NCBI GenBank assembly: GCA_029560585.1
Contig: JAKQKQ010000159.1
Location: 1 to 62,130 of the forward strand
DNA length: 62,130 bases
Direction: 5' to 3'
Source of the DNA: Verrucomicrobiota bacterium
Lineage (GTDB): Bacteria > Verrucomicrobiota > Verrucomicrobiia > JADLBR01
Part shown: one piece after another, positions 1 through 62,130 of the stretch
Numbering within the stretch: position 1 is the first letter of the stretch
Layout of the letters: every line of letters begins with the position of its first letter
Program-made: the position numbers and the translations under genes
Notes under the pieces: generated by a model
Databases searched by the model: none
What the model saw: the letters and a program-made list of their open reading frames with translations, nothing else
Told to the model about the DNA's origin: nothing

Positions 1-1029
1 GATCGTCTGGCTGGGCTGGAGGTCGGCGTGGAGGGGGCGGATGGGCTTGATCTTCTCCTTGCGCAGGACCTCGTGGTAGGCCTTGACGGCCTCGGCGGGG
101 CCGATCTTGCCGTCGGCGATGAGCCGGAGGAATTCGATGAAGGCCAGGGGGTGCTCGGAGAGGTTGATCTTGCGGCCGTAGAGGGCGACGCGCGCGCCGT
201 GCCTCTTGGCGTCGTGGAGGAGCCCGAAGGCGTCCATGGTCGTGCCCGCGCCGCCGCCGAGGATGCCGACGATCAGGTGCGGGTCGTAGGAGACGAGTTC
301 CTCCAGCGGGCCGGGGCCGTTGTAGGGGATCTTCAGGAAGATGGGCCGTCCCGCCGAGGTCACGCCCGCCAGGCAGCGGATGATGTTGTCGTTGACGAAG
401 GAGCCGACCTTCTTCGGGTCCATGCCGGGGTCGACGTTGGGGTTGAAGACCTCCAGGAAGTAGCGGAAGCGCTTCTTCTCGGCCTCGATGCGGAACCCGT
501 GGAAATCCTCCAGCGCGCGGTAGTCCCAGTCCAGGTCGTTGGTGAAGGTGATCGAATAGAGCCCGAGGTCGGCGCCGAGCAGGGGCCTGGAATGATCCGG
601 CTCGATGTGCCCGTACTTGATGTGGTCCAGGGTGGCGGTGCGGAAGGGCCGGGAGGGCAGGCGGGTGTACTTGCTGCCGCGCACCACCCAGATGTCGGAG
701 GCGTCGTTGGCGCGCGCCGCGGGGGTGATGCGGGTGCCGTCGAAGAGCCGCTCGCGGATGGCGAGCTGCTCCAGGTTATAGGCGGAGAGCAGGACGATAT
801 CGACCAGCCCCTGGCGGATCACGGCCCGGATCTGCGCGCGGTAGTCCTCCAGGGTCTTGTAGCAGCCCTCCGTGGCGTTGAAGCCGTGGGGGCAGGCGTC
901 GCGGCTGGGGCCGGGGGCCGTGATCCCGAAGCCCATGTCCGCGTCCTTCGCATCCGCCAGGATGAACTCCCGGCAGCCGCCGGGGTCCGCGTGGATCGCG
1001 GCCAGTTTCTCATCGAGGGTCTTGCTCAT
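1..1029 (-). CDS. Aldolase-like TIM-barrel protein (3' end cut by window)
   Basis: Read on the minus strand from ATG at 1029, the frame stays open to the window edge (343 codons). The start MSKTLDEKLAAIH is followed by FILADAKDADMGFG, a stretch reminiscent of class I aldolase barrels. Near residue 240 is FLKIPYNGPG, whose lysine sits where a Schiff-base lysine would be expected in the LacD/FbaB/DeoC type of barrel. GGGAGTTMDAF and LYGRKINLSEHP resemble a phosphate-binding end of such a barrel. The start overlaps the upstream kinase by 20 bases, suggesting translational coupling. With the isomerase and kinase in the same run of genes, a sugar-phosphate aldolase role is inferred. The exact substrate is unknown and the C-terminus is missing. 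Confidence 0.6.
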   Translation of the reverse strand, partial: MSKTLDEKLAAIHADPGGCREFILADAKDADMGFGITAPGPSRDACPHGFNATEGCYKTLEDYRAQIRAVIRQGLVDIVLLSAYNLEQLAIRERLFDGTRITPAARANDASDIWVVRGSKYTRLPSRPFRTATLDHIKYGHIEPDHSRPLLGADLGLYSITFTNDLDWDYRALEDFHGFRIEAEKKRFRYFLEVFNPNVDPGMDPKKVGSFVNDNIIRCLAGVTSAGRPIFLKIPYNGPGPLEELVSYDPHLIVGILGGGAGTTMDAFGLLHDAKRHGARVALYGRKINLSEHPLAFIEFLRLIADGKIGPAEAVKAYHEVLRKEKIKPIRPLHADLQPSQTI

Positions 1030-2176
1030 GTCGGGTCCGTTTTCTGATCTTCCTGCCGCGGGGCAATTCACTCGCAACCGCGCGACCGCGATTTGTCCGA
1101 ATCGGGTGTCGCGCCGTCTTGCGCCTTCTCGCGCCGTTGGGCGGCCGCATCATCGCCAACGGCTGATTGCCGTAGCCCAGCAAGCGGCCCATTTGAAGGC
1201 AGACGCGCCACGGGCGAATGGAGCCGGAGCACGTGGCGTCTTCAAGGCTGGCGGCGGCCACGCACACGCCTAACTCCAGCGCCTGATCCAGGGGCCACGC
1301 CTCATGGATGCCAAAGAGCAGCCCGGCCGCAAAGGCGTCCCCCGCCCCGGCCGCGCCGCGGATTCGCTCTGCCGGGACCGCGACGGACCCGAGACGGATC
1401 TCCTTCCCGTCGCGCGGAACGATCACCGCCCCCTCGCGGAAATGCACGACCACCGCCCGCCGCACGCCGCGCTCGAGCACCTCGCGGGCGGCGGCCATCA
1501 CGGCGTTGATCTTTGCATGGCCATCGCGCGCGCAGGCCCGGCCCGTGAGCCGCCCGATCTCAAACTCGTTGGCGATCAGGTAGTCAAGGTGCGGGAGGCT
1601 GGGGCCGACGATCGCCGGGAAATCCGCGGTCTCGTTGCTGACCATGTCCGCCGAGGTGATAAAGCCCATGGCCGAGGCGCGCTCGAGGAGCCGCGCGTGG
1701 CCGTTGCGACCGCCGGGGCCCACCCGATCCAATGCGTCCAGCAGGCAGAAGTATCCCAGATGAAAGATGCGCGCGTTCGACGATCGGAGATCGAAGTGCT
1801 CTTCCGAAAGAATGGCGTTGGCGCCCCGCTGGTAAAAGAAGGTGCGTCGGCCGGTCGAGGCGACGGTCATCACGTCAGTGTACGAGGTCGGCGCGGCATC
1901 GGTCTGCCTTATGCGCGTGCGATCGATACCCAGCGCGTCGCAATCGCGCAGGATCGCCTCGCCGTCCGGATCGTGGCTGATCAATCCCGCCCCCTGCAGC
2001 GGGAACCGGGCGCCCATCAGAGAAAGATCCTTCAGCAGGTTATAGGCGCAGCCGCCATTGGCATTGCGCTGGGATGTGATCGATGCCAGCGCGTCCTGCG
2101 GCGGCCACGCGTCGATCATCTTCACGTGGTCGATGACCCAGTGACCGCCCGCCAATATCCCCAGCCGGTCCGCCAT
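1010..2176 (-). CDS. PfkB-family carbohydrate kinase
   Basis: A ribokinase/PfkB-fold kinase that would phosphorylate a sugar or sugar acid with ATP in the cytoplasm. The N-terminal half has the expected NANGGCAYN substrate-binding region and the C-terminal part has the family signature GAAGAGDAFAAGL with the catalytic Asp of GAGD. ATG at 2176 (MADRLGILAGG) is preferred over a TTG four codons upstream that abuts the stop of the previous gene. The last 60 or so residues are basic and unlike the family, and they run over the start of the next gene; this may be a natural tail or the result of a lost stop. The gene lies between a Gfo/Idh/MocA oxidoreductase and an aldolase-like gene, consistent with a sugar-breakdown operon. 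Confidence 0.85.
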   Translation of the reverse strand: MADRLGILAGGHWVIDHVKMIDAWPPQDALASITSQRNANGGCAYNLLKDLSLMGARFPLQGAGLISHDPDGEAILRDCDALGIDRTRIRQTDAAPTSYTDVMTVASTGRRTFFYQRGANAILSEEHFDLRSSNARIFHLGYFCLLDALDRVGPGGRNGHARLLERASAMGFITSADMVSNETADFPAIVGPSLPHLDYLIANEFEIGRLTGRACARDGHAKINAVMAAAREVLERGVRRAVVVHFREGAVIVPRDGKEIRLGSVAVPAERIRGAAGAGDAFAAGLLFGIHEAWPLDQALELGVCVAAASLEDATCSGSIRPWRVCLQMGRLLGYGNQPLAMMRPPNGARRRKTARHPIRTNRGRAVASELPRGRKIRKRTRHEQDPR

Positions 2177-2188
2177 GATCAGACCCAA

Positions 2189-3547
2189 TTATGCGCACAG
2201 TCCCGCAACCTGCCAACCGTCGCGGTAGGCCCGTCGCAGAAAGCGGTTGGCCTTTGGCTCATTGGGGATGGTCATGCGCGCGGCGTCCCACTCGAGGGTC
2301 TTTCCCGGCACGCGGATCGCGACGGTGCCCAGCAAGATAGCCTCGGTCATCGGCCCGGCCTGCGCGAAGCGCGCCTCGGTCGGCTCACCGCCGAGGCAAG
2401 CGTCCAGAAAATGGTGGTAATGATTCCTCGGCTCAAGGTCTGGCCTCTTCACACTGGCGAATTTCTCTCGCGGCAGAAGGATCGGGCCCGATTTATGGGG
2501 CAGCAGCATCGCCCCCTCGGTCCCGATAAACATCGCCCCTTCTTCCGGGTACTCCGAATCCTGGTAGGGATACAGCGCCTGGATCTCTTTCGGCGGATAG
2601 AATTCGCCATCGAACCACTCGACCACGAAATCCCCCGCGGTTCGCTCGTTGCCGGGAAACACCCAGGTGATGTGATTGCTCTGCGGCCACATCTCGCCGA
2701 ATCGGGCCGGGTCGTTCTTCCAGCTATCCTGCACCTCCGCAACCACGGTCCTCGGCGCGGCCGGCTGAATCCCGAGCCAAAGAGCGCTGAAGAGATGGCA
2801 GCCGATATCGCCCGACCAGCCCGTGCCAAAATCCTGCCACGCGCGCCACACCGCCGGATGGTACACCCCCGGCGCAAAGTCCCGGGCGGGAGCGGATCCC
2901 AGCCACAGGTCCCAGGCCAGCCCGGGCGGCGGCGGCGCCCCTTTCTCCGGGCGGGGTCCAGCGAGCCGCAGCGCCACCGCCTTCTTTCGATTGGAGGCCA
3001 CGTACGCGTGCTTCAGTTTGCCGATGACGCCCTCGCGCAGATACCGCACGGCCATGCGATCGCCCAGGTCGGACGCGTGCTGCGTGCCCAACTGCGTGAC
3101 GACGCCCGCCCGCCGCACCTCCTCGCACAGGGCCCGGACCTCTGCGACATCGTGGCACATCGGCTTCTGCAGGTACACGTGCTTGCCCGCGCGCATCGCC
3201 GACATCGCGATCGACGCGTGCATGTGATCGGGGACCGTGACGTTGACCGAATCAATCTTGTCACCCTCCTTCGCCAGCAACTCCCGCCAGTCCGTGTAGC
3301 GCCGCGCATCGGGCAACTTTTTCGCCGCAATGTCCAGCCGGGCGCGGTCCACGTCGCAAATGGCCACGATCTGCGTCCCGGGATGTGATTGGAAGTTCTC
3401 GAGGTCAACGGCACCCATGCCGGTGACGCCGATGCAGGCGTGGCACAGCCTGTCGTTCGCGGCGAAACTCCTGGGGGCCAGCGCGATCGCGCCCAGTCCG
3501 AGGGTCGTGGCGCGGAGGAACCCGCGCCGTGTCATTCCGTTTTTCAT
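2189..3547 (-). CDS. Tat-exported Gfo/Idh/MocA oxidoreductase
   Basis: NAD(P)-dependent sugar oxidoreductase family. It begins with a twin-arginine signal (MTRRGFLRATTLGLGAIA, ending near RSFA), followed by a Rossmann segment (ACIGVTGMG, then VAICDVD) and the family's EKP-like motif as LQKPM. The C-terminal half (after about residue 200) is the beta-sheet substrate domain with WRAWQDFGTG. ATG at 3547 (MKNGMTRRGF) is chosen because it is the closest start that keeps the signal peptide intact; a start at 3583 would add twelve unhelpful residues. Tat export of this family is common in PVC bacteria, where the enzyme works outside the cytoplasm with a bound cofactor. Its stop is 12 bases before the kinase ATG. 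Confidence 0.88.
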   Translation of the reverse strand: MKNGMTRRGFLRATTLGLGAIALAPRSFAANDRLCHACIGVTGMGAVDLENFQSHPGTQIVAICDVDRARLDIAAKKLPDARRYTDWRELLAKEGDKIDSVNVTVPDHMHASIAMSAMRAGKHVYLQKPMCHDVAEVRALCEEVRRAGVVTQLGTQHASDLGDRMAVRYLREGVIGKLKHAYVASNRKKAVALRLAGPRPEKGAPPPPGLAWDLWLGSAPARDFAPGVYHPAVWRAWQDFGTGWSGDIGCHLFSALWLGIQPAAPRTVVAEVQDSWKNDPARFGEMWPQSNHITWVFPGNERTAGDFVVEWFDGEFYPPKEIQALYPYQDSEYPEEGAMFIGTEGAMLLPHKSGPILLPREKFASVKRPDLEPRNHYHHFLDACLGGEPTEARFAQAGPMTEAILLGTVAIRVPGKTLEWDAARMTIPNEPKANRFLRRAYRDGWQVAGLCA

Positions 3548-3615
3548 ATTATGCTCTAGCTGTTCCCCATTCATATCTTCCAAGGATCTTCCGGTGCGCC
3601 CGCGGCATGCCCGCC

Positions 3616-4659
3616 TCAGCGGGCGCCCATCAGGTGCTTGAGGATGAAAAGTTCCAGTCCCTCGTAGTCGCGGGCCTCGATGAACTGCCGCTCCCTCGAG
3701 CGATCCAGTTCCCGCACTTTCGTGACGAGGTGCAAGAAAATCTCGCGGCTGCTGGCGAGGTGGGCCGTGACCGGCGCGCCGCGCTGCGTGCGCATGGTCT
3801 TCACATCGAGGCCCACGAATTCGCCCCCGCGCCCATAGCCATTCTCCTCGAGCACGCGGACCTGATTGAAGGCCGTGCGCAGGTTGGCCGAACCAAAGTT
3901 CTTGTCCTGATCGTACTTCAGGCCGTTCTGGTCGTTGAGATGAACGCTGGCGAGCTTGCCGTGCGCGAGCGCGAAGGCCATCTCGTCGGATGGATCGAGG
4001 CCGGCCAGCAAGGCGTGCGCGGTTTCGATCAGGCCCTTGACGCGGCCCGGGTCGCTCGAGGCGTAGGCCAGCGCAACGGCGTGGCCGATGGTGGGCACGT
4101 AGGCGTGGTCGGTCGGCTCGTTGGGCTTGGGCTCGATCCAGATCTCGATCGCCTTGTCGTAGGCGAGCATCCGATTCACGACCTCCAGCAGGCGCTGGTA
4201 GGCAACAACCGCGTTCTTCGCCTCGCGCACGTAGGTTCCCTCGCGCGCCAGCCAGAGCACGATGGCCCGGCAGCCGATGGCGCGCGCGATGTCTATGGCC
4301 CGCAGCGTTCGGTCGAGCGCGTACTGCCGATCGGCGGCAGAGTTGGAGGTGTAACCGCCATCCACCGTCTGCGGCGCAAACCAGAGCCGCGGCGCCACGA
4401 ATTCCGGCACCAGCCCCTGGTTGTCGAGCATCGCGCGCACCTCGCCGGCTTTGCGCAACACCTGCGCGGCGCCCAGATCATCCAGGCCCGGCACCACGTC
4501 GTCGTCGTGGAACTGCACCCCCTCGAAACCCAGGGGCCGATAGAGCGCAAATTTTGCCTCGTGGTCGAAGGCGTCGCGCGTATTCGGGCCAAAAGGGTCC
4601 GCCCCCTCGCTGATGTTCCAGGGGCCAAATGAGAATCGATAGGTCGTCGGTATATTCAT
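3616..4659 (-). CDS. Xylose-isomerase-like sugar isomerase with altered metal site
   Basis: Resembles the shorter actinobacterial type of xylose isomerase over most of its 347 residues: RFSFGPWNISEGADPFG at the start, FHDDD (His51), IEPKPNEP (Glu176, Lys178), ETAH (Glu212, His215), KYDQD (Asp250, Asp252) and LDVK (Asp285). In the Streptomyces enzyme these match His54, Glu181, Lys183, Glu217, His220, Asp255, Asp257 and Asp287. The one metal ligand that differs is Asp245, which aligns with His240 in VHLNDQ. The fold and an aldose-ketose isomerase role are well supported; whether xylose is the substrate is not. It is the second gene of a sulfatase-isomerase-oxidoreductase-kinase-aldolase run. 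No signal peptide is seen, so it acts in the cytoplasm. Confidence 0.82.
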   Translation of the reverse strand: MNIPTTYRFSFGPWNISEGADPFGPNTRDAFDHEAKFALYRPLGFEGVQFHDDDVVPGLDDLGAAQVLRKAGEVRAMLDNQGLVPEFVAPRLWFAPQTVDGGYTSNSAADRQYALDRTLRAIDIARAIGCRAIVLWLAREGTYVREAKNAVVAYQRLLEVVNRMLAYDKAIEIWIEPKPNEPTDHAYVPTIGHAVALAYASSDPGRVKGLIETAHALLAGLDPSDEMAFALAHGKLASVHLNDQNGLKYDQDKNFGSANLRTAFNQVRVLEENGYGRGGEFVGLDVKTMRTQRGAPVTAHLASSREIFLHLVTKVRELDRSRERQFIEARDYEGLELFILKHLMGAR

Positions 4660-4831
4660 AGTGGTTCAGTTGTTGCCCGCACTGTACTTGCGTCATCCTC
4701 CCCCCCGCTACGCCTCGGCGCTCAATCGTTGGCACTATCGTCTCAGGCTGGATTGAATCCGCACGTCCGGTGCTCGCGTCTCGCCGGATCACGAGAGGTG
4801 ATCGGGAAGCGCGGCGCCGCGGGCCCTCTTC

Positions 4832-6400
4832 CTACTCGCGAGCCAGCGGGTCGTCCGGGAGGCTTTCCCGCAACGGATCGCCATCCGCCCTCATCACCTC
4901 GAGCAGGCGGCGATGCATCTGGCGGACGAGATCCGCGTGCTGCGGCGCGGCGGCCAAGTTCACGTTTTCCTCGGGGTCGGCCCCGAGATCGTAGAGCGCG
5001 ACCATCCTGGGCTTCGCGGCGAACACGTATTTGTAGTTTGCGGTGCGCATCATGCGGGCGCGGTCCGCGCGCTGGCAAAAGGCGTAGTCGCGCCAAGGTG
5101 CGTCGCTGCCCGCGATCAGTGGGCGCAGGGATTTGCCGTGGAGTCCTTCGGGCACCGGCTGGCCCACATAATCCAGGATGGTGGGCATGACGTCGATCTG
5201 GCTCACGGGCTGGCGCACGACCGTCCCGGGCTTGATCGCGCCGGGCAGGCGCATCAGGAAAGGGATCCGCACCAGGTCGTCGTAGAGGCCGCCGATGGAT
5301 TTTCCAATGCAGCCGTGCGCCCCGACCATGTCCCCGTGGTCGCTGGTAAATATCACCAGCGTCTTCTCCTCGAGGCCCAGCTCTTTGAGCTTGTCGAGGA
5401 TCCTCCCGACCTGGTCGTCGATGTATTTCACCATGCCGTGATAGATGGCCGCGTATTCGCGGAGCCCCTCGTCCCCGGCGAGGTCGCCGAGCCGTTTGCT
5501 GGGGCCTCGCGCATCCCACTCGGGCAGGGCCCGGCTGCCGGGGAGTTCGATCTTATTACGATCCACCATGCTGTAATACGGCTCGGGAATGACCCAGAGG
5601 TCGTGGGGCGGACTCCACGAGACGGTGATCATGAAACGCTCGCGCGCATGCTGCTCGATCCGCCGGATCGCGTCGTCGGTGATGCGCGTTTCGGGCAACA
5701 GCTCTGGCGGGATGACGCTGCGTCCGATGATCGATATATAGGACACGCGATTCTTCGAATCCGCCGTGAAAGCCCGATAGGCCCTCTCGATGGCAGGAAT
5801 CATTTCCACCGGCCGATTCAGATACTTTCCGGGGCCTGAAAAGTTGGCGAACTTCGCCGCTGGCAGGTGCTCCTCAAGGAATCGCCCATACTCGGGGTTG
5901 CTCTTGCCGAGGTAGGTCCGCGGTTCGTAGCAATCGAAATCGCCAGGATTGCCCAGGTGCCATTTGCCGAAGTGCGCCGTCGCATAACCCCGCTGGTGGA
6001 GGATGGTCTCGGTATTGGGAAATGCGTTCTGCGCAAGCGGCGCCTGCCTCGCCTTGCCATCCACGTTCAGCAAGATGCCGTGCCGGTGCGGATAGAGCCC
6101 GGTGATGAGCGATGCCCGCGAAGGCGAACAATAGGGCGTCACGCACGTCGCGTTCTGGAACAGCGCCCCCTCCCGGCCGATGCGATCCATGTTGGGCGTC
6201 GTGATGTATCGGTTGCCCGTCAGCGACAGCGAGCGGAAATGCTGTTCATCCGTCATGAGGAACAGCACGTTGAACCCGCCGCCGTCCTTGCCGTCGCCGG
6301 CAGCATGGGTCGCGGCGATCCAGCCGGCCAAGAGCAGCGCGCGCAATGACCCGACATACCACGAGCCGTAACAGGAGTTGCGGGCGGGGGGCGTATTCAT
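4832..6400 (-). CDS. Secreted sulfatase (formylglycine type)
   Basis: Arylsulfatase-family enzyme that would cleave sulfate esters from carbohydrates. The metal-binding start VLFLMTDEQ is followed by CSPSRASLITG, the C-x-P-S-R signature in which Cys91 would become formylglycine; GKWHLG and TSDHGDMVGAHG give further active-site residues. The N-terminus has a basic stretch and a hydrophobic segment (LRALLLAGWIAATHAAG) typical of an export signal. ATG at 6400 (MNTPPARN) is preferred; an ATG at 6415 is also possible. It is the first gene of the catabolic run transcribed away from the AraC gene, with about 170 bases before the isomerase. Cysteine-type sulfatases need a maturase, and none is in this window. 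Confidence 0.92.
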   Translation of the reverse strand: MNTPPARNSCYGSWYVGSLRALLLAGWIAATHAAGDGKDGGGFNVLFLMTDEQHFRSLSLTGNRYITTPNMDRIGREGALFQNATCVTPYCSPSRASLITGLYPHRHGILLNVDGKARQAPLAQNAFPNTETILHQRGYATAHFGKWHLGNPGDFDCYEPRTYLGKSNPEYGRFLEEHLPAAKFANFSGPGKYLNRPVEMIPAIERAYRAFTADSKNRVSYISIIGRSVIPPELLPETRITDDAIRRIEQHARERFMITVSWSPPHDLWVIPEPYYSMVDRNKIELPGSRALPEWDARGPSKRLGDLAGDEGLREYAAIYHGMVKYIDDQVGRILDKLKELGLEEKTLVIFTSDHGDMVGAHGCIGKSIGGLYDDLVRIPFLMRLPGAIKPGTVVRQPVSQIDVMPTILDYVGQPVPEGLHGKSLRPLIAGSDAPWRDYAFCQRADRARMMRTANYKYVFAAKPRMVALYDLGADPEENVNLAAAPQHADLVRQMHRRLLEVMRADGDPLRESLPDDPLARE

Positions 6401-6516
6401 AAGTGGACGAATCATTACCAGTACTCCACCCCGCCCGGCAAATGGATCCGTGTGTGCGAGCGCGCGCTGCCACGTCCGATTTGCAACCCCGGCCGTAGCC
6501 GCCCATCATATCGGGG
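6401..6516. promoter_or_regulatory. Divergent intergenic region between sulfatase and araC-type gene
   Basis: A 116-base gap between two head-to-head starts. It must hold the promoters of both the sulfatase run (minus) and the AraC regulator (plus), and probably the AraC operator. I see no convincing sigma-70 boxes or clear direct repeats, so only the position and layout support this call. Confidence 0.4.
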
Positions 6517-7422
6517 ATGCAGACGCCGCGCGAAGACATCCGCCTCGGCGCGGGCCAGACCTTTCGGCTGCTGCGCTGGAGCCGGAGTGTCACCCGCGTG
6601 GAGGTGGTGCTGGCGCCCGACAAAGCCGCACCGATCCAGGGACACGGTGACCATTGGCATTACCACCCGGAGACCGAACTGACACTCATCCAGAAAGGCG
6701 CGGGCACGCGCTTCGTGGGAGACTACATCGAGCTATTTGAATCGGGCGATCTCGTGCTCATCGGCGCGAACGTCCCGCACTACTGGCATCTGCGGGGTGC
6801 CTCCGCGGGGCTGTCGCTTCAGTGGGACCTGCCGCTTGAGCACGTCATCTGGAGCTTCAACGAGGCGACGCCCCTCAAGGCACTCGCCGAGGCCGCCCGC
6901 CGCGGTCTCCACATCCGCGGTGCGACCGCCAGCGCGATCCGCCTTCTCATGGATCAACTCACCGCCCTCGTCGGGTTGCCACGCCTCGCCCAATTTCTGG
7001 AACTCCTCTCGGTGCTGGCCGCGGCACCCGCGCGGGACATTCGCCCGTTGGCAGCGCATCCGTTCTCCCTCTCTGGAACCGCCGAACAGCAGGAGGCGGT
7101 GCGCCGGGCCGTCAGCTACATAATCGCCAACTACCGCGAGCCAGTGCGGCTGCCCGACCTGCTGCGCCTCACGGGCATGAGCCGCCCCACCTTCGCCCGC
7201 CAATTTCGCAACCACGCGGGCAAGTCCTTCTCGACCTTCCTCAACCAGGTGCGCCTTCAGGCCGTCTGCCGATCCCTCCGCGATTCCGCCGAACCCATCG
7301 GCAACATCGCGCTGGGCAACGGCTTCAACCAGCTGTCGTTCTTCAATCGCCTGTTCCGCCGCGAGTTCGGGATCAGCCCGGGCGCCTATCGGGCGAAATC
7401 GACGGTGGGGCACACGCCGTGA
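6517..7422 (+). CDS. AraC-family transcriptional regulator
   Basis: 301 residues. The N-terminal half is a cupin-like ligand domain (GHGDHWHYHPETELTLIQKG near residues 42-62, then GDLVLIGANVPHYW). The C-terminal hundred residues hold the double helix-turn-helix of the AraC/XylS family: LPDLLRLTGMSRPTFARQF, then IGNIALGNGFNQLSFFNRLF with the usual FRREFGISPGAYR ending. It likely senses a sugar and controls the divergently transcribed sulfatase-isomerase-kinase-aldolase run. ATG at 6517 directly precedes a sensible protein start. The target sites cannot be named from the sequence. Confidence 0.9.
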   Translation: MQTPREDIRLGAGQTFRLLRWSRSVTRVEVVLAPDKAAPIQGHGDHWHYHPETELTLIQKGAGTRFVGDYIELFESGDLVLIGANVPHYWHLRGASAGLSLQWDLPLEHVIWSFNEATPLKALAEAARRGLHIRGATASAIRLLMDQLTALVGLPRLAQFLELLSVLAAAPARDIRPLAAHPFSLSGTAEQQEAVRRAVSYIIANYREPVRLPDLLRLTGMSRPTFARQFRNHAGKSFSTFLNQVRLQAVCRSLRDSAEPIGNIALGNGFNQLSFFNRLFRREFGISPGAYRAKSTVGHTP

Positions 7423-7469
7423 GGCGGGTCACGGATGTGGGGTCAGTCAAACATTTCTGACAAAGCTCA

Positions 7470-7716
7470 TTCACCGCCTGTGTTCGCGGCCGAACTTCAG
7501 ACTGCCCCGCTTCAGCCTCTGGACCTACTGGCTAACATTGCCGCGAGCCCCAGTGCCCAGTTGCTCCGCGATCCGGGCCCGCGGCACGGCGGTCTGCTCC
7601 GTGATTGCCAGAGCTACGGCCGCTTCCACGGCGCAATGCCCGGCCCCGGCCTCAACTCCCGCTCGCCGATACCGAACTCCTCGCGGGCGCTCTCGATGAT
7701 CCGCGCGGCGCGCTGA
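7470..7716 (-). pseudogene. 3' remnant of a RAYT (REP-associated tyrosine transposase)
   Basis: This 310-base gap holds no intact gene. On the minus strand, one frame reads AARIIESAREEFGIG and, after a frameshift, another reads EQTAVPRARIAEQLGTG and then ARGNVSQ before a TAG stop. This matches the usual C-terminal end of RAYT transposases of the IS200-like superfamily (a helix-turn-helix-like tail ending in NVSQ). The catalytic N-terminal part is absent. Just past it, at 7441-7464, lies GTCAGTCAAACATTTCTGAC, a short imperfect palindrome of the kind that borders such elements. Clearly a decayed mobile element. Confidence 0.65.
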
Positions 7717-7732
7717 TGCTTGGGAGCCTCAG

Positions 7733-9433
7733 TTACTTCCTCGCCGCGGGGGTGGGCCAGGCGGACAACAGTTCGTCCAGATCCAGCGACACGATCTTCG
7801 CCGTGCCGCCGCGTGCCACGAACTCTGGCGCAATCGGTGCATCAGGCACCGGGATGTGCGAGAACGCGCCGAACCTCTTTCCGTCGTCTGTAAAAACTTC
7901 CACCAGAGCGCGATCACTGAGCAGGCGGAATCGCACGCGGCCGTCTTTGACCGGCATGGGCATCGCCGCCTTGCCGCTGACGAGGCTCTGCTTGGCCACC
8001 TCGATCACAAAGGGCGTTCCGCGGATGCTCAATTCAATCTCCCTCGCGGTGTTGACGCCGATCTCGGCGCGCATGTCGAAGAACTCCGATTGCACATCCT
8101 CCATCGGGAAGCCCTTGTCGTCGAGCACGCCTGCCGCGATGTGGTGATGCCTCGCGCGGAGCGATTCGATCTCGCGCACCGGCTGCCACGCGAGCCTTGG
8201 GCCCTTCTCTGTTGGGCCGAGAGTCAGATCACACGGAAAGTTCATCATCTGGCTGAAGGGCATGCCCGCGAAGGCCGCGTCACTCATGCGCGCCCAGCCG
8301 AGCTGCACCACGCGGCCACCGGGCATGTCGCTGAAGGTTTGCCCTGCATAAAACGCGCCGCCGTAAGGGCCGTGAAGCATGCCGCTGCGCGGAGTGAACC
8401 TGTGCCCGTCGAAGTCACCCACCTGATATTCGCCGCTGCCGCCGTGCACGATCCACATTGTCTCGCCCGTGCCCTCGACCTTCATCGGGAACAAATCCGG
8501 GCACTCGTAGAAGCCCGCGATGCGGCTTGCGGAGGTCCACTGTTTCAAGTCCGGCGAGGTAAATATGCCCAGCTCGCCCGTTCTTCTCTTCGGGTCCTTC
8601 GGATCAACGGGCAGCTTCTTCCCGCGCGGCGTGCAGTGCAAGATCATCACCCACCGCTGCGTTGGCTGGTGCCAGAAGACTTTGGGATCGCGGTTGTTGT
8701 GCTCCACTTCCGGCAGCACGGGATTGCCCTCGAACTTCGTCCACGTGCAGCCACGGTCGTTGCTGTAGGCGAGGCATTGTGCGCGAGGCGGTCCGGTCGC
8801 GGTGTAAATGAGCACAAGCGGTGGTTCGCTTCCGCGCTGAAAGCCCGACGTGTTCTTCCAATCCACGACGCCCGAGCCCGAGAACATCATGCCTTCCTCG
8901 TCCGCATGGATCGCGATAGGGAGCTCCTGCCAGCGCACGAGATCGCGGCTCACCGCATGGCCCCAGCTCTTGCTGCCGCTTTTCACGCCGTAGGGATGCA
9001 ACTGGTAGAATAGGTGATACTCGCCGCCGAAGTACAGCAGGCCGTTCGGATCGTTGAGCCGCCCGCGGATCGAGCTGAAATGAAACTGTGGCCGCAGCCT
9101 CTCCGAATAGACCGGCTCGCGCGCCTTGACCTCATCCCCGCACTCGATCGCGGCAATCGCTGCCGCCGGACCGCGCAACGTTGCCTCCTTCCCCCGCCAT
9201 GGCGACACATCCACGAACACCCACAGATCCGGCGCCTTACTCGCCACCTCGACTTCACACTCCCGCACCGTCTTCCCCGCGACCTCCAGTCGCACCATCT
9301 GCTTCGGCTCACCATTGCTGATGGGGATGTTGAGGAGTCTTCCGCCGAGTTGTAACGGGCGAGTCGATTCCACCTGTCCGCGAGCTTGTGAGAGGAAGAT
9401 GAGCGCGAGGATGGTCGATCGGATGAGGTTCAC
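7733..9433 (-). CDS. GH32 fructan hydrolase (levanase/inulinase-like), secreted
   Basis: Glycoside hydrolase family 32, which cleaves beta-fructosidic bonds in levan, inulin or sucrose. The diagnostic motifs are in order: LNDPNG near residue 127 (nucleophile Asp), MMFSGSGVVD, NNRDPKVFW (transition-state Asp) and FYECPDLFP (acid/base Glu). The C-terminal beta-sandwich follows from about residue 410. I place the start at GTG 9433, giving NLIRSTILALIFLSQARG as signal peptide. The frame stays open to 9616, but that extra part crosses a palindromic intergenic repeat. The 80-residue stretch between signal and catalytic domain is an extra beta-rich module seen in some secreted members. It stands alone between a RAYT remnant and a sulfatase. 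Confidence 0.9.
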   Translation of the reverse strand: MNLIRSTILALIFLSQARGQVESTRPLQLGGRLLNIPISNGEPKQMVRLEVAGKTVRECEVEVASKAPDLWVFVDVSPWRGKEATLRGPAAAIAAIECGDEVKAREPVYSERLRPQFHFSSIRGRLNDPNGLLYFGGEYHLFYQLHPYGVKSGSKSWGHAVSRDLVRWQELPIAIHADEEGMMFSGSGVVDWKNTSGFQRGSEPPLVLIYTATGPPRAQCLAYSNDRGCTWTKFEGNPVLPEVEHNNRDPKVFWHQPTQRWVMILHCTPRGKKLPVDPKDPKRRTGELGIFTSPDLKQWTSASRIAGFYECPDLFPMKVEGTGETMWIVHGGSGEYQVGDFDGHRFTPRSGMLHGPYGGAFYAGQTFSDMPGGRVVQLGWARMSDAAFAGMPFSQMMNFPCDLTLGPTEKGPRLAWQPVREIESLRARHHHIAAGVLDDKGFPMEDVQSEFFDMRAEIGVNTAREIELSIRGTPFVIEVAKQSLVSGKAAMPMPVKDGRVRFRLLSDRALVEVFTDDGKRFGAFSHIPVPDAPIAPEFVARGGTAKIVSLDLDELLSAWPTPAARK

Positions 9434-9488
9434 AAACTGGCATTTCAGCAGAAAGGGGTCTGGCGAGAATGGCGCCAAGACAAGCAGG

Positions 9489-9538
9489 GTGGCGGAGGCG
9501 TCTCGCCTCCAGGCCAGCGGCGGGACGCCGCTGCCACG
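9489..9538. repeat. Palindromic intergenic repeat
   Basis: Two nested hairpins: GGTGGCGGAGGCGTC with TCTCGCCTCC, then CAGCGGCGGGACGCCGCTG, ending in GCCAC that pairs with the opening GTGGC. It lies upstream of the GH32 gene. The same style of repeat (gene-end hairpins rich in GGGACGCC) recurs at 39,029-39,100. Confidence 0.6.
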
Positions 9539-9640
9539 ATCCCAAACGCCTCTCTTATCGTAGCGCAATTCGGGCCAGCCCTCGATTCTCGACATCGCAC
9601 GTTTTGCGCCAGCCATTGGTGTGGCCCGCGGCTTCGTCGT

Positions 9641-11227
9641 TCAATCCAGCGGGGCCTTCTCGAAATCGGTATCGTTGACCCAGCCGGCCTTGATTTTTTC
9701 GCCGCGCATATAGCGCTCGTAGAAGCCGCGGTGCGCAGGATTCGCGTACGGTTCCGCCTCGAACACGCCCCCGTTGCCGAACATCCGCGGATCCTCCTGC
9801 GCCTTGAGTTCGTCGAAGAGCTGCCCCTTGAGCCGGGCCTTGCGCTCCTGCTGGTCGGGCTGGGCGGCGAGATTCGTGATGCAGTCCGGATCTTTCGCCA
9901 GGTCGTAAAGTTCTTCCCTCACGCGCTTGCCGAAGCACATGGCCCAGTATTTGTCCCGCGGGTCCTTGCGGTGCGCGTCCAAAATGAAAGTCTTCGTCGC
10001 GCCGCCATCGGTGTTGAGATAGCCCGCCTCCGGATTGCCCACGGGCCAGCGCGTTGGCTCAAAGTTGTTCATGTAGAGCCAGCCGTCCTGGAGGATGCTC
10101 CGGATGGGGTAACCCCAGTCGTGCGGACGGCCGGTGTCATGTCGTTCCTGCCCGAGCAGCACGTGATCGCGCGCCGGATTCACGCGCCCGGCCTTTTCCG
10201 AGGCGAAGATGTCCGTGAGGCTGCGGCCCGCGGGGGGCGCCATGCCGGTCTGGTCCCATTTCAGGCCCGCGACATCGATGAACGTCGGCGCGAAATCGAT
10301 GAAGCTCACGTAGTCGGTGACGACGCGGCCCGGCGCGCGGATGCCCCGCTTCCACATCGCGGCGAGCGGCATGTGATTGGAGACCTCGTACTCGTTCCCC
10401 TTCGCGCGCGGAAAGGGCATGCCGTTGTCGGAGGTCACCAGGATCAGCGTGTTGTCCAGCGAGCCGCGCCTCTCAAGATCGGCGAGCATGCGGCCAAGGT
10501 GCGCGTCGAAGTGCTCGACCTCGAGCGCGTAGTCGAGCATATCGTTTCGCACGACTTCATTATCGGGCCAATAGCCCGGTACCCTCTCGATGTCGCCGAT
10601 CTTCTTGCCGCCGATGGATGCACCCGTGCCATATTCGTAGGCGCGGTGCGGCTCGACGCTCCCATACCAGAAGCACCAAGGCTGGCCCTTCGGCGCGGCG
10701 TCGAGGAAGTCCGAGAAGTTGGCGGCATAGTCATTCTTGTTGATGCCCGAGGTGGGCGGGGGCGCGGTGCGCTTATTGAAGGGCCGCCCGGCCATCTCGC
10801 GGGGCTTGCCATCGGCATCGTTCGCGACGCCCGGCGCCCAACCCTTGCATGTCATCCCAACAAAATAGCCGTGGCCCGAGAGCGCCTCGGCGTACGTCTT
10901 GAATTCCGGCGGGAAGAATGCCACGTGGTTGCACGCGGCCTTGAGCTGCCAGGAGTTTCGCCCCGTGAGGATGCATGCGCGCGACGGGGCGCACTTCGCG
11001 TTGGGCGTGTACGCGTTGGCGAACAGCACGCCCTCCCGCGCCACGCGATCGAAGCCGGGGGTGCGGACCCACTTGCAGCCGTACGCCCCGGCATGCGGAT
11101 GCGACCAGTCGTCGGCGATGGCGAAGAGTATGTTGGGCCTGCCCGTGACGGTGGCGGGAGTCTCTCCGGAACAAGCGCAGGCGATGGCGAGCAACTGGGC
11201 GACAAGGAAAGGTGCCTTTTTTATCAT
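9641..11227 (-). CDS. Secreted sulfatase, N-sulfoglucosamine sulfohydrolase-like
   Basis: Sulfatase of about 528 residues. After an export signal ([21 protein letters not shown], with a possible lipobox at AIAC) comes [21 protein letters not shown] and then [13 protein letters not shown], in which Cys79 is the formylglycine position of the C-x-P-S-R signature. [19 protein letters not shown] supplies the conserved Asp-Asn pair. The overall layout, with [11 protein letters not shown]-like and [17 protein letters not shown] segments, is closest to heparan N-sulfatase-type members, but substrate assignment inside this family is unsafe. ATG at 11227 is chosen over 11260 because it starts directly at the signal peptide. 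It follows the next sulfatase by four bases and is probably co-transcribed with it. Confidence 0.9.
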
Positions 11228-11231
11228 CGGT

Positions 11232-13115
11232 TCACTCCTGATCGGACTCTCGTTTTCCAAACTCTATCCAGGCCGGCACGTATTTCACCATCCGGTCAAA
11301 GAAGGTGGCAACGGGATCCTTGAGGTTCATACCGGCGGCCCGGATCGACGGCAATGCCGGTTTTGCCGCCGCCCCAAAACGGTCCAGGACATTCATCGCG
11401 GCGAGCCTCACGAGCGGGGCGTCATGTTTCAGCGCGTCCGTCAGCACGGGCAGGGCGGCGGCGTGGTCGCCGAGATTGCCGATGGCTTCGGCGGCCGCGA
11501 TGCGCACGCTGGGCGATGGATCGGCCATCGCCCGACGAAGCTCGACCTCGGCGGGCCTCGCCCCGTCGCGCAGCGCCACCAGGCCGATCGCGCCCCACCA
11601 GCGCACCGCGGCATCCTTGTCCCCCAGCAACCTGACGAGTTCCGGAACGCGACCGACGTCCATTCGGTTGGCCACCTCCGCCGCGGCCAGCAGTTTGGGC
11701 AACGGGTTCTTCCTCGCGTCGGTGGCGATCTCGTAGGGCGTGCTGCCATCGACGCGGACGACCATCTCGTGCTCGGGCAACAGGCCCAGGTCGCCCGTCT
11801 CGGTCATCCAGCGCGCACACTCGGCCCGCAGTCGCTCCAGCGCGCCACGGCACGACTCGCTGGCGGCGAGGTTGTTGACCTGATAGGGGTCCGCCTCCGT
11901 GTCGTAGAGTTCCTCGACGGGCTTGGTCGTCTGGAAGTAGCGCGCGGCGGGACCGGTGAGTCTGCCGTCGTCGGCGAGCCGTCGCCAGGCCCTCATCGTG
12001 GGCATGGCCTCGGTATAGCTGACGAACTGCGACCACGTGAGGTGCGGCATGAAATTGCGGTGATACTGGTAGCGCGGGTCGCGCACGACCCGCACGATGT
12101 CGAACCGCTCCGCCATCCGGTCGCGGATGGCGTGGACGTACTCACGCGGTCTGGCAGCCCCCTCTCCAAGGAACGCCAAGCCCTGCATGTGCGCGGGCAC
12201 TGTCACCCCGCACAGCGCGAGTATCGTGGGCGCGAAATCCACGAAACTGACCATGCGGTCGGTGGTGGCGCCGGGCGCGGCGGGTGCGAGATGCCTCCAT
12301 TTCTCCGGGAAACGGACCATCAGCGGCACGTGGATGCCACCCTCCCAGATCCACTTTTTCATGCTGGGCAGGCCGGTCCCGTTGTCGCCGAAGAAGAAGA
12401 CGATGGTGTCCTCCGCGAGGCCCCCCTCCTCGAGTTCCCTGAGCCTGTCTCCGATCTGGTAATCCATCGCCGTGATGTTGTCGTAGTAGCGGGCCCAGTC
12501 TCGGCGCACCTCGGGCATATCGGGATGAAATGGCGGGACGGGCGCCCCCGCGGGATCGTGGCGCTGGTCGGGCGCAAGGCGTCGCGTGTTCTGCTGATAC
12601 TTCGGTTCGGGCACCCGGATCTGGCCCTCGTGGCAGACCTCGTGATTGAACACCGCGAAGAACGGCTGGCCCGGCCCCCGATCCTTATAGTGCGCCTTCC
12701 GGCTGCATTCGTCCCACGCCGTCGCCGGCACCGGAAAATTGTAATCGGTCTTGGCGTTGTTGGAGCAGTAATAGCCCGCCGCGCGGAGGTATTCGGTGAA
12801 GCATTTCACGCTGGGTGGCAGCGCCGTGCTCGAGCGCATCCCCTGACTGCCGAGCCGCGTCGGAAAAACGCCGGTGATTAGGCACGAGCGATTGGGCGCA
12901 CAGACGCCGGTGATCCCAAATGCGCGAGTGTACCGCACGGCGCCGGCCGCGAACCGGTCGAGGGTCGGTGTGACGGCGTACTTGTCGCCATAGCAGCCGA
13001 GGTTCGGGCAGATATCCTCGGCGGTGAGCCAGAGGATATTCGGCCTCGCCGTCTCGGCCGCGGACAACTGCGCCGCCCAAAGGGTCAGGACGATGGCGAC
13101 AATGGCGGGCTTCAT
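11232..13115 (-). CDS. Secreted sulfatase with C-terminal HEAT repeats
   Basis: A 627-residue protein with signal peptide [19 protein letters not shown], then a sulfatase domain ([36 protein letters not shown]). The formylglycine site is [12 protein letters not shown]: Cys72 and Arg76 are kept but the usual Ser is Asn (C-A-P-N-R). From about residue 480 to 610 there are HEAT-like repeats ([57 protein letters not shown]). Sulfatase plus HEAT is a combination known from PVC genomes. The repeats probably hold a partner or substrate. It is the upstream partner of the N-sulfatase-like gene, with its stop only a few bases before that start. Confidence 0.9.
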
Positions 13116-13683
13116 AAATCGGTCTGGCTCACATTATACGGTGAGGTCGCACGGGAGCAATCAGGCTAAATCGTGGACCTCGGGCGACACCTTGAAGAAT
13201 CCGCCCGCACATCATCGTCTCTGATGCGCGGCGGGACGGCGCCGAGGGTGATGGGTTGGCGGACAGGATTGTCCGCCCCACGGTCTTGGGCGCGGCGTGA
13301 AATTTCAGGTCGGCCCCGCCGCGCGCCGGATTATTCATGGTGAAACTTCTGAGGGCGGTGGCGTTTTGGACTGCGGTGGCAGAGCGAAGCGGCGGCACCG
13401 CTTTTGCCTCCGGCGGAGCCGAAGCCGATGGTCCCGGCCCGCGCTTCGCGCGCCGCCAAAGCGGTGGCGCCGTCCGGCGGTTGCCGGACTCTGCCACCGC
13501 AGTCCAAAACCTTCGAGGCCCGGATCCTGGGTCGGGGCACGAGCCGGGCCCGCGAACAGCGCCCGAAGTTTCCGACAACCTCGCACCGATCCCCGTCGTT
13601 CCGATACACTTGATTCGGCGCGACCTATATCTCCCAGCGGATTGCCCCGGCATCGAAGAGACGCTGCAGCGATCGGGACTTGT
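13116..13683. other. Long intergenic region with palindromic repeats, no gene
   Basis: A 568-base gap between the sialidase-like and HEAT-sulfatase genes. Open frames exist on both strands but are low-complexity and rich in Arg, Gly and Ala, as expected from GC-rich repeats. The right half is the inverted-repeat element listed separately. At 13324-13347 is a motif (ATTCATGG followed by GAAACT) also present near 21,013-21,037, so it is part of another repeat family. Promoters for the minus-strand sulfatase pair should lie in the left part. Confidence 0.6.
13363..13510. repeat. Large inverted-repeat element (about 148 bp)
   Basis: Perfect 22-base arms at 13363-13384 and 13489-13510 (GTTTTGGACTGCGGTGGCAG... 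facing its complement). Inside them a second arm pair follows at once (GGCACCGCTTT near 13394 against AAAGCGGTGGCG near 13458). The whole element would fold into one long hairpin. It resembles short non-autonomous palindromic elements scattered in PVC genomes. Only one copy of this family is in the window. Confidence 0.7.
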
Positions 13684-14859
13684 CTATTCGACCGCCATGC
13701 TCGCGATGGGTATGATGGCCAGTTCGCCGCTGTTGTGGTTTCCGGGGCGACCGCCGTTGTTAGAGTAGCCGACGTAAAGTTTGCCTTCGTGCTCGGTGGC
13801 GCAGGGATAGGACAGGCCGGCCCGTTCGTGCGATTCGCCGGGGCCATCGGGAAATCGCGCCGGGCGGATGACGAACACCTTGCGGAACAGCGGCTCGCCC
13901 GGCCGAGCCACGGCTATGGTCAACGGGTGGCGGCGACCGCCGCTATTGGCGGTGGTCGTGCAGATGAGGTATCGCTGGCCGGTGCTGAGCATCCCCGCGC
14001 AGGGTTTCGATGTCGCCATCGGCAGGTTACTCGGCGCAGACTTGGTCCAGGTGCGTCCGTAATCCGAGCTCGCCGCGGCAAGCGCCAGCGCCTTCTCGCC
14101 AAAGCGCGCGATGTTCACCACACGCGGGCCGTCCACGATGACGGCGGACTCGCCCCACATCTTCATTCCCGCCGGGGCCGGAATGCCAACGAGGTCCCAC
14201 TTGGTCAGATCATCTCCGTGGCTGATGGCGACGGCCGCGGGGTTGAGGGTCTTCTCCGAAAACTGCCTCGCGAGGATGCCCGGCAGGATCCAGTTGCCAT
14301 CGGCCATCCGCACCGGGGGGTTCAGGGGCCAGAAGCCACGCCCGATGACGACGCCCCGGGGCCGCCATGTCCCGCTGCCCTCATCCAGCGAGTAGGCGCG
14401 GGTGTGGATGTTGCCCATCTTGCCGTGGAACGCCCCGTGGAAGGCCCACAGGGTTCCGCCATGCGAAAGAAAAACGCCGTGGCTGACGGCGAGATCCGTC
14501 GCTTCGGTGCCGGTATCAATGGTGAAAACGTCACCCCATGTCCTGCCACCGTCTTCACTCACACGGCCACGGGCCTCTTCCGAGGCGGTGTTCTCGGCGC
14601 CCTTGTTGTGGCCGAACGAGGCGTAGAGTTTTCCCTTGTGCCAGGCCAGGCTAATGCCGTGCAGCCACGAATAGCCGTCCTTGTCGGGCTCATACCCCTT
14701 GATTATGTGAAACTCCACACCTTTCAGTGCCGGAATGTCGGCGCTCTCCGGCACGGGGATCGCGTCATCCCAGAGCCGGAACGGCGCGTCGGCGCTCCCC
14801 GAAGCAAATGCGGCGGACACGAGCAAAAGGCAGAGGCTGGGTATCATGGCGGGGATCAT
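13684..14859 (-). CDS. Secreted sialidase-like (BNR/Asp-box) glycosidase
   Basis: 391 residues with signal peptide (MIPAMIPSLCLLLVSAAFA). Two Asp-box motifs, SEDGGRTWG and SSDYGRTWT, mark a six-bladed beta-propeller of the sialidase/neuraminidase superfamily, and GYSNNGGRPGNHNSGELAI closes the propeller. Proteins of this type are often called exo-alpha-sialidase, but many act on other sugars or have no proven activity. Its ATG overlaps the stop of the upstream sulfatase (ATGA at 14859-14856), so the two are translationally coupled and likely act on the same glycan in the periplasm or outside. Confidence 0.82.
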   Translation of the reverse strand: MIPAMIPSLCLLLVSAAFASGSADAPFRLWDDAIPVPESADIPALKGVEFHIIKGYEPDKDGYSWLHGISLAWHKGKLYASFGHNKGAENTASEEARGRVSEDGGRTWGDVFTIDTGTEATDLAVSHGVFLSHGGTLWAFHGAFHGKMGNIHTRAYSLDEGSGTWRPRGVVIGRGFWPLNPPVRMADGNWILPGILARQFSEKTLNPAAVAISHGDDLTKWDLVGIPAPAGMKMWGESAVIVDGPRVVNIARFGEKALALAAASSDYGRTWTKSAPSNLPMATSKPCAGMLSTGQRYLICTTTANSGGRRHPLTIAVARPGEPLFRKVFVIRPARFPDGPGESHERAGLSYPCATEHEGKLYVGYSNNGGRPGNHNSGELAIIPIASMAVE

Positions 14860-16925
14860 TTAGGGGCATCGAAGCGCCAAACGCACGGTTCGCCCTGGGC
14901 GGGGCGCATTTCGATGGACTGGATCGCGATGTCACCGGCGTCTCTCGGCGGGGTGAGGCGGAGGTGGATAAGACGTCCCTGGACCGGCAGTTCGGCCCTG
15001 GCCTCCTGCCAGCCGTCTCCCGTGGGCCAGTCAAAGCTGACGGTTTGCCCGGGCGGGAAATCCGCTTGGCCTTGCGCGCGCCACGCAATCGAAGCGGTGC
15101 CGCCTTTTGAAGAGCGCGCTCGAATCACCAAACTCACGGGGCCGGGCAGATCGAGTCCTGTCCGGGCGAGGAATGGCCTCGCGTTCGGCGCGGCCTTGGC
15201 GTCGGGCTTAATGACCAGCGCGCCATCCTTCACGAGCAGCGTCCCAGTGCGGCAGATCCAGCCCTGCACGCTGCCGGGTGGATCGGCGGCCTTTCCCGGT
15301 GCCACAGTTGTCGCGAGCGCGGCATAGCGGGGGTCGATGTGGTCCGCGAAGAACTTGGCATCCTCCTTCACGACCATCGTCGGTAATCCGGTGGGCTGCA
15401 GGGCGTCGCACCAGGCTTTGAGCTTCGCGTCGAGGCGGGCGGCGATTTCCCCGTGTTCGGCAATCAGGTTCCGGGTCTCTTCCCCGGGTGTGGTGACGTC
15501 GAACAGGAAGCGCTCCGTCGCACCGAGGCGGATGAGCTTCCAGGGGAACTCCAGGATGGCGGCCTGACTCCGCCATCGCCAGTACAGCACCTGGTGCGGG
15601 GCGGCCTTGTTCTCGCCGGTGAGGAACGGCATGAGATCGACGCCGTCGAGCCTGTCGTCGTGGGGCAGGCCGGCGAGGGCCACGGCGGTGGAGGCCACGT
15701 CGAGGCTGATGACCGGGTGTTCGTACACGACGCCCGCGGGGATCGTGCCCGGCCACGCGGCGACGAATGGCGTGCGGATGCCGCCGTCGGTCAGCATGCC
15801 CTTCTCGCCCACCAGCGGCAGGTTCAGCGATCCATCCCACGCGCCCTCCTTCGTGGGCGCGCCGTTGTCACCGATAAAAAAGATCAGCGTTTTCTTCTCC
15901 GCTCCGATCGCGCGAAGCTTCTCACGGATCTGGCCGAGGCCGTCGTCCATCGCGGCGATCATCGCGAGCGCCTGGCGTCTCTGGAGCGGCAGGTGCGCGG
16001 GCGTCTTTGAGAACCACGGCTCCGGGGACTCGAGGGGCACGTGCGGCGCGAACCACGCCAGGTAGAGAAACCAGGGTTGCTCCGGCCTCGCTGCACGGCG
16101 ATCAAGGAACGACAACGCCGCCTCCGTCTGGACCACGATGCGGAAGCGGTCGTCGGCGACGAGCCTGGGCGCATCCGCGAACGGCTTCCCATCCAGGCCA
16201 TGGGAGGCATAGAACGACCGCATTTCGCCGCGCCAGTATTCGTCGAAGCCCTGCGCGTGGGGCATGTGGTCGGGCATCACGCGCATCTTTTTGGGGACCC
16301 TTCTGTCGCCGCCGATGTCCAGGTGCCACTTGCCGACGTGTCCGGTGACATAGCCCGCGGGTTTCAGACGCTCCGCGATGGTCAACTCCTCCAGCGGCAG
16401 CGGGCCCTTGGTGTTGTCCTCCACGCCAAAGCGCGTCTGATACCGCCCCGTGATCACCCCGGCGCGCGAGGGCACGCACTGCGGCGCGCTCACGTAGCCG
16501 CGCGCGAACCGCACCCCATCGGCGGCCAGGCGATCGAGATTCGGCGTACGGATGTCCTTGTCCACGCCCTGCGCGCCGAGGTCGGCCCATCCGTGGTCGT
16601 CGGAGTAGATCAGCAGGACATTCGGCCTGGGCGCGCCGGCGGAAAAACCAACCGCGGACAGGGTCGCCACGAGCGCGATGGTTAGCCTGCATATTTCACG
16701 CTTCCGCGTGAAATATGCAGGCTCAAAGGAAAACCGCGCTCCGGAAAACGCGATTCTGGAGGGTCTGGGTCCACCGGTCCGCGAAACACACTCTGCATCC
16801 GCTAAAAAGCCCAGTCTTTGCCTGACCTTTCCCAATAGATGGTTTTCATGGCGCGGTTTTCCCAGAGCCCGGAATTTCACAGCCGACAGACTGTGAAATA
16901 TCCGGGTTAGCAAAGTCCGAATCAT
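14856..16925 (-). CDS. Secreted sulfatase with in-frame repeat insertion in its signal peptide
   Basis: ATG at 16925 follows a good ribosome-binding site (TAGGAGAG). The first residues MIRTLL and the later TIALVATLSAVGFSAG together form a perfect signal peptide, but 75 codons of foreign sequence (16680-16911) separate them. The sulfatase core is intact: NVLLIYSDDHGWADLG, CVPSRAGVITGR with Cys150 as the formylglycine site, GKWHLDIGG, FFIGDNGAPTKEG. About 130 extra residues at the C-terminus (from KFFADHIDPRYAAL on) form a beta-rich module. Whether the protein is still exported is doubtful. The frame is open to 17291, but that part is repeats. Coupled to the sialidase-like gene by an ATGA overlap. 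Confidence 0.88.
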   Translation of the reverse strand: MIRTLLTRIFHSLSAVKFRALGKPRHENHLLGKVRQRLGFLADAECVSRTGGPRPSRIAFSGARFSFEPAYFTRKREICRLTIALVATLSAVGFSAGAPRPNVLLIYSDDHGWADLGAQGVDKDIRTPNLDRLAADGVRFARGYVSAPQCVPSRAGVITGRYQTRFGVEDNTKGPLPLEELTIAERLKPAGYVTGHVGKWHLDIGGDRRVPKKMRVMPDHMPHAQGFDEYWRGEMRSFYASHGLDGKPFADAPRLVADDRFRIVVQTEAALSFLDRRAARPEQPWFLYLAWFAPHVPLESPEPWFSKTPAHLPLQRRQALAMIAAMDDGLGQIREKLRAIGAEKKTLIFFIGDNGAPTKEGAWDGSLNLPLVGEKGMLTDGGIRTPFVAAWPGTIPAGVVYEHPVISLDVASTAVALAGLPHDDRLDGVDLMPFLTGENKAAPHQVLYWRWRSQAAILEFPWKLIRLGATERFLFDVTTPGEETRNLIAEHGEIAARLDAKLKAWCDALQPTGLPTMVVKEDAKFFADHIDPRYAALATTVAPGKAADPPGSVQGWICRTGTLLVKDGALVIKPDAKAAPNARPFLARTGLDLPGPVSLVIRARSSKGGTASIAWRAQGQADFPPGQTVSFDWPTGDGWQEARAELPVQGRLIHLRLTPPRDAGDIAIQSIEMRPAQGEPCVWRFDAPK
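16680..16911 (-). repeat. 225-bp interspersed element inside the sulfatase signal peptide
   Basis: Bounded by the direct repeat GGTTAGC (16680-16686 and 16905-16911). Removing one repeat copy plus the interior (225 bases) restores the reading MIRTLLTIALVATLSAVGF. One end folds as GCCTGCATATTTCACGC / GCGTGAAATATGCAGGC; the other as ATTTCACAG / CTGTGAAAT. The same element, about 90% alike by eye, starts at 61,959 on the plus strand. It is the size of a REPIN or MITE and carries no transposase. Length divisible by three and no stop in the sulfatase frame. Confidence 0.85.
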
Positions 16926-17310
16926 AGCCACTCTCCTATCACTGGCATCTCCGGCGGAAGACCCGCAGGCGATCCATCGTCCGGGATACTGCCGCGCGAG
17001 CCCGGCCAGTGTCAGACAAAAAGCGCGCATCGACACGCGCCCCCAAACTGACTCGAAGACGTGGATGCCGGGCAGTAGGAGCCTGCTTGCAGGCGATTGG
17101 ATGCGCGAATCGCGCGCAAGCGCGCTCCTACGTCTCATTTTCACCCCCGGTGGTCCGGCAGCCGCCGGATGGGATCTCTCTTGAAAATGGGAATCCCTGT
17201 AGGCTGGGCGGCCCCGCAGCGCGGGGCATGCGATTTCGCCCCATGCATCCCCTCGCCGGGCGATGGTGCCCCGTCCGGGGCACAGACCCAAGATGAAGAT
17301 GGTCGCGCGT
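16926..17310. other. Intergenic region upstream of the sulfatase, with repeats
   Basis: A 385-base stretch between the sulfatase start and the tRNA-Met. It holds a copy of the GTAGGAGCCTGCTTGC repeat (17075-17131), a tail with TCCGGCAGCCGCCGGATGGG also found near 38,920-38,945, and GC-rich sequence at 17200-17290. The sulfatase promoter should be near its left end. No gene is visible. Confidence 0.55.
17075..17131. repeat. Interspersed palindromic repeat, family 1 (copy 1 of 5)
   Basis: Two hairpins in a row: GAGCCTGCTTGCAGGC and CGCGCGCAAGCGCGCTCC, the outer ends GTAGGAG and CTCCTAC also pairing. Followed by GTCTCATTTTCACCCCCGG, which recurs with the other copies. Other copies: 21,634, 28,361, 34,588 and 38,832. 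Confidence 0.85.
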
Positions 17311-17385
17311 TGGTGCCAGGGGGGAGAGTTGAACTCCCGACCAAGGGCTTATGAGTCCCCTGCTCTACCCCTGAGCTACCCTGGC
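17311..17385 (-). tRNA. tRNA-Met (CAU)
   Basis: A 75-base cloverleaf on the minus strand: acceptor GCCAGGG pairs with CCCTGGC, D arm GCTC/GAGC, anticodon loop CTCATAA, T arm GGGAG-TTCAACT-CTCCC, discriminator A and an encoded CCA. The anticodon CAU could be elongator Met or the lysidine-modified Ile2; the stem does not decide. The 31:39 pair of the anticodon stem is an A-G mismatch. Confidence 0.88.
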
Positions 17386-17431
17386 AAAAAAGGGGAGTAT
17401 TAGTCTATGGCCATTGGGGCTGGGGCGCAAA

Positions 17432-18316
17432 TCAAAACCGACCGCGCCAAAAGCGCCAAGCCCAGCCGAAAGGCGACCACGGGCGCTGTGGCAACCCCTG
17501 GGGATAGGATCCTTTTGTGCCCTCGGGTGTTGCGGCCGGCAGCCCCGCCCCCAACGGGACCGATTCCGCCGTGGGCGTCGGCGCGAGCGCGGGATCCGGC
17601 CTCAGCCTCGGCAGCGCGAAACGTTCCCCGGCCGCGGGGTCAAACGAGCCCCACGCCATTTGGATGACGCGCCAGTGGTCGCGGCGCGCAGGCACCGACA
17701 CGATCTCGAAACCCGGCAGCAGCAGGCCCGTGAGGGCGCCACCCTCGCAGCACTTCGTGTCGATCGCGTAGAGGCGCCCCGGCAGAATCAAGGGATTGCC
17801 GTCATCGCGGTACGCCTTGTGCCCCACCACGATCGGCTTCGGGTAATCGTAGTGATCGTACCACGGCCACAGATCGCGGTCCACGAGCCGAAGTCGTCCC
17901 CGTTCCCGCCCCACCAGCACATGCGGTTTCTGCTGTTTCAGCGGCAGCCCCGGCTCAAAATACCCGTGCACGAGGAGAGCCTCCGGCAATTCCTCGTACA
18001 GCGGAAACTTCTTCGCGGTCTCGAGAAACCGCCGATATCCACCCACCGAAAACTGCGCCCTCGTGATGCGCTCCGGCAGGGCCTCGCGGTCGCCATCCGC
18101 GGCCCCCTCCCAATGCCGCACCTCGTGGTTGCCCATCAGGATGAGCGTGCCGGGGCGCCGGGTTAGAAATTCGAAGACCTCTTCGGGCGCCGGCCCCTTG
18201 TTGATGATGTCCCCGAGCGAGATGAGCCGGTCGCCATCGCGCAGCCCCGCCGTTTCGACGAGATCCAGCAACTCGTCGATGCAGCCATGGATGTCTCCCA
18301 CGATCAGCGTCTTCAA
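17432..18316 (-). CDS. Metallophosphoesterase (Ser/Thr phosphatase / ApaH-like)
   Basis: Calcineurin-like phosphoesterase with the full set of two-metal motifs: VGDIHGC (near residue 8), SLGDIINKGP, MGNHE, VHGYFEP and VGHKAY. This matches the PPP family that includes diadenosine tetraphosphatase and bacterial Ser/Thr phosphatases; substrate unknown. I place the start at TTG 18316 (LKTLIVGDIHGC). The frame is open to an ATG at 18583, but that would run into the divergent gene at 18428 and adds a non-family sequence. The last 70 residues are Pro-rich and low-complexity. Cytoplasmic. Confidence 0.82.
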   Translation of the reverse strand: MKTLIVGDIHGCIDELLDLVETAGLRDGDRLISLGDIINKGPAPEEVFEFLTRRPGTLILMGNHEVRHWEGAADGDREALPERITRAQFSVGGYRRFLETAKKFPLYEELPEALLVHGYFEPGLPLKQQKPHVLVGRERGRLRLVDRDLWPWYDHYDYPKPIVVGHKAYRDDGNPLILPGRLYAIDTKCCEGGALTGLLLPGFEIVSVPARRDHWRVIQMAWGSFDPAAGERFALPRLRPDPALAPTPTAESVPLGAGLPAATPEGTKGSYPQGLPQRPWSPFGWAWRFWRGRF

Positions 18317-18427
18317 GACTACAAGCCCATTCCTGCGACCGGATTGCCTGGCGCGCAAGCCAAAGTCGCATGTCCTTTCTTGAGTCGCCCGCCCCCTGTG
18401 ACAGAATACCGCCCTGGATCTTCGATC

Positions 18428-20344
18428 ATGCAAATCCAGGGAATCCAATGTTTTCTGCTGGCGTGCGGCCTTGCGATCTGCGCCCCGATCGGCGGGGCCG
18501 CCACGCTCGACTTTCGCAGTGCCCCAAGCGACGCGGCGAGGAAGGGCTACATCGATGCCGGATGGAAGGCGGGCCGCGAGCAACTCCGGGCCGATCTGAT
18601 CGGCTCATATTCGGCCCCGGCGATCTCCAGCCCCTGCCTGGTTGATTGGCTCGCGCTGCACGATTGGCTCGAAACCCTTGGCCGCACTGGCACCGACGAC
18701 CTGGCCCACCTCGTCCTACTGCACCTCTGGCTCGCCCCCGGGGACGAGAACCCCACCTTCACTCCGCCCGGCTTGAGTGCCCCCCCCAAGGACGACTCCC
18801 AAAACGTCCCGCCCGGCATCGCGCTCGGCATCGTGGGCGGCGACCGTTTCCAATCCGAACTCAAGGACACATTCGTCCCAAAGGGCGCCAAGATTCCCGA
18901 GGGCCCCATCGGCGATGCGCTGGGCCCCGAGGCCGTCGCGGCACTGACCTCAGACGCCGCCCTCGGCCGCGAGCTATTCCAGAACATCGCCGAGGGTGAC
19001 CTGATGTCGGTCGCCCTGCCGCTGCTGCTTGATTTCCGCAAGGCCGCCGGCGACCGCTGGACCGCCTATACCCGGCTTGCCGTCGCGATGGCCGTGGTGT
19101 ACGACCGCCCGCCCCCCGCCTTCTGGCCACACCACCAAGTCGGCCAAGACAAAGTCCTCCACCAGAAGACGACGCCCGTCGAGCGCTTCGGATTCTGGAT
19201 TCAGAACAACGAGGACCGAAAGCTGATGCTCGACCTCAAGAAACTCACCGTCGAGCAGATCAAGTTCGTGGTGGATGCCTTCGTCCCCGAGGAGGAGTTG
19301 CTCTGGGCGCAGAAGAATGTCCGCCTGGGGCGCACGAGTTTCGACAAGGCGTTTTTCATCGTCAGGTATGACACCGCGAGGCTCAAGGCCAACCAGTTCG
19401 ATTGGCTCGCTCCCGATTACCGTCTCGAGACGATCAAAAAGGAGGGGGGCATCTGCGTGGACCAGGCCTATTTTGCCATGATCGCGGGAAAGGCCAACGG
19501 CCTGCCCACCCTCTTCTTCTCGGGCCAGGGTGCCAGCGGTGGCCACGGCTGGTTCGGGTACATGAAGAGCGACGACAAGTGGGAGGTCGACTGCGGGCGC
19601 TACGCCAGCCAGAACTTCAGCGTCGGAAACGCCCTCGACCCCCAAACATGGAACCGGATCAGCGACCATGAGCTCACCTATCTCGCGTCGCGATTCCGCG
19701 ACAAGCCCGATTTCCTCAAGTCCCAGCTCCATCTCCGCATGGCGCGCCTCTTCGAGGGGGCGGGCGATGCCGCCGGCCAGAGGGCCGCGATCGAGAACGC
19801 GCTCGCCGCATGCCCGCAGAATGTCGCCGCATGGGACGCCAAGACGGCCCTGCTCGAAGCCCAGGAGGGCGCGGCCAAGGAATTGCTCGCCCACGCCACG
19901 GCCGCGGCCAAGCAGTTCGTGACGAACAATGACATCAAAGTCCGTTACCAGCGGATCCTTGCCGCCGTCTCGCGAAAGCTCGGCGACGTATCCTCCGCCA
20001 ACAGCATCGAGCGAAAAATCATCACGCAGCAGAAGGACGAGCGCGCCGACCTCACCGTGGACACCGCCGCCGGGAGGCTCAAGGAATTCACCGGCGCCAA
20101 GCAGTACGAGGAGGGTTACAGGGAATTCCGCAAGCTCATGAAGAAGCTCGGAGAGACCGGCGGCGGCAACGCATTCCAGGGCGTGGTCGAACCATTCGTG
20201 GAGTCACTGATCGCCGCCAACGAAACCAAGCTCGCGGAGAAATCGATCCAGACCGCCCGCGATGCCCTGAGGCCGGAGCGCGGCAGCCTGCTTGAGATGG
20301 CCTTCGAATCGCTCGAGGAGAAAGCGAGGATCAAGAAGAAGTGA
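18428..20344 (+). CDS. Secreted transglutaminase-like protein with TPR-like C-terminus
   Basis: 638 residues starting with signal peptide MQIQGIQCFLLACGLAICA. Around residue 350 is KEGGICVDQAYFAMIAGKA and about 35 residues later GGHGWFGYM, then a GRYASQN stretch. This Cys-His-Asn order is that of the transglutaminase/protease-like superfamily (peptide N-glycanase fold). The region from about 430 on is helical with repeat-like Ala-rich segments (LFEGAGDAAGQRAAIENALAACP), resembling tetratricopeptide repeats. I do not recognise a named family. It may be a peptidase or crosslinking enzyme outside the cytoplasm. It diverges from the phosphatase gene. Confidence 0.7.
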   Translation: MQIQGIQCFLLACGLAICAPIGGAATLDFRSAPSDAARKGYIDAGWKAGREQLRADLIGSYSAPAISSPCLVDWLALHDWLETLGRTGTDDLAHLVLLHLWLAPGDENPTFTPPGLSAPPKDDSQNVPPGIALGIVGGDRFQSELKDTFVPKGAKIPEGPIGDALGPEAVAALTSDAALGRELFQNIAEGDLMSVALPLLLDFRKAAGDRWTAYTRLAVAMAVVYDRPPPAFWPHHQVGQDKVLHQKTTPVERFGFWIQNNEDRKLMLDLKKLTVEQIKFVVDAFVPEEELLWAQKNVRLGRTSFDKAFFIVRYDTARLKANQFDWLAPDYRLETIKKEGGICVDQAYFAMIAGKANGLPTLFFSGQGASGGHGWFGYMKSDDKWEVDCGRYASQNFSVGNALDPQTWNRISDHELTYLASRFRDKPDFLKSQLHLRMARLFEGAGDAAGQRAAIENALAACPQNVAAWDAKTALLEAQEGAAKELLAHATAAAKQFVTNNDIKVRYQRILAAVSRKLGDVSSANSIERKIITQQKDERADLTVDTAAGRLKEFTGAKQYEEGYREFRKLMKKLGETGGGNAFQGVVEPFVESLIAANETKLAEKSIQTARDALRPERGSLLEMAFESLEEKARIKKK

Positions 20345-20359
20345 TCCGCCGGCCATCCA

Positions 20360-20860
20360 TCAGCCTTCGGTGCGCTGGGTGAGGATCAGATCCCGGATGG
20401 CCTTCGGGTCCGGGATGGCCTCGACCCGCTCGGCCGCGTCCACGGTGGCGGCCGTCGAGATCGTGATGTCGCCGATCCCGACCAATCGGCCCAGGAAGTT
20501 CTGATCGATGTCGATGGCGCGGATGTCCCGGATCATGAACTCGCGGTAGCATTTTGAGAAGACGCCGCGCTCGAGCATGATGCGGCCGGGATAGACGCGC
20601 AGCACCACGGAGGCACGGCGCCACAGCGCCACCAGCCATGGCACCACCAGCCAGCAGAAGACCAAGTGCCAGAAAAAGCCCCACCACGATGGCCGCACCT
20701 CGGCGATCGGCCGGTCGGCCTCGGGCACTTGTGGCGGCTCCGCCGGCCGGCCCTCCGCGGAAGTAGCGGCGCGGGCCGACACCGGGTAGCCGCAGTTCGG
20801 GCAAGCCTCCGCGGCCGTGGAAACGCGCTTTCCGCATTCGGGGCAATCAATGAGTGGCAT
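20360..20860 (-). CDS. Zinc-ribbon and bacterial PH-domain membrane protein
   Basis: 166 residues. Residues 6-24 are a zinc ribbon, CPECGKRV then CPNCGY. A Pro/Ala-rich linker leads to a membrane segment near residues 57-82 (WWGFFWHLVFCWLVVPWLVALW), followed by a bPH2 (YdbS-like) domain with VYPGRIMLERGVFSKCYREF and IRAIDIDQNFLGRLVGIGDI. Such proteins are small membrane proteins of unknown role. It ends 16 bases from the convergent transglutaminase-like gene. Confidence 0.85.
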   Translation of the reverse strand: MPLIDCPECGKRVSTAAEACPNCGYPVSARAATSAEGRPAEPPQVPEADRPIAEVRPSWWGFFWHLVFCWLVVPWLVALWRRASVVLRVYPGRIMLERGVFSKCYREFMIRDIRAIDIDQNFLGRLVGIGDITISTAATVDAAERVEAIPDPKAIRDLILTQRTEG

Positions 20861-21354
20861 GGCCTCGTCGAACCCGCATCACCGTAGCCGCAGGTCGCGC
20901 CTCGGGCAACGGCAATTCCAATCTGGCGTCGATGCCGCAGAGCACGGGATCGCCCCAATCCCCGGGTTGTGACCCGCGCCAAGCCTGCTAGCCCCGCCGT
21001 CGGTGCCGGAGGGCGCCGCATCATTCATGGGGAAACTCGACGCCCGTCGCCGCCTGACACAGGCGGCCCACAAGATTTGTGGGGCGTCTCTGCGAGACGC
21101 CAAACGCGCGCGAAGTTTCAGGGCAGATCCCATGCCGCCCAAGGGCGACACCACCGGGGCGGAAAATCGTAGCGAAACCGATCGCCCGAGGCGACTTTAC
21201 CAACATTCCGGCTTCGGCGAACACCCGGCCGCCGCCGAAGGGCGCAAGCCCTTCGCTACTCGGTCGTTGCGCCCTATTATCGAGCCGGTCTGTCGGACTG
21301 TTCAAAGTCCGACAGGCTGCTAGGGTTTTCCGAAAGCAGAGAGGGATTCAGAGA
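20861..21354. other. Intergenic region with repeats
   Basis: A 494-base gap. Near 21,013-21,037 is the ATTCATGG/GAAACT motif shared with 13,324. At 21,151-21,260 is repeat family 2. The final 90 bases should hold the promoter for the small secreted protein at 21,355. No gene is visible; the open frames are shadows of repeats. Confidence 0.55.
21151..21260. repeat. Interspersed repeat, family 2 (copy 1 of 2)
   Basis: Starts ACCACCGGGGCGGAAAAT and reads GTAGCGAAACCGATCGCC, GGCGACTTTACCAACATTCC, GGCTTCGGCG and ends GAAGGGCGCAAGCCCTTCGC. Its opening and closing words pair (GTAGCGAA with TTCGCTAC). The second copy is at 38,943. Confidence 0.8.
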
Positions 21355-21612
21355 ATGAGGAATTTGATCATCGTGGTGTTGCTCGGGGCGGTGCTGTGCC
21401 TTTCCAATCCTGAGGAGGCCGCGCACATGAAGGCGCTCAACGCCCGGGCGACAAAGGAATCGGGCGAGGTCCTGGGCGCGATCCGCTCGATCGCCCAGGC
21501 GGTCAACCCCGAGGTCGCCTATCATAATTACTTTTTCTTCTCCGTGATGAAGCGCCGCGACAAGGTCCTCAGTATCGGGGCGATGAAGTGCGTCCTCCCC
21601 ATGCGCGACTGA
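21355..21612 (+). CDS. Small secreted or membrane-anchored protein
   Basis: 85 residues from ATG 21355, preceded by a purine-rich GAGAGGG. The N-terminus MRNLIIVVLLGAVLCLSNPEE is a short signal or anchor, and YHNYFFFSVMKRR in the second half recalls the small DUF4359-type proteins that have a similar NPxxE start and an NYxxFSxY motif. The match is by memory only. Function unknown. It stands alone and is followed by a family 1 repeat. Confidence 0.7.
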   Translation: MRNLIIVVLLGAVLCLSNPEEAAHMKALNARATKESGEVLGAIRSIAQAVNPEVAYHNYFFFSVMKRRDKVLSIGAMKCVLPMRD

Positions 21613-21633
21613 GACGCCGCGGGCACCGCCGTG

Positions 21634-21765
21634 GGTGAAAATGCGACGCGGGGGAGCGCGCTTGCGCGCGATCCGCGTATGGAATCGCCTCGTAGGAGCG
21701 CGCTCGCGCGCGATTCGAATCGCCTGCAAGCAGGCTCCTACGATTCGGCATCTGAATCTTCCCGC
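21634..21765. repeat. Interspersed palindromic repeat, family 1 (copy 2 of 5)
   Basis: Opens with GTGAAAATGCGACGCGGGGG, then GAGCGCGCTTGCGCGCG, a second GTAGGAGCGCGCTCGCGCGC and GCCTGCAAGCAGGCTCC, ending with GATTCGGCATCTGAATCTTC. It is in the opposite orientation to copies 1 and 3 and holds an extra hairpin unit. Confidence 0.85.
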
Positions 21766-21777
21766 TAGGCCTGACCC

Positions 21778-22716
21778 CTACGGCTTTGGATCCGATGCGG
21801 CGGCGCCCGCATCCATCCCGGCCAGCTTGACGCCACGGCGCCGCAGGTAGGCGTTCCAGGCATCCATCGTCCCGCGGTCGGGAGGTTTCACCGAATCGGG
21901 GAGGCGCGGGGTCAGCCCAAAGCGCCGGAGTTTGCCCCTCCACAGGTCGAAGTACGGCAGCAGCTCGACCCCGATCAGGTGCGGCAACTCCGCGGCGATG
22001 GCGGCGATGCCATCGAGATGATCATCGCGGGCATTGTGACCCGGGATCATGGGGCAGCGGAGCAAGATCCTCGCCCCGGCGGCGTGCAGTTTCTTGAGAT
22101 TGTCGAGGATGACGCCGTTGGAGACCCCGGTGAACTCGTAGTGCTTCTTCGGGTCAGTCTCTTTGAAGTCGTACAGCCAGAGATCCACGAGCGGCACGAG
22201 CGGCTCGATCGATGCCCACTCGCCATAGCCGGAGGTCTCGACGCACGCGTGGATGCCGTGCGCGCGGGCCTCGCAGAGCAAGGCCTCACAAAAACCTGGG
22301 TTGAACAGCGGGTCGCCCCCGGAGAGTGTCATGCCGCCCCCGGATGCCTCGTAGTAGTCCCTGTCGCGGAGCACGACCGCCATGATTTCCTCGGTCGTGA
22401 CCTCGCGGCCGACGGCCTCCAGCGCCCGGGCATCGCACGTCGGCACGCACTCGAGCCGCTGGTTGCACCGGGGCCACTCGAGATGCGCCTTGCCCTCCCG
22501 GCCTACCTTGAGGGCCTCGGGTTTGCAGGCCGGAAAACACGCGCCGCAGGCGATACAGCGCTGCTCCGTGTAAGAGAGCTGGGGCTCGGGGCTGATGCTC
22601 TCGGGGTTGCTGCACCAGAGGCATCGCAGCGGGCAACCCTTCATGAAGACGGTGGTCCGGATGCCGGGCCCATCGTGGATGGAGAATCGCTGGATGTCGA
22701 AGATGCGCTGCCTCAT
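21778..22716 (-). CDS. Glycyl-radical enzyme activating enzyme (radical SAM)
   Basis: 312 residues. The radical-SAM cluster motif is CPLRCLWC (Cys28, Cys32, Cys35), preceded by the family start IFDIQRFSIHDGPGIRTTVF. Unlike the short PflA, it has the extra ferredoxin-like insert: CIACGACFPAC (Cys54-64) and a second set, Cys84, Cys90 and Cys94. SGGDPLFNP and YDFKETDPKKHYEFTG are also typical. It generates the glycyl radical on a partner enzyme by H abstraction with 5'-deoxyadenosyl radical. The partner is the upstream glycyl radical enzyme, separated here by a 226-base gap with an inverted repeat. No signal peptide is present, so activation is cytoplasmic. Confidence 0.93.
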   Translation of the reverse strand: MRQRIFDIQRFSIHDGPGIRTTVFMKGCPLRCLWCSNPESISPEPQLSYTEQRCIACGACFPACKPEALKVGREGKAHLEWPRCNQRLECVPTCDARALEAVGREVTTEEIMAVVLRDRDYYEASGGGMTLSGGDPLFNPGFCEALLCEARAHGIHACVETSGYGEWASIEPLVPLVDLWLYDFKETDPKKHYEFTGVSNGVILDNLKKLHAAGARILLRCPMIPGHNARDDHLDGIAAIAAELPHLIGVELLPYFDLWRGKLRRFGLTPRLPDSVKPPDRGTMDAWNAYLRRRGVKLAGMDAGAAASDPKP

Positions 22717-22735
22717 CGCGCCACTCGCCCGGTAA

Positions 22736-22914
22736 CCCGTTGAAAAACGTCATGGATTCCCCCTGATGGCGCACGTGGCCCGATTCCGCCGGGAAGGCCC
22801 GCGACCTCGCGGGCCGCGCATGACAGGTGACTTTCGCAACCCGGTGGTACGCGGACGCCGGGGCCGGCGTCCCTCCCATGCCCAACGCGGCTGTCGTGTG
22901 GGTTTTTCAACGGG
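22736..22914. repeat. MITE-like element between glycyl radical enzyme and activase
   Basis: Thirteen-base inverted repeats CCCGTTGAAAAAC (22736-22748) and GTTTTTCAACGGG (22902-22914) bracket about 153 bases of GC-rich sequence with inner short palindromes (GCCCGCGACCTCGCGGGC). The left arm starts 19 bases upstream of the activase ATG. No coding capacity. Confidence 0.65.
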
Positions 22915-22942
22915 CGACCAGAAACTGGTGTCACCGCCCCGC

Positions 22943-25378
22943 TCACATGTGCTCCATCCTCGCGATGATATCCTCCTGGATCTCGGGGGTGAGGCGAACG
23001 AAGAACTCCGAGAAACCGGCCACCCGGACAACGAGGTCGGAGTACGCCGCGGGATCCTTCTGGGCGGCCCGGAGCATCGCGGTATCGACGACATTGATCT
23101 GCAGCTCTTGACCCCCGCGCCCGAAGTAGACGTTCAGCATCGTGCGGAGCTTCTGCCGCTGCGCGTCGTCGGCGATCATGCCCTTGTGGAACCGGATGTT
23201 CACCTGATAGCCGCACTGCCAGCTCTTCGCGGAATCCGTCTTGCAGACGGAGTTGAGCACCGCGGTGGGACCGCTGTACTCGCTGCCGACGGACGCGGCC
23301 ATGGAGCTTGCGAGCGGCGTGCCGGCGAGGCGACCATCGGGCGTGGCGGGGGTAACGAGGCCCTGTTTGACGGCGCCGCTGCGCACGACGTGGCTGTTGC
23401 CGAAATGGCTTCCGTCGCGCGGATCGCGACAGATCTCTTTCACGGGGCGGTCGCGCATCGCCTCCACCATCCGGATGACATCGTCTAGCCTCGGGTCGTC
23501 GTTGCCGTGCTTGGGCGCCGCAAGCAACTGCGCGCGCAGGCGCTCGTGGCCCTTGAAGTTGGCCGCACAGGCGGCGGCCAGTTCCTCGAGCGTGGCCTCT
23601 TTCCTTTCGTAGACCACGTCGCGGACCGCGCCCAAGCAGTCCACGGCATTCGCGAAAGCAATGCCGCCGCAGGACAGATAATTGTATTTTGTGCCGGCCG
23701 TCATGTCCCGGCCCTTCTCCACGCATCCCTCGAAAAAACAGGAGGTGAGCGGCGTGACGCCCCATCGCATCTGCGCCTGGAGGGTCTTCATCTCGTTCCC
23801 GTAGGATTGCTCGATGGATCTTCGGACATATGCGGCGACGGCACCAGAGAACGCCTCGAAACTACGCAGTTCGCCCGCCGCGGGCGCGATGCCCTTCCAT
23901 TTCCACTGGCCCCTGTAGCCTTTGCCCGAGGTCATGGCGGCCTCGATCGACGCGAGATAGTTCGCGTTTGCGCCGGGGTTGTAGTACCATTGGCTGGGGA
24001 TGGCCAACTCATTGCAGCCCACCGGGACGTAGTTGAAGGCATCCTCGCGCGCGATGCCCAGCCCCATGAGCGCGTCGGGGATCGCCCTGTCATTCCACAT
24101 CATCGGAAAACACGTGCTGCGCAGAAGGCGAGTGAGGCAGAAATCGAAGAATTTCTGATCAATGTTCGGGTGCCAGCGAATCCAGATGAGGGGCTCGGGC
24201 AAGGAGAGGTTTGTTGCGCCCTCGACAAAGAGCCAACTCAGGCGGTTGGTATGATCGCGGCCATCGGGAGTTGATCCCCCCATGACGAAACCCTGCGTCA
24301 GGTGGTGCTCCGGGCCCCACACGCTGTTGTCGTACATCTTGAGGACGAGATTCTCCGCGAGCCGCACGACCGTGGCGTCATCCAGGCGCCCCGCGCTCAC
24401 GTCGGCCTCGTAGAACGGGAACAGGAGCTGGTCGAGGCGGTCGGGGGTGCAGGAATAGCCCTGTCCTTCGATGTGGATGGCCTGGTGCACGAACCACACC
24501 AGCTGGAGGGCCTCGCGAAAAGTCCCCGGTGGCGAAGTGGCGACTTTCGAGGCGATGCGGGACATCTCGCGCAACTCCGACGCACGGGCCGCGTCGGTGC
24601 AGCGCGCGGCCTCCGATGCCAGGAATTCCCCATAGCGCGCGGCCCATGTTGAGACACCGGCCAGGCAGCGCCCGGCCGCGGTGAGGAATGCCACTTTGTC
24701 GGGATTCGCTTCTCCCTCGATGCGCCGCGCGACGTCGCGCATCAGGCCCTCAAGCCCGACCCGCAGCAACCGGGAGTAGCTCGGGCAGAGGTGACCCTGA
24801 TTGGAAATGAATTTATACGCGAGGGATTCGGGCACTTCGTCAGGCGACTTGTAGGGCGGCAGGCCGCAGATCTCCGTGCGATAGCGGCCCCACATGTTCT
24901 CGTTCATCCAGAAGGCGCGAATCCCCTCGGGAACCTGACCCTTGAGGTGGCCCTTTCGGTCGGGGCGTTCGCCGGTGTAGATGTTGTTCTCGCCGATGCC
25001 CAGTTCCACCATCACGGGCATCGCGCCGGGGCGCTCGCTGATCGAGCCCGCAATGCCATCGCCCTCGCGGAGATAGAGCGGCACCGTCTTGAGATACTCT
25101 TGGAGCGCGAGCCCCTTGCGGACGATCCACGGCTGGTCCACGTTGTCGCGAAAGATCCGCGTAAACACCTCCGCGCGGTGCAGGCCAATGCTTAGGCCCG
25201 AGCGCAGTATGTCGGCCCGAAGCGCTGAGATCGCTGGCACCGACGGGGCCGGCGATTTGCCGGCAAACAGGCGTGCCGCGGGCGCAACACCGGCCAGCGC
25301 CAAGAACGTGCGGCGGGTCATGCCGCCCGGTCGGGGAAACGTCGCACATGCGATTCCCGCTCGCCCTTTCCTCATCAT
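22943..25378 (-). CDS. Glycyl radical enzyme (PFL-like) with twin-arginine signal
   Basis: 811 residues. The glycyl radical loop is RVAGFSEFF with Gly788, followed by the usual LTPEIQEDII. The thiyl-radical Cys is in YVPVGCNELA (Cys455), so GCNE replaces the GCVE seen in dehydratases and lyases and the CC of pyruvate formate-lyase. The rest of the barrel looks intact (PFYEADVSAGRL, LSLPEPLIWIRWHP, NVYFGRGGQELQINVV). Uniquely, the N-terminus reads TRRTFLALAGVAPAARLFAG, a textbook Tat signal. ATG 25378 (or 25375, five bases after AAGAGG) is used; a start at 25321 would keep the signal too. Substrate unknown. The activase is downstream, DeoC upstream. Confidence 0.9.
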   Translation of the reverse strand: MMRKGRAGIACATFPRPGGMTRRTFLALAGVAPAARLFAGKSPAPSVPAISALRADILRSGLSIGLHRAEVFTRIFRDNVDQPWIVRKGLALQEYLKTVPLYLREGDGIAGSISERPGAMPVMVELGIGENNIYTGERPDRKGHLKGQVPEGIRAFWMNENMWGRYRTEICGLPPYKSPDEVPESLAYKFISNQGHLCPSYSRLLRVGLEGLMRDVARRIEGEANPDKVAFLTAAGRCLAGVSTWAARYGEFLASEAARCTDAARASELREMSRIASKVATSPPGTFREALQLVWFVHQAIHIEGQGYSCTPDRLDQLLFPFYEADVSAGRLDDATVVRLAENLVLKMYDNSVWGPEHHLTQGFVMGGSTPDGRDHTNRLSWLFVEGATNLSLPEPLIWIRWHPNIDQKFFDFCLTRLLRSTCFPMMWNDRAIPDALMGLGIAREDAFNYVPVGCNELAIPSQWYYNPGANANYLASIEAAMTSGKGYRGQWKWKGIAPAAGELRSFEAFSGAVAAYVRRSIEQSYGNEMKTLQAQMRWGVTPLTSCFFEGCVEKGRDMTAGTKYNYLSCGGIAFANAVDCLGAVRDVVYERKEATLEELAAACAANFKGHERLRAQLLAAPKHGNDDPRLDDVIRMVEAMRDRPVKEICRDPRDGSHFGNSHVVRSGAVKQGLVTPATPDGRLAGTPLASSMAASVGSEYSGPTAVLNSVCKTDSAKSWQCGYQVNIRFHKGMIADDAQRQKLRTMLNVYFGRGGQELQINVVDTAMLRAAQKDPAAYSDLVVRVAGFSEFFVRLTPEIQEDIIARMEHM

Positions 25379-25437
25379 GGCCTCTTTCTATTTAACGTAC
25401 GACTGAGTGACCGCCCGGACAAGAGAACCGCCGTCAG

Positions 25438-26211
25438 CTAATACGCCCCAGTGGCCAGTTCCTTGGAAATGGTTTCCAGCCGGACGGGTTTCTCTCCGAC
25501 ACCCCGGCGCCTCGCCTCCTCCACGATGGCCTCCGTGGCGGTGGCCCCGATGCGCGATACGCCCAGCGAGCGAACCATGAGAAGGTCATCGAGCGTCCGG
25601 ACGCCTCCCGCGGCCTTGATCTGGACCGCGGGCGCAGCGTGTTTTCGCATCAGCTTCAGATGGGGGACGGTTGCGCCCTTGTAGTTGTACGATCCGTCGG
25701 GCTGCTTCACGAAGCCGTAGCCCGTCGATGTTTTGATAAAGGCGACCCCCGCGGCGGAGCAGATCTCGCAGAGTCGGACAATGTGATCGTCCTTCAGGTA
25801 GTCATTTTCGAATATGACCTTGAGGATGGCACCGGCCGCGCGCACCGCATCGTTGATCGCGCGGACCTCCGCCGAGACGTAGTCCCAGTCACCGCCCAGG
25901 GCCTTGCCGACATTGATGACCATGTCAATTTCGGTGCCCCCGGCGCGGGCGGCCTCCTCGGCCTCGATGACCTTGACGCGGGTGGTGCTGTTCCCATGTG
26001 GAAAACCGATGACGGGACAAACCCCGACGCTGGAGCCGTCGAGCACCTCTCTGGCCAGCGGGATGGAGTAGGGCTTCACGCAGGCGGTGGCGGTATCGTA
26101 CTTGCGGGCCAGCTCGCAGCCCTTTCGGATGTCCGCATCCGTCATCGTCGGATGCAGCAGCGAGTGGTCGATCATTTTGGCGAGATCGCGCAGGGTGATG
26201 GTGTCTTTCAT
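25438..26211 (-). CDS. deoC: Deoxyribose-phosphate aldolase
   Basis: 257 residues, the usual length. It cleaves 2-deoxyribose 5-phosphate to glyceraldehyde 3-phosphate and acetaldehyde. The Schiff-base lysine is in FIKTSTGY (Lys160), the proton-relay lysine in VQIKAAGG (Lys199), and the conserved Asp in IDMVINVG (Asp96). It starts IDHSLLHPTMTDADI. Cytoplasmic. It lies between the oxidoreductase and the glycyl radical enzyme in one minus-strand run headed by a GntR regulator. Its acetaldehyde or a related C2-C3 product suggests breakdown of a deoxysugar. The gene symbol rests on strong motif agreement, but DeoC-like proteins in PVC bacteria can act on other deoxysugar phosphates. Confidence 0.9.
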   Translation of the reverse strand: MKDTITLRDLAKMIDHSLLHPTMTDADIRKGCELARKYDTATACVKPYSIPLAREVLDGSSVGVCPVIGFPHGNSTTRVKVIEAEEAARAGGTEIDMVINVGKALGGDWDYVSAEVRAINDAVRAAGAILKVIFENDYLKDDHIVRLCEICSAAGVAFIKTSTGYGFVKQPDGSYNYKGATVPHLKLMRKHAAPAVQIKAAGGVRTLDDLLMVRSLGVSRIGATATEAIVEEARRRGVGEKPVRLETISKELATGAY

Positions 26212-26294
26212 GGATTCGGAGGGGGTTGAGGTTCTCGGTTCTGGGTTCTGGGTTCTGTGTTTTGGGGCTGGGTTCTAGGCATCGGGCGCCCGAG

Positions 26295-27446
26295 TCAGGG
26301 TTTCACGTCGATCCAGCGGCTCTCGCGGTGGCTCTTGAGGATTGCCTCGCAAAGGACGATCTCGCGATGGCCATCGGCGAAAGTGGGGAACGTGGGCGGG
26401 GCGGCGAAGTCGCCCTTGGCGATGTAACCGTAGAACGCTCGGAAGCATTGTTTGAAGGTGTCCGGGAATCCCTCGGCGTGACCCCCGGGATAGTTGATGA
26501 ACTGCCGCGCCGCATCGGAGACGAGCGATGGATCGCGGATGAGGCTGAGGTTGGGTTCGCCCCGCCGCCCGATCCACATCGTATTCGGTTCCTCGCTGTT
26601 CCACGCGAGCGCGGCCTTCGCGCCGCCGATCTCGAAGCGCAGGCAGTTCTTCCGCCCCGCCGTCACCTGAGAGACCCACAGCACACCCCGCGCCCCGCCC
26701 TTGAAACGGAGCAGCACGCTACCGAAATCTTCGGTGTCGATGGCGACCGGCTCTGTGGCGACGGCCTTCTCCTCCTTGCCCTTGAAGGTCTGAACCTCGC
26801 CCTTCGGTCGCTGGCGCACGGGATGGACCGTCTTCAGGTCGGCGCAGACCGCCTCGACATCCAGGCCCGTGACGGCGTGCATGAGGTCGAGCCAGTGCGT
26901 GCCGATGTCGGCCACGGCGCGCAGTTCCCCGCCCTCTTTCCCGAGCACCCGCCAGTTGTAGTCCGTCGGCAGAAGCAACCAGTCCTGCACGTAGTTGCCG
27001 CAGACGGAGAATACCTCGCCGAGATCGCCCCGCCGGATCATTTCTCGCGCCTCGAGGCAGAGCGGGTAGAAGCGGATGTTGTAGTTCACGCCGACGACGA
27101 GGCCCGTCTTCTTTGCGAGCGCGACCAGCTCGGCCGATTCCCTCGAATTCATGGCAAGGGGCTTCTCGCAGAGGACGTGTTTGCCGGCCTCAAGGGCGCG
27201 CTTGGCCATGGCGTAGTGCAGGCGGTTCGGGGTCGTGATATGCACGGCCCCCACGCGCTTGTCCGCGATGACCTCGTCGATGTCCCGGTAAGCCTTCGGA
27301 AGACCGAGGGATTCGGCCGCCCGCTTCGATTCCGCATCGTCCACGCCCAGGATGCCCGCTATCCCCACCCCGGCGCGCTTGAGTCCCTCCACATGCACCG
27401 GGCCGATGAACCCTGCGCCAATAACTGCAACCTCTGTCTTTTTCAT
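26295..27446 (-). CDS. Gfo/Idh/MocA-family oxidoreductase (cytoplasmic)
   Basis: 383 residues with an N-terminal Rossmann fold beginning directly at [21 protein letters not shown], then CEKPLAMN (the EKP motif) and the C-terminal substrate domain with [11 protein letters not shown]. It has no Tat signal, unlike the family member at 2189, so it uses soluble NAD(P) in the cytoplasm. Likely a sugar or inositol dehydrogenase. It starts four bases after the GntR gene stops and precedes deoC, so the three form an operon. Substrate cannot be read from the sequence. Confidence 0.92.
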
Positions 27447-27450
27447 GCGA

Positions 27451-28275
27451 TCAATCCCTCGTCAGTTTGATTTCCGTCCTGTTCTGCCGGTGGTTTAGCC
27501 GGACCGAATTCTCGAGATGGTACCGGTCACCGCGATACAGCAGGACCTGATACCAGACGACCGTGTCGTCTTCCGAAAAACCCGTCCCCTCGACGACCAG
27601 CGCCGCGGCACCGGGCCTGGCGCCCAGCTTGCGCGCCTCGCCCAAATCCATGCCGCGCGCGCCAATCTTCTGCCGCTCCCCGGCGAGCCGCACCCCATAG
27701 CGGCCCTCGAGCAACGCATAGCATGACCCCGCCAGATCGCTCCGCCGAAGGCCGGGCACCATCGATGAGCGGATCCACCGGAACTCCAAAATGACCGGCA
27801 CGCCGTCCGCCAGACGCAGGCGCTCGACGAATATCACCCCTTCCCCCGCCCCAAGACCCATCCCGCCCGCCACCTCCTCCGGCACGTCCCCGCGCGCGAG
27901 CCGCTTGAACTCCAGCACCCGCGTCTCCGGCTCAAGGCCGAGCGCACGCGCGTGACCCGTGAAACTCTCCATCTCGCGCAAGGAGGCGTGCAGGGTCTTG
28001 TTCTCCGCCACGAACATCCCGATCCCCGGCCGATGTTCCAATAGGCCCTCGGCCACCAGATTCGACAGCACCTTGTTCGCGGTCGCGCGACTCACCCCAA
28101 AATCCCGCGCCAGATCGCGCTCCGAGGGAAACCTATCACCGTGTCGCGCGTCGCCGCCCACCAGCCGATCCCGGCACACGCGCGCCAGCTGCCGGTAGAC
28201 CGGCTCGCTCACAACCGCCCCGCCCTCCAGCGAAAGCTTCGCGCCCCCGACCTCGGTCTGCCGCTGCGTTGCCAT
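27451..28275 (-). CDS. GntR-family regulator with UTRA domain (HutC subfamily)
   Basis: 274 residues. Residues 20-90 are a winged helix-turn-helix ([54 protein letters not shown]), the rest a UTRA ligand domain ([22 protein letters not shown], ending with [20 protein letters not shown]). It would repress the downstream oxidoreductase, deoC and glycyl radical genes until a sugar or phosphosugar binds. A palindrome directly upstream of its start is a candidate operator, which would imply autoregulation. First gene of the unit. Confidence 0.92.
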
Positions 28276-28276
28276 A

Positions 28277-28298
28277 GGTGGCTAGTCCACCAGCCACC
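28277..28298. promoter_or_regulatory. Candidate GntR operator
   Basis: GGTGGCTAGTCCACC is a near-perfect palindrome centred on CTAG, beginning two bases before the start codon of the GntR gene, followed by AGCCACC, which also pairs with the first arm. HutC-type regulators bind palindromes with a central TA pair, so the form fits. CCCTAGGGG follows at once. Confidence 0.5.
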
Positions 28299-28360
28299 CT
28301 AGGGGTCTTGGCGGGGATGTCAAGCCCCGGGGAAACTGCGGCGGGGGCCGGGGGCGGCGC

Positions 28361-28505
28361 TAGCTCGAAAACTCAGACACCGAATCGTAGGAGCCTGCTT
28401 GCAGGCGATTCCATGCGCGGATCGCGCGCGAGCGCGCTCCCGCGTCTCATTTTCACCCCCGGTGGCGCCTGCGGGCGATTCGAATCGCGCGCGAGCGCGC
28501 TCCCC
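28361..28505. repeat. Interspersed palindromic repeat, family 1 (copy 3 of 5)
   Basis: Contains GTAGGAGCCTGCTTGCAGGC, GCGCGCGAGCGCGCTCC, GTCTCATTTTCACCCCCGG and a second degenerate unit ending GAGCGCGCTCC. Preceded by AACTCAGACACCGAATC, the complement of the GATTCGGTGTCTGAATT found in copy 5. It fills the gap between the GntR gene and the convergent end of the next gene. Confidence 0.8.
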
Positions 28506-28564
28506 AGCCACATGGTCATCGGCCGCTGGTGCGTTGCTCGCCCGGGCAGCCGGTCACCACGCCA

Positions 28565-31500
28565 TCATTTCGCGACGATGCACCCGACCTGGCGGGGGCC
28601 GATCTCGATCGCGAGCGTGGCGGCGCCATCGCGCACGGTCGCATCGATGGGTTTGTCGGCCCAGGCGTCCCGATAAGAGGCGCCGGCGCGGTGCGGGACG
28701 GTGATGAGCGGCCCGCGGAGCGTCCCGTGGTTGGCGTTGAATAGGGTCCAGACAGTTTCCGTGGGCCCGGAGAAACGGTTGGCGAAGAGGCCGGGCGCGG
28801 CGGTGGCGACCAGGGGTTCGACATCGGCGGAAGCGAACGCGTCGCCATGCTCGCGGAGGAGGCGCAGGGCCTTGCTTAGGAATGCCCGGGAGTGCGCGTC
28901 GCCCGTCGCGTACCCGGTCATATAATAGCCCTCGCCGTTGAAGAAGGGGTATTTGAGGAGCGACCAGTTGCCATTCTTGAGTGGCGCGTAGTAGATGAGT
29001 TCGAAGACCTTGAAATCCGGCTGGATGAAACGCTGGAGATTCAGGTAGTGGGGGGAGAATCGGTCGTACCCATCCCTGTTGCCGTGCAGGGCGGTGTGGC
29101 CGAAGGCACCGTCGAGATGCTGGCACATGATGTCGTTGGGGACGTACTCGCAGTAGAGCGCGATCTCGGGTGGGATGGCGGCGCGGACATCCTTGGAGAG
29201 CAGCCACTCGCCTGGGGACATGCCCATGGGCGAACGGTGGCCATGGTCCTTCGCGTGGCATATGCGGCTGACCATGTTCCTGCCAAACTCGTCGAGATAC
29301 ATGCCATCCGGCTTGACCTCCGCGGCGACGCGGCGGTAGGCCGCGGCGAGGTGCTCGCGCCAGCCCGGTGTGTATGGGCACATCGAGTGGGCATCGTAGC
29401 TCTCGTGATAGAGCATCTTGCCATCGGCGGTCCTGATGGCCCACCGCTCGCGCTGCTCCATGGTCGGTTTGGTGGCGCGCGTGGCGACGAGGTAGCCGTC
29501 GAGATAGAGGCCGACGGGGACGCCCGATCGCTGGCACTTGCGGACCTCCTCGACGAAGCGCGGCAGCCCGCCGAGCTGATGGTATTCGTCATAGGCGCCC
29601 CAATGGCCGTGCTCCGGGGTGATCGCCCACCCGAAGAGGTGGAGGTAATCCCGGCACCCGAGGGCATCCTCGATACGCTTGACCTGACCGAGGAGATCGA
29701 CCCGCTCATCGAGGGGGCGGGTGAACGGCTCGGAGGGGCAATAGCTCGGGAAATCAAAGACGCGCGCGAACCACGGCTTGCGCGGGGCGGCAGGGTGATA
29801 CCACGTGCGCAGCCAATCCCTGTACGCGGCGACCTGATCGCGCCAATCGCCCGGTACCGCGGCGACGGCCACCGGCACGCACTCCCACTTTTCACCCGGG
29901 GCCACGGTCTGGGGAAGGAATTCCAGCGCATAATTCCCCCCTCGTGCGTCCTTGCCGAGCTGATACCAGCGAAACACCCCATCGATGTCGCGGGGCATCA
30001 GCGCTATTCCCGCGCCCATCCGTGGGCTAAAGAAGCCGTCGAGCTGGAGCGCGTGCGTTTCGCCAATCTCGTCGCGCCAGGAACAGGGCAGCCTGTTGAT
30101 CACGCACCCGGTCCGCCCGCTCAGGTACCAAGTGTCCGCGACGGAACCGAGCGCCAACCCCGATACCCTCGGAAAGAAGAGCGTTCCCGTCACGGGACCC
30201 GCGCCCGCGTTCTTCATCTCCAGGGTGAGCAGGACAGTGCGGGCATCGACCCGCTTGGCGAGAAAGCGAGCGCGCAGCGAGATCTGCCCTTCGGCCCATG
30301 CGCACTCTGCGCCGAAGCCGCCGTCGGGCCCGGGCGCCGATCTTTCAACGCGCCACTCCGTGGAAGGAATCTCGCGCTCGTCAATCCGGAGCGAGAAAAC
30401 CGGTTCGTCCGCAAGCTTGATCTCTCCGCCAAGCATCGCGGATTCGATCGCCCCCCACGCCAGACCTTTCGCGGTCCCAAATCGAAAGACCGCGTACGAG
30501 GTCGCCGCCTTCCTGACGGGGTTGCACTCCAGCGGTTGGATTTCGGGATCGGGGACGCGACGCGCGCCGCGGTTGAGCGTCGCGGCGAGGATTGCGAATC
30601 CAGAGTTGCGCATGCGGTCGCGCAGTATCAACCGTTTCGGCAGAGGGCCATCGCGCAGGGGGATCCCGTACACGGCGATGCCGTGGCCAACGCCGAACGC
30701 ACGCTTGGCAGAGTGGATGGGGAGCAGTTCTTCGGGGCGGCCGTCGCCATAGTCCAGTTCGATGACCAGCCGCTCCGGTTCCGAGAGCAGCGTCAGCGGC
30801 GACTCGGTCTTCCAGTGCACAAAGGCCTCGCGCTGGGGGAATGTCGCGGCCAGCAGGAGGAGCAGTTCTTTTGCGGGCTGGCCCGCGGGGATCGCTACGG
30901 TCACGGCGTCCTCCTCGATGATCCCGCTGGCGGCCATCGAGCCGATCGTGTCCGGGACCTCGAACGGGATGCCATCGACCTCGATGTGGCGTGACGGAAA
31001 CCAGTCACCGATGCCGAATCGGGCGAGCGCCACGGGACCCAGGCCGACGCCATCCCTCTTGGGCGACGGCAGCGTCTCCAGCCCGCCCTGGCCCTCGGGC
31101 CATGCGCCATCGCGCACGTCGAATTCAATCTCGCTGGCGACGGGCAACCTGAATGGCTCGGACTGGAGCGCCAGCCAGTCGATCTCGATCTCGGCCGATG
31201 CGCCCCCGCAGTCGACGCCGGCGGCCAGGCTCTCGAGGCGGCCCCGGGCATCCATCGTGCCGCGGAACACGTGCCATCGCCCATCGGTGTCCACATCGCG
31301 CGGACTCACGGGGTGCGCGCTCTCCCTCTTGCCCTTGGCGTCCGTCACGTACCCCTGCAGGACGTAGCCTCCGGCGGCGAACTCCCCGCGGGCGCGATAG
31401 CGCATCGCGAAAAACGGCATCGACGCCACGTCGATCGGAGGCGGTTTCACCGCCGTCCATCGCATCGAACGCCCCTCGCCATTCGCCCGAAGCCTCCAGC

Positions 31501-32161
31501 CCGCGGAGGATTTCTCGGCCGCGAATTCCGCGCTCGCATTCTTGGGCACCCACGATGGGCTCGCCGTCCACTGCAAGGTCTCAGCCTCGACCCGGGCGGC
31601 CTTCTTTTCGGGCGGCGTCGAACCGACCGTCGTCGCGCCGCGCGGCGCCTCGTCGGCGAAATCCATCCGCGCGAGCAATCGGCCGCCGCCATCAGATCGC
31701 GGCGCGATCCGGAGCGCGAGCCGATCGATGTTGTCCGGCGGGAGGAAGCCCAGGAGATCGATGGCGATGGCGTGCTCCGCGCCATCGGCGACCAGCATCC
31801 GCTGCGTCAGGTAGTGCCGCCAATCGGGCGATCCATCGCGCGCGATGAGCAGGTAGTCGCCCGACGGCGCGACGCCTTCGGCGCGATAATGAAACAGCAG
31901 AAAGCGCCGACCCCCGCCCACTTGCGCGGCCGACGGCTCGAGGGTCCACGTCATGATGCCGCCCGCAACGGTGAATTCGAGCCAGCCATCGCGATCGGCC
32001 ACCCGGTATTGCGCGGCGGCTTTTCCGGGCGACCAGCCGGGCTCCGGTTTCCATGCCGCCGCCGTCCGGCCATCGATCGGTTCGCTGGCCGGGGCAAGAG
32101 CGAACAAAGAGGCGATGAGCGATGCGAGAATCGCGGCAGCGAAGGGTTGTTTCGATTTCAT
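28565..32161 (-). CDS. Large secreted glycosidase-like protein (DUF6259 type)
   Basis: 1198 residues from ATG 32161, which begins a clean signal peptide (MKSKQPFAAAILASLIASLFALAPA). The first 380 residues hold two beta-rich units that look repeated (each includes a WHVF or WRHYL step and a LDIDWLAL or IDRLALRI step), as in carbohydrate-binding modules. The C-terminal 450 residues are a TIM barrel of the DUF6259/alpha-amylase-like type: DYLHLFGWAITPEHGHWGAYDEYHQLGGL, GLYLDGYL, DGMYLDEFGRN and ALYCEYVPN, with the Asp in MYLDEFG as likely nucleophile. Substrate unknown. The frame is open beyond the ATG but adds no signal. Diverges from a second large glycosidase-like gene. Confidence 0.75.
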   Translation of the reverse strand: MKSKQPFAAAILASLIASLFALAPASEPIDGRTAAAWKPEPGWSPGKAAAQYRVADRDGWLEFTVAGGIMTWTLEPSAAQVGGGRRFLLFHYRAEGVAPSGDYLLIARDGSPDWRHYLTQRMLVADGAEHAIAIDLLGFLPPDNIDRLALRIAPRSDGGGRLLARMDFADEAPRGATTVGSTPPEKKAARVEAETLQWTASPSWVPKNASAEFAAEKSSAGWRLRANGEGRSMRWTAVKPPPIDVASMPFFAMRYRARGEFAAGGYVLQGYVTDAKGKRESAHPVSPRDVDTDGRWHVFRGTMDARGRLESLAAGVDCGGASAEIEIDWLALQSEPFRLPVASEIEFDVRDGAWPEGQGGLETLPSPKRDGVGLGPVALARFGIGDWFPSRHIEVDGIPFEVPDTIGSMAASGIIEEDAVTVAIPAGQPAKELLLLLAATFPQREAFVHWKTESPLTLLSEPERLVIELDYGDGRPEELLPIHSAKRAFGVGHGIAVYGIPLRDGPLPKRLILRDRMRNSGFAILAATLNRGARRVPDPEIQPLECNPVRKAATSYAVFRFGTAKGLAWGAIESAMLGGEIKLADEPVFSLRIDEREIPSTEWRVERSAPGPDGGFGAECAWAEGQISLRARFLAKRVDARTVLLTLEMKNAGAGPVTGTLFFPRVSGLALGSVADTWYLSGRTGCVINRLPCSWRDEIGETHALQLDGFFSPRMGAGIALMPRDIDGVFRWYQLGKDARGGNYALEFLPQTVAPGEKWECVPVAVAAVPGDWRDQVAAYRDWLRTWYHPAAPRKPWFARVFDFPSYCPSEPFTRPLDERVDLLGQVKRIEDALGCRDYLHLFGWAITPEHGHWGAYDEYHQLGGLPRFVEEVRKCQRSGVPVGLYLDGYLVATRATKPTMEQRERWAIRTADGKMLYHESYDAHSMCPYTPGWREHLAAAYRRVAAEVKPDGMYLDEFGRNMVSRICHAKDHGHRSPMGMSPGEWLLSKDVRAAIPPEIALYCEYVPNDIMCQHLDGAFGHTALHGNRDGYDRFSPHYLNLQRFIQPDFKVFELIYYAPLKNGNWSLLKYPFFNGEGYYMTGYATGDAHSRAFLSKALRLLREHGDAFASADVEPLVATAAPGLFANRFSGPTETVWTLFNANHGTLRGPLITVPHRAGASYRDAWADKPIDATVRDGAATLAIEIGPRQVGCIVAK

Positions 32162-32345
32162 GTGGGGGGCTGGGCGCCTGCGACGCGATGGACTCGGGCC
32201 GGCGTCCCTCTCGCAGCTGAAGCGGTGCGCCATTTCGCTCGTCACCAAGATAGAAAACCCGCGCGACGGTGCCATGTGCCTCTGCCAAGTTGCTTGTCAT
32301 ATGCTGCATGGCGGCATAGCGTGGCTTCAAGCCATTTTAACAAAT
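32162..32345. promoter_or_regulatory. Divergent intergenic region between two large secreted proteins
   Basis: 184 bases between two head-to-head starts. The right end (32,330-32,345) is AT-rich (CATTTTAACAAATATG) compared with the genes around it, as expected for a promoter. No clear operator. Confidence 0.4.
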
Positions 32346-34535
32346 ATGATTGATCTTTCAAAAACTCCCCCCTCTCGGCATCACCGCGGTCACGCGGCAT
32401 GCGCGGCAATCGCCTGCGCTACGGCGCTCTTCTCCTGCCTTGCGGCGGTCGTGCCTGCGGAAAGCCCGGGGCTCGCGGGCCTCCGCGCGGCGCGGAGCGA
32501 GATCGCGCGCCGGCAGCGCCGCGTGATCTTCAACAACGACGGCTGCGACTGCCTCTATTTCCCGACGAACATGGCGCTCACCGCCGAGAATTTTCTCGCG
32601 CTTCGGACGACGCCGCTGGCTGGCAGCCAGGTGGGGGCGATCGCCTACTGCACGATCAGCTCGGGCTTCAGCTTCTTCACGCACCGGACCGAGGCGGGCG
32701 TGGTACTGGATCGGCAGGGCTCAAAGTACGCGATCCAGAATGGCTGCCGGAACATCGCGCGCGACATGATCGATGCGGGGACGGACTGCCTCCAGGCCAA
32801 CATCGGCTTTGGGCGCAAGCACGGGATGGAGGTGTTCTGGTCCATGCGCATGAACGACACCCACGACGCCGCCTATCAGCCGGACAAGCCGTACCTGCTC
32901 TATCCGCCTTTGAAGGTCGAGCATCCCGACTGGCTCGTGGGCGAACCGGTGAAGAAGACGCCGGTGGGGCGGTGGAGTTCGGTGGATTACGCTCGGCCCG
33001 AGATCCGGGATCTTGCGTTCCGCTTCATCGAAGAGGTGTGCCGCAACTATGACATCGACGGGGTGGAACTCGATTACTTCCGCCATCCCTGTTATTTCAA
33101 ATCGGTCGCGATGGGCGGGGCGGCGAGCGCCGAAGAATGCGATATGATCACCGCCCTGATGCGGCGGGTGCGGACGATGACCGAGGAGGTCGGCCTGAAG
33201 CGCGGTCGGCCAATCCTGGTGTCGGTGCGGGTGCCGGATTCAGTGGAATATGATCGTGGCCTCGGACTGGATGTGGAACGGTGGCTCTCCGATGGCCTCG
33301 TGGACCTTTTGATCACGACGTGCTACTTCCGCCTGAACCCGTGGTCCTACAGCGTCGAACTGGGCCATCGCCACGGCGTTCCGGTCTACCCGTGCCTGAG
33401 CGATTCCCGGATCAAGGGAGAGACGCGGTTCCGGCGATCGTCGATCGAGGCCTACCGCGGCGAGGCCATGAACGCCTGGGCCGCCGGTGCCCATGGCATC
33501 CATGTTTTCAACCTCTTCAATCCCAAGTCGCCCGTGTTCCGCGAGGTCGGTGACCCCGCCGTGCTCCGGCCGCTCGAGAAACTTTATTTCGTCACCGTGC
33601 GCGATGGTGATCCGGGCAGATTTCTCGCGGGCGGCGCACGCCATCAGACGTTGCAGATCCTCGCGCCCGGCCACCCTGCCCCGATCACGCGACGATCCCC
33701 GCTCCGGGCGCGCATCGACATCGGCGAGGATCTGTCCTGGGCCAACCAGGCCGGCCTTGAGCCGCAGGTGAGATGCCACGTGGAGATTCCGCTCCTCTCG
33801 AATCCCGGCCAAGTGTGCGCGACGTTCAACGGCATCGCTCTGGCGGACGGTCAGATCGGAAAGAAGGGATGGGTGGACTATCGCGTGCCGCCGGAGGCCG
33901 TGAGGCGCGGCGATAACCTCGTGGAGGTCGCCGTGAATCCCGATGCCAAGATGGCTGACGACAAATGGACCCTGATCTACGACGGCGATCGGCTGCCGGC
34001 CAAGCCATGGACCCGCGACACCGGTTCCCCGCGCACGGAGGAGACCGTCGCCGAGGGGGCATTGCGGATCGCGGACAAGGGCACGCAAGCCGGCGATTTC
34101 CACTACTGGCGTTTCCCCTGGGCCGCGGATCCCGAGGGGAAGACCACGGTCGAAGCGAGGGTCAAGGTGGTCTCCGGCTCGAGCTTCATTCTGCTGTCCA
34201 ACGGTGCGGCCGATGAGCGCCTGGGCTTTTGGCCGGATCACATCGACCTGTGGAACAATCGCAAGCTCCGCTTCGACATGAACACCACCGACGACTACCA
34301 CGTCTACCGCATCGAGTGCGGCGGCCGCGACCTCAGAGTCTTCGTCGATGGGCAATTGCGCATCGATGCCACGGGCAAGTTCGCCAAACATGCCGCCGCC
34401 GCCCGAAACGAACTGGCGTTCGGCACCGCCAACAGCCCGGGCGTCGGCGACGCGTGGTGGGATTACGTCAAGGCGCGATCCGACGGCCTAAGCTGCAACG
34501 ATCTGGTGGCCAGTGTCTCGTACAAGAAGAAATAG
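32346..34535 (+). CDS. Secreted glycosyl-hydrolase-like protein (GHL10-like barrel)
   Basis: 729 residues from ATG 32346, with an export signal (ACAAIACATALFSCLAAVVPA). The catalytic-type barrel contains HGMEVFWSMRMNDTHD, EVCRNYDIDGVELDYFRHP (the DGxxLDYxRxP step typical of the family-10-like GHL10/DUF4015 group) and GRPILVSVRVPDS. The C-terminal 200 residues are a jelly-roll module (KTTVEARVKVVSGSSFILLSNG, DDYHVYRIECGGRDLRVFVDGQ), of the LamG/concanavalin type. Together with the divergent DUF6259-like protein, it suggests glycan degradation outside the cell. Substrate unknown. Confidence 0.75.
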   Translation: MIDLSKTPPSRHHRGHAACAAIACATALFSCLAAVVPAESPGLAGLRAARSEIARRQRRVIFNNDGCDCLYFPTNMALTAENFLALRTTPLAGSQVGAIAYCTISSGFSFFTHRTEAGVVLDRQGSKYAIQNGCRNIARDMIDAGTDCLQANIGFGRKHGMEVFWSMRMNDTHDAAYQPDKPYLLYPPLKVEHPDWLVGEPVKKTPVGRWSSVDYARPEIRDLAFRFIEEVCRNYDIDGVELDYFRHPCYFKSVAMGGAASAEECDMITALMRRVRTMTEEVGLKRGRPILVSVRVPDSVEYDRGLGLDVERWLSDGLVDLLITTCYFRLNPWSYSVELGHRHGVPVYPCLSDSRIKGETRFRRSSIEAYRGEAMNAWAAGAHGIHVFNLFNPKSPVFREVGDPAVLRPLEKLYFVTVRDGDPGRFLAGGARHQTLQILAPGHPAPITRRSPLRARIDIGEDLSWANQAGLEPQVRCHVEIPLLSNPGQVCATFNGIALADGQIGKKGWVDYRVPPEAVRRGDNLVEVAVNPDAKMADDKWTLIYDGDRLPAKPWTRDTGSPRTEETVAEGALRIADKGTQAGDFHYWRFPWAADPEGKTTVEARVKVVSGSSFILLSNGAADERLGFWPDHIDLWNNRKLRFDMNTTDDYHVYRIECGGRDLRVFVDGQLRIDATGKFAKHAAAARNELAFGTANSPGVGDAWWDYVKARSDGLSCNDLVASVSYKKK

Positions 34536-34587
34536 GCGACTGGCGCAAAAGCCACGGCATCTGACCCGAGGATCTTGGCCCCGCGGT

Positions 34588-34640
34588 CTGTAGGAACCTG
34601 CTTGCAGGCGATCCGAATCGCGCGCAAGCGCGCTCCTACG
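34588..34640. repeat. Interspersed palindromic repeat, family 1 (copy 4 of 5)
   Basis: GTAGGAACCTGCTTGCAGGC and GCGCGCAAGCGCGCTCCTAC with no tail. It lies between the ends of the convergent GHL10-like and carB genes. Confidence 0.85.
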
Positions 34641-34680
34641 GCCCATTTCCAATCCCTGTGGCGTCCGCCACGCACCCGGC

Positions 34681-37600
34681 TCACGCCTTCGCGCGGCCGA
34701 TCTCGGCGTGGTATTCCTGCAGGGGTTTCACGGTGGCGTCGCCCTTGAGGCGGGCGGCGATGCCCTCGGCGGCGGCCACGGCGGCGGCCACCGTCGTGAT
34801 GTAGGGGACCTTGTGCTTCACGGCGGTCTTGCGGATGTAGGAATCGTCCAGGGCGCTGGTCTTGCCCGACGGCGTATTGACGATCAGCTGGATCTCGCCG
34901 TTGGCGATGGCATCGCCGATGTTGGGGCGGCCCTCCTGCATCTTCTGGGTCAGTTCCGCGGCAATCCTGTGTTCGGCGAGAAACGCGTGCGTGCCCTTGG
35001 TCGCCAGCAGGCGGAACCCCAGATCGGCAAACCGGCTCGCGGCGCGAGCAAAGGTTTCGCCGCGGTCGCGCTCGCAAACCGTGAGCAGGACGGCGCCCTC
35101 GAGCGGGAGCTTGGACTTCGCGGCATCTTGCGCCTTGTAGAACGCGAGCCCATAAGAGTCGGCCAGGCCGAGCACCTCGCCGGTCGAGCGCATCTCTGGC
35201 CCGAGGACGGGGTCGACCTCCGGGAACATGTTGAATGGAAACACGGATTCCTTGACGCCGTAGTAGGGTATCTTCCGGTCACCCAGGTCGAAGTCGGCGA
35301 GTTTCTTGCCGAGCATGATCTCGGTCGCGATGCGGGCCATGGAGATGCCGCAGACCTTGGAGACGATGGGCACGGTCCGGGAGGCGCGCGGGTTGGCCTC
35401 CAGGACGTAGACCTTTTCGCGGCAGATGGCGTACTGCATGTTCATCAGGCCCACCACCTTCATGGCCTTGGCGATCCTCCGCGTGTACTCGCAGATCGTG
35501 TCCACGTGCTTGCGCGGCAGGGACACGGGCGGAATGACGCACGCGGAATCGCCCGAGTGGATGCCGGCCTGTTCGATGTGCTCCATGACGGCGGGCACGA
35601 AGGCCTCGGCACCATCGCAGATCGCATCCGCCTCCGCCTCGACCGCGTTCTCCAGATACTTGTCGATGAGGATCGGGCGATCGGGGGTCACGCCGACGGC
35701 GGCGGCTAGGTAGTCGCGGAGCATGTCCTCGTCATGGACGATCTCCATTCCCCTGCCCCCGAGGACGTACGAGGGGCGCACCATGAGCGGGTAGCCGATT
35801 CGCGCCGCGACCTTCAGCGCCTCCTCGATGTTGATGGCCATGCCGCTCTCGGCCATCGGGATGCCCAGCTGATCCATCAGCTGACGAAAACGATCGCGGT
35901 CCTCCGCCAGATCGATGGTCTCGGTGGTCGTCCCGAGGATCTTCACGCCCGCCTCCTCCAGTTCGCGTGCGATGTTCAGGGGCGTCTGCCCGCCGAACTG
36001 GCAGATGACACCCATCGGCTTCTCCTTGGCGTAGATCTGGAGGACATCCTCGACGGTGAGCGGCTCGAAGTAGAGCTTGTTGGAGGTGTCGTAGTCGGTG
36101 GACACCGTCTCGGGGTTGCAGTTGACCATCACGCTCTCGAAGCCGGAGTCGCGCAGGGCGAACGCCGCGTGCACGCAGCAATAGTCGAACTCGATGCCCT
36201 GGCCGATCCGGTTCGGCCCGCCGCCGAGGATCAAGACCTTGCGCGGGTTGTCCGTCGCGGTGGTGGCGTCGGGCGCATTGTAGGTGGAGTAGTAGTAGGC
36301 CGCGTCCTCCACGCCGCTGACAGGAACGGGATGCCAGCCCTCGGCGATGCCCAGGCGCAGGCGGCGCTCGCGGATCGAGCGCTCGGAACCGTCCAGGATC
36401 TTCGCGAGATAGCGGTCGGAAAAGCCATCCCGCTTGGCCTGCGCCAAGAGCGCGTCCGGCAGCTCGCGGCCCCGGCATTCGAGGATCTTCTCCTCGAGTT
36501 CCACCAGTTCCTTCATCTGCCCGATGAACCAGGGCTTGATGTGCGTCCTCTCGTAGAGATCGGAAACCGTGGCGCCCTTGCGCAGCGCCTCGTACATCAG
36601 GAACTGCCGCTCGCTCGAGGGCTCGTTCAGGCGGCGGAGGAGTTCCTCCAGCGGCAGGGCGTTGAAGTCCTTCGCGAAGCCGAGGCCGTGGCGGCCGTTC
36701 TCGAGGGAGCGTATCGCCTTCTGGAATGCCTCCTTGTAGGTCTTGCCGATGCTCATGACCTCGCCGACGGCGCGCATCTGGGTGCCGAGCTTGTCCTCGA
36801 TGCCCTTGAATTTCTCGAAGGCCCAGCGCGAGAACTTGATCACGACGTAGTCGCCGGAGGGCGTGTACTTGTCCAACGTGCCATCGCGCCAGTACGGGAT
36901 CTCGGGAAGGCTCATCCCCCCCGCCAGTTTCGCGGAAACCAGCGCGATCGGAAAACCGGTGGCCTTGGAAGCGAGCGCCGACGAACGGGAGGTCCGGGGA
37001 TTGATCTCGATGACGACGACGCGGCCGGAGGTCGGATCGTGGGCGAACTGGATGTTAGTGCCACCGACGACCTGGATGGCATCCACGATGTCGTAGGAAT
37101 ACTTCTGGAGCCTCTGCTGCAGCTCGGGCGCGATGGTCAGCATGGGGGCCGAACAGAAGGAATCGCCCGTGTGCACACCCATCGCATCGATGTTCTCGAT
37201 GAAACAGACCGTGATCTTCCGGCCGGCGGCGTCGCGGACGACCTCCAGCTCCAATTCCTCCCAGCCGAGGACCGACTCCTCCACAAGGATCTGGCCGACG
37301 AGGCTCGCCGCAATGCCGCGGGAGGCCACGGTGCGGAGTTCCTCGACGTTGTATACGAGGCCGCCGCCGGTACCGCCAAGCGTGTAGGCCGGCCGGATGA
37401 CGACGGGGTAGCCGAGGCCGACCGCGATGCGCTCCGCATCCTCGACGCTGTAGACGGCCTCGCTTCGGGGCATGTCGATGCCCAGCCGGTTCATGGTGTT
37501 CTTGAACGCGATCCGATCCTCGCCGCGCTCGATGGCGTCCACCTTCACCCCGATCACGCGCACGCCGTATTTCTCGAGGATGCCCTTCTTCGCCAATTCC

Positions 37601-37899
37601 GAGGTCAGGTTCAGGCCAGACTGGCCGCCGAGGTTAGGCAGGATGGCGTCGGGGCGCTCGCGCGCGATGATCTTATCCATCGCGTCGGCGGTGAGGGGCT
37701 CGATGTAGGTCACGTCGGCCATGCCGGGATCGGTCATGATGGTGGCCGGGTTGGAGTTGACCAAAACGATGCGGTAGCCGAGGGCGCGCAAGGCCTTGCA
37801 GGCCTGGGTGCCGGAGTAGTCGAACTCGCAGGCCTGGCCGATCACGATCGGTCCCGAGCCTATGATCATCACCTTGTTGATGTCGGGAATCTTGGGCAT
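34681..37899 (-). CDS. carB: Carbamoyl-phosphate synthase large subunit
   Basis: 1072 residues, the usual length. Makes carbamoyl phosphate from bicarbonate, glutamine-derived ammonia and two ATP, for arginine and pyrimidine synthesis, with the CarA glutaminase (not in this window). The two homologous ATP-grasp halves are plain: VMIIGSGPIVIGQACEFDYSG at the start and VLILGGGPNRIGQGIEFDYCC near residue 555; metal-binding VIEINPRTSRSSALASKATG and YVLEANPRASRTVPIVSKV are in the two halves. The C-terminal allosteric domain (residues 940-1072) ends the protein. It stands alone here, away from pyrimidine genes. Confidence 0.97.
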   Translation of the reverse strand: MPKIPDINKVMIIGSGPIVIGQACEFDYSGTQACKALRALGYRIVLVNSNPATIMTDPGMADVTYIEPLTADAMDKIIARERPDAILPNLGGQSGLNLTSELAKKGILEKYGVRVIGVKVDAIERGEDRIAFKNTMNRLGIDMPRSEAVYSVEDAERIAVGLGYPVVIRPAYTLGGTGGGLVYNVEELRTVASRGIAASLVGQILVEESVLGWEELELEVVRDAAGRKITVCFIENIDAMGVHTGDSFCSAPMLTIAPELQQRLQKYSYDIVDAIQVVGGTNIQFAHDPTSGRVVVIEINPRTSRSSALASKATGFPIALVSAKLAGGMSLPEIPYWRDGTLDKYTPSGDYVVIKFSRWAFEKFKGIEDKLGTQMRAVGEVMSIGKTYKEAFQKAIRSLENGRHGLGFAKDFNALPLEELLRRLNEPSSERQFLMYEALRKGATVSDLYERTHIKPWFIGQMKELVELEEKILECRGRELPDALLAQAKRDGFSDRYLAKILDGSERSIRERRLRLGIAEGWHPVPVSGVEDAAYYYSTYNAPDATTATDNPRKVLILGGGPNRIGQGIEFDYCCVHAAFALRDSGFESVMVNCNPETVSTDYDTSNKLYFEPLTVEDVLQIYAKEKPMGVICQFGGQTPLNIARELEEAGVKILGTTTETIDLAEDRDRFRQLMDQLGIPMAESGMAINIEEALKVAARIGYPLMVRPSYVLGGRGMEIVHDEDMLRDYLAAAVGVTPDRPILIDKYLENAVEAEADAICDGAEAFVPAVMEHIEQAGIHSGDSACVIPPVSLPRKHVDTICEYTRRIAKAMKVVGLMNMQYAICREKVYVLEANPRASRTVPIVSKVCGISMARIATEIMLGKKLADFDLGDRKIPYYGVKESVFPFNMFPEVDPVLGPEMRSTGEVLGLADSYGLAFYKAQDAAKSKLPLEGAVLLTVCERDRGETFARAASRFADLGFRLLATKGTHAFLAEHRIAAELTQKMQEGRPNIGDAIANGEIQLIVNTPSGKTSALDDSYIRKTAVKHKVPYITTVAAAVAAAEGIAARLKGDATVKPLQEYHAEIGRAKA

Positions 37900-38206
37900 G
37901 GGGTCTCTCCGTTAGGCGTGGGTTCTCAGGGGTGCCGCCGATCCCGGTAGGCCAACGACCCCGCCGGGGTACCGCCGTGCGGACGATCGGTGAGGGCTTT
38001 CCTAGACATGCGAGCCTACATCCTTCAAGGCGACATCGGTTCAATGGTCAAGGTGATTCGAATAGAGCGCGCCAGAACCCACGCCAGCGACCCATGGCCG
38101 CCCGCCCCCAGAACCTCTGTCCACGAACTCGCCCATCCGAACCTTGCGAGCGGCGACCCCCGAAGAGTAGACTGCTCCCATGCAAGCGGACGGACGAAAG
38201 GGATGG
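37900..38206. other. Intergenic region between divergent carB and secreted protein
   Basis: 307 bases with no gene or repeat that I can recognise. It should hold the promoters of both flanking genes. No boxes are convincing. Confidence 0.4.
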
Positions 38207-38836
38207 ATGACGGGGATGACATTGATCGTATTACTCGCGGCGGGCCTCGCCTGCCGCGCCGAGGACGCGGAGGCCCTTAAGAAAAGGATCGCGGACCTCG
38301 AGCAAAAGCTGGCAGAGGCGGAAAAGGCCGGGGGCGAAGACCAGAAACTGGAGAAACTGCGCGAGGCGAACAAGCGGGCCGCGCGCCAGCGCGCCGCGGC
38401 AGACCGACAGCGCTACAAGCCGGAAGAGTTGAAAGAGATCGAGTCGCTCTATCAGGTGGCCAATGAGAATTGGCGCAGCGACAAGGCGCGGGAGAGCCTC
38501 AAAACTCTGCTGGCGAAATACGACAGGGCCAATCGCACGGGTTGCGCGACCCTCTACATGGGGCAGATGAGCGAGGGACAGGATCGCATCGATTACCTCA
38601 CCCGGGCCGTCGAGAAATTCAGCGACTGCTTTTACTTCAACGGTTGCCAGGTGGGCGGATATGGGCGGTACGTGCTCGCCATTACCTATTGGCAACAGGG
38701 CGAGAAGGACAAGGCGCGGAAGTTGCTCGACGAGATCCGGAAGGACTACAAGGACGCCACCACGCACCGCGGAGGCCGGGTGACCGAACTCGTCGATGCC
38801 GCCGAGAAGGAAATGGGGCCGGCCCACCGGGAGTGA
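38207..38836 (+). CDS. Secreted protein with coiled coil and TPR-like helices
   Basis: 209 residues from ATG 38207 (MTGMTLIVLLAAGLACRA is the signal peptide; a GAAAGGG precedes it). An ATG at 38180 is also possible. Residues 20-70 are a coiled coil (ALKKRIADLEQKLAEAEKAGG), then helical repeats like those of the YbgF/BamD type: ESLYQVANENWRSDKARESLKTLLAKY and TYWQQGEKDKARKLLDEI. Function unknown; a periplasmic scaffolding role is possible. Its TGA stop lies inside the left edge of a family 1 repeat, so the present C-terminus may have been set by the repeat. Confidence 0.78.
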   Translation: MTGMTLIVLLAAGLACRAEDAEALKKRIADLEQKLAEAEKAGGEDQKLEKLREANKRAARQRAAADRQRYKPEELKEIESLYQVANENWRSDKARESLKTLLAKYDRANRTGCATLYMGQMSEGQDRIDYLTRAVEKFSDCFYFNGCQVGGYGRYVLAITYWQQGEKDKARKLLDEIRKDYKDATTHRGGRVTELVDAAEKEMGPAHRE

Positions 38837-38959
38837 AAATGAGACGTGGGAGCGCGCTTGCGCGCGATTCGCATCGCCTGCAAGCAGGCTCCTGCGATTC
38901 GGTGTCTGAATTTTCGAGCTGGATCCCATCCGGCGGCTGCCGGACCACCGGGGCAGAAA
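38832..38959. repeat. Interspersed palindromic repeat, family 1 (copy 5 of 5)
   Basis: Opens GAGTGAAAATGAGACGTGGG, then GAGCGCGCTTGCGCGCG, GCCTGCAAGCAGGCTCC, GATTCGGTGTCTGAATTTTC and a tail ATCCCATCCGGCGGCTGCCG that also appears (inverted) next to copy 1. It overlaps the stop codon of the secreted protein. Confidence 0.85.
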
Positions 38960-39114
38960 ATTCGTAGCGAGGCCGATCGCCAGAGGCGATTTTACCAACA
39001 TTCCGGCTTCGGCGTTCGCTCAGCCAGCGCCACGGGCGGGACGCCCGTGCCACGGAGCCGTGGCATGGGCATCTCGCCCATGTCCCACGCCGAAGGGCGC
39101 AAGCCCCTCGCTAC
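38943..39114. repeat. Interspersed repeat, family 2 (copy 2 of 2), with hairpins
   Basis: Shares GACCACCGGGGCAGAAAAT, GTAGCGAGGCCGATCGCC, GATTTTACCAACATTCCGGC and the closing GAAGGGCGCAAGCCCCTCGC with the copy at 21,151. Between them are extra hairpins (CCACGGGCGGGACGCCCGTG, then CATGGGCATCTCGCCCATG). The intergenic space up to the RND gene is all repeat. Confidence 0.75.
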
Positions 39115-39129
39115 CCCCCTCTTTTCGAG

Positions 39130-42100
39130 CTAGGGGCGGCCCCGATTGGCGAGGTAATAGAGCACCGGCACCGCCATCCTCGAGAGGAACAGCGAGGCGA
39201 TCTCACCGGCCATCAGCGCGATGGCCAGACCCTGGAATATGGGGTCGAACAGGATCACCGCCGCGCCCACGACCACGGCCATCGCCGTGAGGAGCATCGG
39301 GCGGAACCGGACCGCGCCGGCATCGACGACGGCCTCGTGCAACGCCATGCCCTCGCGTCGTCGCTGCTCGATGAAATCGACCAGGATGATGGAGTTGCGC
39401 ACGACGATCCCGGCCCCGGCCATGAAGCCGATCATCGAGGTCGCGGTGAAGAAGGCGCCGAGTAATCCGTGGGCGGGGAGGATGCCGACCAGCGAGAACG
39501 GGATGGCGGCCATCACGATCAGGGGGGTCAGGAACGACCGGAACCAGCCCACCATGAGCAGATAGATCAAGATGAGCACGGCGGCGAACGCCATTCCGAG
39601 GTCCCTGAACACCTCGATGGTGATCTGCCACTCGCCATCCCACTTCATCGATGGCTGGCGGTCGCCGAAGGGCATCGTGGCGTTGTGCACGCGCACCGGT
39701 CCCGGCCGCCCGCCAAAGTCCGCCGCGTTCAGCCTGGCGATCGCCTCGTTCATCTTCAGGATGGCGTACACTGGGCTCTCGATCTTCCCGGCCACGTCGC
39801 CGATGACGTACGCGACCGGCATGAGGTTCTTCCGGTGCCCGGTCTTGTCGCGGACCCGCCTCTCGACGCGCACGATCTCGCGCAGCGGGACCAGCGGGGC
39901 AGTGGCCTGGTCCGGTGCGACGACCCCGCCCGGTGGCTCGGGGAGCGCGTTGGCGTCGCCCGGTCGGACGCGGATCGCGAGCAGGTCGTCGGGCCGCGAT
40001 GCGAGGGCCTCGGGCACCTCGAGCACGATGTTCACATCCTCCTTGTCGCGGCGGCTGTGGAGCAGATCGATGCTCAATCCATCCACCGCGATCTGAAGCG
40101 TCCGCGCGATGGTCTCGGCGCTGATGCCCGAGAGCGCCGCCTTCTCCTTATCCACGATGAACCGGGCCTCCGGCTGGTCGGCCTCGATGTACCAATCCAC
40201 ATCGACGACGCCCGCCGTGTCGCGAAAGATCTTGATCATGGCATCGGCGAGTTTTTGGCGGGCTTCGGGCGTCGGCCCATAGCATTCGGCGACGAGCGTC
40301 TGGAGGACCGGCGGTCCCGGCGGTACCTCGGCCACGGCGACTCGCGCCCCGTAGCGCCCCGCGATCTCCGCGACCCGCGGGCGAACCCGCTTCGCGATGT
40401 CGTGGCTGGATTGTCGGCGATCGTGCTTGGGCAGGAGGTTGACCTGGATGTCGGCCACGTGATCCCCCCGCCGCATGAAGTAGTGGCGGACCAGCCCGTT
40501 GAAGTTGAAGGGCGCCGCCGTGCCCGCGTACACCTCGATGTCCGTGACCTCCGGTTCCTCCCGCAGCGAGGCGGCGATCTCGCGGGCCGCCCGGGCCGTG
40601 TGCTCCAGGGAACTGCCCTCGGGCATGTTGAGGATCACCTGAAATTCGCTCTTGTTGTCGAAGGGCAGCATCTTGACCTTGACCCAGCCGATGCCGACCA
40701 GCGCGCAGGCGCCCAGCAGCAAAAGCGCGCATGCCAGAAGGAATCCGCCCTGCCACGCGGGGTGATGGATGAGGGGGCGCATGACCCGCCGGTAAAGGCG
40801 CGTGAAGAAATCCTCGGTGCCGGGGTGCGCGGCCGCCGCCTCTTTCCGGAGGAGCCTGCGTGCCGCCCACGGGGTCACGATGAAGGCGACCAGCAGGGAC
40901 CACGCCATCGCCGCGCTTGAGCCCACCGGAATCGGTCGCATGTACGGGCCCATCAGGCCGCCGACGAACGCCATCGGAAGGATCGCCGCGATCACGGCAA
41001 TCGTCGCCAGGATCGTCGGATTGCCCACCTCCGCGACCGCCTCGATCGCCACGGCGCTCATGGATCGCGCTCGGCTTCCGGGCAGATGGAGATGCCGCAC
41101 GATGTTCTCCACCACCACGATCGCATCATCGACGAGTATCCCGATCGAGAAGATCAGGGCGAAGAGCGTGATCCGGTTGAGCGTGTAGCCGTACAGATAA
41201 AAGACCAGCAACGTCAGCGCCAGCGTCGCGGGTATCGCGATCGCGACGATCAGGGACTCGCGCCAGCCCAGGACGATGAGGATCAGCAGCGAGACCCCAA
41301 TCACCGCGATTCCCATGTGGATCAGCAACTCGTTGGACTTCTCTGCGGCGGTCTCACCATAGTGCCGCGTCACGGTGACCGCCACATCCGATGGGATGAT
41401 CACGCCCTTGAACGCATCCAGCTTGCGCAGCACGTCCCGGCTGACCGCGATGGCGTTCGCGCCCGGCCGCTTGGCCACCGTGAGGGTCACCGCCGGCTCG
41501 TCGTTGGCCGAAGGAGCCGTGGCGCCGTGAGACCTCGCCGCCGGACCGTGCGTCAGGAAAACATAATCGCGCGGCTTCTCTGGCCCATCGACCACGCGCG
41601 CCACATCCCTCACGTAGATCGGCCGACCGCCCGCCACCCCGACGACGATATTCCGCGCGTCCTCGGCCGATTCGATGAACGCGCCGGTCTCGATGACGAC
41701 CTCCCGATTATTCGACGGCATGCCCCCCGCCGTCGATTGCCGGTTGCCCTGCTGGAGCATCGGGATGATGCCCGCCGGCGACAGCCCCCGCGCCGCAAGC
41801 GCGGCCGGATCCAAGAGGATGCGCAGCTGGCGCCTGGCGCCGCCGATCAACTGCGTCTCGGAGACATTCGCCGCCTGCTTGATGTGGTCATCCGCCTGCG
41901 CGGCGATGCGCCGGAGGGTCAGGTGGTCATAGCGCGCGCTGTGGAAAGTGAGCGAGAGAATGGGCACGTCATCGATGGAACGCGGCTTGATCAGCGGCGC
42001 CGAGACGCCGTGCGGGATCCGGTCGAAATTCATCTGGAGCTTCTGGTTCAGCAGCACCAGGGCGCGCACGACATCCGTGCCCACCACGAACCGCACGATC

Positions 42101-42420
42101 ACCAGCGATTCGCCTGGGTGCGACATCGAATAGAGGTATTCGACACCGGGCACCTCCCAGAGCAACTTCTCCATCGGCCGCGTGACCCGCTCCTCCACCT
42201 CGCCCGCCGAGGCACCAGGCATCACCACGCCCACGTCGATCATGGGCACCTTGATCTGCGGCTCCTCCTCGCGCGGCAGCAAAATGATGGCAGCGAGCCC
42301 GAGGAGGACGGCCGCGATGACGAGGAGCGGCGTCAGTTTCGAATCGACGAACGCCCGGGCGAGCGCCCCCGCCATCCCACTGCGCTCAGACCCCGTGTCC
42401 ATCCGGTCCCGCGTGTCCAT
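39130..42420 (-). CDS. RND efflux transporter permease (HAE1/AcrB type)
   Basis: 1096 residues, the usual size. Exports hydrophobic or toxic compounds using the proton gradient. The first membrane helix ([20 protein letters not shown]) is followed by a large periplasmic loop beginning [26 protein letters not shown] and a second loop after about residue 545. The central helices include [20 protein letters not shown], the conserved RND stretch with the proton-relay acidic residues. Its start directly follows the stop of the adaptor gene with no gap, so both form one operon. No TolC-like channel gene is near. Confidence 0.95.
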
Positions 42421-43479
42421 CTAGTGCACGACGACAGCCTGGCCGTCGGCCAAAGCGGAGGCGCCCTCCACGACGACGGCCTCACTGGCGTCAAGGCCCG
42501 ACAAGATCTCCACCCGTCCGCCCTCCCTGCGCCCGGTGCGCACGATGCGCAGCTGGGCCACGCCGTCACGCACCACATAAACAAGATCCAGCTGCCCTCG
42601 CGCCAGCACGGCAGCCTCCGGCACCCGCAAAGAAGGCGCCGCGTCGGTGGGGATCCGCGCCCGCCCGAACATCCCCGATCGCAACGCGGGATTGCTCGGC
42701 AGGTCGATCTTCACCAGCGTGGTCCTCGATGCCGGATCGGACGCCGGCGCGATCTCGCCCACCTTCCCCGGCACCGTCACCCGCGCCGCATCGACCGCGA
42801 TGGCGATCGTGTCGCCAATCCGAACCCGACCCATCAGGGACTCGGGCACCTGGGCCTCGAGCCGAAGGGCCCCGGGATCCTCGACCTCGGCGATCGCGCG
42901 TCCGGGCGTCGCCAGGTCCCCCCGCTGCACGAACCTCCGCGTCACCACCCCGTCGAACGGTGCCGTGATCGAGCAATACCCCAGCAGCGAGGTTGTTTCA
43001 TCGACCGCCGCCTGCGCAGACCTCAGGCGGCTCCGGGCCGCCTCGAACTCCTGCGCGGTCACCACCCGCTCACCGTGCAGTTTCTCGTATCTCGTGAAAT
43101 CCGTCGATGCTTGCTCCAGCGTCGCCCTCGCGCTGTCCAGCCGCGCCCGGATCTCGCGATCATCGATCCGTGCCAGGACCTCCTCGCGCTTCACGACCCG
43201 GCCGGGATCTGCATCGATCTCGGTCACCGCGCCGGTGACCTTCGCGGCGAGGATCGCCGACCGCACCGGCCGGATCGTCCCCGGCGCGTCTTCCGCGGAA
43301 GTTGCCGGATCGGGCCGTGCCTCCTCCACTTTCACCGTCGCGGTCGGAAGCGGGGGCGATGCCTTTCTGTCCCCCTCGTGCCCGCATGCCGCGATCAGCA
43401 GCACCGCGCACCACGCCATCGAAATCGCCACCGCGCCGCCCGGTCTGGCCCCCATCGGTCCTGCGCCCGTGTCTTTCAT
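42421..43479 (-). CDS. RND efflux periplasmic adaptor (membrane fusion protein), lipoprotein
   Basis: About 352 residues from ATG 43479. Signal with lipobox (MAWCAVLLIAAC), so it is anchored in a membrane by a lipidated Cys. Then a biotinyl-lipoyl-like half (ILAAKVTGAVTEIDADPGRVVKREEVLARID), a helical hairpin, the second lipoyl half (ITAPFDGVVTRRFVQRGDL) and a beta-barrel domain (VPESLMGRVRIGDTIAIAV). It links the RND permease to an outer-membrane channel. Translationally joined to the permease gene. Confidence 0.93.
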   Translation of the reverse strand: MKDTGAGPMGARPGGAVAISMAWCAVLLIAACGHEGDRKASPPLPTATVKVEEARPDPATSAEDAPGTIRPVRSAILAAKVTGAVTEIDADPGRVVKREEVLARIDDREIRARLDSARATLEQASTDFTRYEKLHGERVVTAQEFEAARSRLRSAQAAVDETTSLLGYCSITAPFDGVVTRRFVQRGDLATPGRAIAEVEDPGALRLEAQVPESLMGRVRIGDTIAIAVDAARVTVPGKVGEIAPASDPASRTTLVKIDLPSNPALRSGMFGRARIPTDAAPSLRVPEAAVLARGQLDLVYVVRDGVAQLRIVRTGRREGGRVEILSGLDASEAVVVEGASALADGQAVVVH

Positions 43480-43536
43480 AAGAACCAAGATGAAACCCTT
43501 TATCTCGGACGCTTCTGGCCTATTGCAACAGAAAAA

Positions 43537-43611
43537 TGGAGCCGGCTATCGGATTCGAACCGATGACCAGCGGTTTACAAAACCGCTGCTCTACCACTGA
43601 GCTAAGCCGGC
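43537..43611 (-). tRNA. tRNA-Thr (UGU)
   Basis: A 75-base cloverleaf on the minus strand: acceptor GCCGGCT with AGCCGGC, D arm GCTC/GAGC, anticodon loop TTTGTAA, T arm ATCGG-TTCGAAT-CCGAT, discriminator T and encoded CCA. It is the attachment site of the island to its right. Its 5' half plus one base is duplicated at 59,993-60,030, so the present 5' half and its promoter come from the island. Confidence 0.95.
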
Positions 43612-43612
43612 G
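43575..43612. repeat. Left attachment site (attL) in tRNA-Thr
   Basis: 38 bases covering the 5' half of the tRNA (TTACAAAACCGCTGCTCTAC and onward to AAGCCGGCG). Identical to 59,993-60,030. Confidence 0.92.
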
Positions 43613-43681
43613 TATAGCGTTGCCAAATAATGACTTGTGGTTTTGATTGCTTTGAGGGATGTCCGCCAAAAAGCCATTTAG

Positions 43682-43710
43682 TTGACATTTAAGGCGTTTT
43701 TGCGTACCTT
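43682..43710 (+). promoter_or_regulatory. Candidate integrase promoter
   Basis: TTGACA at 43682 is a perfect -35 box; 17 bases later is TACCTT, a fair -10. Transcription would start close to the GTG at 43716. A second similar copy is at 59,902. Confidence 0.5.
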
Positions 43711-43715
43711 CGAGC

Positions 43716-44858
43716 GTGATCGCGAAACGTCGCGTAAGAAAGCACGTCCTCAAAGCTGTCCGCTACAAGCATCATCCGACCCTCGAATGGACGGTAACCG
43801 GGTACTACCTCAATGGCAAGCGGGTTCGGCGGTTCTTCGCGACGGAGGAAGAGGCCAACACCTTCATCCAGCAGCAGACGACCAAACGCGAGAATCTCGG
43901 GGCGAGGGCACTGGCCATCCCCCACGAACTGCACGTCGAAGCTATCGACTGCACGGACAAACTGAAGCCATGGGGCCAATCGCTCACGGATGCCACCGAG
44001 TTCTACATCCGCCACCTGGAGGTCGCGAGCCGATCTTGCACCGCGGACGAGCTGCTCCCCCGCTTCCTGAAAGCCAAGGAAGCCGATGGCGGAGGTGTCC
44101 GGTACCTTCGCGACCTTCGGACGCGCCTGGGACGCTTCTCACACGATTGCGGCTCGGTCCTGCTCTCCGCCATCACTCCCGGCAAGCTCGATGACTGGCT
44201 CCGTGGTCTCAGCCTTTCCCCACAATCCAGGATCAACTTCCGCCGGGTGCTGCACGTCTTCTTCGAGTTCGCCCGCAAGGCAGGGCATGTTGAGGTCAAC
44301 CCGGTCACTGAGACGATCAAGCCACGAAGAGCCGCCGGAGAGGTGGCCATATTCACCCCTGCCGAAGCCAAGGCGCTGCTTGACACTGCCGCCGCCAGAG
44401 ATCCCGAAATCATTCCCTTCTTCGCCATCGGACTATTCGCCGGCCTTCGGGTGGCCGAACTGGAGCGGCTGGACTGGGCAGATGTCCGTCTCGACAGAAC
44501 ATTCATCGAAGTGAAGGCATCCGCCAGCAAGACCGCCTCCCGTCGCCTCGTCAAAATCGAGCCGAATCTGGCGGAGTGGCTGACGCCCCATGCGAAGCTG
44601 TCAGGCTCCGTCGTTCTGCCAAATCTCCGTAAGCGGCGTGAGGCCGTTCGCTTGGCCGCTGGCCTCGCCAAGTGGCCTGATAACGGGATGCGCCACAGCT
44701 TTGGCTCTTACCACCTCGCCCACTTCCAAGATGCCGCCCGCACCGCCCTTGAGATGGGGCATCGGGACACCCAGATGATCTTCGGTCATTACCGGGAGGT
44801 TGTGACGCCGGAGGATGCTGCAGCCTACTGGATCATCAGACCGACGATTGGATCTTGA
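43716..44858 (+). CDS. Tyrosine integrase of the island
   Basis: 380 residues. A tyrosine recombinase that catalyses integration and excision at the tRNA-Thr. The N-terminal part has an arm-binding type domain (WTVTGYYLNGKRVRRFFATEEEA), the middle is a SAM-like core-binding domain, and the C-terminal catalytic residues are Arg245 (GLRVAEL), Lys272, Arg326 (GMRHSFG), His349 (EMGHRD) and Tyr359 (IFGHYRE). The usual first His of HxxR is Asn323. Start GTG 43716. It lies about 100 bases from attL, the classical place for an island integrase. Confidence 0.95.
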   Translation: MIAKRRVRKHVLKAVRYKHHPTLEWTVTGYYLNGKRVRRFFATEEEANTFIQQQTTKRENLGARALAIPHELHVEAIDCTDKLKPWGQSLTDATEFYIRHLEVASRSCTADELLPRFLKAKEADGGGVRYLRDLRTRLGRFSHDCGSVLLSAITPGKLDDWLRGLSLSPQSRINFRRVLHVFFEFARKAGHVEVNPVTETIKPRRAAGEVAIFTPAEAKALLDTAAARDPEIIPFFAIGLFAGLRVAELERLDWADVRLDRTFIEVKASASKTASRRLVKIEPNLAEWLTPHAKLSGSVVLPNLRKRREAVRLAAGLAKWPDNGMRHSFGSYHLAHFQDAARTALEMGHRDTQMIFGHYREVVTPEDAAAYWIIRPTIGS

Positions 44859-44863
44859 GGGCA

Positions 44864-45865
44864 TCATTTGCCCATCTGGGATTTTGCCTTAGCGCCTAGA
44901 TGCTTTGCTCTTTTTGCCATGCGACGCCGACGCGCGTCAGACAATTGGGCGCCACTCGGTAAACGAATGTGGCCCTTCGTCGTGTACACAACATCCGCAA
45001 CAGTCCGTCGCTCGTCCGATTGTCCTGATTGTCCCGATTGTCCCGCTTCACCCAGAGCGTCTCGGGGCACCATCTTTTCGGCAGCATCAATGACCTTCCG
45101 GATCCATTTGCGCCCGCGTCTTCGGTAAAGGGTTGCTCGCGAAACACCGAGTGATTTTGCCAGAGTCTTGCCGTTTAAGCGCTCACGAAACTTCTCGTGA
45201 ATCATCGCTAGTCGTCTGGCCGCAAGCCGGAGTTCAAACTCGGGCAGTCCTCGGACGATGATATCAAGCTGCCTCCACGTTCGCTGTAGCTTGTTCTCTC
45301 CGAAGACTCCGCATCCCGCTTCGAGGAATTCGGAATACGCATCGTTCGCTGTTTCTACCATCTCCCGGAGGTTTTCATCTGCGATATCCTCAGGGCGGAT
45401 CTCCCGTTTTCCATTCCGGAATCCCCAAGGATCTCGGGGATCGAATGGAAGACTTTGTCGCCATCTCGAGCATTTCACTTTCTCCCCCGGCAGCACCCCA
45501 TGTGCCAACAGCGCTTCCTGCTCTAAGAGCCAGAGCGCACGAGGCACCCGATCAATCGGGACTTCAGTTTCGACAATCTCCCAGTTCTCATTCCCCGCCT
45601 CACTTGACGGGCCATTCGCGCTTGCATTGCGCAGCTTCGGCGTTCGGACCCGAACGGGTCGGCGGTACCGCCTATCGTTCAGTCGTTGCCGAACGATCGG
45701 AATCACTTTCTCGGCGGGCCGGCGAAGTTCCCAGTGTGGCCGGCCTCGATCGCCGATGACCAATCGCACTTCCTCGGGAGGTACGATCTCATTTCGGATG
45801 TACCTCCGAATCTGAGAACAGCTCACGGAAAACGCTGATGCCAAGGCGCTAATACTTTTGTGCAT
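44864..45865 (-). CDS. Island DNA-binding protein with two HTH motifs
   Basis: About 333 residues from ATG 45865 (MHKSISALASAFSVSCSQIRRYI); the frame extends 22 codons upstream but that start is weaker. The N-terminal 30 residues form a helix-turn-helix, and NGKTLAKSLGVSRATLYRRRGR near residue 240 a second one. The rest is basic. It reads toward the integrase stop, five bases away, so the two are convergent. A regulator or replication protein of the island is likely. Family not recognised. Confidence 0.65.
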   Translation of the reverse strand: MHKSISALASAFSVSCSQIRRYIRNEIVPPEEVRLVIGDRGRPHWELRRPAEKVIPIVRQRLNDRRYRRPVRVRTPKLRNASANGPSSEAGNENWEIVETEVPIDRVPRALWLLEQEALLAHGVLPGEKVKCSRWRQSLPFDPRDPWGFRNGKREIRPEDIADENLREMVETANDAYSEFLEAGCGVFGENKLQRTWRQLDIIVRGLPEFELRLAARRLAMIHEKFRERLNGKTLAKSLGVSRATLYRRRGRKWIRKVIDAAEKMVPRDALGEAGQSGQSGQSDERRTVADVVYTTKGHIRLPSGAQLSDARRRRMAKRAKHLGAKAKSQMGK

Positions 45866-45921
45866 CTTTTGAGACAGTAACGCGGAAATAGTGTCAGGCA
45901 AGCATGCGAAAGGAATCATCC

Positions 45922-46146
45922 ATGAACCCACTATTGACGAAAACTCAACTGGCCGAGCTGCTCGAATGCAGCAAGCGGCACATCGACAACCTTGTTCGCC
46001 GAAGGGCTATCCCGATCGTCCGAACCAGCAAACGCTTCGTGCGCTTCAATCTGGAGAATGTCCTTGCGGCACTCCAGCGGTTCGAGTCACAGGCAGTCGA
46101 TGCTCAGGCGGCGACAAGCCGAATTCGCCGAGAGCACAAGGCGTGA
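45922..46146 (+). CDS. Excisionase-like HTH protein
   Basis: 74 residues, MNPLLTKTQLAELLECSKR onward, with the HTH_17 (MerR/excisionase-type) fold: LTKTQLAELLECSKRHIDNLVRRRAIP then VRFNLENVLAAL. ATG 45922 is preceded by GAAAGGAA at a good distance; an ATG at 45904 is weaker. Such proteins direct integrase toward excision or act as replication initiator partners. It opens the plus-strand replication module of the island. Confidence 0.85.
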   Translation: MNPLLTKTQLAELLECSKRHIDNLVRRRAIPIVRTSKRFVRFNLENVLAALQRFESQAVDAQAATSRIRREHKA

Positions 46147-46155
46147 GAAGCAGCC

Positions 46156-46473
46156 ATGCTCAACCGCACTCTCACCCCATCCAGTGGAGACGCCGCCTCG
46201 GTTCCTCGGGCGCCTGACTTCAATCGGGACCCAGGCAACCCTAGTCAAGTGGTTTCCCGCGCAAGGCACGTAGAGTCCGTGATTCTGCGGCTATCAACCC
46301 GAACGCTCATCCAACTTTTGCGAGTTCTGTATGGGACCACTTTTTGCCTTGGTCAAATTCGATGGAGCACCGCCGGATTGTTCGGCGAAGTCGCGGCGAT
46401 TCGCGCATCGATCGAGACGGAACTCGGCAGGCGACGACATGACAACCCGCCGATCGAACGTGAGGGACCATGA
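46156..46473 (+). CDS. Island hypothetical protein
   Basis: 105 residues. The last half has a helix-rich stretch (IQLLRVLYGTTFC, LFGEVAAIRASIETELGRRR). I do not recognise it. Its stop overlaps the next start (ATGA at 46470-46473), which supports that it is translated and part of the same operon. Confidence 0.55.
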   Translation: MLNRTLTPSSGDAASVPRAPDFNRDPGNPSQVVSRARHVESVILRLSTRTLIQLLRVLYGTTFCLGQIRWSTAGLFGEVAAIRASIETELGRRRHDNPPIEREGP

Positions 46474-46751
46474 ACGGGCAAATTCTATTGGCAAAGAGGC
46501 ATCTTCCCCTGCCACAGCTCATGGAGAAATTGGGGCATGGCAGGAGCGCGCGAAAATCCGCCCTGAGTCCATTCCGTCCGGAATCACGGGCCTCCTTCTC
46601 CATGTTCTCCCGCAGAGGGCTTTGGTTCTGGAAGGATCATGGCACCGGGGAATCCGGCGATGAGATCACGTACCTCGAAAAGTACTTCTCCCTCACTCGG
46701 TCTGAAGCAATCCGACTGTTTCTGCGGCTAGCGAACACCAGGAAAACATGA
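46470..46751 (+). CDS. Primase zinc-finger-like protein lacking cysteines
   Basis: 93 residues. KSALSPFRPESRASFSMFSR followed by GLWFWKDHGTGESGDEITYLEKYFSL has the layout of the DnaG/CHC2 zinc-binding domain (CPFHxExxPSFSV, then WKCFGCGxGGDxIxF), but the cysteines are gone. It directly precedes and overlaps (ATGA) the DUF3987 gene, as the zinc domain often precedes the rest of the primase in phage and plasmid elements. DNA binding or primase function is inferred; zinc binding is unlikely. Confidence 0.65.
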   Translation: MNGQILLAKRHLPLPQLMEKLGHGRSARKSALSPFRPESRASFSMFSRRGLWFWKDHGTGESGDEITYLEKYFSLTRSEAIRLFLRLANTRKT

Positions 46752-48916
46752 GCACCGTTCCTTCCCGTCCCAATGGCGCAAAGCCCAGCGAGCACGACGG
46801 CGAATCCAGTTCGTTCGACTGGCCAACGTGCGTCCGCGCTTTCACGAGCGAGCATGTCGCAAAACTCGCCAGATGGCGCGGCTACAGCCAAGAATTTGCC
46901 CGCTGGCTACGCCAACAAGGGTTAATCGGACTTTACCAAGAACGAGTCGCATTCCCGCTTCAGGATCCTGAGACCGGGGATGCCTTCGGATGCCACTACC
47001 GGATGCGCGACGGAACTTGGCGTGTACTGGGCGGCCGCATGGTCCCGCTCGCCATAGGCAACGTCGAAGATCCCGAACTTTGTCTGGTCGGAGAATCCCA
47101 GTGGGATGTGTTTTCGGTAATGGACAAGATGGGCTGGCATAAAAATGAACCACCGTATGGCGCCATCGTGACCCGAGGTGCCTCGAACGGACGAATGATC
47201 TCCGTTTGGCTTCCGAAAGGCGTCGAAGTCATCGCATTGCCGCAAAACGATGAGGCCGGACAACGCTGGTTAAGAGACGTTATCGAATCAGCGCCGGGCG
47301 CAGTGCGGATCATCCGTATCCCGGACAAATTCAAGGATGCCAATCAATGGCTGAGTTCCGATGTTTCATCAGAAGAACTTCACCGTCGAATATTCGTAGA
47401 TTTTGAAAGACCTTCCCCAATTCCGCTCGTCACCCCCTCCTCGCATCATGCGGCGAGCACCGACGAGTCCGATGAGATCCTCGATCCCGGACCATTTCCC
47501 ATCGAGGCTTTACCGCCTGCGGCGCGGGCGATGGCAGTCGCCGCGTCTGAAGCTTATCAAACAGCGCCGGAGCTACCGGCGATGGCATCGCTTGCGACTC
47601 TGTCGGCAGCGATCGGAAAGGCCTTTTTCGTAACGGATGCCGTTCCAGGTCGACGCACTCATCTGAACCTCTACATCATCGCAGGCGCCCCGAAATCCTA
47701 TGGCAAGAGTTCCGGCGCCGACATTGTCAGACCGATCGTCGAAGCTTCGAATGATCTCGCAGAAGATTTCAGGAGGAATCGACTTCCCTCCCTCAAGAGC
47801 CGGATCGCGACCCTCGAGGCCTTGAAGAGCGGGATCCTCAAGCAGATCGCGAGGCCAAGGTCGGCGGAGACTCCAGCGGGCGACGAAATGCCTCCGGATC
47901 TCCGCACCCGATTGGAAAAGGCGGAGCGAGAAATCGACGAAATCAAGACCGAGCTCCTCGATCCTTCGCTTTGGATCGGCGGCGCCACCACAGAGGCGCT
48001 TGCCGAAATGCTCCGACGCAATAACGGCACGATTTTCTCTTTCTCCCCCGAGGCCGGCGATCTGGTTCGCATCGCCCTTGGCCGATATCGGGACAAAGGA
48101 AAGGCAGACTTCGACCTGCTCTTGTCCGGATACACCGTTGAGCCTTTCCGGGAGACTCGGATCGGCCGTGGAGACAATATGCTCGTTCCCTGCATTACAT
48201 GCCTGTGGCTCTGCCAACCATTTCTCCTAAAGGAACTATATGGACATGAAGAAGCACAGGAAAGGGGCCTCACGGCTCGAGTGCTGTCCTTTATTTGCGA
48301 GCACGAGCGAATACCTCACGACGACGGCCAAGATCGACGAATTCCTGACACCACGTCGGCGGCCTGGGGGAAACTCGTAGCCGACATCATCCGTGCACGT
48401 CGGCAAGGCGAACATGCGATCCAATGCAGCCCAGAAGCCCGGGAAGTTTTACGGAAATGGCATAACGAGTCCGTCGACATGCGCAATGATGCTTTCCGTG
48501 ATGTCGAAGGCGAATTGGGCAGATGGCGGGAACACGCCATTCGCATTGCCGGTGTTTTGGCGGTAGCAGACGGAATTTCGGAAGGACGAGCGCCCATAAC
48601 GCTGGATGCAAGGACGGCGGAGCGCGCGGTCACCGTGGCCCGATGGGCGGGCCTTAGCTCGCTTAGGATGCTCCAACTGGGCAGGGCTCGCCGACTGGCT
48701 GAGCGCATGGAGCGCCTCCTGGCTGTCCTGGCAGAGGCTGGCGGGCAACAGACCCTGAGGATCCTCGAAAAGCACCATGGCTTCCTGCGCCCGGAGATCG
48801 AATCGCTGGTGACGCGCTATCCGGAGAAGTTTGAAGTCACCACACATAAACCGGCGACAGGTCGACCCGGCGAAGTCCTGAATCTCAAACAGAGCCGAAG
48901 TAGCCTCAACGCCTAG
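46748..48916 (+). CDS. TOPRIM/DUF3987 primase-helicase-like replication protein
   Basis: 722 residues. The first 210 residues look like a TOPRIM part (LCLVGESQWDVFSVMDK, then VIALPQNDEAGQRWL). From about 250 is the DUF3987 (YfjI-like) ATPase: IIAGAPKSYGKSSGADI holds the Walker A motif near residues 309-320, followed by a coiled stretch (LPSLKSRIATLEAL, LRTRLEKAEREIDEIKTELL) and GTIFSFSPEAGDLVRIALGRY. The C-terminus has a winged-helix look. Such proteins replicate phage satellites and islands. Last gene of the plus-strand module; a strong hairpin follows. Confidence 0.85.
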   Translation: MSTVPSRPNGAKPSEHDGESSSFDWPTCVRAFTSEHVAKLARWRGYSQEFARWLRQQGLIGLYQERVAFPLQDPETGDAFGCHYRMRDGTWRVLGGRMVPLAIGNVEDPELCLVGESQWDVFSVMDKMGWHKNEPPYGAIVTRGASNGRMISVWLPKGVEVIALPQNDEAGQRWLRDVIESAPGAVRIIRIPDKFKDANQWLSSDVSSEELHRRIFVDFERPSPIPLVTPSSHHAASTDESDEILDPGPFPIEALPPAARAMAVAASEAYQTAPELPAMASLATLSAAIGKAFFVTDAVPGRRTHLNLYIIAGAPKSYGKSSGADIVRPIVEASNDLAEDFRRNRLPSLKSRIATLEALKSGILKQIARPRSAETPAGDEMPPDLRTRLEKAEREIDEIKTELLDPSLWIGGATTEALAEMLRRNNGTIFSFSPEAGDLVRIALGRYRDKGKADFDLLLSGYTVEPFRETRIGRGDNMLVPCITCLWLCQPFLLKELYGHEEAQERGLTARVLSFICEHERIPHDDGQDRRIPDTTSAAWGKLVADIIRARRQGEHAIQCSPEAREVLRKWHNESVDMRNDAFRDVEGELGRWREHAIRIAGVLAVADGISEGRAPITLDARTAERAVTVARWAGLSSLRMLQLGRARRLAERMERLLAVLAEAGGQQTLRILEKHHGFLRPEIESLVTRYPEKFEVTTHKPATGRPGEVLNLKQSRSSLNA

Positions 48917-48944
48917 ACTTCAGGTTCACCTGCGAATCCCCAAA

Positions 48945-49003
48945 CCCCCAGAAGCCCCGAAACCCCCAAAACGATCTTTTGGGGATTTCGGGGCTTCTGA
49001 GGG
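48945..49003. terminator. Long bidirectional terminator hairpin between convergent units
   Basis: CCCCAGAAGCCCCGAAACCC and its near-perfect complement form a stem of about 27 bases around CGATC, with AAAA/TTTT next to the loop. It lies between the ends of the plus-strand replication module and the minus-strand defence operon. Confidence 0.7.
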
Positions 49004-49325
49004 TTCCGCGGGTTTCGGTTGCGGTGCTCCTCCCGAAGGGCGACTCAGGAGTCCGCACGTCAAACCAGAACCTATCTATTTCACCATCTTGCGGACACGT
49101 CTTCGCGATTCGTCTCTCTAATGCCCTACCGATCAATGTACCTCACCGGATTCGCGCCTCCGTCAGAGAACTCGGGCCAGTCGAGGACCGTCTCCCCGAC
49201 CTCGCGCCAATTCCAGAACACCAAAACACAGCGGTCCGTTTCGTGGGAGGGGATCGCCCAGGTACACACGGTTGCGCCCTTCGTGCCGGCAGCAGATGAC
49301 CGCGTTGTCCGTCGTGCGCGTCGGA
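49004..49325. other. Gap with scattered reading frames, no convincing gene
   Basis: About 320 bases. On the minus strand, pieces such as NAVICCRHEGRNRVYLGDP and WNWREVGETVLDWPEF read like protein but lie in different frames, so this may be a decayed gene downstream of the small one at 49,326. I cannot name it. Confidence 0.35.
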
Positions 49326-49439
49326 TCAATCTTCCAGTTCCCGCTTGAACCGGTCGGTCGCGAGAAACACCAGGAACCGTCCGCCGGTCATAACGGCGAC
49401 GGCGCTCTTTCCTTCTGGAATCACGTCGGAAAGTCTCAT
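49326..49439 (-). CDS. Possible small protein, 37 residues
   Basis: ATG 49439 follows GGAGGAG at seven bases, the best ribosome-binding site in this part of the island. The product starts MRLSDVIPEGKSAVAVMTGG and ends with FKRELED. It reads like protein, with a LVFLATDRF core. A longer frame (GTG 49479) overlaps the preceding stop, but its translation is very Arg-rich and unlikely. Function unknown; it might be the intact start of a broken gene. Confidence 0.4.
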   Translation of the reverse strand: MRLSDVIPEGKSAVAVMTGGRFLVFLATDRFKRELED

Positions 49440-49475
49440 GCTCGCACTCCTCCACAATGGTCGGTTGCTCCTCCG

Positions 49476-50018
49476 TCACGCTAATGAAGACTCCTTTTCA
49501 AAATCCGGATACAGCCGCTTGAGTTGTTCGCGGACAATCGTGGCTACATTAAACGAGCGCTCGGAGTGCCGAAAGACGCTTTCCAGAGTGTACGCCATCA
49601 CCTCCAGCGGGTTGCGGTCGTACCCCATTCTCTCCAATCCGTCGGCATAAGCGGCCAAGAACCGTTTCGGACCGAGTGCGCGCCATTGGATGACGTGGAC
49701 GAGTTCATGGAAGTGGATCGCCTCGTCATCCCGCAGTCTACCGCGCACAAAGAATGTATCCAGATAGGTGATTCCACCAGGATGCATTTGCTCGAAGTCC
49801 GCAAACTGAGCCAACCCAATCGCGCTCAATGGCGGCATGGGTGCTTTATCGACGTAGACGACCTTCGCGGATTCCAAAGTTTCGGGATCATAGTAGCCAG
49901 GGAGTCGCTGGAACCCTAGTGATGCCACCGTAGACGCATCGGCCTCATGCTCGGACCGGGTTATCTTGATCCAACGCAGGATCAACGGAAACTTCGCTTC
50001 AAATTCTTCCCATGTCAT
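49476..50018 (-). CDS. HExxH metallopeptidase-like protein of the defence operon
   Basis: 180 residues. FHELVHVIQW at residues 103-112 is a HExxH zinc motif (His104, Glu105, His108), the hallmark of gluzincin-type peptidases. A third ligand may be a Glu further on (GLERMGYDRNPLEVMAY holds Glu candidates). No signal peptide, so it is cytoplasmic. It is the last clear gene of the defence run, 25 bases from the broken hsdS piece. It could be a protease effector or a bystander. No name. Confidence 0.65.
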   Translation of the reverse strand: MTWEEFEAKFPLILRWIKITRSEHEADASTVASLGFQRLPGYYDPETLESAKVVYVDKAPMPPLSAIGLAQFADFEQMHPGGITYLDTFFVRGRLRDDEAIHFHELVHVIQWRALGPKRFLAAYADGLERMGYDRNPLEVMAYTLESVFRHSERSFNVATIVREQLKRLYPDFEKESSLA

Positions 50019-50043
50019 TGGGGATGCCCTCCGGGATGCCGCC

Positions 50044-50190
50044 TCACAGCTCTCCCTTGAACGCCCGATCGAGGATCGCCGGCATGAGCGCGTCCAGCTC
50101 CTCGGCCGTCTCCGCCTGCAGACGCTTCAACGCGTCCACCTCGGCCTGCAAGGCGTCGAGTTCGGCAACGATCCGGCGGAATGAACTCAT
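50044..50190 (-). pseudogene. hsdS: C-terminal fragment of a type I restriction specificity subunit
   Basis: 48 residues: a coiled coil (VAELDALQAEVDALKRLQAE) ending TAEELDALMPAILDRAFKGEL, the classical C-terminus of HsdS. Its ATG (50190) overlaps the HEPN stop (ATGA). It lacks both recognition domains. GC about 70% in a hand-counted line (50,101-50,160), against 50% in the HEPN gene next to it. Confidence 0.8.
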
Positions 50191-50654
50191 TTGCTTGTAT
50201 CTTTCTTCTGTCTTCGCTGCGGAAGGCGTTCGTTCACGTCTAGCCCATGATTCAAACAGCAAGCACAAATGTCGCGGACACCTGCCAGAACTGAGTCAAT
50301 CCTGGGTCGAACCATGTTTTGAGTATACCGATCTCTGCCATGGACGAGGACATTTCGAGCCTCAAATGCAGTCGCTACGCCGTGCCAATCTTTCACGGCC
50401 TGCGGTAGTGTTTTCGCATCTGGCAAGTGAGCCGTTTCTCTGCGCCAAATGTCTTTGTAGGCATCCAGACCATGTATCCTCTCAAGGTCTTGTCGGACCT
50501 CTTTGTTGGGCCGTTTGCTCAGACCGACAATCGCGCGGCAAAGCGTCCACTCGAAATAGACAGCAGCAGTGATCAACGCGATCGAAGGGTGCTTGGGAAT
50601 CCAAGAACGAATCTCTCGTTCTCGCACATCCAAACTGTGTGAAACCAAAAACAT
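50187..50654 (-). CDS. HEPN-domain protein embedded in the restriction operon
   Basis: 155 residues from ATG 50654 (MFLVSHSLDVREREIRSW). Helical throughout. FEARNVLVHGRDRY carries the HEPN RNase motif R-x4-H (Arg100, His105); the earlier segment IALITAAVYFEWTLCRAIVGL is the usual first long helix. HEPN proteins are often RNases that act as toxins in defence systems, cutting tRNA or mRNA. Its frame runs back without a stop into a broken HsdS end (50,655-50,741), so a fused product is possible. An analogue is PrrC, an anticodon nuclease guarded by a type I system, though it has a different fold. Confidence 0.75.
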   Translation of the reverse strand: MFLVSHSLDVREREIRSWIPKHPSIALITAAVYFEWTLCRAIVGLSKRPNKEVRQDLERIHGLDAYKDIWRRETAHLPDAKTLPQAVKDWHGVATAFEARNVLVHGRDRYTQNMVRPRIDSVLAGVRDICACCLNHGLDVNERLPQRRQKKDTSK

Positions 50655-50741
50655 CTGCAGTTTTCCTCTGGACGCCCGGCCCAGCACCGCCGGCAGCAGC
50701 GCGTCGAGCTCGGCCACGGTCCGGCGTTGCTCGGCCAGCAC
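50655..50741 (-). pseudogene. Second broken HsdS C-terminus, in frame with HEPN
   Basis: Reads LAEQRRTVAELDALLPAVLG then RASRGKLQ, again the tail of an HsdS. It begins at GTG 50741, a few bases after the hsdM-fusion stop (50,746), and continues in frame into the HEPN gene. Confidence 0.7.
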
Positions 50742-50745
50742 TCAG

Positions 50746-52875
50746 TTATGATTTGCGGAAAACATAGTGAAGTGCTGAACCAACCAAATTTTCCAACTCC
50801 TCCTCCATTCCGCCGAACTGCTCTCGCAATTGAGCAATGCCTTCTTCAGCTTTTCGCAACGTGTCCGCAACCGCCAACTGCAAATCCAAGTCCTCTGGAA
50901 TTGCGACCTCCAGGTCGAGAAACTTCTCAACAATCAAACGCCGCCTATTCGTCGAACCCCGGCTCAAATGTTCGTAAACGCGGAGCATCGAAGGCTGGAA
51001 TAAACAGAAGCGAAGGTATGCGGGCAATACACGCTCACTCCGAATTTCAAAAACAGGAAAATCATTCGTCGCAATCGCGTTGTCCAACTCGCTAGGCACG
51101 AGCGCCATTGCACCGTTCCGTGCGTCAATGCGAGAAAGCAGCAGGTCGTTAGTTCGAATGACGGTCTGCACCTTTGAGCCAATCTCACTGCCGACGACAC
51201 AATCTCGTACTTTCGCGCCGCGAAAATGCAACTGAACACGCGGTCTTGTGTATTCTACATCGTTCAGAATTCTGATGGCATCATCCCGTTGCACCAGAAG
51301 CTCACGCAGCGGAACTCCCGGCGCTGACACTTTCGTCAAAGCGGCCAGTGTTTCCTCCAACTTCCCAAGCACAACTTCGCTGTCGTTCTTCATCCGGCGC
51401 ACCGTGCCAATAATTTCAGATGGCGCAGGAAGTGATACTCTCGCGTGCTTCGGATGATTCTGCGCCAAATCGAAACCACTGTCCTTGAGGTCTTCAACTT
51501 TGACGAGCCATGCCTGCTCACTTCGCTTGCGGTTGTGCCACCACTGAAGAATTGGCGCGAACTCTTCAAACTGGATGCCGTCCGTCGCAGAATACGATTT
51601 GCCTTTCAGATGCGCTCGGTGCGGTGGCAATGGGTGTTCATAAAACCACACGGCTCGGGTTGGCCCGTTGCGGTCGAAGAACAAGACGTTCGTCGCGATG
51701 TCGGTGTATGGCTCGAAAACGCCTTTGGGAAAACGAACGACTGTGTGGAGATTGAATTCGGACAATAGCTCCTCACGAATTCGCTGTGGAACGCCGTCTT
51801 CGTAGAGTGTCCCATTTGGCACAACGACCGCCGCGCGGGCGGGTCGCTTTGCGGCAGTAGGCACACGGTGCAGCTTCCGCATAATCAACTGCAGGAACAG
51901 CAGCGCCGTCTCCGCAGTCTGCTTGTCCTCCGGGAAATTCCGTTGGATGCCCTTCTCCTCCTCTCCGCCGAAAGGCGGGTTGGTGAGGATCACGTCCACG
52001 CGGTCACGCTCGCCGATGTCGGTGAGCTTGTGGCGCAGGGCATTGCCCGGATCGATCCGCGGCGAATCGAGGCCGTGGAGGAGTAGGTTCATCTGGCAGA
52101 GGAGGTACGGCAGGGACTTTGGCTCGCAACCGAACAGAGTCTGCCCCTGCAGCACCCGACGGTCCGCCACCGTCTTGACCTGCTTCGACAGATGGTTGAA
52201 GGCTTCTACCAAGAAGCCGCCCGTCCCGCTCGCCGGATCCAGGACGGTCTCGCCGAGCCGCGGGTCGGTGACCTCGACCATCAACCGCACGACCGCCCGG
52301 GGGGTGTAGAACTCGCCGGAATCCCCCGCCGCGTCCCTCATCTCCCGGAGCATCGATTCGTAAAGCGCCCCGAGCGTGTGCAGCTCCTCGCTCGACGTGA
52401 AGCGGATGCCGCCGATCTTATTGATCACGTCCCGCAGGAGGTATCCGCTCTTCATCCGGTTATCGACGCCCTTGAACACCGTCGCTATCACGTCCCGACG
52501 GTCGTCGCCATTCGAGCTGCTCAGCGTCCGCAGATACCGGAATAACCCCGCGCCCTCCTTCCCATCCGGTCGGACGACCTCCTCGTTGCTGATGAACCCC
52601 AAAAGCTCATCCCCCGTGATCCCTTCCGCCTTGGCCGCCCAGTCTCGCCATCGGTACGGCCGCTCCACCGCCGGCTTGAACTTCTTCCCCGCCAGCTTTG
52701 CCTCCTCTTCCCGCTGCACCTCCAGATCGTCCAGAAACTTCAGGAACATGATCCACGTCAACATTGGCAGACGGTCCAAGTCTCCATTCAGACCCTTGTC
52801 CTTCCGCATGATGTCGCGGGCGGACTTAAGAAGGGCGCCTAGAGATTGGACGGTGGTAGGCAGTGTCTTCGTCAC
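50746..52875 (-). CDS. hsdM: Type I restriction methyltransferase fused to a recognition domain
   Basis: 709 residues. N-terminal HsdM helical domain (ARDIMRKDKGLNGDLDRLPMLTW), then the N6-adenine methyltransferase with VLDPASGTGGF (SAM binding, about 211-221) and TNPPFGG (catalytic NPPF, 299-302). HsdM usually ends near 500, but here about 190 more residues form a single target-recognition domain: VPLRELLVQRDDAIRILNDV, NDLLLSRIDARNGAMALVPSE, GSTNRRRLIVEKFLDLEVAIPE and a coiled coil. So M and half of S are one polypeptide. The N-terminal part is about 72% GC (hand count, 52,201-52,260), the recognition domain about 53% (51,121-51,180). Confidence 0.92.
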   Translation of the reverse strand: MTKTLPTTVQSLGALLKSARDIMRKDKGLNGDLDRLPMLTWIMFLKFLDDLEVQREEEAKLAGKKFKPAVERPYRWRDWAAKAEGITGDELLGFISNEEVVRPDGKEGAGLFRYLRTLSSSNGDDRRDVIATVFKGVDNRMKSGYLLRDVINKIGGIRFTSSEELHTLGALYESMLREMRDAAGDSGEFYTPRAVVRLMVEVTDPRLGETVLDPASGTGGFLVEAFNHLSKQVKTVADRRVLQGQTLFGCEPKSLPYLLCQMNLLLHGLDSPRIDPGNALRHKLTDIGERDRVDVILTNPPFGGEEEKGIQRNFPEDKQTAETALLFLQLIMRKLHRVPTAAKRPARAAVVVPNGTLYEDGVPQRIREELLSEFNLHTVVRFPKGVFEPYTDIATNVLFFDRNGPTRAVWFYEHPLPPHRAHLKGKSYSATDGIQFEEFAPILQWWHNRKRSEQAWLVKVEDLKDSGFDLAQNHPKHARVSLPAPSEIIGTVRRMKNDSEVVLGKLEETLAALTKVSAPGVPLRELLVQRDDAIRILNDVEYTRPRVQLHFRGAKVRDCVVGSEIGSKVQTVIRTNDLLLSRIDARNGAMALVPSELDNAIATNDFPVFEIRSERVLPAYLRFCLFQPSMLRVYEHLSRGSTNRRRLIVEKFLDLEVAIPEDLDLQLAVADTLRKAEEGIAQLREQFGGMEEELENLVGSALHYVFRKS

Positions 52876-52886
52876 TCGTCGAAATC

Positions 52887-55490
52887 CTATGTTTCCACTC
52901 TGATCTCGGGTTCGCCTACACGGATTTCATTCTCGATGAGCGAGTAGATCGGCACTTCACCTTTCATCACTTCAAACGACACCACAAGGCAATAACGAGC
53001 TGATCCCGCGCCATCCAAGTGATTCCACCCTTTATGAGAACGCACCGCGATGGCAAATTCGCGAGGCAGGTCATAAGAATCGATGAGCGCCCAGTCCTTC
53101 TGGACCGAACCATGATTCCGGCTAGTTTCTTGAACTGCCCCCAGATTATCGCGCTTGTGCAGTGTCCAAGGAAATTCGGCAGATAGAGAATCGCCGCCGT
53201 TTGTCATCCTTTCTAAAAAGACATGTCTCGGTTCGCCGCGCTTGCTAGCTTCCCAATCGAGCCATGTCTCCAAATAGCCCGTGCGTCGCGCGCGTGTTCG
53301 GCGCGGCAAAGCCGTGTATGCCAGCGTAACGTCTATTCGAATCCGAGCATCAACAGCAGCGTTCAGCAATTCCTCTGGAATCCGAACCGTGTAAAGATGG
53401 AGTTGTTTGCTTGGGAGTATTTCACTGTCGGGCGTAATCAACGTGACGCGCGTTTCACAATTCATGGAGGCGCGCTCGAGCGACGGAAGGCCATATCCGA
53501 TCAGCCGCAACACTTTATCCTTGTCAGGCGTGTTCTCTGCCCATTCCGGCCACCTCGCACTCTGCACAATCAGTGCTCGATAAAGCAAAGGTGACGCGGC
53601 AGGGAAAAGATTTTGCAGGTGTGCCGCTGTGTGAGCCACCTTCGGCGCCGCAAACGACGTCCCAGCTCCATCTTTAGAGTGTGCCGGTGCACCGTGCATT
53701 GTCGAATTGAGTAATTCTACGGAAACCTCTTCGTGATATCCAACAATGCGAGGAGGCCGCGTAGAATAAACCAGGTCGCCACCTACATCCACAACGTCGG
53801 GTTTGACGACTGACCATGGCTCGCCATAACCGCTGCGGCTGAAGCCGGAAGGCTGATGTTCGCCGGCGGCAAAGGAACGTCTGTTTGCATCTTCGAAGAC
53901 GGTGGCGCTGACTGAGCCGACGGTTAACGCATGGATACTTTGCGCCGGGTTCGCAACACGCATCGAGGCTTCCAGTTGATGATCGGGGGGCTGCTTGCCT
54001 GCGTCCAGATGCGCGCGCAAGCCGGGATTGGACTCGTCACCGTTGTCGAGACGAGTTTGATTACCCGCTGACTGGATGAACAAGACTTCTTGCTCGTGGG
54101 ACAGTTGGTCCATCTTGGCTGCCCAAGAGGTCATCCGATGTTTTGGACAAGGGATGTTTGCGTTGATCGAATGATTGAAGATCTTCGTAAAGTGGGGCGC
54201 TCTGTGAAAATGGGCTACGACCTGCTGAAGATACTCTTCAGCCGCAAGCGTGTCGGGCAGTCTGTTTTCGGAATCAAGGACACGAGCATTCTGAATCCAC
54301 GCGACGGACTCGACTTCCCCGGCGACGGGAACTTGATTCGGATAGAGAACCGCGCCAGCGACCCGAGTTCCGTGACCTTGCGGGCGAACGTAATCAGCCA
54401 CATCATCCGGCGTGACATTAGGTAGGAAGCATCGGCTGGTTGCCGAATCAATAGCTGGCTCGAGCCATCGGTGCCCTTCTTCGATGCCACTGTCTATAAC
54501 GCACACTCTGGGCGCATTCTCAGGCGGTGGACGAACCAGCAATTGCTCCTCCACCTGACGCATAGAGCTTTCCGTCACCTGTTGCTGCAACTCGGGTGGC
54601 AGCGAGACTTCAAACAGGTGGGCAAAATTCAAAATCACATCCCGGAAGCCCTCGCCACTCATCTGCACCCGCACTTGAACGCTGTCGGGAAACACCATAC
54701 CGGCCTCGGCCTTATGGGCTGGGTCGGAGACTAAACCCGAAACGATTTCCCCACCATAGTGCTCTACGAACCGGTTGAGTTCGTTCACGCGAGTTTCGGC
54801 GTTTTCATCCCACTCGATGTTCGCCTGTTCCCAAGCATAGCGGCGCGCCTCTTCCCTTCGCTGGAGGAACTCATCCGCCTTCTCGTCCTTCCTCTTTCTT
54901 ATCGTGGGCCATTTCACATCCCGCGTGCTCGTTGCGGTCTGAATGCCAAGATCGAACGTGTAAATGAAGGCATTATCCAGAGGCCATAGAGCCAGAATAT
55001 CCGGTGCGAGAACGTTCTTCAAACGACGTGTGTCGTCGGGCTGGTCGTAAATATCCAGCAACGATGATCCAGCGACGAGGTTCCCAACCCCAGTTTCGAA
55101 TTGCCTCAAGACATCCTCCAACTTGGTGAACTCGAGGTCCTCTGAGGAAACTAGCATCAACCCTTCTTCGGTTTCAGCAACCAGTTCCACGCCCAGGGCC
55201 CGGACGATCGGGTCAACATCGACGCCTTCGGGCAGCTTCAGCACGAAACCTTTGTCGGCCGGGACGACGGGCAATCCGTTTTGTTCCCGGAGCATGCGAA
55301 GTCTGGTATCAGACTGCCGCATTCGGCGAAGGATGCCGCGAATCCTAGTCGCGTGGGCGGCTGGGTCTTTTCGGTTGGCTTCAACTTCCGCGTTTTCGCG
55401 TAGTCCGCCCCGGAACAATGGTTCATGGGTACCGCGAAACGCGAGATGTAGGTGTGGAAAGTCTTTTGGGGCGGGCATGGCGCTCAACAC
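52887..55490 (-). CDS. ietS: Subtilisin-like protease of an IetAS system
   Basis: 867 residues. The S8 catalytic triad is present: Asp333 (VCVIDSGIE), His373 (GHGTRVAG), Ser612 (GTSFAAPKV) with oxyanion Asn477 (QSAGNQ). A 320-residue N-terminal extension and a C-terminal beta-domain flank the protease. No signal peptide, so it works inside the cell. Together with the overlapping AAA ATPase upstream, it forms the ietAS pair, first described as a plasmid-stability (toxin-antitoxin) unit in Agrobacterium and later as an anti-phage system. ATPase and protease overlap by seven bases. Confidence 0.9.
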   Translation of the reverse strand: MLSAMPAPKDFPHLHLAFRGTHEPLFRGGLRENAEVEANRKDPAAHATRIRGILRRMRQSDTRLRMLREQNGLPVVPADKGFVLKLPEGVDVDPIVRALGVELVAETEEGLMLVSSEDLEFTKLEDVLRQFETGVGNLVAGSSLLDIYDQPDDTRRLKNVLAPDILALWPLDNAFIYTFDLGIQTATSTRDVKWPTIRKRKDEKADEFLQRREEARRYAWEQANIEWDENAETRVNELNRFVEHYGGEIVSGLVSDPAHKAEAGMVFPDSVQVRVQMSGEGFRDVILNFAHLFEVSLPPELQQQVTESSMRQVEEQLLVRPPPENAPRVCVIDSGIEEGHRWLEPAIDSATSRCFLPNVTPDDVADYVRPQGHGTRVAGAVLYPNQVPVAGEVESVAWIQNARVLDSENRLPDTLAAEEYLQQVVAHFHRAPHFTKIFNHSINANIPCPKHRMTSWAAKMDQLSHEQEVLFIQSAGNQTRLDNGDESNPGLRAHLDAGKQPPDHQLEASMRVANPAQSIHALTVGSVSATVFEDANRRSFAAGEHQPSGFSRSGYGEPWSVVKPDVVDVGGDLVYSTRPPRIVGYHEEVSVELLNSTMHGAPAHSKDGAGTSFAAPKVAHTAAHLQNLFPAASPLLYRALIVQSARWPEWAENTPDKDKVLRLIGYGLPSLERASMNCETRVTLITPDSEILPSKQLHLYTVRIPEELLNAAVDARIRIDVTLAYTALPRRTRARRTGYLETWLDWEASKRGEPRHVFLERMTNGGDSLSAEFPWTLHKRDNLGAVQETSRNHGSVQKDWALIDSYDLPREFAIAVRSHKGWNHLDGAGSARYCLVVSFEVMKGEVPIYSLIENEIRVGEPEIRVET

Positions 55491-56479
55491 GCTTGATGGC
55501 GCTCGTGAATCTCAGCGAGCGCGCGTCGGATATCTTCGTCACCAACCCGTTGCCGACCTTCCAACACACAATGTTTTGCAGCGCTCTGCGCAACATGGAC
55601 GACATCCGAACCTGACATGCCGTCCATGGCCAGCGAGAGATCATGCCAACTGATGGCAACATCCGTCTCAATTGGGGAAAGCGTGGTTTTTAACAACTGA
55701 CTAATCTCTTTGATTCCGGGCAGCGGCACTTTCAAGACCTCGTCGAAGCGACGGAACAACGCTGTATCGAGAGCTGAGTCGATGTTGGTCGCCGCAATTA
55801 CAAGACCGTCGCCCGTATAACTTTCAAGCATTTCCAGCAACGCATTGGTGATGCGCGTGATTTCGCCCACGTCATTGCAGACCGTACGTGACCGAGCTAG
55901 GGTGTCACATTCATCAAGAAACAACGCACAGGGCGATGCTTGGGCAGCTTCAAATACCTTGCGTAGGTTTGCCATCGTCTCACCGAAGTAAGACGAGAGC
56001 AATGTGTCGAACCGTACCTTGCGGAGCGGCAGGCCCGTGCTCCACGCGAGGCGTTCCGCTCCGAGGCTCTTGCCACAACCAGGTGGGCCGTAAAGCAAAA
56101 TGCGATGGCGAGGCTTTAAGCCGTGCTTGGCCAACCGTGTGCGCGCCGCGAACTCTCTCTCAATGCGATGGAAACGGCGCTCGACGACATCCGGCAAGAC
56201 CATGTGGTGCCGCAGTTTGTCAACTGGAATGTCCTGAACAAGCGGGGCAGAATCCCGCCGGCTTGTGGGGAGACGTTGCAGCGCCCCAGTTGACGGAGCG
56301 ATGTCTTCAGGAGGTTTGTCCTTGAGAATGCGCTCCAGTTCTTGAGCAACACGCGCGTGTCCCTGCTTTCTCTGCTCTTCGACAATCCGACGACACAGCG
56401 AATCTACGTCGGCGTTTGAGCCGAAATGGATGACACGGAACAGTCGCTTCATCAGTGTCGCATTCATCGTCTGTATCAA
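55484..56479 (-). CDS. ietA: AAA ATPase of an IetAS system
   Basis: 331 residues. One AAA domain: Walker A GPPGCGKS (131-138), Walker B ALFLDECD (185-192), sensor VIAATNIDSALDTALFRRFD with arginine finger, and a small lid domain (MSGSDVVHVAQSA). The N-terminal 100 residues are helical. Works with the S8 protease encoded next to it; in the original system the ATPase restrains the protease. Starts at 56467 or 56452 are also possible. GC here is lower than in hsdR. It lies 57 bases after the hsdR stop. Confidence 0.9.
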   Translation of the reverse strand: MIQTMNATLMKRLFRVIHFGSNADVDSLCRRIVEEQRKQGHARVAQELERILKDKPPEDIAPSTGALQRLPTSRRDSAPLVQDIPVDKLRHHMVLPDVVERRFHRIEREFAARTRLAKHGLKPRHRILLYGPPGCGKSLGAERLAWSTGLPLRKVRFDTLLSSYFGETMANLRKVFEAAQASPCALFLDECDTLARSRTVCNDVGEITRITNALLEMLESYTGDGLVIAATNIDSALDTALFRRFDEVLKVPLPGIKEISQLLKTTLSPIETDVAISWHDLSLAMDGMSGSDVVHVAQSAAKHCVLEGRQRVGDEDIRRALAEIHERHQAC

Positions 56480-56536
56480 TTTAACGTCTTTTGGCTGAAT
56501 TGAAATCTCTTGTTGGTGAGCGTATTGAACTCGTTC

Positions 56537-58939
56537 TCATGCCGCATAAAGCAGTGATTCAAGTTTCTTGACGGCTTCGCGAAGCGCGTCTGCCCCCCCA
56601 AACTTCCCGATGATCTCGTTGACGTTCCCGTGCTGTGAGATCGGGGGCAGCTTCAGCACGTCTGGGAGAGTAAACTGGACCTCGCCGTCGGCGGCGTATT
56701 TTTCCAGCAGGCCATCGAGAATCTCTCTTGCCTCGGGGGAGAAGAAGCGAAAGAAAGCGACCTCCTTCTTCTTCACGCGGTCTGCGCGCTGGCGGCGGGT
56801 GAGGAGTGGGGCGTTGAAGGCTAGGTGGCAGAGCAAGTCGAACGGATCGGCGTCGGGCCTTCCGGTTAGCGAGGCGAGCTGGGGGAAGTCGATACCTCGA
56901 TCGGCGAATTGGCAAATGATATCGGCGCGCTCCTCCCCATCGATCCAGCGGGCGCGCAAATCCTCCGGGCTCGTGCAGAGCGCGCGGACCTTCTCGGCGG
57001 TGTAATCTGCAAGCTTCACCACGCGGAGCTGCTTGTCGTCGGCATCCAACTCGTGGACCAGCTCCGCGACGATCTCCACCTGGCCGCCATCGTAGTAGTA
57101 CTTTCGCCGCGGTTTGTTGGGGCCATCGCCGAAGGTCGGTTTCTCTTCCCCGACTACACGAGCGCCCTCCTCCGTGCCCTCTATGTCCTCTGTGGTGAGA
57201 ACCTCCGTCTTTCTTATCTCCCCGCGCGCATCGATCTCCTCCTGCGAGGCGAACGCGGGCTCGCCGTCGAAGGCGGGGTCGGCGAAGTTGCGCGTGGCGG
57301 TGCCGGTGTAGTCAAGGATGTTGAAGGAGAACTTACCGTAATCGTCGCGGACGCGGGTGCCACGGCCGATGATCTGTTTGAATTCCACCATCGAATTGAC
57401 CAGCCGCGCCAACACGATATTGCGGCAGGTGGGGGCGTCGAGGCCGGTGGTGAGCAATTGCGACGTCGTCAGGATGACAGGGGTTCGCGTCTCAACATCC
57501 TGGAAGTCGCCCATGTGGCCGCGGCCAATGTCACCCTCGTCAGCGGTGACGCGGCAGACGTAGTTGGGGAACTGCTGGACGAGGTCGGTGTTCAGGTTGT
57601 TGAGGGCGGTGCGCATCTCCAGCGCGTGCTCCTGATCCACGCAAAAGACGATGGTCTTGGCGAAACGGTCGGTCCTTTTCAGGAAATCGGTGAGATGGCG
57701 GGCGATGGTCCCGGTGCGGGCCTTGAGGGCGACGATGCGCTCGAAGTCGGCGGTCTGGTAGTGCTCGTCGGGGATCTCGCGCCCGTAGCGGTCGATCTCG
57801 TCCTTGCTGGGGCGCCAACCGGCGGCGTCCCATTGGGTGACGACGCGATGGACGCGGTACGGGGCGAGGAAGCCGTCGTCGATGCCCTGCTTGAGGCTGT
57901 AGGTGTAGACCGGGTTGCCGAAGTAGAGGTACGTGTCGCGGTTCTCTTCGCGAAGCGGGGTGGCGGTCATGCCGAGGTGATGGGCCGGCTGGAAGTAGTC
58001 GAGGATGTCCCGCCAGTTCGACTCGTCGCTGGCGCTGCCACGATGGCACTCGTCCACGATGACCAGGTCAAAGAAATCGGCCGGGAATCCCTTGTAGAAG
58101 GCGCGGATGGCGGGCTGCGATTTATCCACGCGGCCGGGGTCGGGCGGCATCAGGGACTGGTACGTGGCGAAGTACATCTCGCGGCCGAGGGTCACGACCC
58201 CGCCCTCGATCTTCCACCGCGCGTCGCCGAAGGGTGCGAAGATCTTATCCTTTGGGTCATCGATGAGGAAGTTGCGGTCGGCGAGGTACAGGATGCGCGG
58301 CTTTCGGGTTGGATCCCCCTTCGCATTCCATTTCGAGGACCAGAGCTTCCAGCAGATCTGCAAGGCCACGTGGGTCTTGCCCGTGCCGGTGGCCATGGTG
58401 ACTAGCACCCGCCGCCGCCCGCCCAAGAGGGCCGCGACGACGCGGTTGACGGCGATCTCCTGATAATAGCGCAATGGCTTGTCGGGCACGGCGAGTGCGG
58501 GCGTAAGGAATCGCTGTCGCTGCTCCTCGGTCTTGAGTCCGGCGGTCGTCTGGAGCCGCTGCCAGAGCGCGTCGGGCGATGGGAATGCGTCGAGTTCGGT
58601 CTCCTTGCCGGTGAGGAAGTCGAATTCGACAATCCCTTGCCCATTGGTGCTGTAAGCGAACTTCAGATCGAGGATCTCGGCGTAGTCCTTCGCCTGCCCT
58701 AGGCCGTGCCCCGGATGCTTGTACGACGCCTTCGCCTCAACGACGGCGAGGGCCAGATTGGACAGATAGCGCAGCAGGTAATCGGCGCGCTTCTGCGGAC
58801 GCCGCCAGACCTTCCCGCCCATCGTCATGATTCGACCCGCCGTGAACGTCCGCTGCTCCAAGATATGCTCGTCGGTCCAACCCGCCGCGTACAGCTTCGG
58901 CAAAACGTACTTCCTACAGGTATCGGCTTCGGTAGGCAT
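56537..58939 (-). CDS. hsdR: Type I restriction endonuclease subunit R (EcoEI-like)
   Basis: 800 residues. The nuclease is at the N-terminus: ADYLLRYLSNLALAVVEAKAS with Asp53, Glu68 and Lys70 of the PD-(D/E)xK type. Then the translocase motor: Walker A MATGTGKT (182-189), VIVDECHRG (DECH), GMTATP, and QIIGRGTRV (motif VI). The C-terminal part is the EcoEI_R_C type (VKLADYTAEKVRALCTSPEDLR). Cuts DNA after ATP-driven translocation when the recognised site is unmethylated. First gene of the defence operon. GC 65% in 57,961-58,020 (hand count). Confidence 0.95.
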   Translation of the reverse strand: MPTEADTCRKYVLPKLYAAGWTDEHILEQRTFTAGRIMTMGGKVWRRPQKRADYLLRYLSNLALAVVEAKASYKHPGHGLGQAKDYAEILDLKFAYSTNGQGIVEFDFLTGKETELDAFPSPDALWQRLQTTAGLKTEEQRQRFLTPALAVPDKPLRYYQEIAVNRVVAALLGGRRRVLVTMATGTGKTHVALQICWKLWSSKWNAKGDPTRKPRILYLADRNFLIDDPKDKIFAPFGDARWKIEGGVVTLGREMYFATYQSLMPPDPGRVDKSQPAIRAFYKGFPADFFDLVIVDECHRGSASDESNWRDILDYFQPAHHLGMTATPLREENRDTYLYFGNPVYTYSLKQGIDDGFLAPYRVHRVVTQWDAAGWRPSKDEIDRYGREIPDEHYQTADFERIVALKARTGTIARHLTDFLKRTDRFAKTIVFCVDQEHALEMRTALNNLNTDLVQQFPNYVCRVTADEGDIGRGHMGDFQDVETRTPVILTTSQLLTTGLDAPTCRNIVLARLVNSMVEFKQIIGRGTRVRDDYGKFSFNILDYTGTATRNFADPAFDGEPAFASQEEIDARGEIRKTEVLTTEDIEGTEEGARVVGEEKPTFGDGPNKPRRKYYYDGGQVEIVAELVHELDADDKQLRVVKLADYTAEKVRALCTSPEDLRARWIDGEERADIICQFADRGIDFPQLASLTGRPDADPFDLLCHLAFNAPLLTRRQRADRVKKKEVAFFRFFSPEAREILDGLLEKYAADGEVQFTLPDVLKLPPISQHGNVNEIIGKFGGADALREAVKKLESLLYAA

Positions 58940-59344
58940 GGCTCAGAAATTCGGAATGGGGATTTCAGAAAACGGAAGTCTGGCCGCACCAGACCAAGCA
59001 AGGATCCCCAATCGCGTTATAGGCACAGATTGAAAGGATACCGAGCGCGCACGGAACTTTCCACAGTTTTTGGGCCCGACGCCTAGCATGGGCATTAAGA
59101 TACCGTTAGGGGTGAGACAGGGGCGGTCCGGTGTCGATGGCAGCTGGAGGCATGTTGCTGCAATTGGGTTGAAACCTCGGTCGCGTATTCGTCGACCCTG
59201 ACAGTGGATGCCCACGGGACAAGTGGATGATCCGCCATGAGTGCGAGTGCGCAAGATGGCCAGAAGAGCACTCTTGAGGTTGATGGGTCCCTGATTGCGA
59301 GTTTGGTTTGATGATCGCCATAGGGTGGGGAATGTTCAGCTATC
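58940..59344. other. Gap upstream of hsdR
   Basis: 405 bases, head-to-head between hsdR and a plus-strand hypothetical. It should hold the defence operon promoter. A minus-strand frame at 59,095-59,352 is not convincing. No operator or ncRNA is recognised. Confidence 0.45.
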
Positions 59345-59818
59345 GTGAACACCTGCCTTGATACCGCCCCATCCCCTTCCCGCCATACTCGCCTCGTGTG
59401 CTGGCGGCTCGTCTATCACGTGGACCCAATCCGCGATCTCACCTCCGAGGATGAAAACGCGGCATGCGCCCACGCGCGGCTGGCGCTGGAATACTGGAAC
59501 GCACTGAAGGTCGCCTGCCCCCGTGAGTGGGCAAAGATCCTTGGAAAACGGGCTCGCCGGAAGGCATGGCTCGAGGCGCATGGCTCCATACCTGAAGGAT
59601 GGAGTCCGCCAGATCCGAATGATCGGAGGACTGCCAACAAACCCATCAAGGCCTATCTCGCGCGCCACAAGATGTCAGTCGAGTGGCTTAAGTTGATTCT
59701 ATCGGAGGAATTCTCCTCTCGCCAAGCAGCGCCAAATTGGATTGCCCTGAATCGGGTCGTGCGCTGGCTTTCAGTTGCCAGTGAAGTCCCAAAAGGCAGC
59801 GCAAAAACGGCTCCATGA
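59345..59818 (+). CDS. Island hypothetical protein
   Basis: 157 residues. Its start TCLDTAPSPSRHTRLVCW looks weak, but the part from CWRLVYHVDPIRDLTSEDE on has normal protein character: EYWNALKVACPREWAKILGKRARRKAWLE is helical and basic, and MSVEWLKLILSEEF and NWIALNRVVRWLSVA follow. No family recognised. It is the last gene of the island before attR. Confidence 0.55.
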   Translation: MNTCLDTAPSPSRHTRLVCWRLVYHVDPIRDLTSEDENAACAHARLALEYWNALKVACPREWAKILGKRARRKAWLEAHGSIPEGWSPPDPNDRRTANKPIKAYLARHKMSVEWLKLILSEEFSSRQAAPNWIALNRVVRWLSVASEVPKGSAKTAP

Positions 59819-59901
59819 CGTCTTCGAAAAGCCTTGCCACGCGCGCGCGCGCGACGCGAAGCAATTCTAAAAAGACGGAGGAAATCCCCTCAGCCAGATA
59901 G

Positions 59902-59935
59902 TTGACATTTAACGGGATCTTGCGTGCCTAAACGT
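59902..59935 (+). other. Decayed copy of the integrase promoter region
   Basis: AGTTGACATTTAACGGGATC at 59,900 and TTGCGTGCCTAAACGTGACC after it repeat, with changes, the sequence upstream of the integrase at 43,682 (AGTTGACATTTAAGGCGTTT, TTGCGTACCTTCGAGCGTGA). It points to an older insertion at this tRNA. Confidence 0.55.
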
Positions 59936-59992
59936 GACCGAGCGTGCGCGAGTTTGCGTTGTAAGTATCTGATATTCAGGAAGATATAGGGA

Positions 59993-60030
59993 TTACAAAA
60001 CCGCTGCTCTACCACTGAGCTAAGCCGGCG
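59993..60030. repeat. Right attachment site (attR)
   Basis: 38-base exact copy of 43,575-43,612 (5' half of tRNA-Thr). The rest of the tRNA is absent, so it is not a second tRNA gene. Confidence 0.92.
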
Positions 60031-60306
60031 AAGAAATGCTTGGGAAGTCTGTCACGCCCAGGTGTTCTTGTCGAGGGCGCGGGCGCGGCGAAGGGCTCCG
60101 CGCGACACGCCCGGAGCGCGCGGAGGCCGGACGAGCGAGATCCTCGAACACCCACCAGACATCTCCAACTCTTCGACTCAAATCGGAACAACCGATCACC
60201 AGCCGTGGTTCTGGGCTCCGAAGAAAGCCGCGGCCCAACACTGGTGACAAACGGAGCGGCCTGCGGAAATGTCAAGAGTCGAGAGTTGATCCCGGACCCA
60301 CTGCGC

Positions 60307-61200
60307 TCACGGTTCGCTCACAAATCCGCCGCTTGTGAATTTCATTTTTCGACCGGAATTTTGACCGAGCCCGATCAAAACAGTGCCGGGCTGGGCGACG
60401 TCGTGTGTTTGGGCAGCGTACCAGATCGGGTCGCCGCGATCGTCGAGCAGAAGAGTGTAGTCGTTATTGTCGTTGCCTTTAAGGAGCAGCATCTTAACCC
60501 TCGAATCAACCTGGGTCGGTTGCGCGGCCGATGCAGGTTTATATCCCTCGGCATCAAGATAGCCAATCTCGAACGTCCTGAGGTCTCTTGCGCAGTAGAT
60601 CGCGGCCTTATTCCCGATGGCCTTGATAATCTCATATTTCTTGCCCCCTACGGTATAGTGGAGGAACGTCATGTTTGCGGGGTTGGCAGTGTCTTGGCCT
60701 TCAGGGTATATCGCGACAGCGATGGGCTCGCGCGCGCCGTCTGCCATGAACATCTTGTACGTATCGCCCTTCGCATCCGTGAACACGCAAGTAGCGGTGT
60801 AGTGCATTGCTTGAGTGGGAACATTGCCGGGCAACGCCTTACCTTCAGTGCGCTCGGAATCCAGGGTCGACTTCTTCGCAGGATTGGCAGCCTGAGGCTT
60901 CTGCTTCTGACGGGCTTGACCGCCCCTGGTTCCTGCGTAGGAGTGCGGCACGCCACCAAACAGGCCCAACACCGCGGCAGTTGCGAGAATCAGTAGTCGA
61001 GTAGTCGGCAGTTCGCGACGCTGCGGGTCGCGCCCACCCGAAATCTCTCTGGTCGGCCGCCGAACATCGCCCTCCATGCTTGGGATCGTCTCGCGCCGAA
61101 GCCATGTGTCAAGCATATGTTTTGGGATAGCGTGGGCAGTCCAGTCCAGATTGTCGCCAGACAGAAGGCTCTGCAGATTTTGCATCTGTTGCATCTGCAA
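60307..61200 (-). CDS. Membrane-anchored or secreted hypothetical protein
   Basis: 297 residues. A hydrophobic segment (TTRLLILATAAVLGLFGGVP) near residues 66-85 would be a signal anchor or late signal peptide; an 65-residue basic head before it is unusual and the true start may be further downstream. The soluble part (from about 120) is beta-rich (YTATCVFTDAKGDTYKMFMAD, MTFLHYTVGGKKYEIIKAIG, NDYTLLLDDRGDPIWYAAQ). No family recognised. It lies just outside the island and ends toward attR. Confidence 0.6.
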   Translation of the reverse strand: MQMQQMQNLQSLLSGDNLDWTAHAIPKHMLDTWLRRETIPSMEGDVRRPTREISGGRDPQRRELPTTRLLILATAAVLGLFGGVPHSYAGTRGGQARQKQKPQAANPAKKSTLDSERTEGKALPGNVPTQAMHYTATCVFTDAKGDTYKMFMADGAREPIAVAIYPEGQDTANPANMTFLHYTVGGKKYEIIKAIGNKAAIYCARDLRTFEIGYLDAEGYKPASAAQPTQVDSRVKMLLLKGNDNNDYTLLLDDRGDPIWYAAQTHDVAQPGTVLIGLGQNSGRKMKFTSGGFVSEP

Positions 61201-61204
61201 CTGG

Positions 61205-61635
61205 GGTCAACTCTTGAAACTTGAAAGTCGGCGGGGGTTCCGTTCTGCTTCCGCAAGGCCGGGGCCATTCGGGTGGAATTTGGGGGCGCGGTGTGTCACG
61301 TCATGGTGCGGGGAAATGGGCGGGTGCGGAGGTCGTATCGCATGGCGATGGCCGAGGATTGGGCGGCGAACAGACGGTCGAGACGGCCGGGGACCTCTGA
61401 CGTCGCCGCGGCCGATTCGCTGTTGGAATCGGTCAGGGACTCAGGAAATCAGGAAGAGGCTTTGGGTTCCTCCCTTCCTGAGTTCCAGATGGGAAAGCCG
61501 CGGGAATTCGGGTGCCGCCATCAGGCCGGGGGACGCGCGCGGTGAATCGGGTCGAGGCGTCGGCGCAATTGGACCGGAAACTCGCCGCGGGACTCGATGC
61601 GTTCAGACGGCGATTTCAAGTTTCAAGAGTTAACC
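61205..61635 (+). mobile_element. Decayed RAYT element between inverted repeats
   Basis: Inverted repeats of 24-25 bases at 61,205-61,229 (GGTCAACTCTTGAAACTTG...) and 61,612-61,635. Inside, from 61,255, the plus strand reads KAGAIRVEFGGAVCHVMVRG then NGR, the characteristic N-terminus of RAYT transposases (usually RPLRxExPGAxYHVxxRGNxR). The catalytic Tyr region that should follow is gone; the frame continues with unrelated sequence. A dead IS200-like element. Confidence 0.7.
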
Positions 61636-61958
61636 TCTCTACCAATGACCCCTCCACTCCAATGGCACGTCTGGCACCGTCGGTACTGAACCTGGCGCGT
61701 CGGTTTTTTCCTCGTGGGCGTCGTATTTCCCCTCTCGCGCGTAGATTATTCCCTCGCGGTCGATGTTTTTTTCGGCGGCGGCGAGGCTTTGAGCGACGAC
61801 GTCGGAGCTTTTTGGCGGATGAACGAGGGTGAAAACGACGCGGGCGAGATTTTTTCCCGCGATCGCGTCGGCTTTTTTCTCGTAGTCGCGGCTTTTTACG
61901 TCGCTGCGTCGCCCTTTTCGGCGCTGACGAGGCTTTGGACGACGAAACCGGAGCCTCC
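61636..61958. other. Gap without recognisable feature
   Basis: 323 bases with runs of T after CGCG-rich words (TTTTTTCCTCG, TTTTTTTCGGCG, TTTTTTCCCGCG). Not coding-like. No promoter, repeat or RNA recognised. Confidence 0.4.
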
Positions 61959-62130
61959 TAGCCCGGATATTTCACAGCCTGCCGGCTGTGAAATTCCGGG
62001 CTCTGGGAAAACCGCGCCATGAAAGCCATTTATTGGGAAAGGTCAGGCAAAAACTGGGGTTTCTCGCGGTTGCGGAGTGTGTTTCGCGGACCGGTGGCCC
62101 CAGACCCTTCAAAGTCGCGTTCTTCGGAGC
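61959..62130 (+). repeat. Second copy of the 225-bp element, cut by window edge
   Basis: Starts TAGCCCGGATATTTCACAGC, with the same ATTTCACAG/CTGTGAAAT hairpin and the same inner words (GGGAAAACCGCGCCATGAAA, GGGAAAGGTCAGGCAAAAAC, GTGTTTCGCGGACCGGTGG) as the copy inside the sulfatase at 16,680-16,911, on the opposite strand. About 55 bases lie beyond the window. Confidence 0.85.

Follow-up and report, generated by a model that had tools for sequence, protein, structure and literature searches.

A conserved Tat-type signal points to export of a putative new subfamily of glycyl radical enzymes

To our knowledge, every glycyl radical enzyme (GRE) studied so far is cytoplasmic and acts alongside the activase from which it receives its radical. 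The B12-independent glycerol dehydratase (PDB 1r8w) and propanediol dehydratase (5i2a/5i2g) have the GRE fold, a Cys-x-Glu active site and a radical Gly, and share all of these with an 811 aa protein encoded at 22943..25378 (minus strand) of the window, i.e., the whole 62,130 nt stretch of Verrucomicrobiota DNA analysed here. Identity to these dehydratases is about 27%, and the window protein differs from them in carrying a twin-arginine (Tat) signal. The choline TMA-lyase CutC also shares the fold and is among the best fold and sequence matches (about 25–26% identity in the fold search, made with an AlphaFold2 model from 15 sequences; pLDDT 68 and pTM 0.72, sufficient for this search though too low for docking or for judging disulfide geometry), but the window GRE scores below the CutC equivalog cut-off. 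Escherichia coli PflD and YbiW have similar phmmer scores, around 290 bits, and also keep the catalytic Cys and Glu; they branch apart from the clade of the window GRE in the tree, and no Tat match was found among them in the GRE survey described below.

The window protein matches the Pfam families PFL-like (373 bits) and Gly_radical (79 bits), both above the Pfam cut-offs, and the active-site Cys, the C-terminal RVxG Gly and an adjoining activase gene further support its assignment to the GRE superfamily. Among the named GRE equivalogs in NCBIfam it falls under every curated cut-off, and its best match, the broad PFL2-3 subfamily, is also below threshold (422 against 678). The catalytic set is complete (C455, E457 and G788). 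Cys455 lies within VGCNE (codon 24014..24016, minus strand) and aligns with C433 of glycerol dehydratase, while the radical Gly788 lies within RVAGFS (codon 23015..23017, minus strand) and aligns with G763. An earlier note, made from the letters of the window, had placed both residues correctly, and its observation that a Tat-type N-terminus runs in frame into a full GRE was confirmed by the ORF translation and the Pfam domains.

Scanned by pattern, 84,980 species genomes yielded 13 close homologues and one fragment, from Verrucomicrobiota, Lentisphaerota, Planctomycetota and Bacteroidales MAGs. In a tree the GCNE clade, named after its active-site motif, forms one fully supported group, within which the catalytic Cys, Glu and Gly are invariant (Gly readable in 13). 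The equivalents of glycerol dehydratase H164, S282, C433, E435 and G763 are kept in the clade (the last readable in 13), whereas H281 is replaced by Tyr, Y339 by Thr, V434 by Asn and H446-D447 by Asn-Pro in 14 of 14 members. The Cys and Glu of the diol and glycerol dehydratases are thus retained, but the substrate-binding H281 and D447 are Tyr and Pro throughout (14/14), and in this the clade departs from the dehydratase type. The earlier suggestion that GCNE hints at a new substrate class fits these data, GCNE being invariant in the clade and accompanied by the other active-site changes. We read the clade as a new GRE subfamily, set apart by its active-site residues. Radical elimination of the Cys-x-Glu kind is its likely chemistry, and the substrate would not be a simple diol; formation of a 2-deoxy sugar, given a DeoC aldolase downstream in the proposed pathway, is a guess.

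The Tat motif and the following h- and c-regions occupy residues 21–40 (TRRTFLALAGVAPAARLFAG; 25259..25318, minus strand), and residues 20–40 read MTRRTFLALAGVAPAARLFAG. The first ATG pair, at 25378/25375, has a Shine-Dalgarno-like sequence (GAAAGAGG) ahead of it, and a sister gene (L001) has one ahead of a start that lies at a similar distance, so that translation of the precursor probably starts at 25378 or 25375, giving an n-region of about 21 aa; counted from the first ATG, residues 1–20 would cover 25319..25378 (minus strand). A Gfo/Idh-like protein recognised by eye elsewhere in the window (2189–3574, minus strand) carries the Tat signal TRRGFLRATTLGLGAIALAPRSFA, which indicates that the same kind of signal is in use elsewhere in the genome.

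The sequence features of a Tat substrate, RRxFL and an uncharged h-region near the N-terminus, are conserved in the relatives of the window GRE. All 14 members with a readable N-terminus have the motif [ST]RRxFL and an uncharged hydrophobic stretch, and most have an Ala-rich end. One member, L005, is left out of the count, since masking makes its N-terminus read PXXXFLALLGAG. In the Bacteroidales member the sequence, taken from L063, is LSRRQFLHNIAVAGGFG. The arginine pair is invariant while its codons vary (CGC, CGG, CGA and CGT). Across the 14 sequences, charged residues are absent from the first 11 positions after RRx. The 12-residue core from FL onward has three in total, all at its last position, against at least 13 (median 35) in each of 100 variable stretches of 12 columns from the mature protein; this is a contrast rather than a probability because the 14 rows share descent. 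Homologues whose alignment starts near residue 45 and which lack a Tat N-terminus would have spoken against a genuine signal; they were searched for, and every readable homologue had the signal. It is conserved over several phyla, where the earlier note had asked about several species. An assembly or start-site artefact was ruled out, since independent assemblies show the same kind of signal and the GRE start overlaps the upstream gene at two loci, and a chance twin-Arg was ruled out by the invariance of the motif and the charge statistics. Export of the GCNE GREs is, at the level of sequence, well supported.

The window GRE is the fourth gene in a row of five on the minus strand, in the order GntR, Gfo/Idh, DeoC, GRE and activase. 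The first is a GntR-UTRA regulator (27451..28275) and the second a Gfo/Idh/MocA dehydrogenase lacking a signal (26295..27446), both identified by Pfam and recurring near homologues. The DeoC aldolase (25438..26211; TIGR00126, 211 bits against a cut-off of 117) has the motifs KTSTG and IKAAGG, which are also kept in DeoC of L001, and some homologues do not have the full pair as written. DeoC, Gfo/Idh, GntR and the activase recur at other GCNE loci, and a xylose-isomerase-like TIM barrel and a ROK kinase are added at some. No signal was found on the DeoC, Gfo/Idh and ROK partner proteins, so most of the operon would act in the cytoplasm. Sulfatases lie near the GRE at many further loci (L002, L007, L009, L010 and L014 among them), and this recurrence suggests that a Pfam Sulfatase protein of the window (14856..16670, minus strand) belongs to the same pathway. 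At two loci (L079 and L087) a sulfatase gene ends within the GRE start codon, the two codons overlapping, and the sulfatase has a likely secretion signal at its N-terminus. Given this overlap, the Tat signal is likely to be translated, and the GRE is linked to an enzyme that acts outside the cytoplasm.

Sulfatase-like genes stand in a row on the minus strand of the window (4832–6400, 9641–11227 and 14856–16670, with C-x-P-S-R), which suggests that 4832–16670 is a sulfated-glycan locus. Near the GRE of L079, a 1098 aa protein (13987–17283) has a hydrazine-synthase-alpha-like middle domain joined to a sulfatase-modifying (FGE) domain.

The activase gene (21778..22716, minus strand) encodes a radical-SAM protein (NCBIfam TIGR02494, 321 bits against a cut-off of 174) with the leaderless N-terminus MRQRIFDIQRF. 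That the activase has no signal, as first noticed in the window, holds for every copy read. TatC is present in the genome of the window and in 14 of the 15 host genomes; it was not found in G293, the 3.8-Mb MAG of L005. Heme-copper oxidases are encoded by 12 of the 15 hosts, including that of the window, so the periplasm may see oxygen and must have anoxic periods. Some titles of the source records (LacPavin, DeepCast 100m, BS-150m, groundwater), as titles and not measurements, suggest anoxic or stratified waters.

The reading we favour, with somewhat more confidence than doubt, is that the GCNE proteins are a new GRE subfamily whose members receive their radical in the cytoplasm, leave it in folded form through Tat and work outside the inner membrane. 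The precursor would be made and folded in the cytoplasm with its Tat signal, the leaderless activase would load the radical onto G788 there, and the Tat translocon would export the folded, activated enzyme. In an anoxic periplasm, or the planctomycete equivalent, C455 and the likely base E457 would eliminate a group from, or cleave, a small molecule resembling a polyol or sugar by radical chemistry; secreted sulfatases and glycan hydrolases would probably release this substrate. The product would then enter the cell for the co-encoded Gfo/Idh dehydrogenase and DeoC aldolase to act on, joined in other hosts by the TIM-barrel isomerase and ROK kinase. We infer export itself, this order of events and this substrate, and survival of the radical outside is suggested by catalytic residues that are intact and an activase that is cytoplasmic. 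The fuller proposal, which we regard as evenly balanced between right and wrong, is that members of the PVC group and some Bacteroidales load a backbone radical inside the cell, pass the folded GRE through Tat without loss of the radical, and use it on desulfated glycan fragments outside the cytoplasm.

The signal could be real and serve anchoring or dual localisation, leaving an uncleaved pool, membrane-associated or cytoplasmic, that can be re-activated and feeds Gfo/Idh and DeoC. The signal-free activase and remaining operon enzymes are consistent with such a pool, which would also be safer in hosts with heme-copper oxidases. However, the signal ends in an Ala-X-Ala-like site, typical of cleavage, in many GCNE members, and no family-wide conserved second start codon was found 3′ of the signal among the relatives compared; we consider this arrangement unlikely.

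The GRE survey covered 134 unique open frames, mostly from the phylum of the window and that of G295, and a TATFIND-like rule flagged 13 of the 13 readable GCNE members in this set and one other protein (L075). Two more Tat-like N-termini were recognised by eye, outside the rule, in the second GRE of L003 (L077; NRREFLRRSALGTAVAGLGLGG) and in L076 (the same locus as L093; MKRREFLKTLTYAAMWTGG). Thus only three of about 120 other GREs surveyed have a Tat-type signal, and these come from two lineages. In the tree L075/L077 and L076 are placed outside the GCNE clade, on long branches and in unsure positions. GCVE-type GREs in several hosts of GCNE members lack a signal and begin directly at the domain. 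The nearest relatives found for L093 (38–49% identity) are signal-free. GREs have thus probably acquired Tat signals on more than one occasion, and such signals occur in three separate lineages. Acquisition by fusion, a possibility raised in the earlier note, is accordingly consistent with these data as an evolutionary event.

The L077 and L075 proteins (G291:C229 and G293:C81) are 52% identical to each other, form a second GRE lineage with Tat-like N-termini, and have Leu or Ile where the active-site Glu is usual; no match to this type was found at E 1e-90 in 392 Planctomycetota-group genomes. The third Tat-bearing GRE, at 5847–8054 of L093 (G289:C133), is followed by its own activase. The sole other GRE found in the genome of the window (L016, G000:C2) lacks a signal and has a Trp aligned at the position of the active-site Glu (GCQW).

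Another reading is that the signal goes unused and the enzyme is cytoplasmic, its N-terminus being a relic or a neutral fusion. The cytoplasmic location of all studied GREs known to us agrees with this, but RRxFL is invariant and the h-region uncharged while adjacent residues diverge, and like signals occur in separate GRE lineages, making an idle signal improbable. Export by Tat of a protein with no working radical, serving a non-radical role outside, would fit the signal-free activase and the want of any known re-activation there; we rate it as quite improbable, because the family retains the catalytic Cys, Glu and Gly together with the adjoining activase gene. Several GREs of other bacteria are packed in microcompartments, but a targeting peptide of that kind is most implausible here, since no shell-protein family matched among the neighbour proteins scanned and the segment is twin-Arg, uncharged hydrophobic and Ala-rich.

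Export of a folded, active GCNE GRE remains our preferred reading. A literature search of titles and abstracts, most subscription journals lying outside it, turned up no description of an exported GRE, and export, if shown, would be a new way of using GREs. The conserved signal would imply that a protein radical can survive translocation and work where its renewal is impossible. Glycyl radical chemistry would then reach extracytoplasmic metabolism, the system would provide a defined test of Tat cargo limits, and a checkpoint holding back export until activation would be expected. We know of no Tat-exported cofactor enzyme with an oxygen-sensitive backbone radical installed only by a cytoplasmic activase. 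Reductive dehalogenases and periplasmic molybdoenzymes are matured and folded in the cytoplasm and then exported by Tat, and the route proposed for the GCNE GREs, with maturation and folding inside followed by Tat export, resembles theirs.
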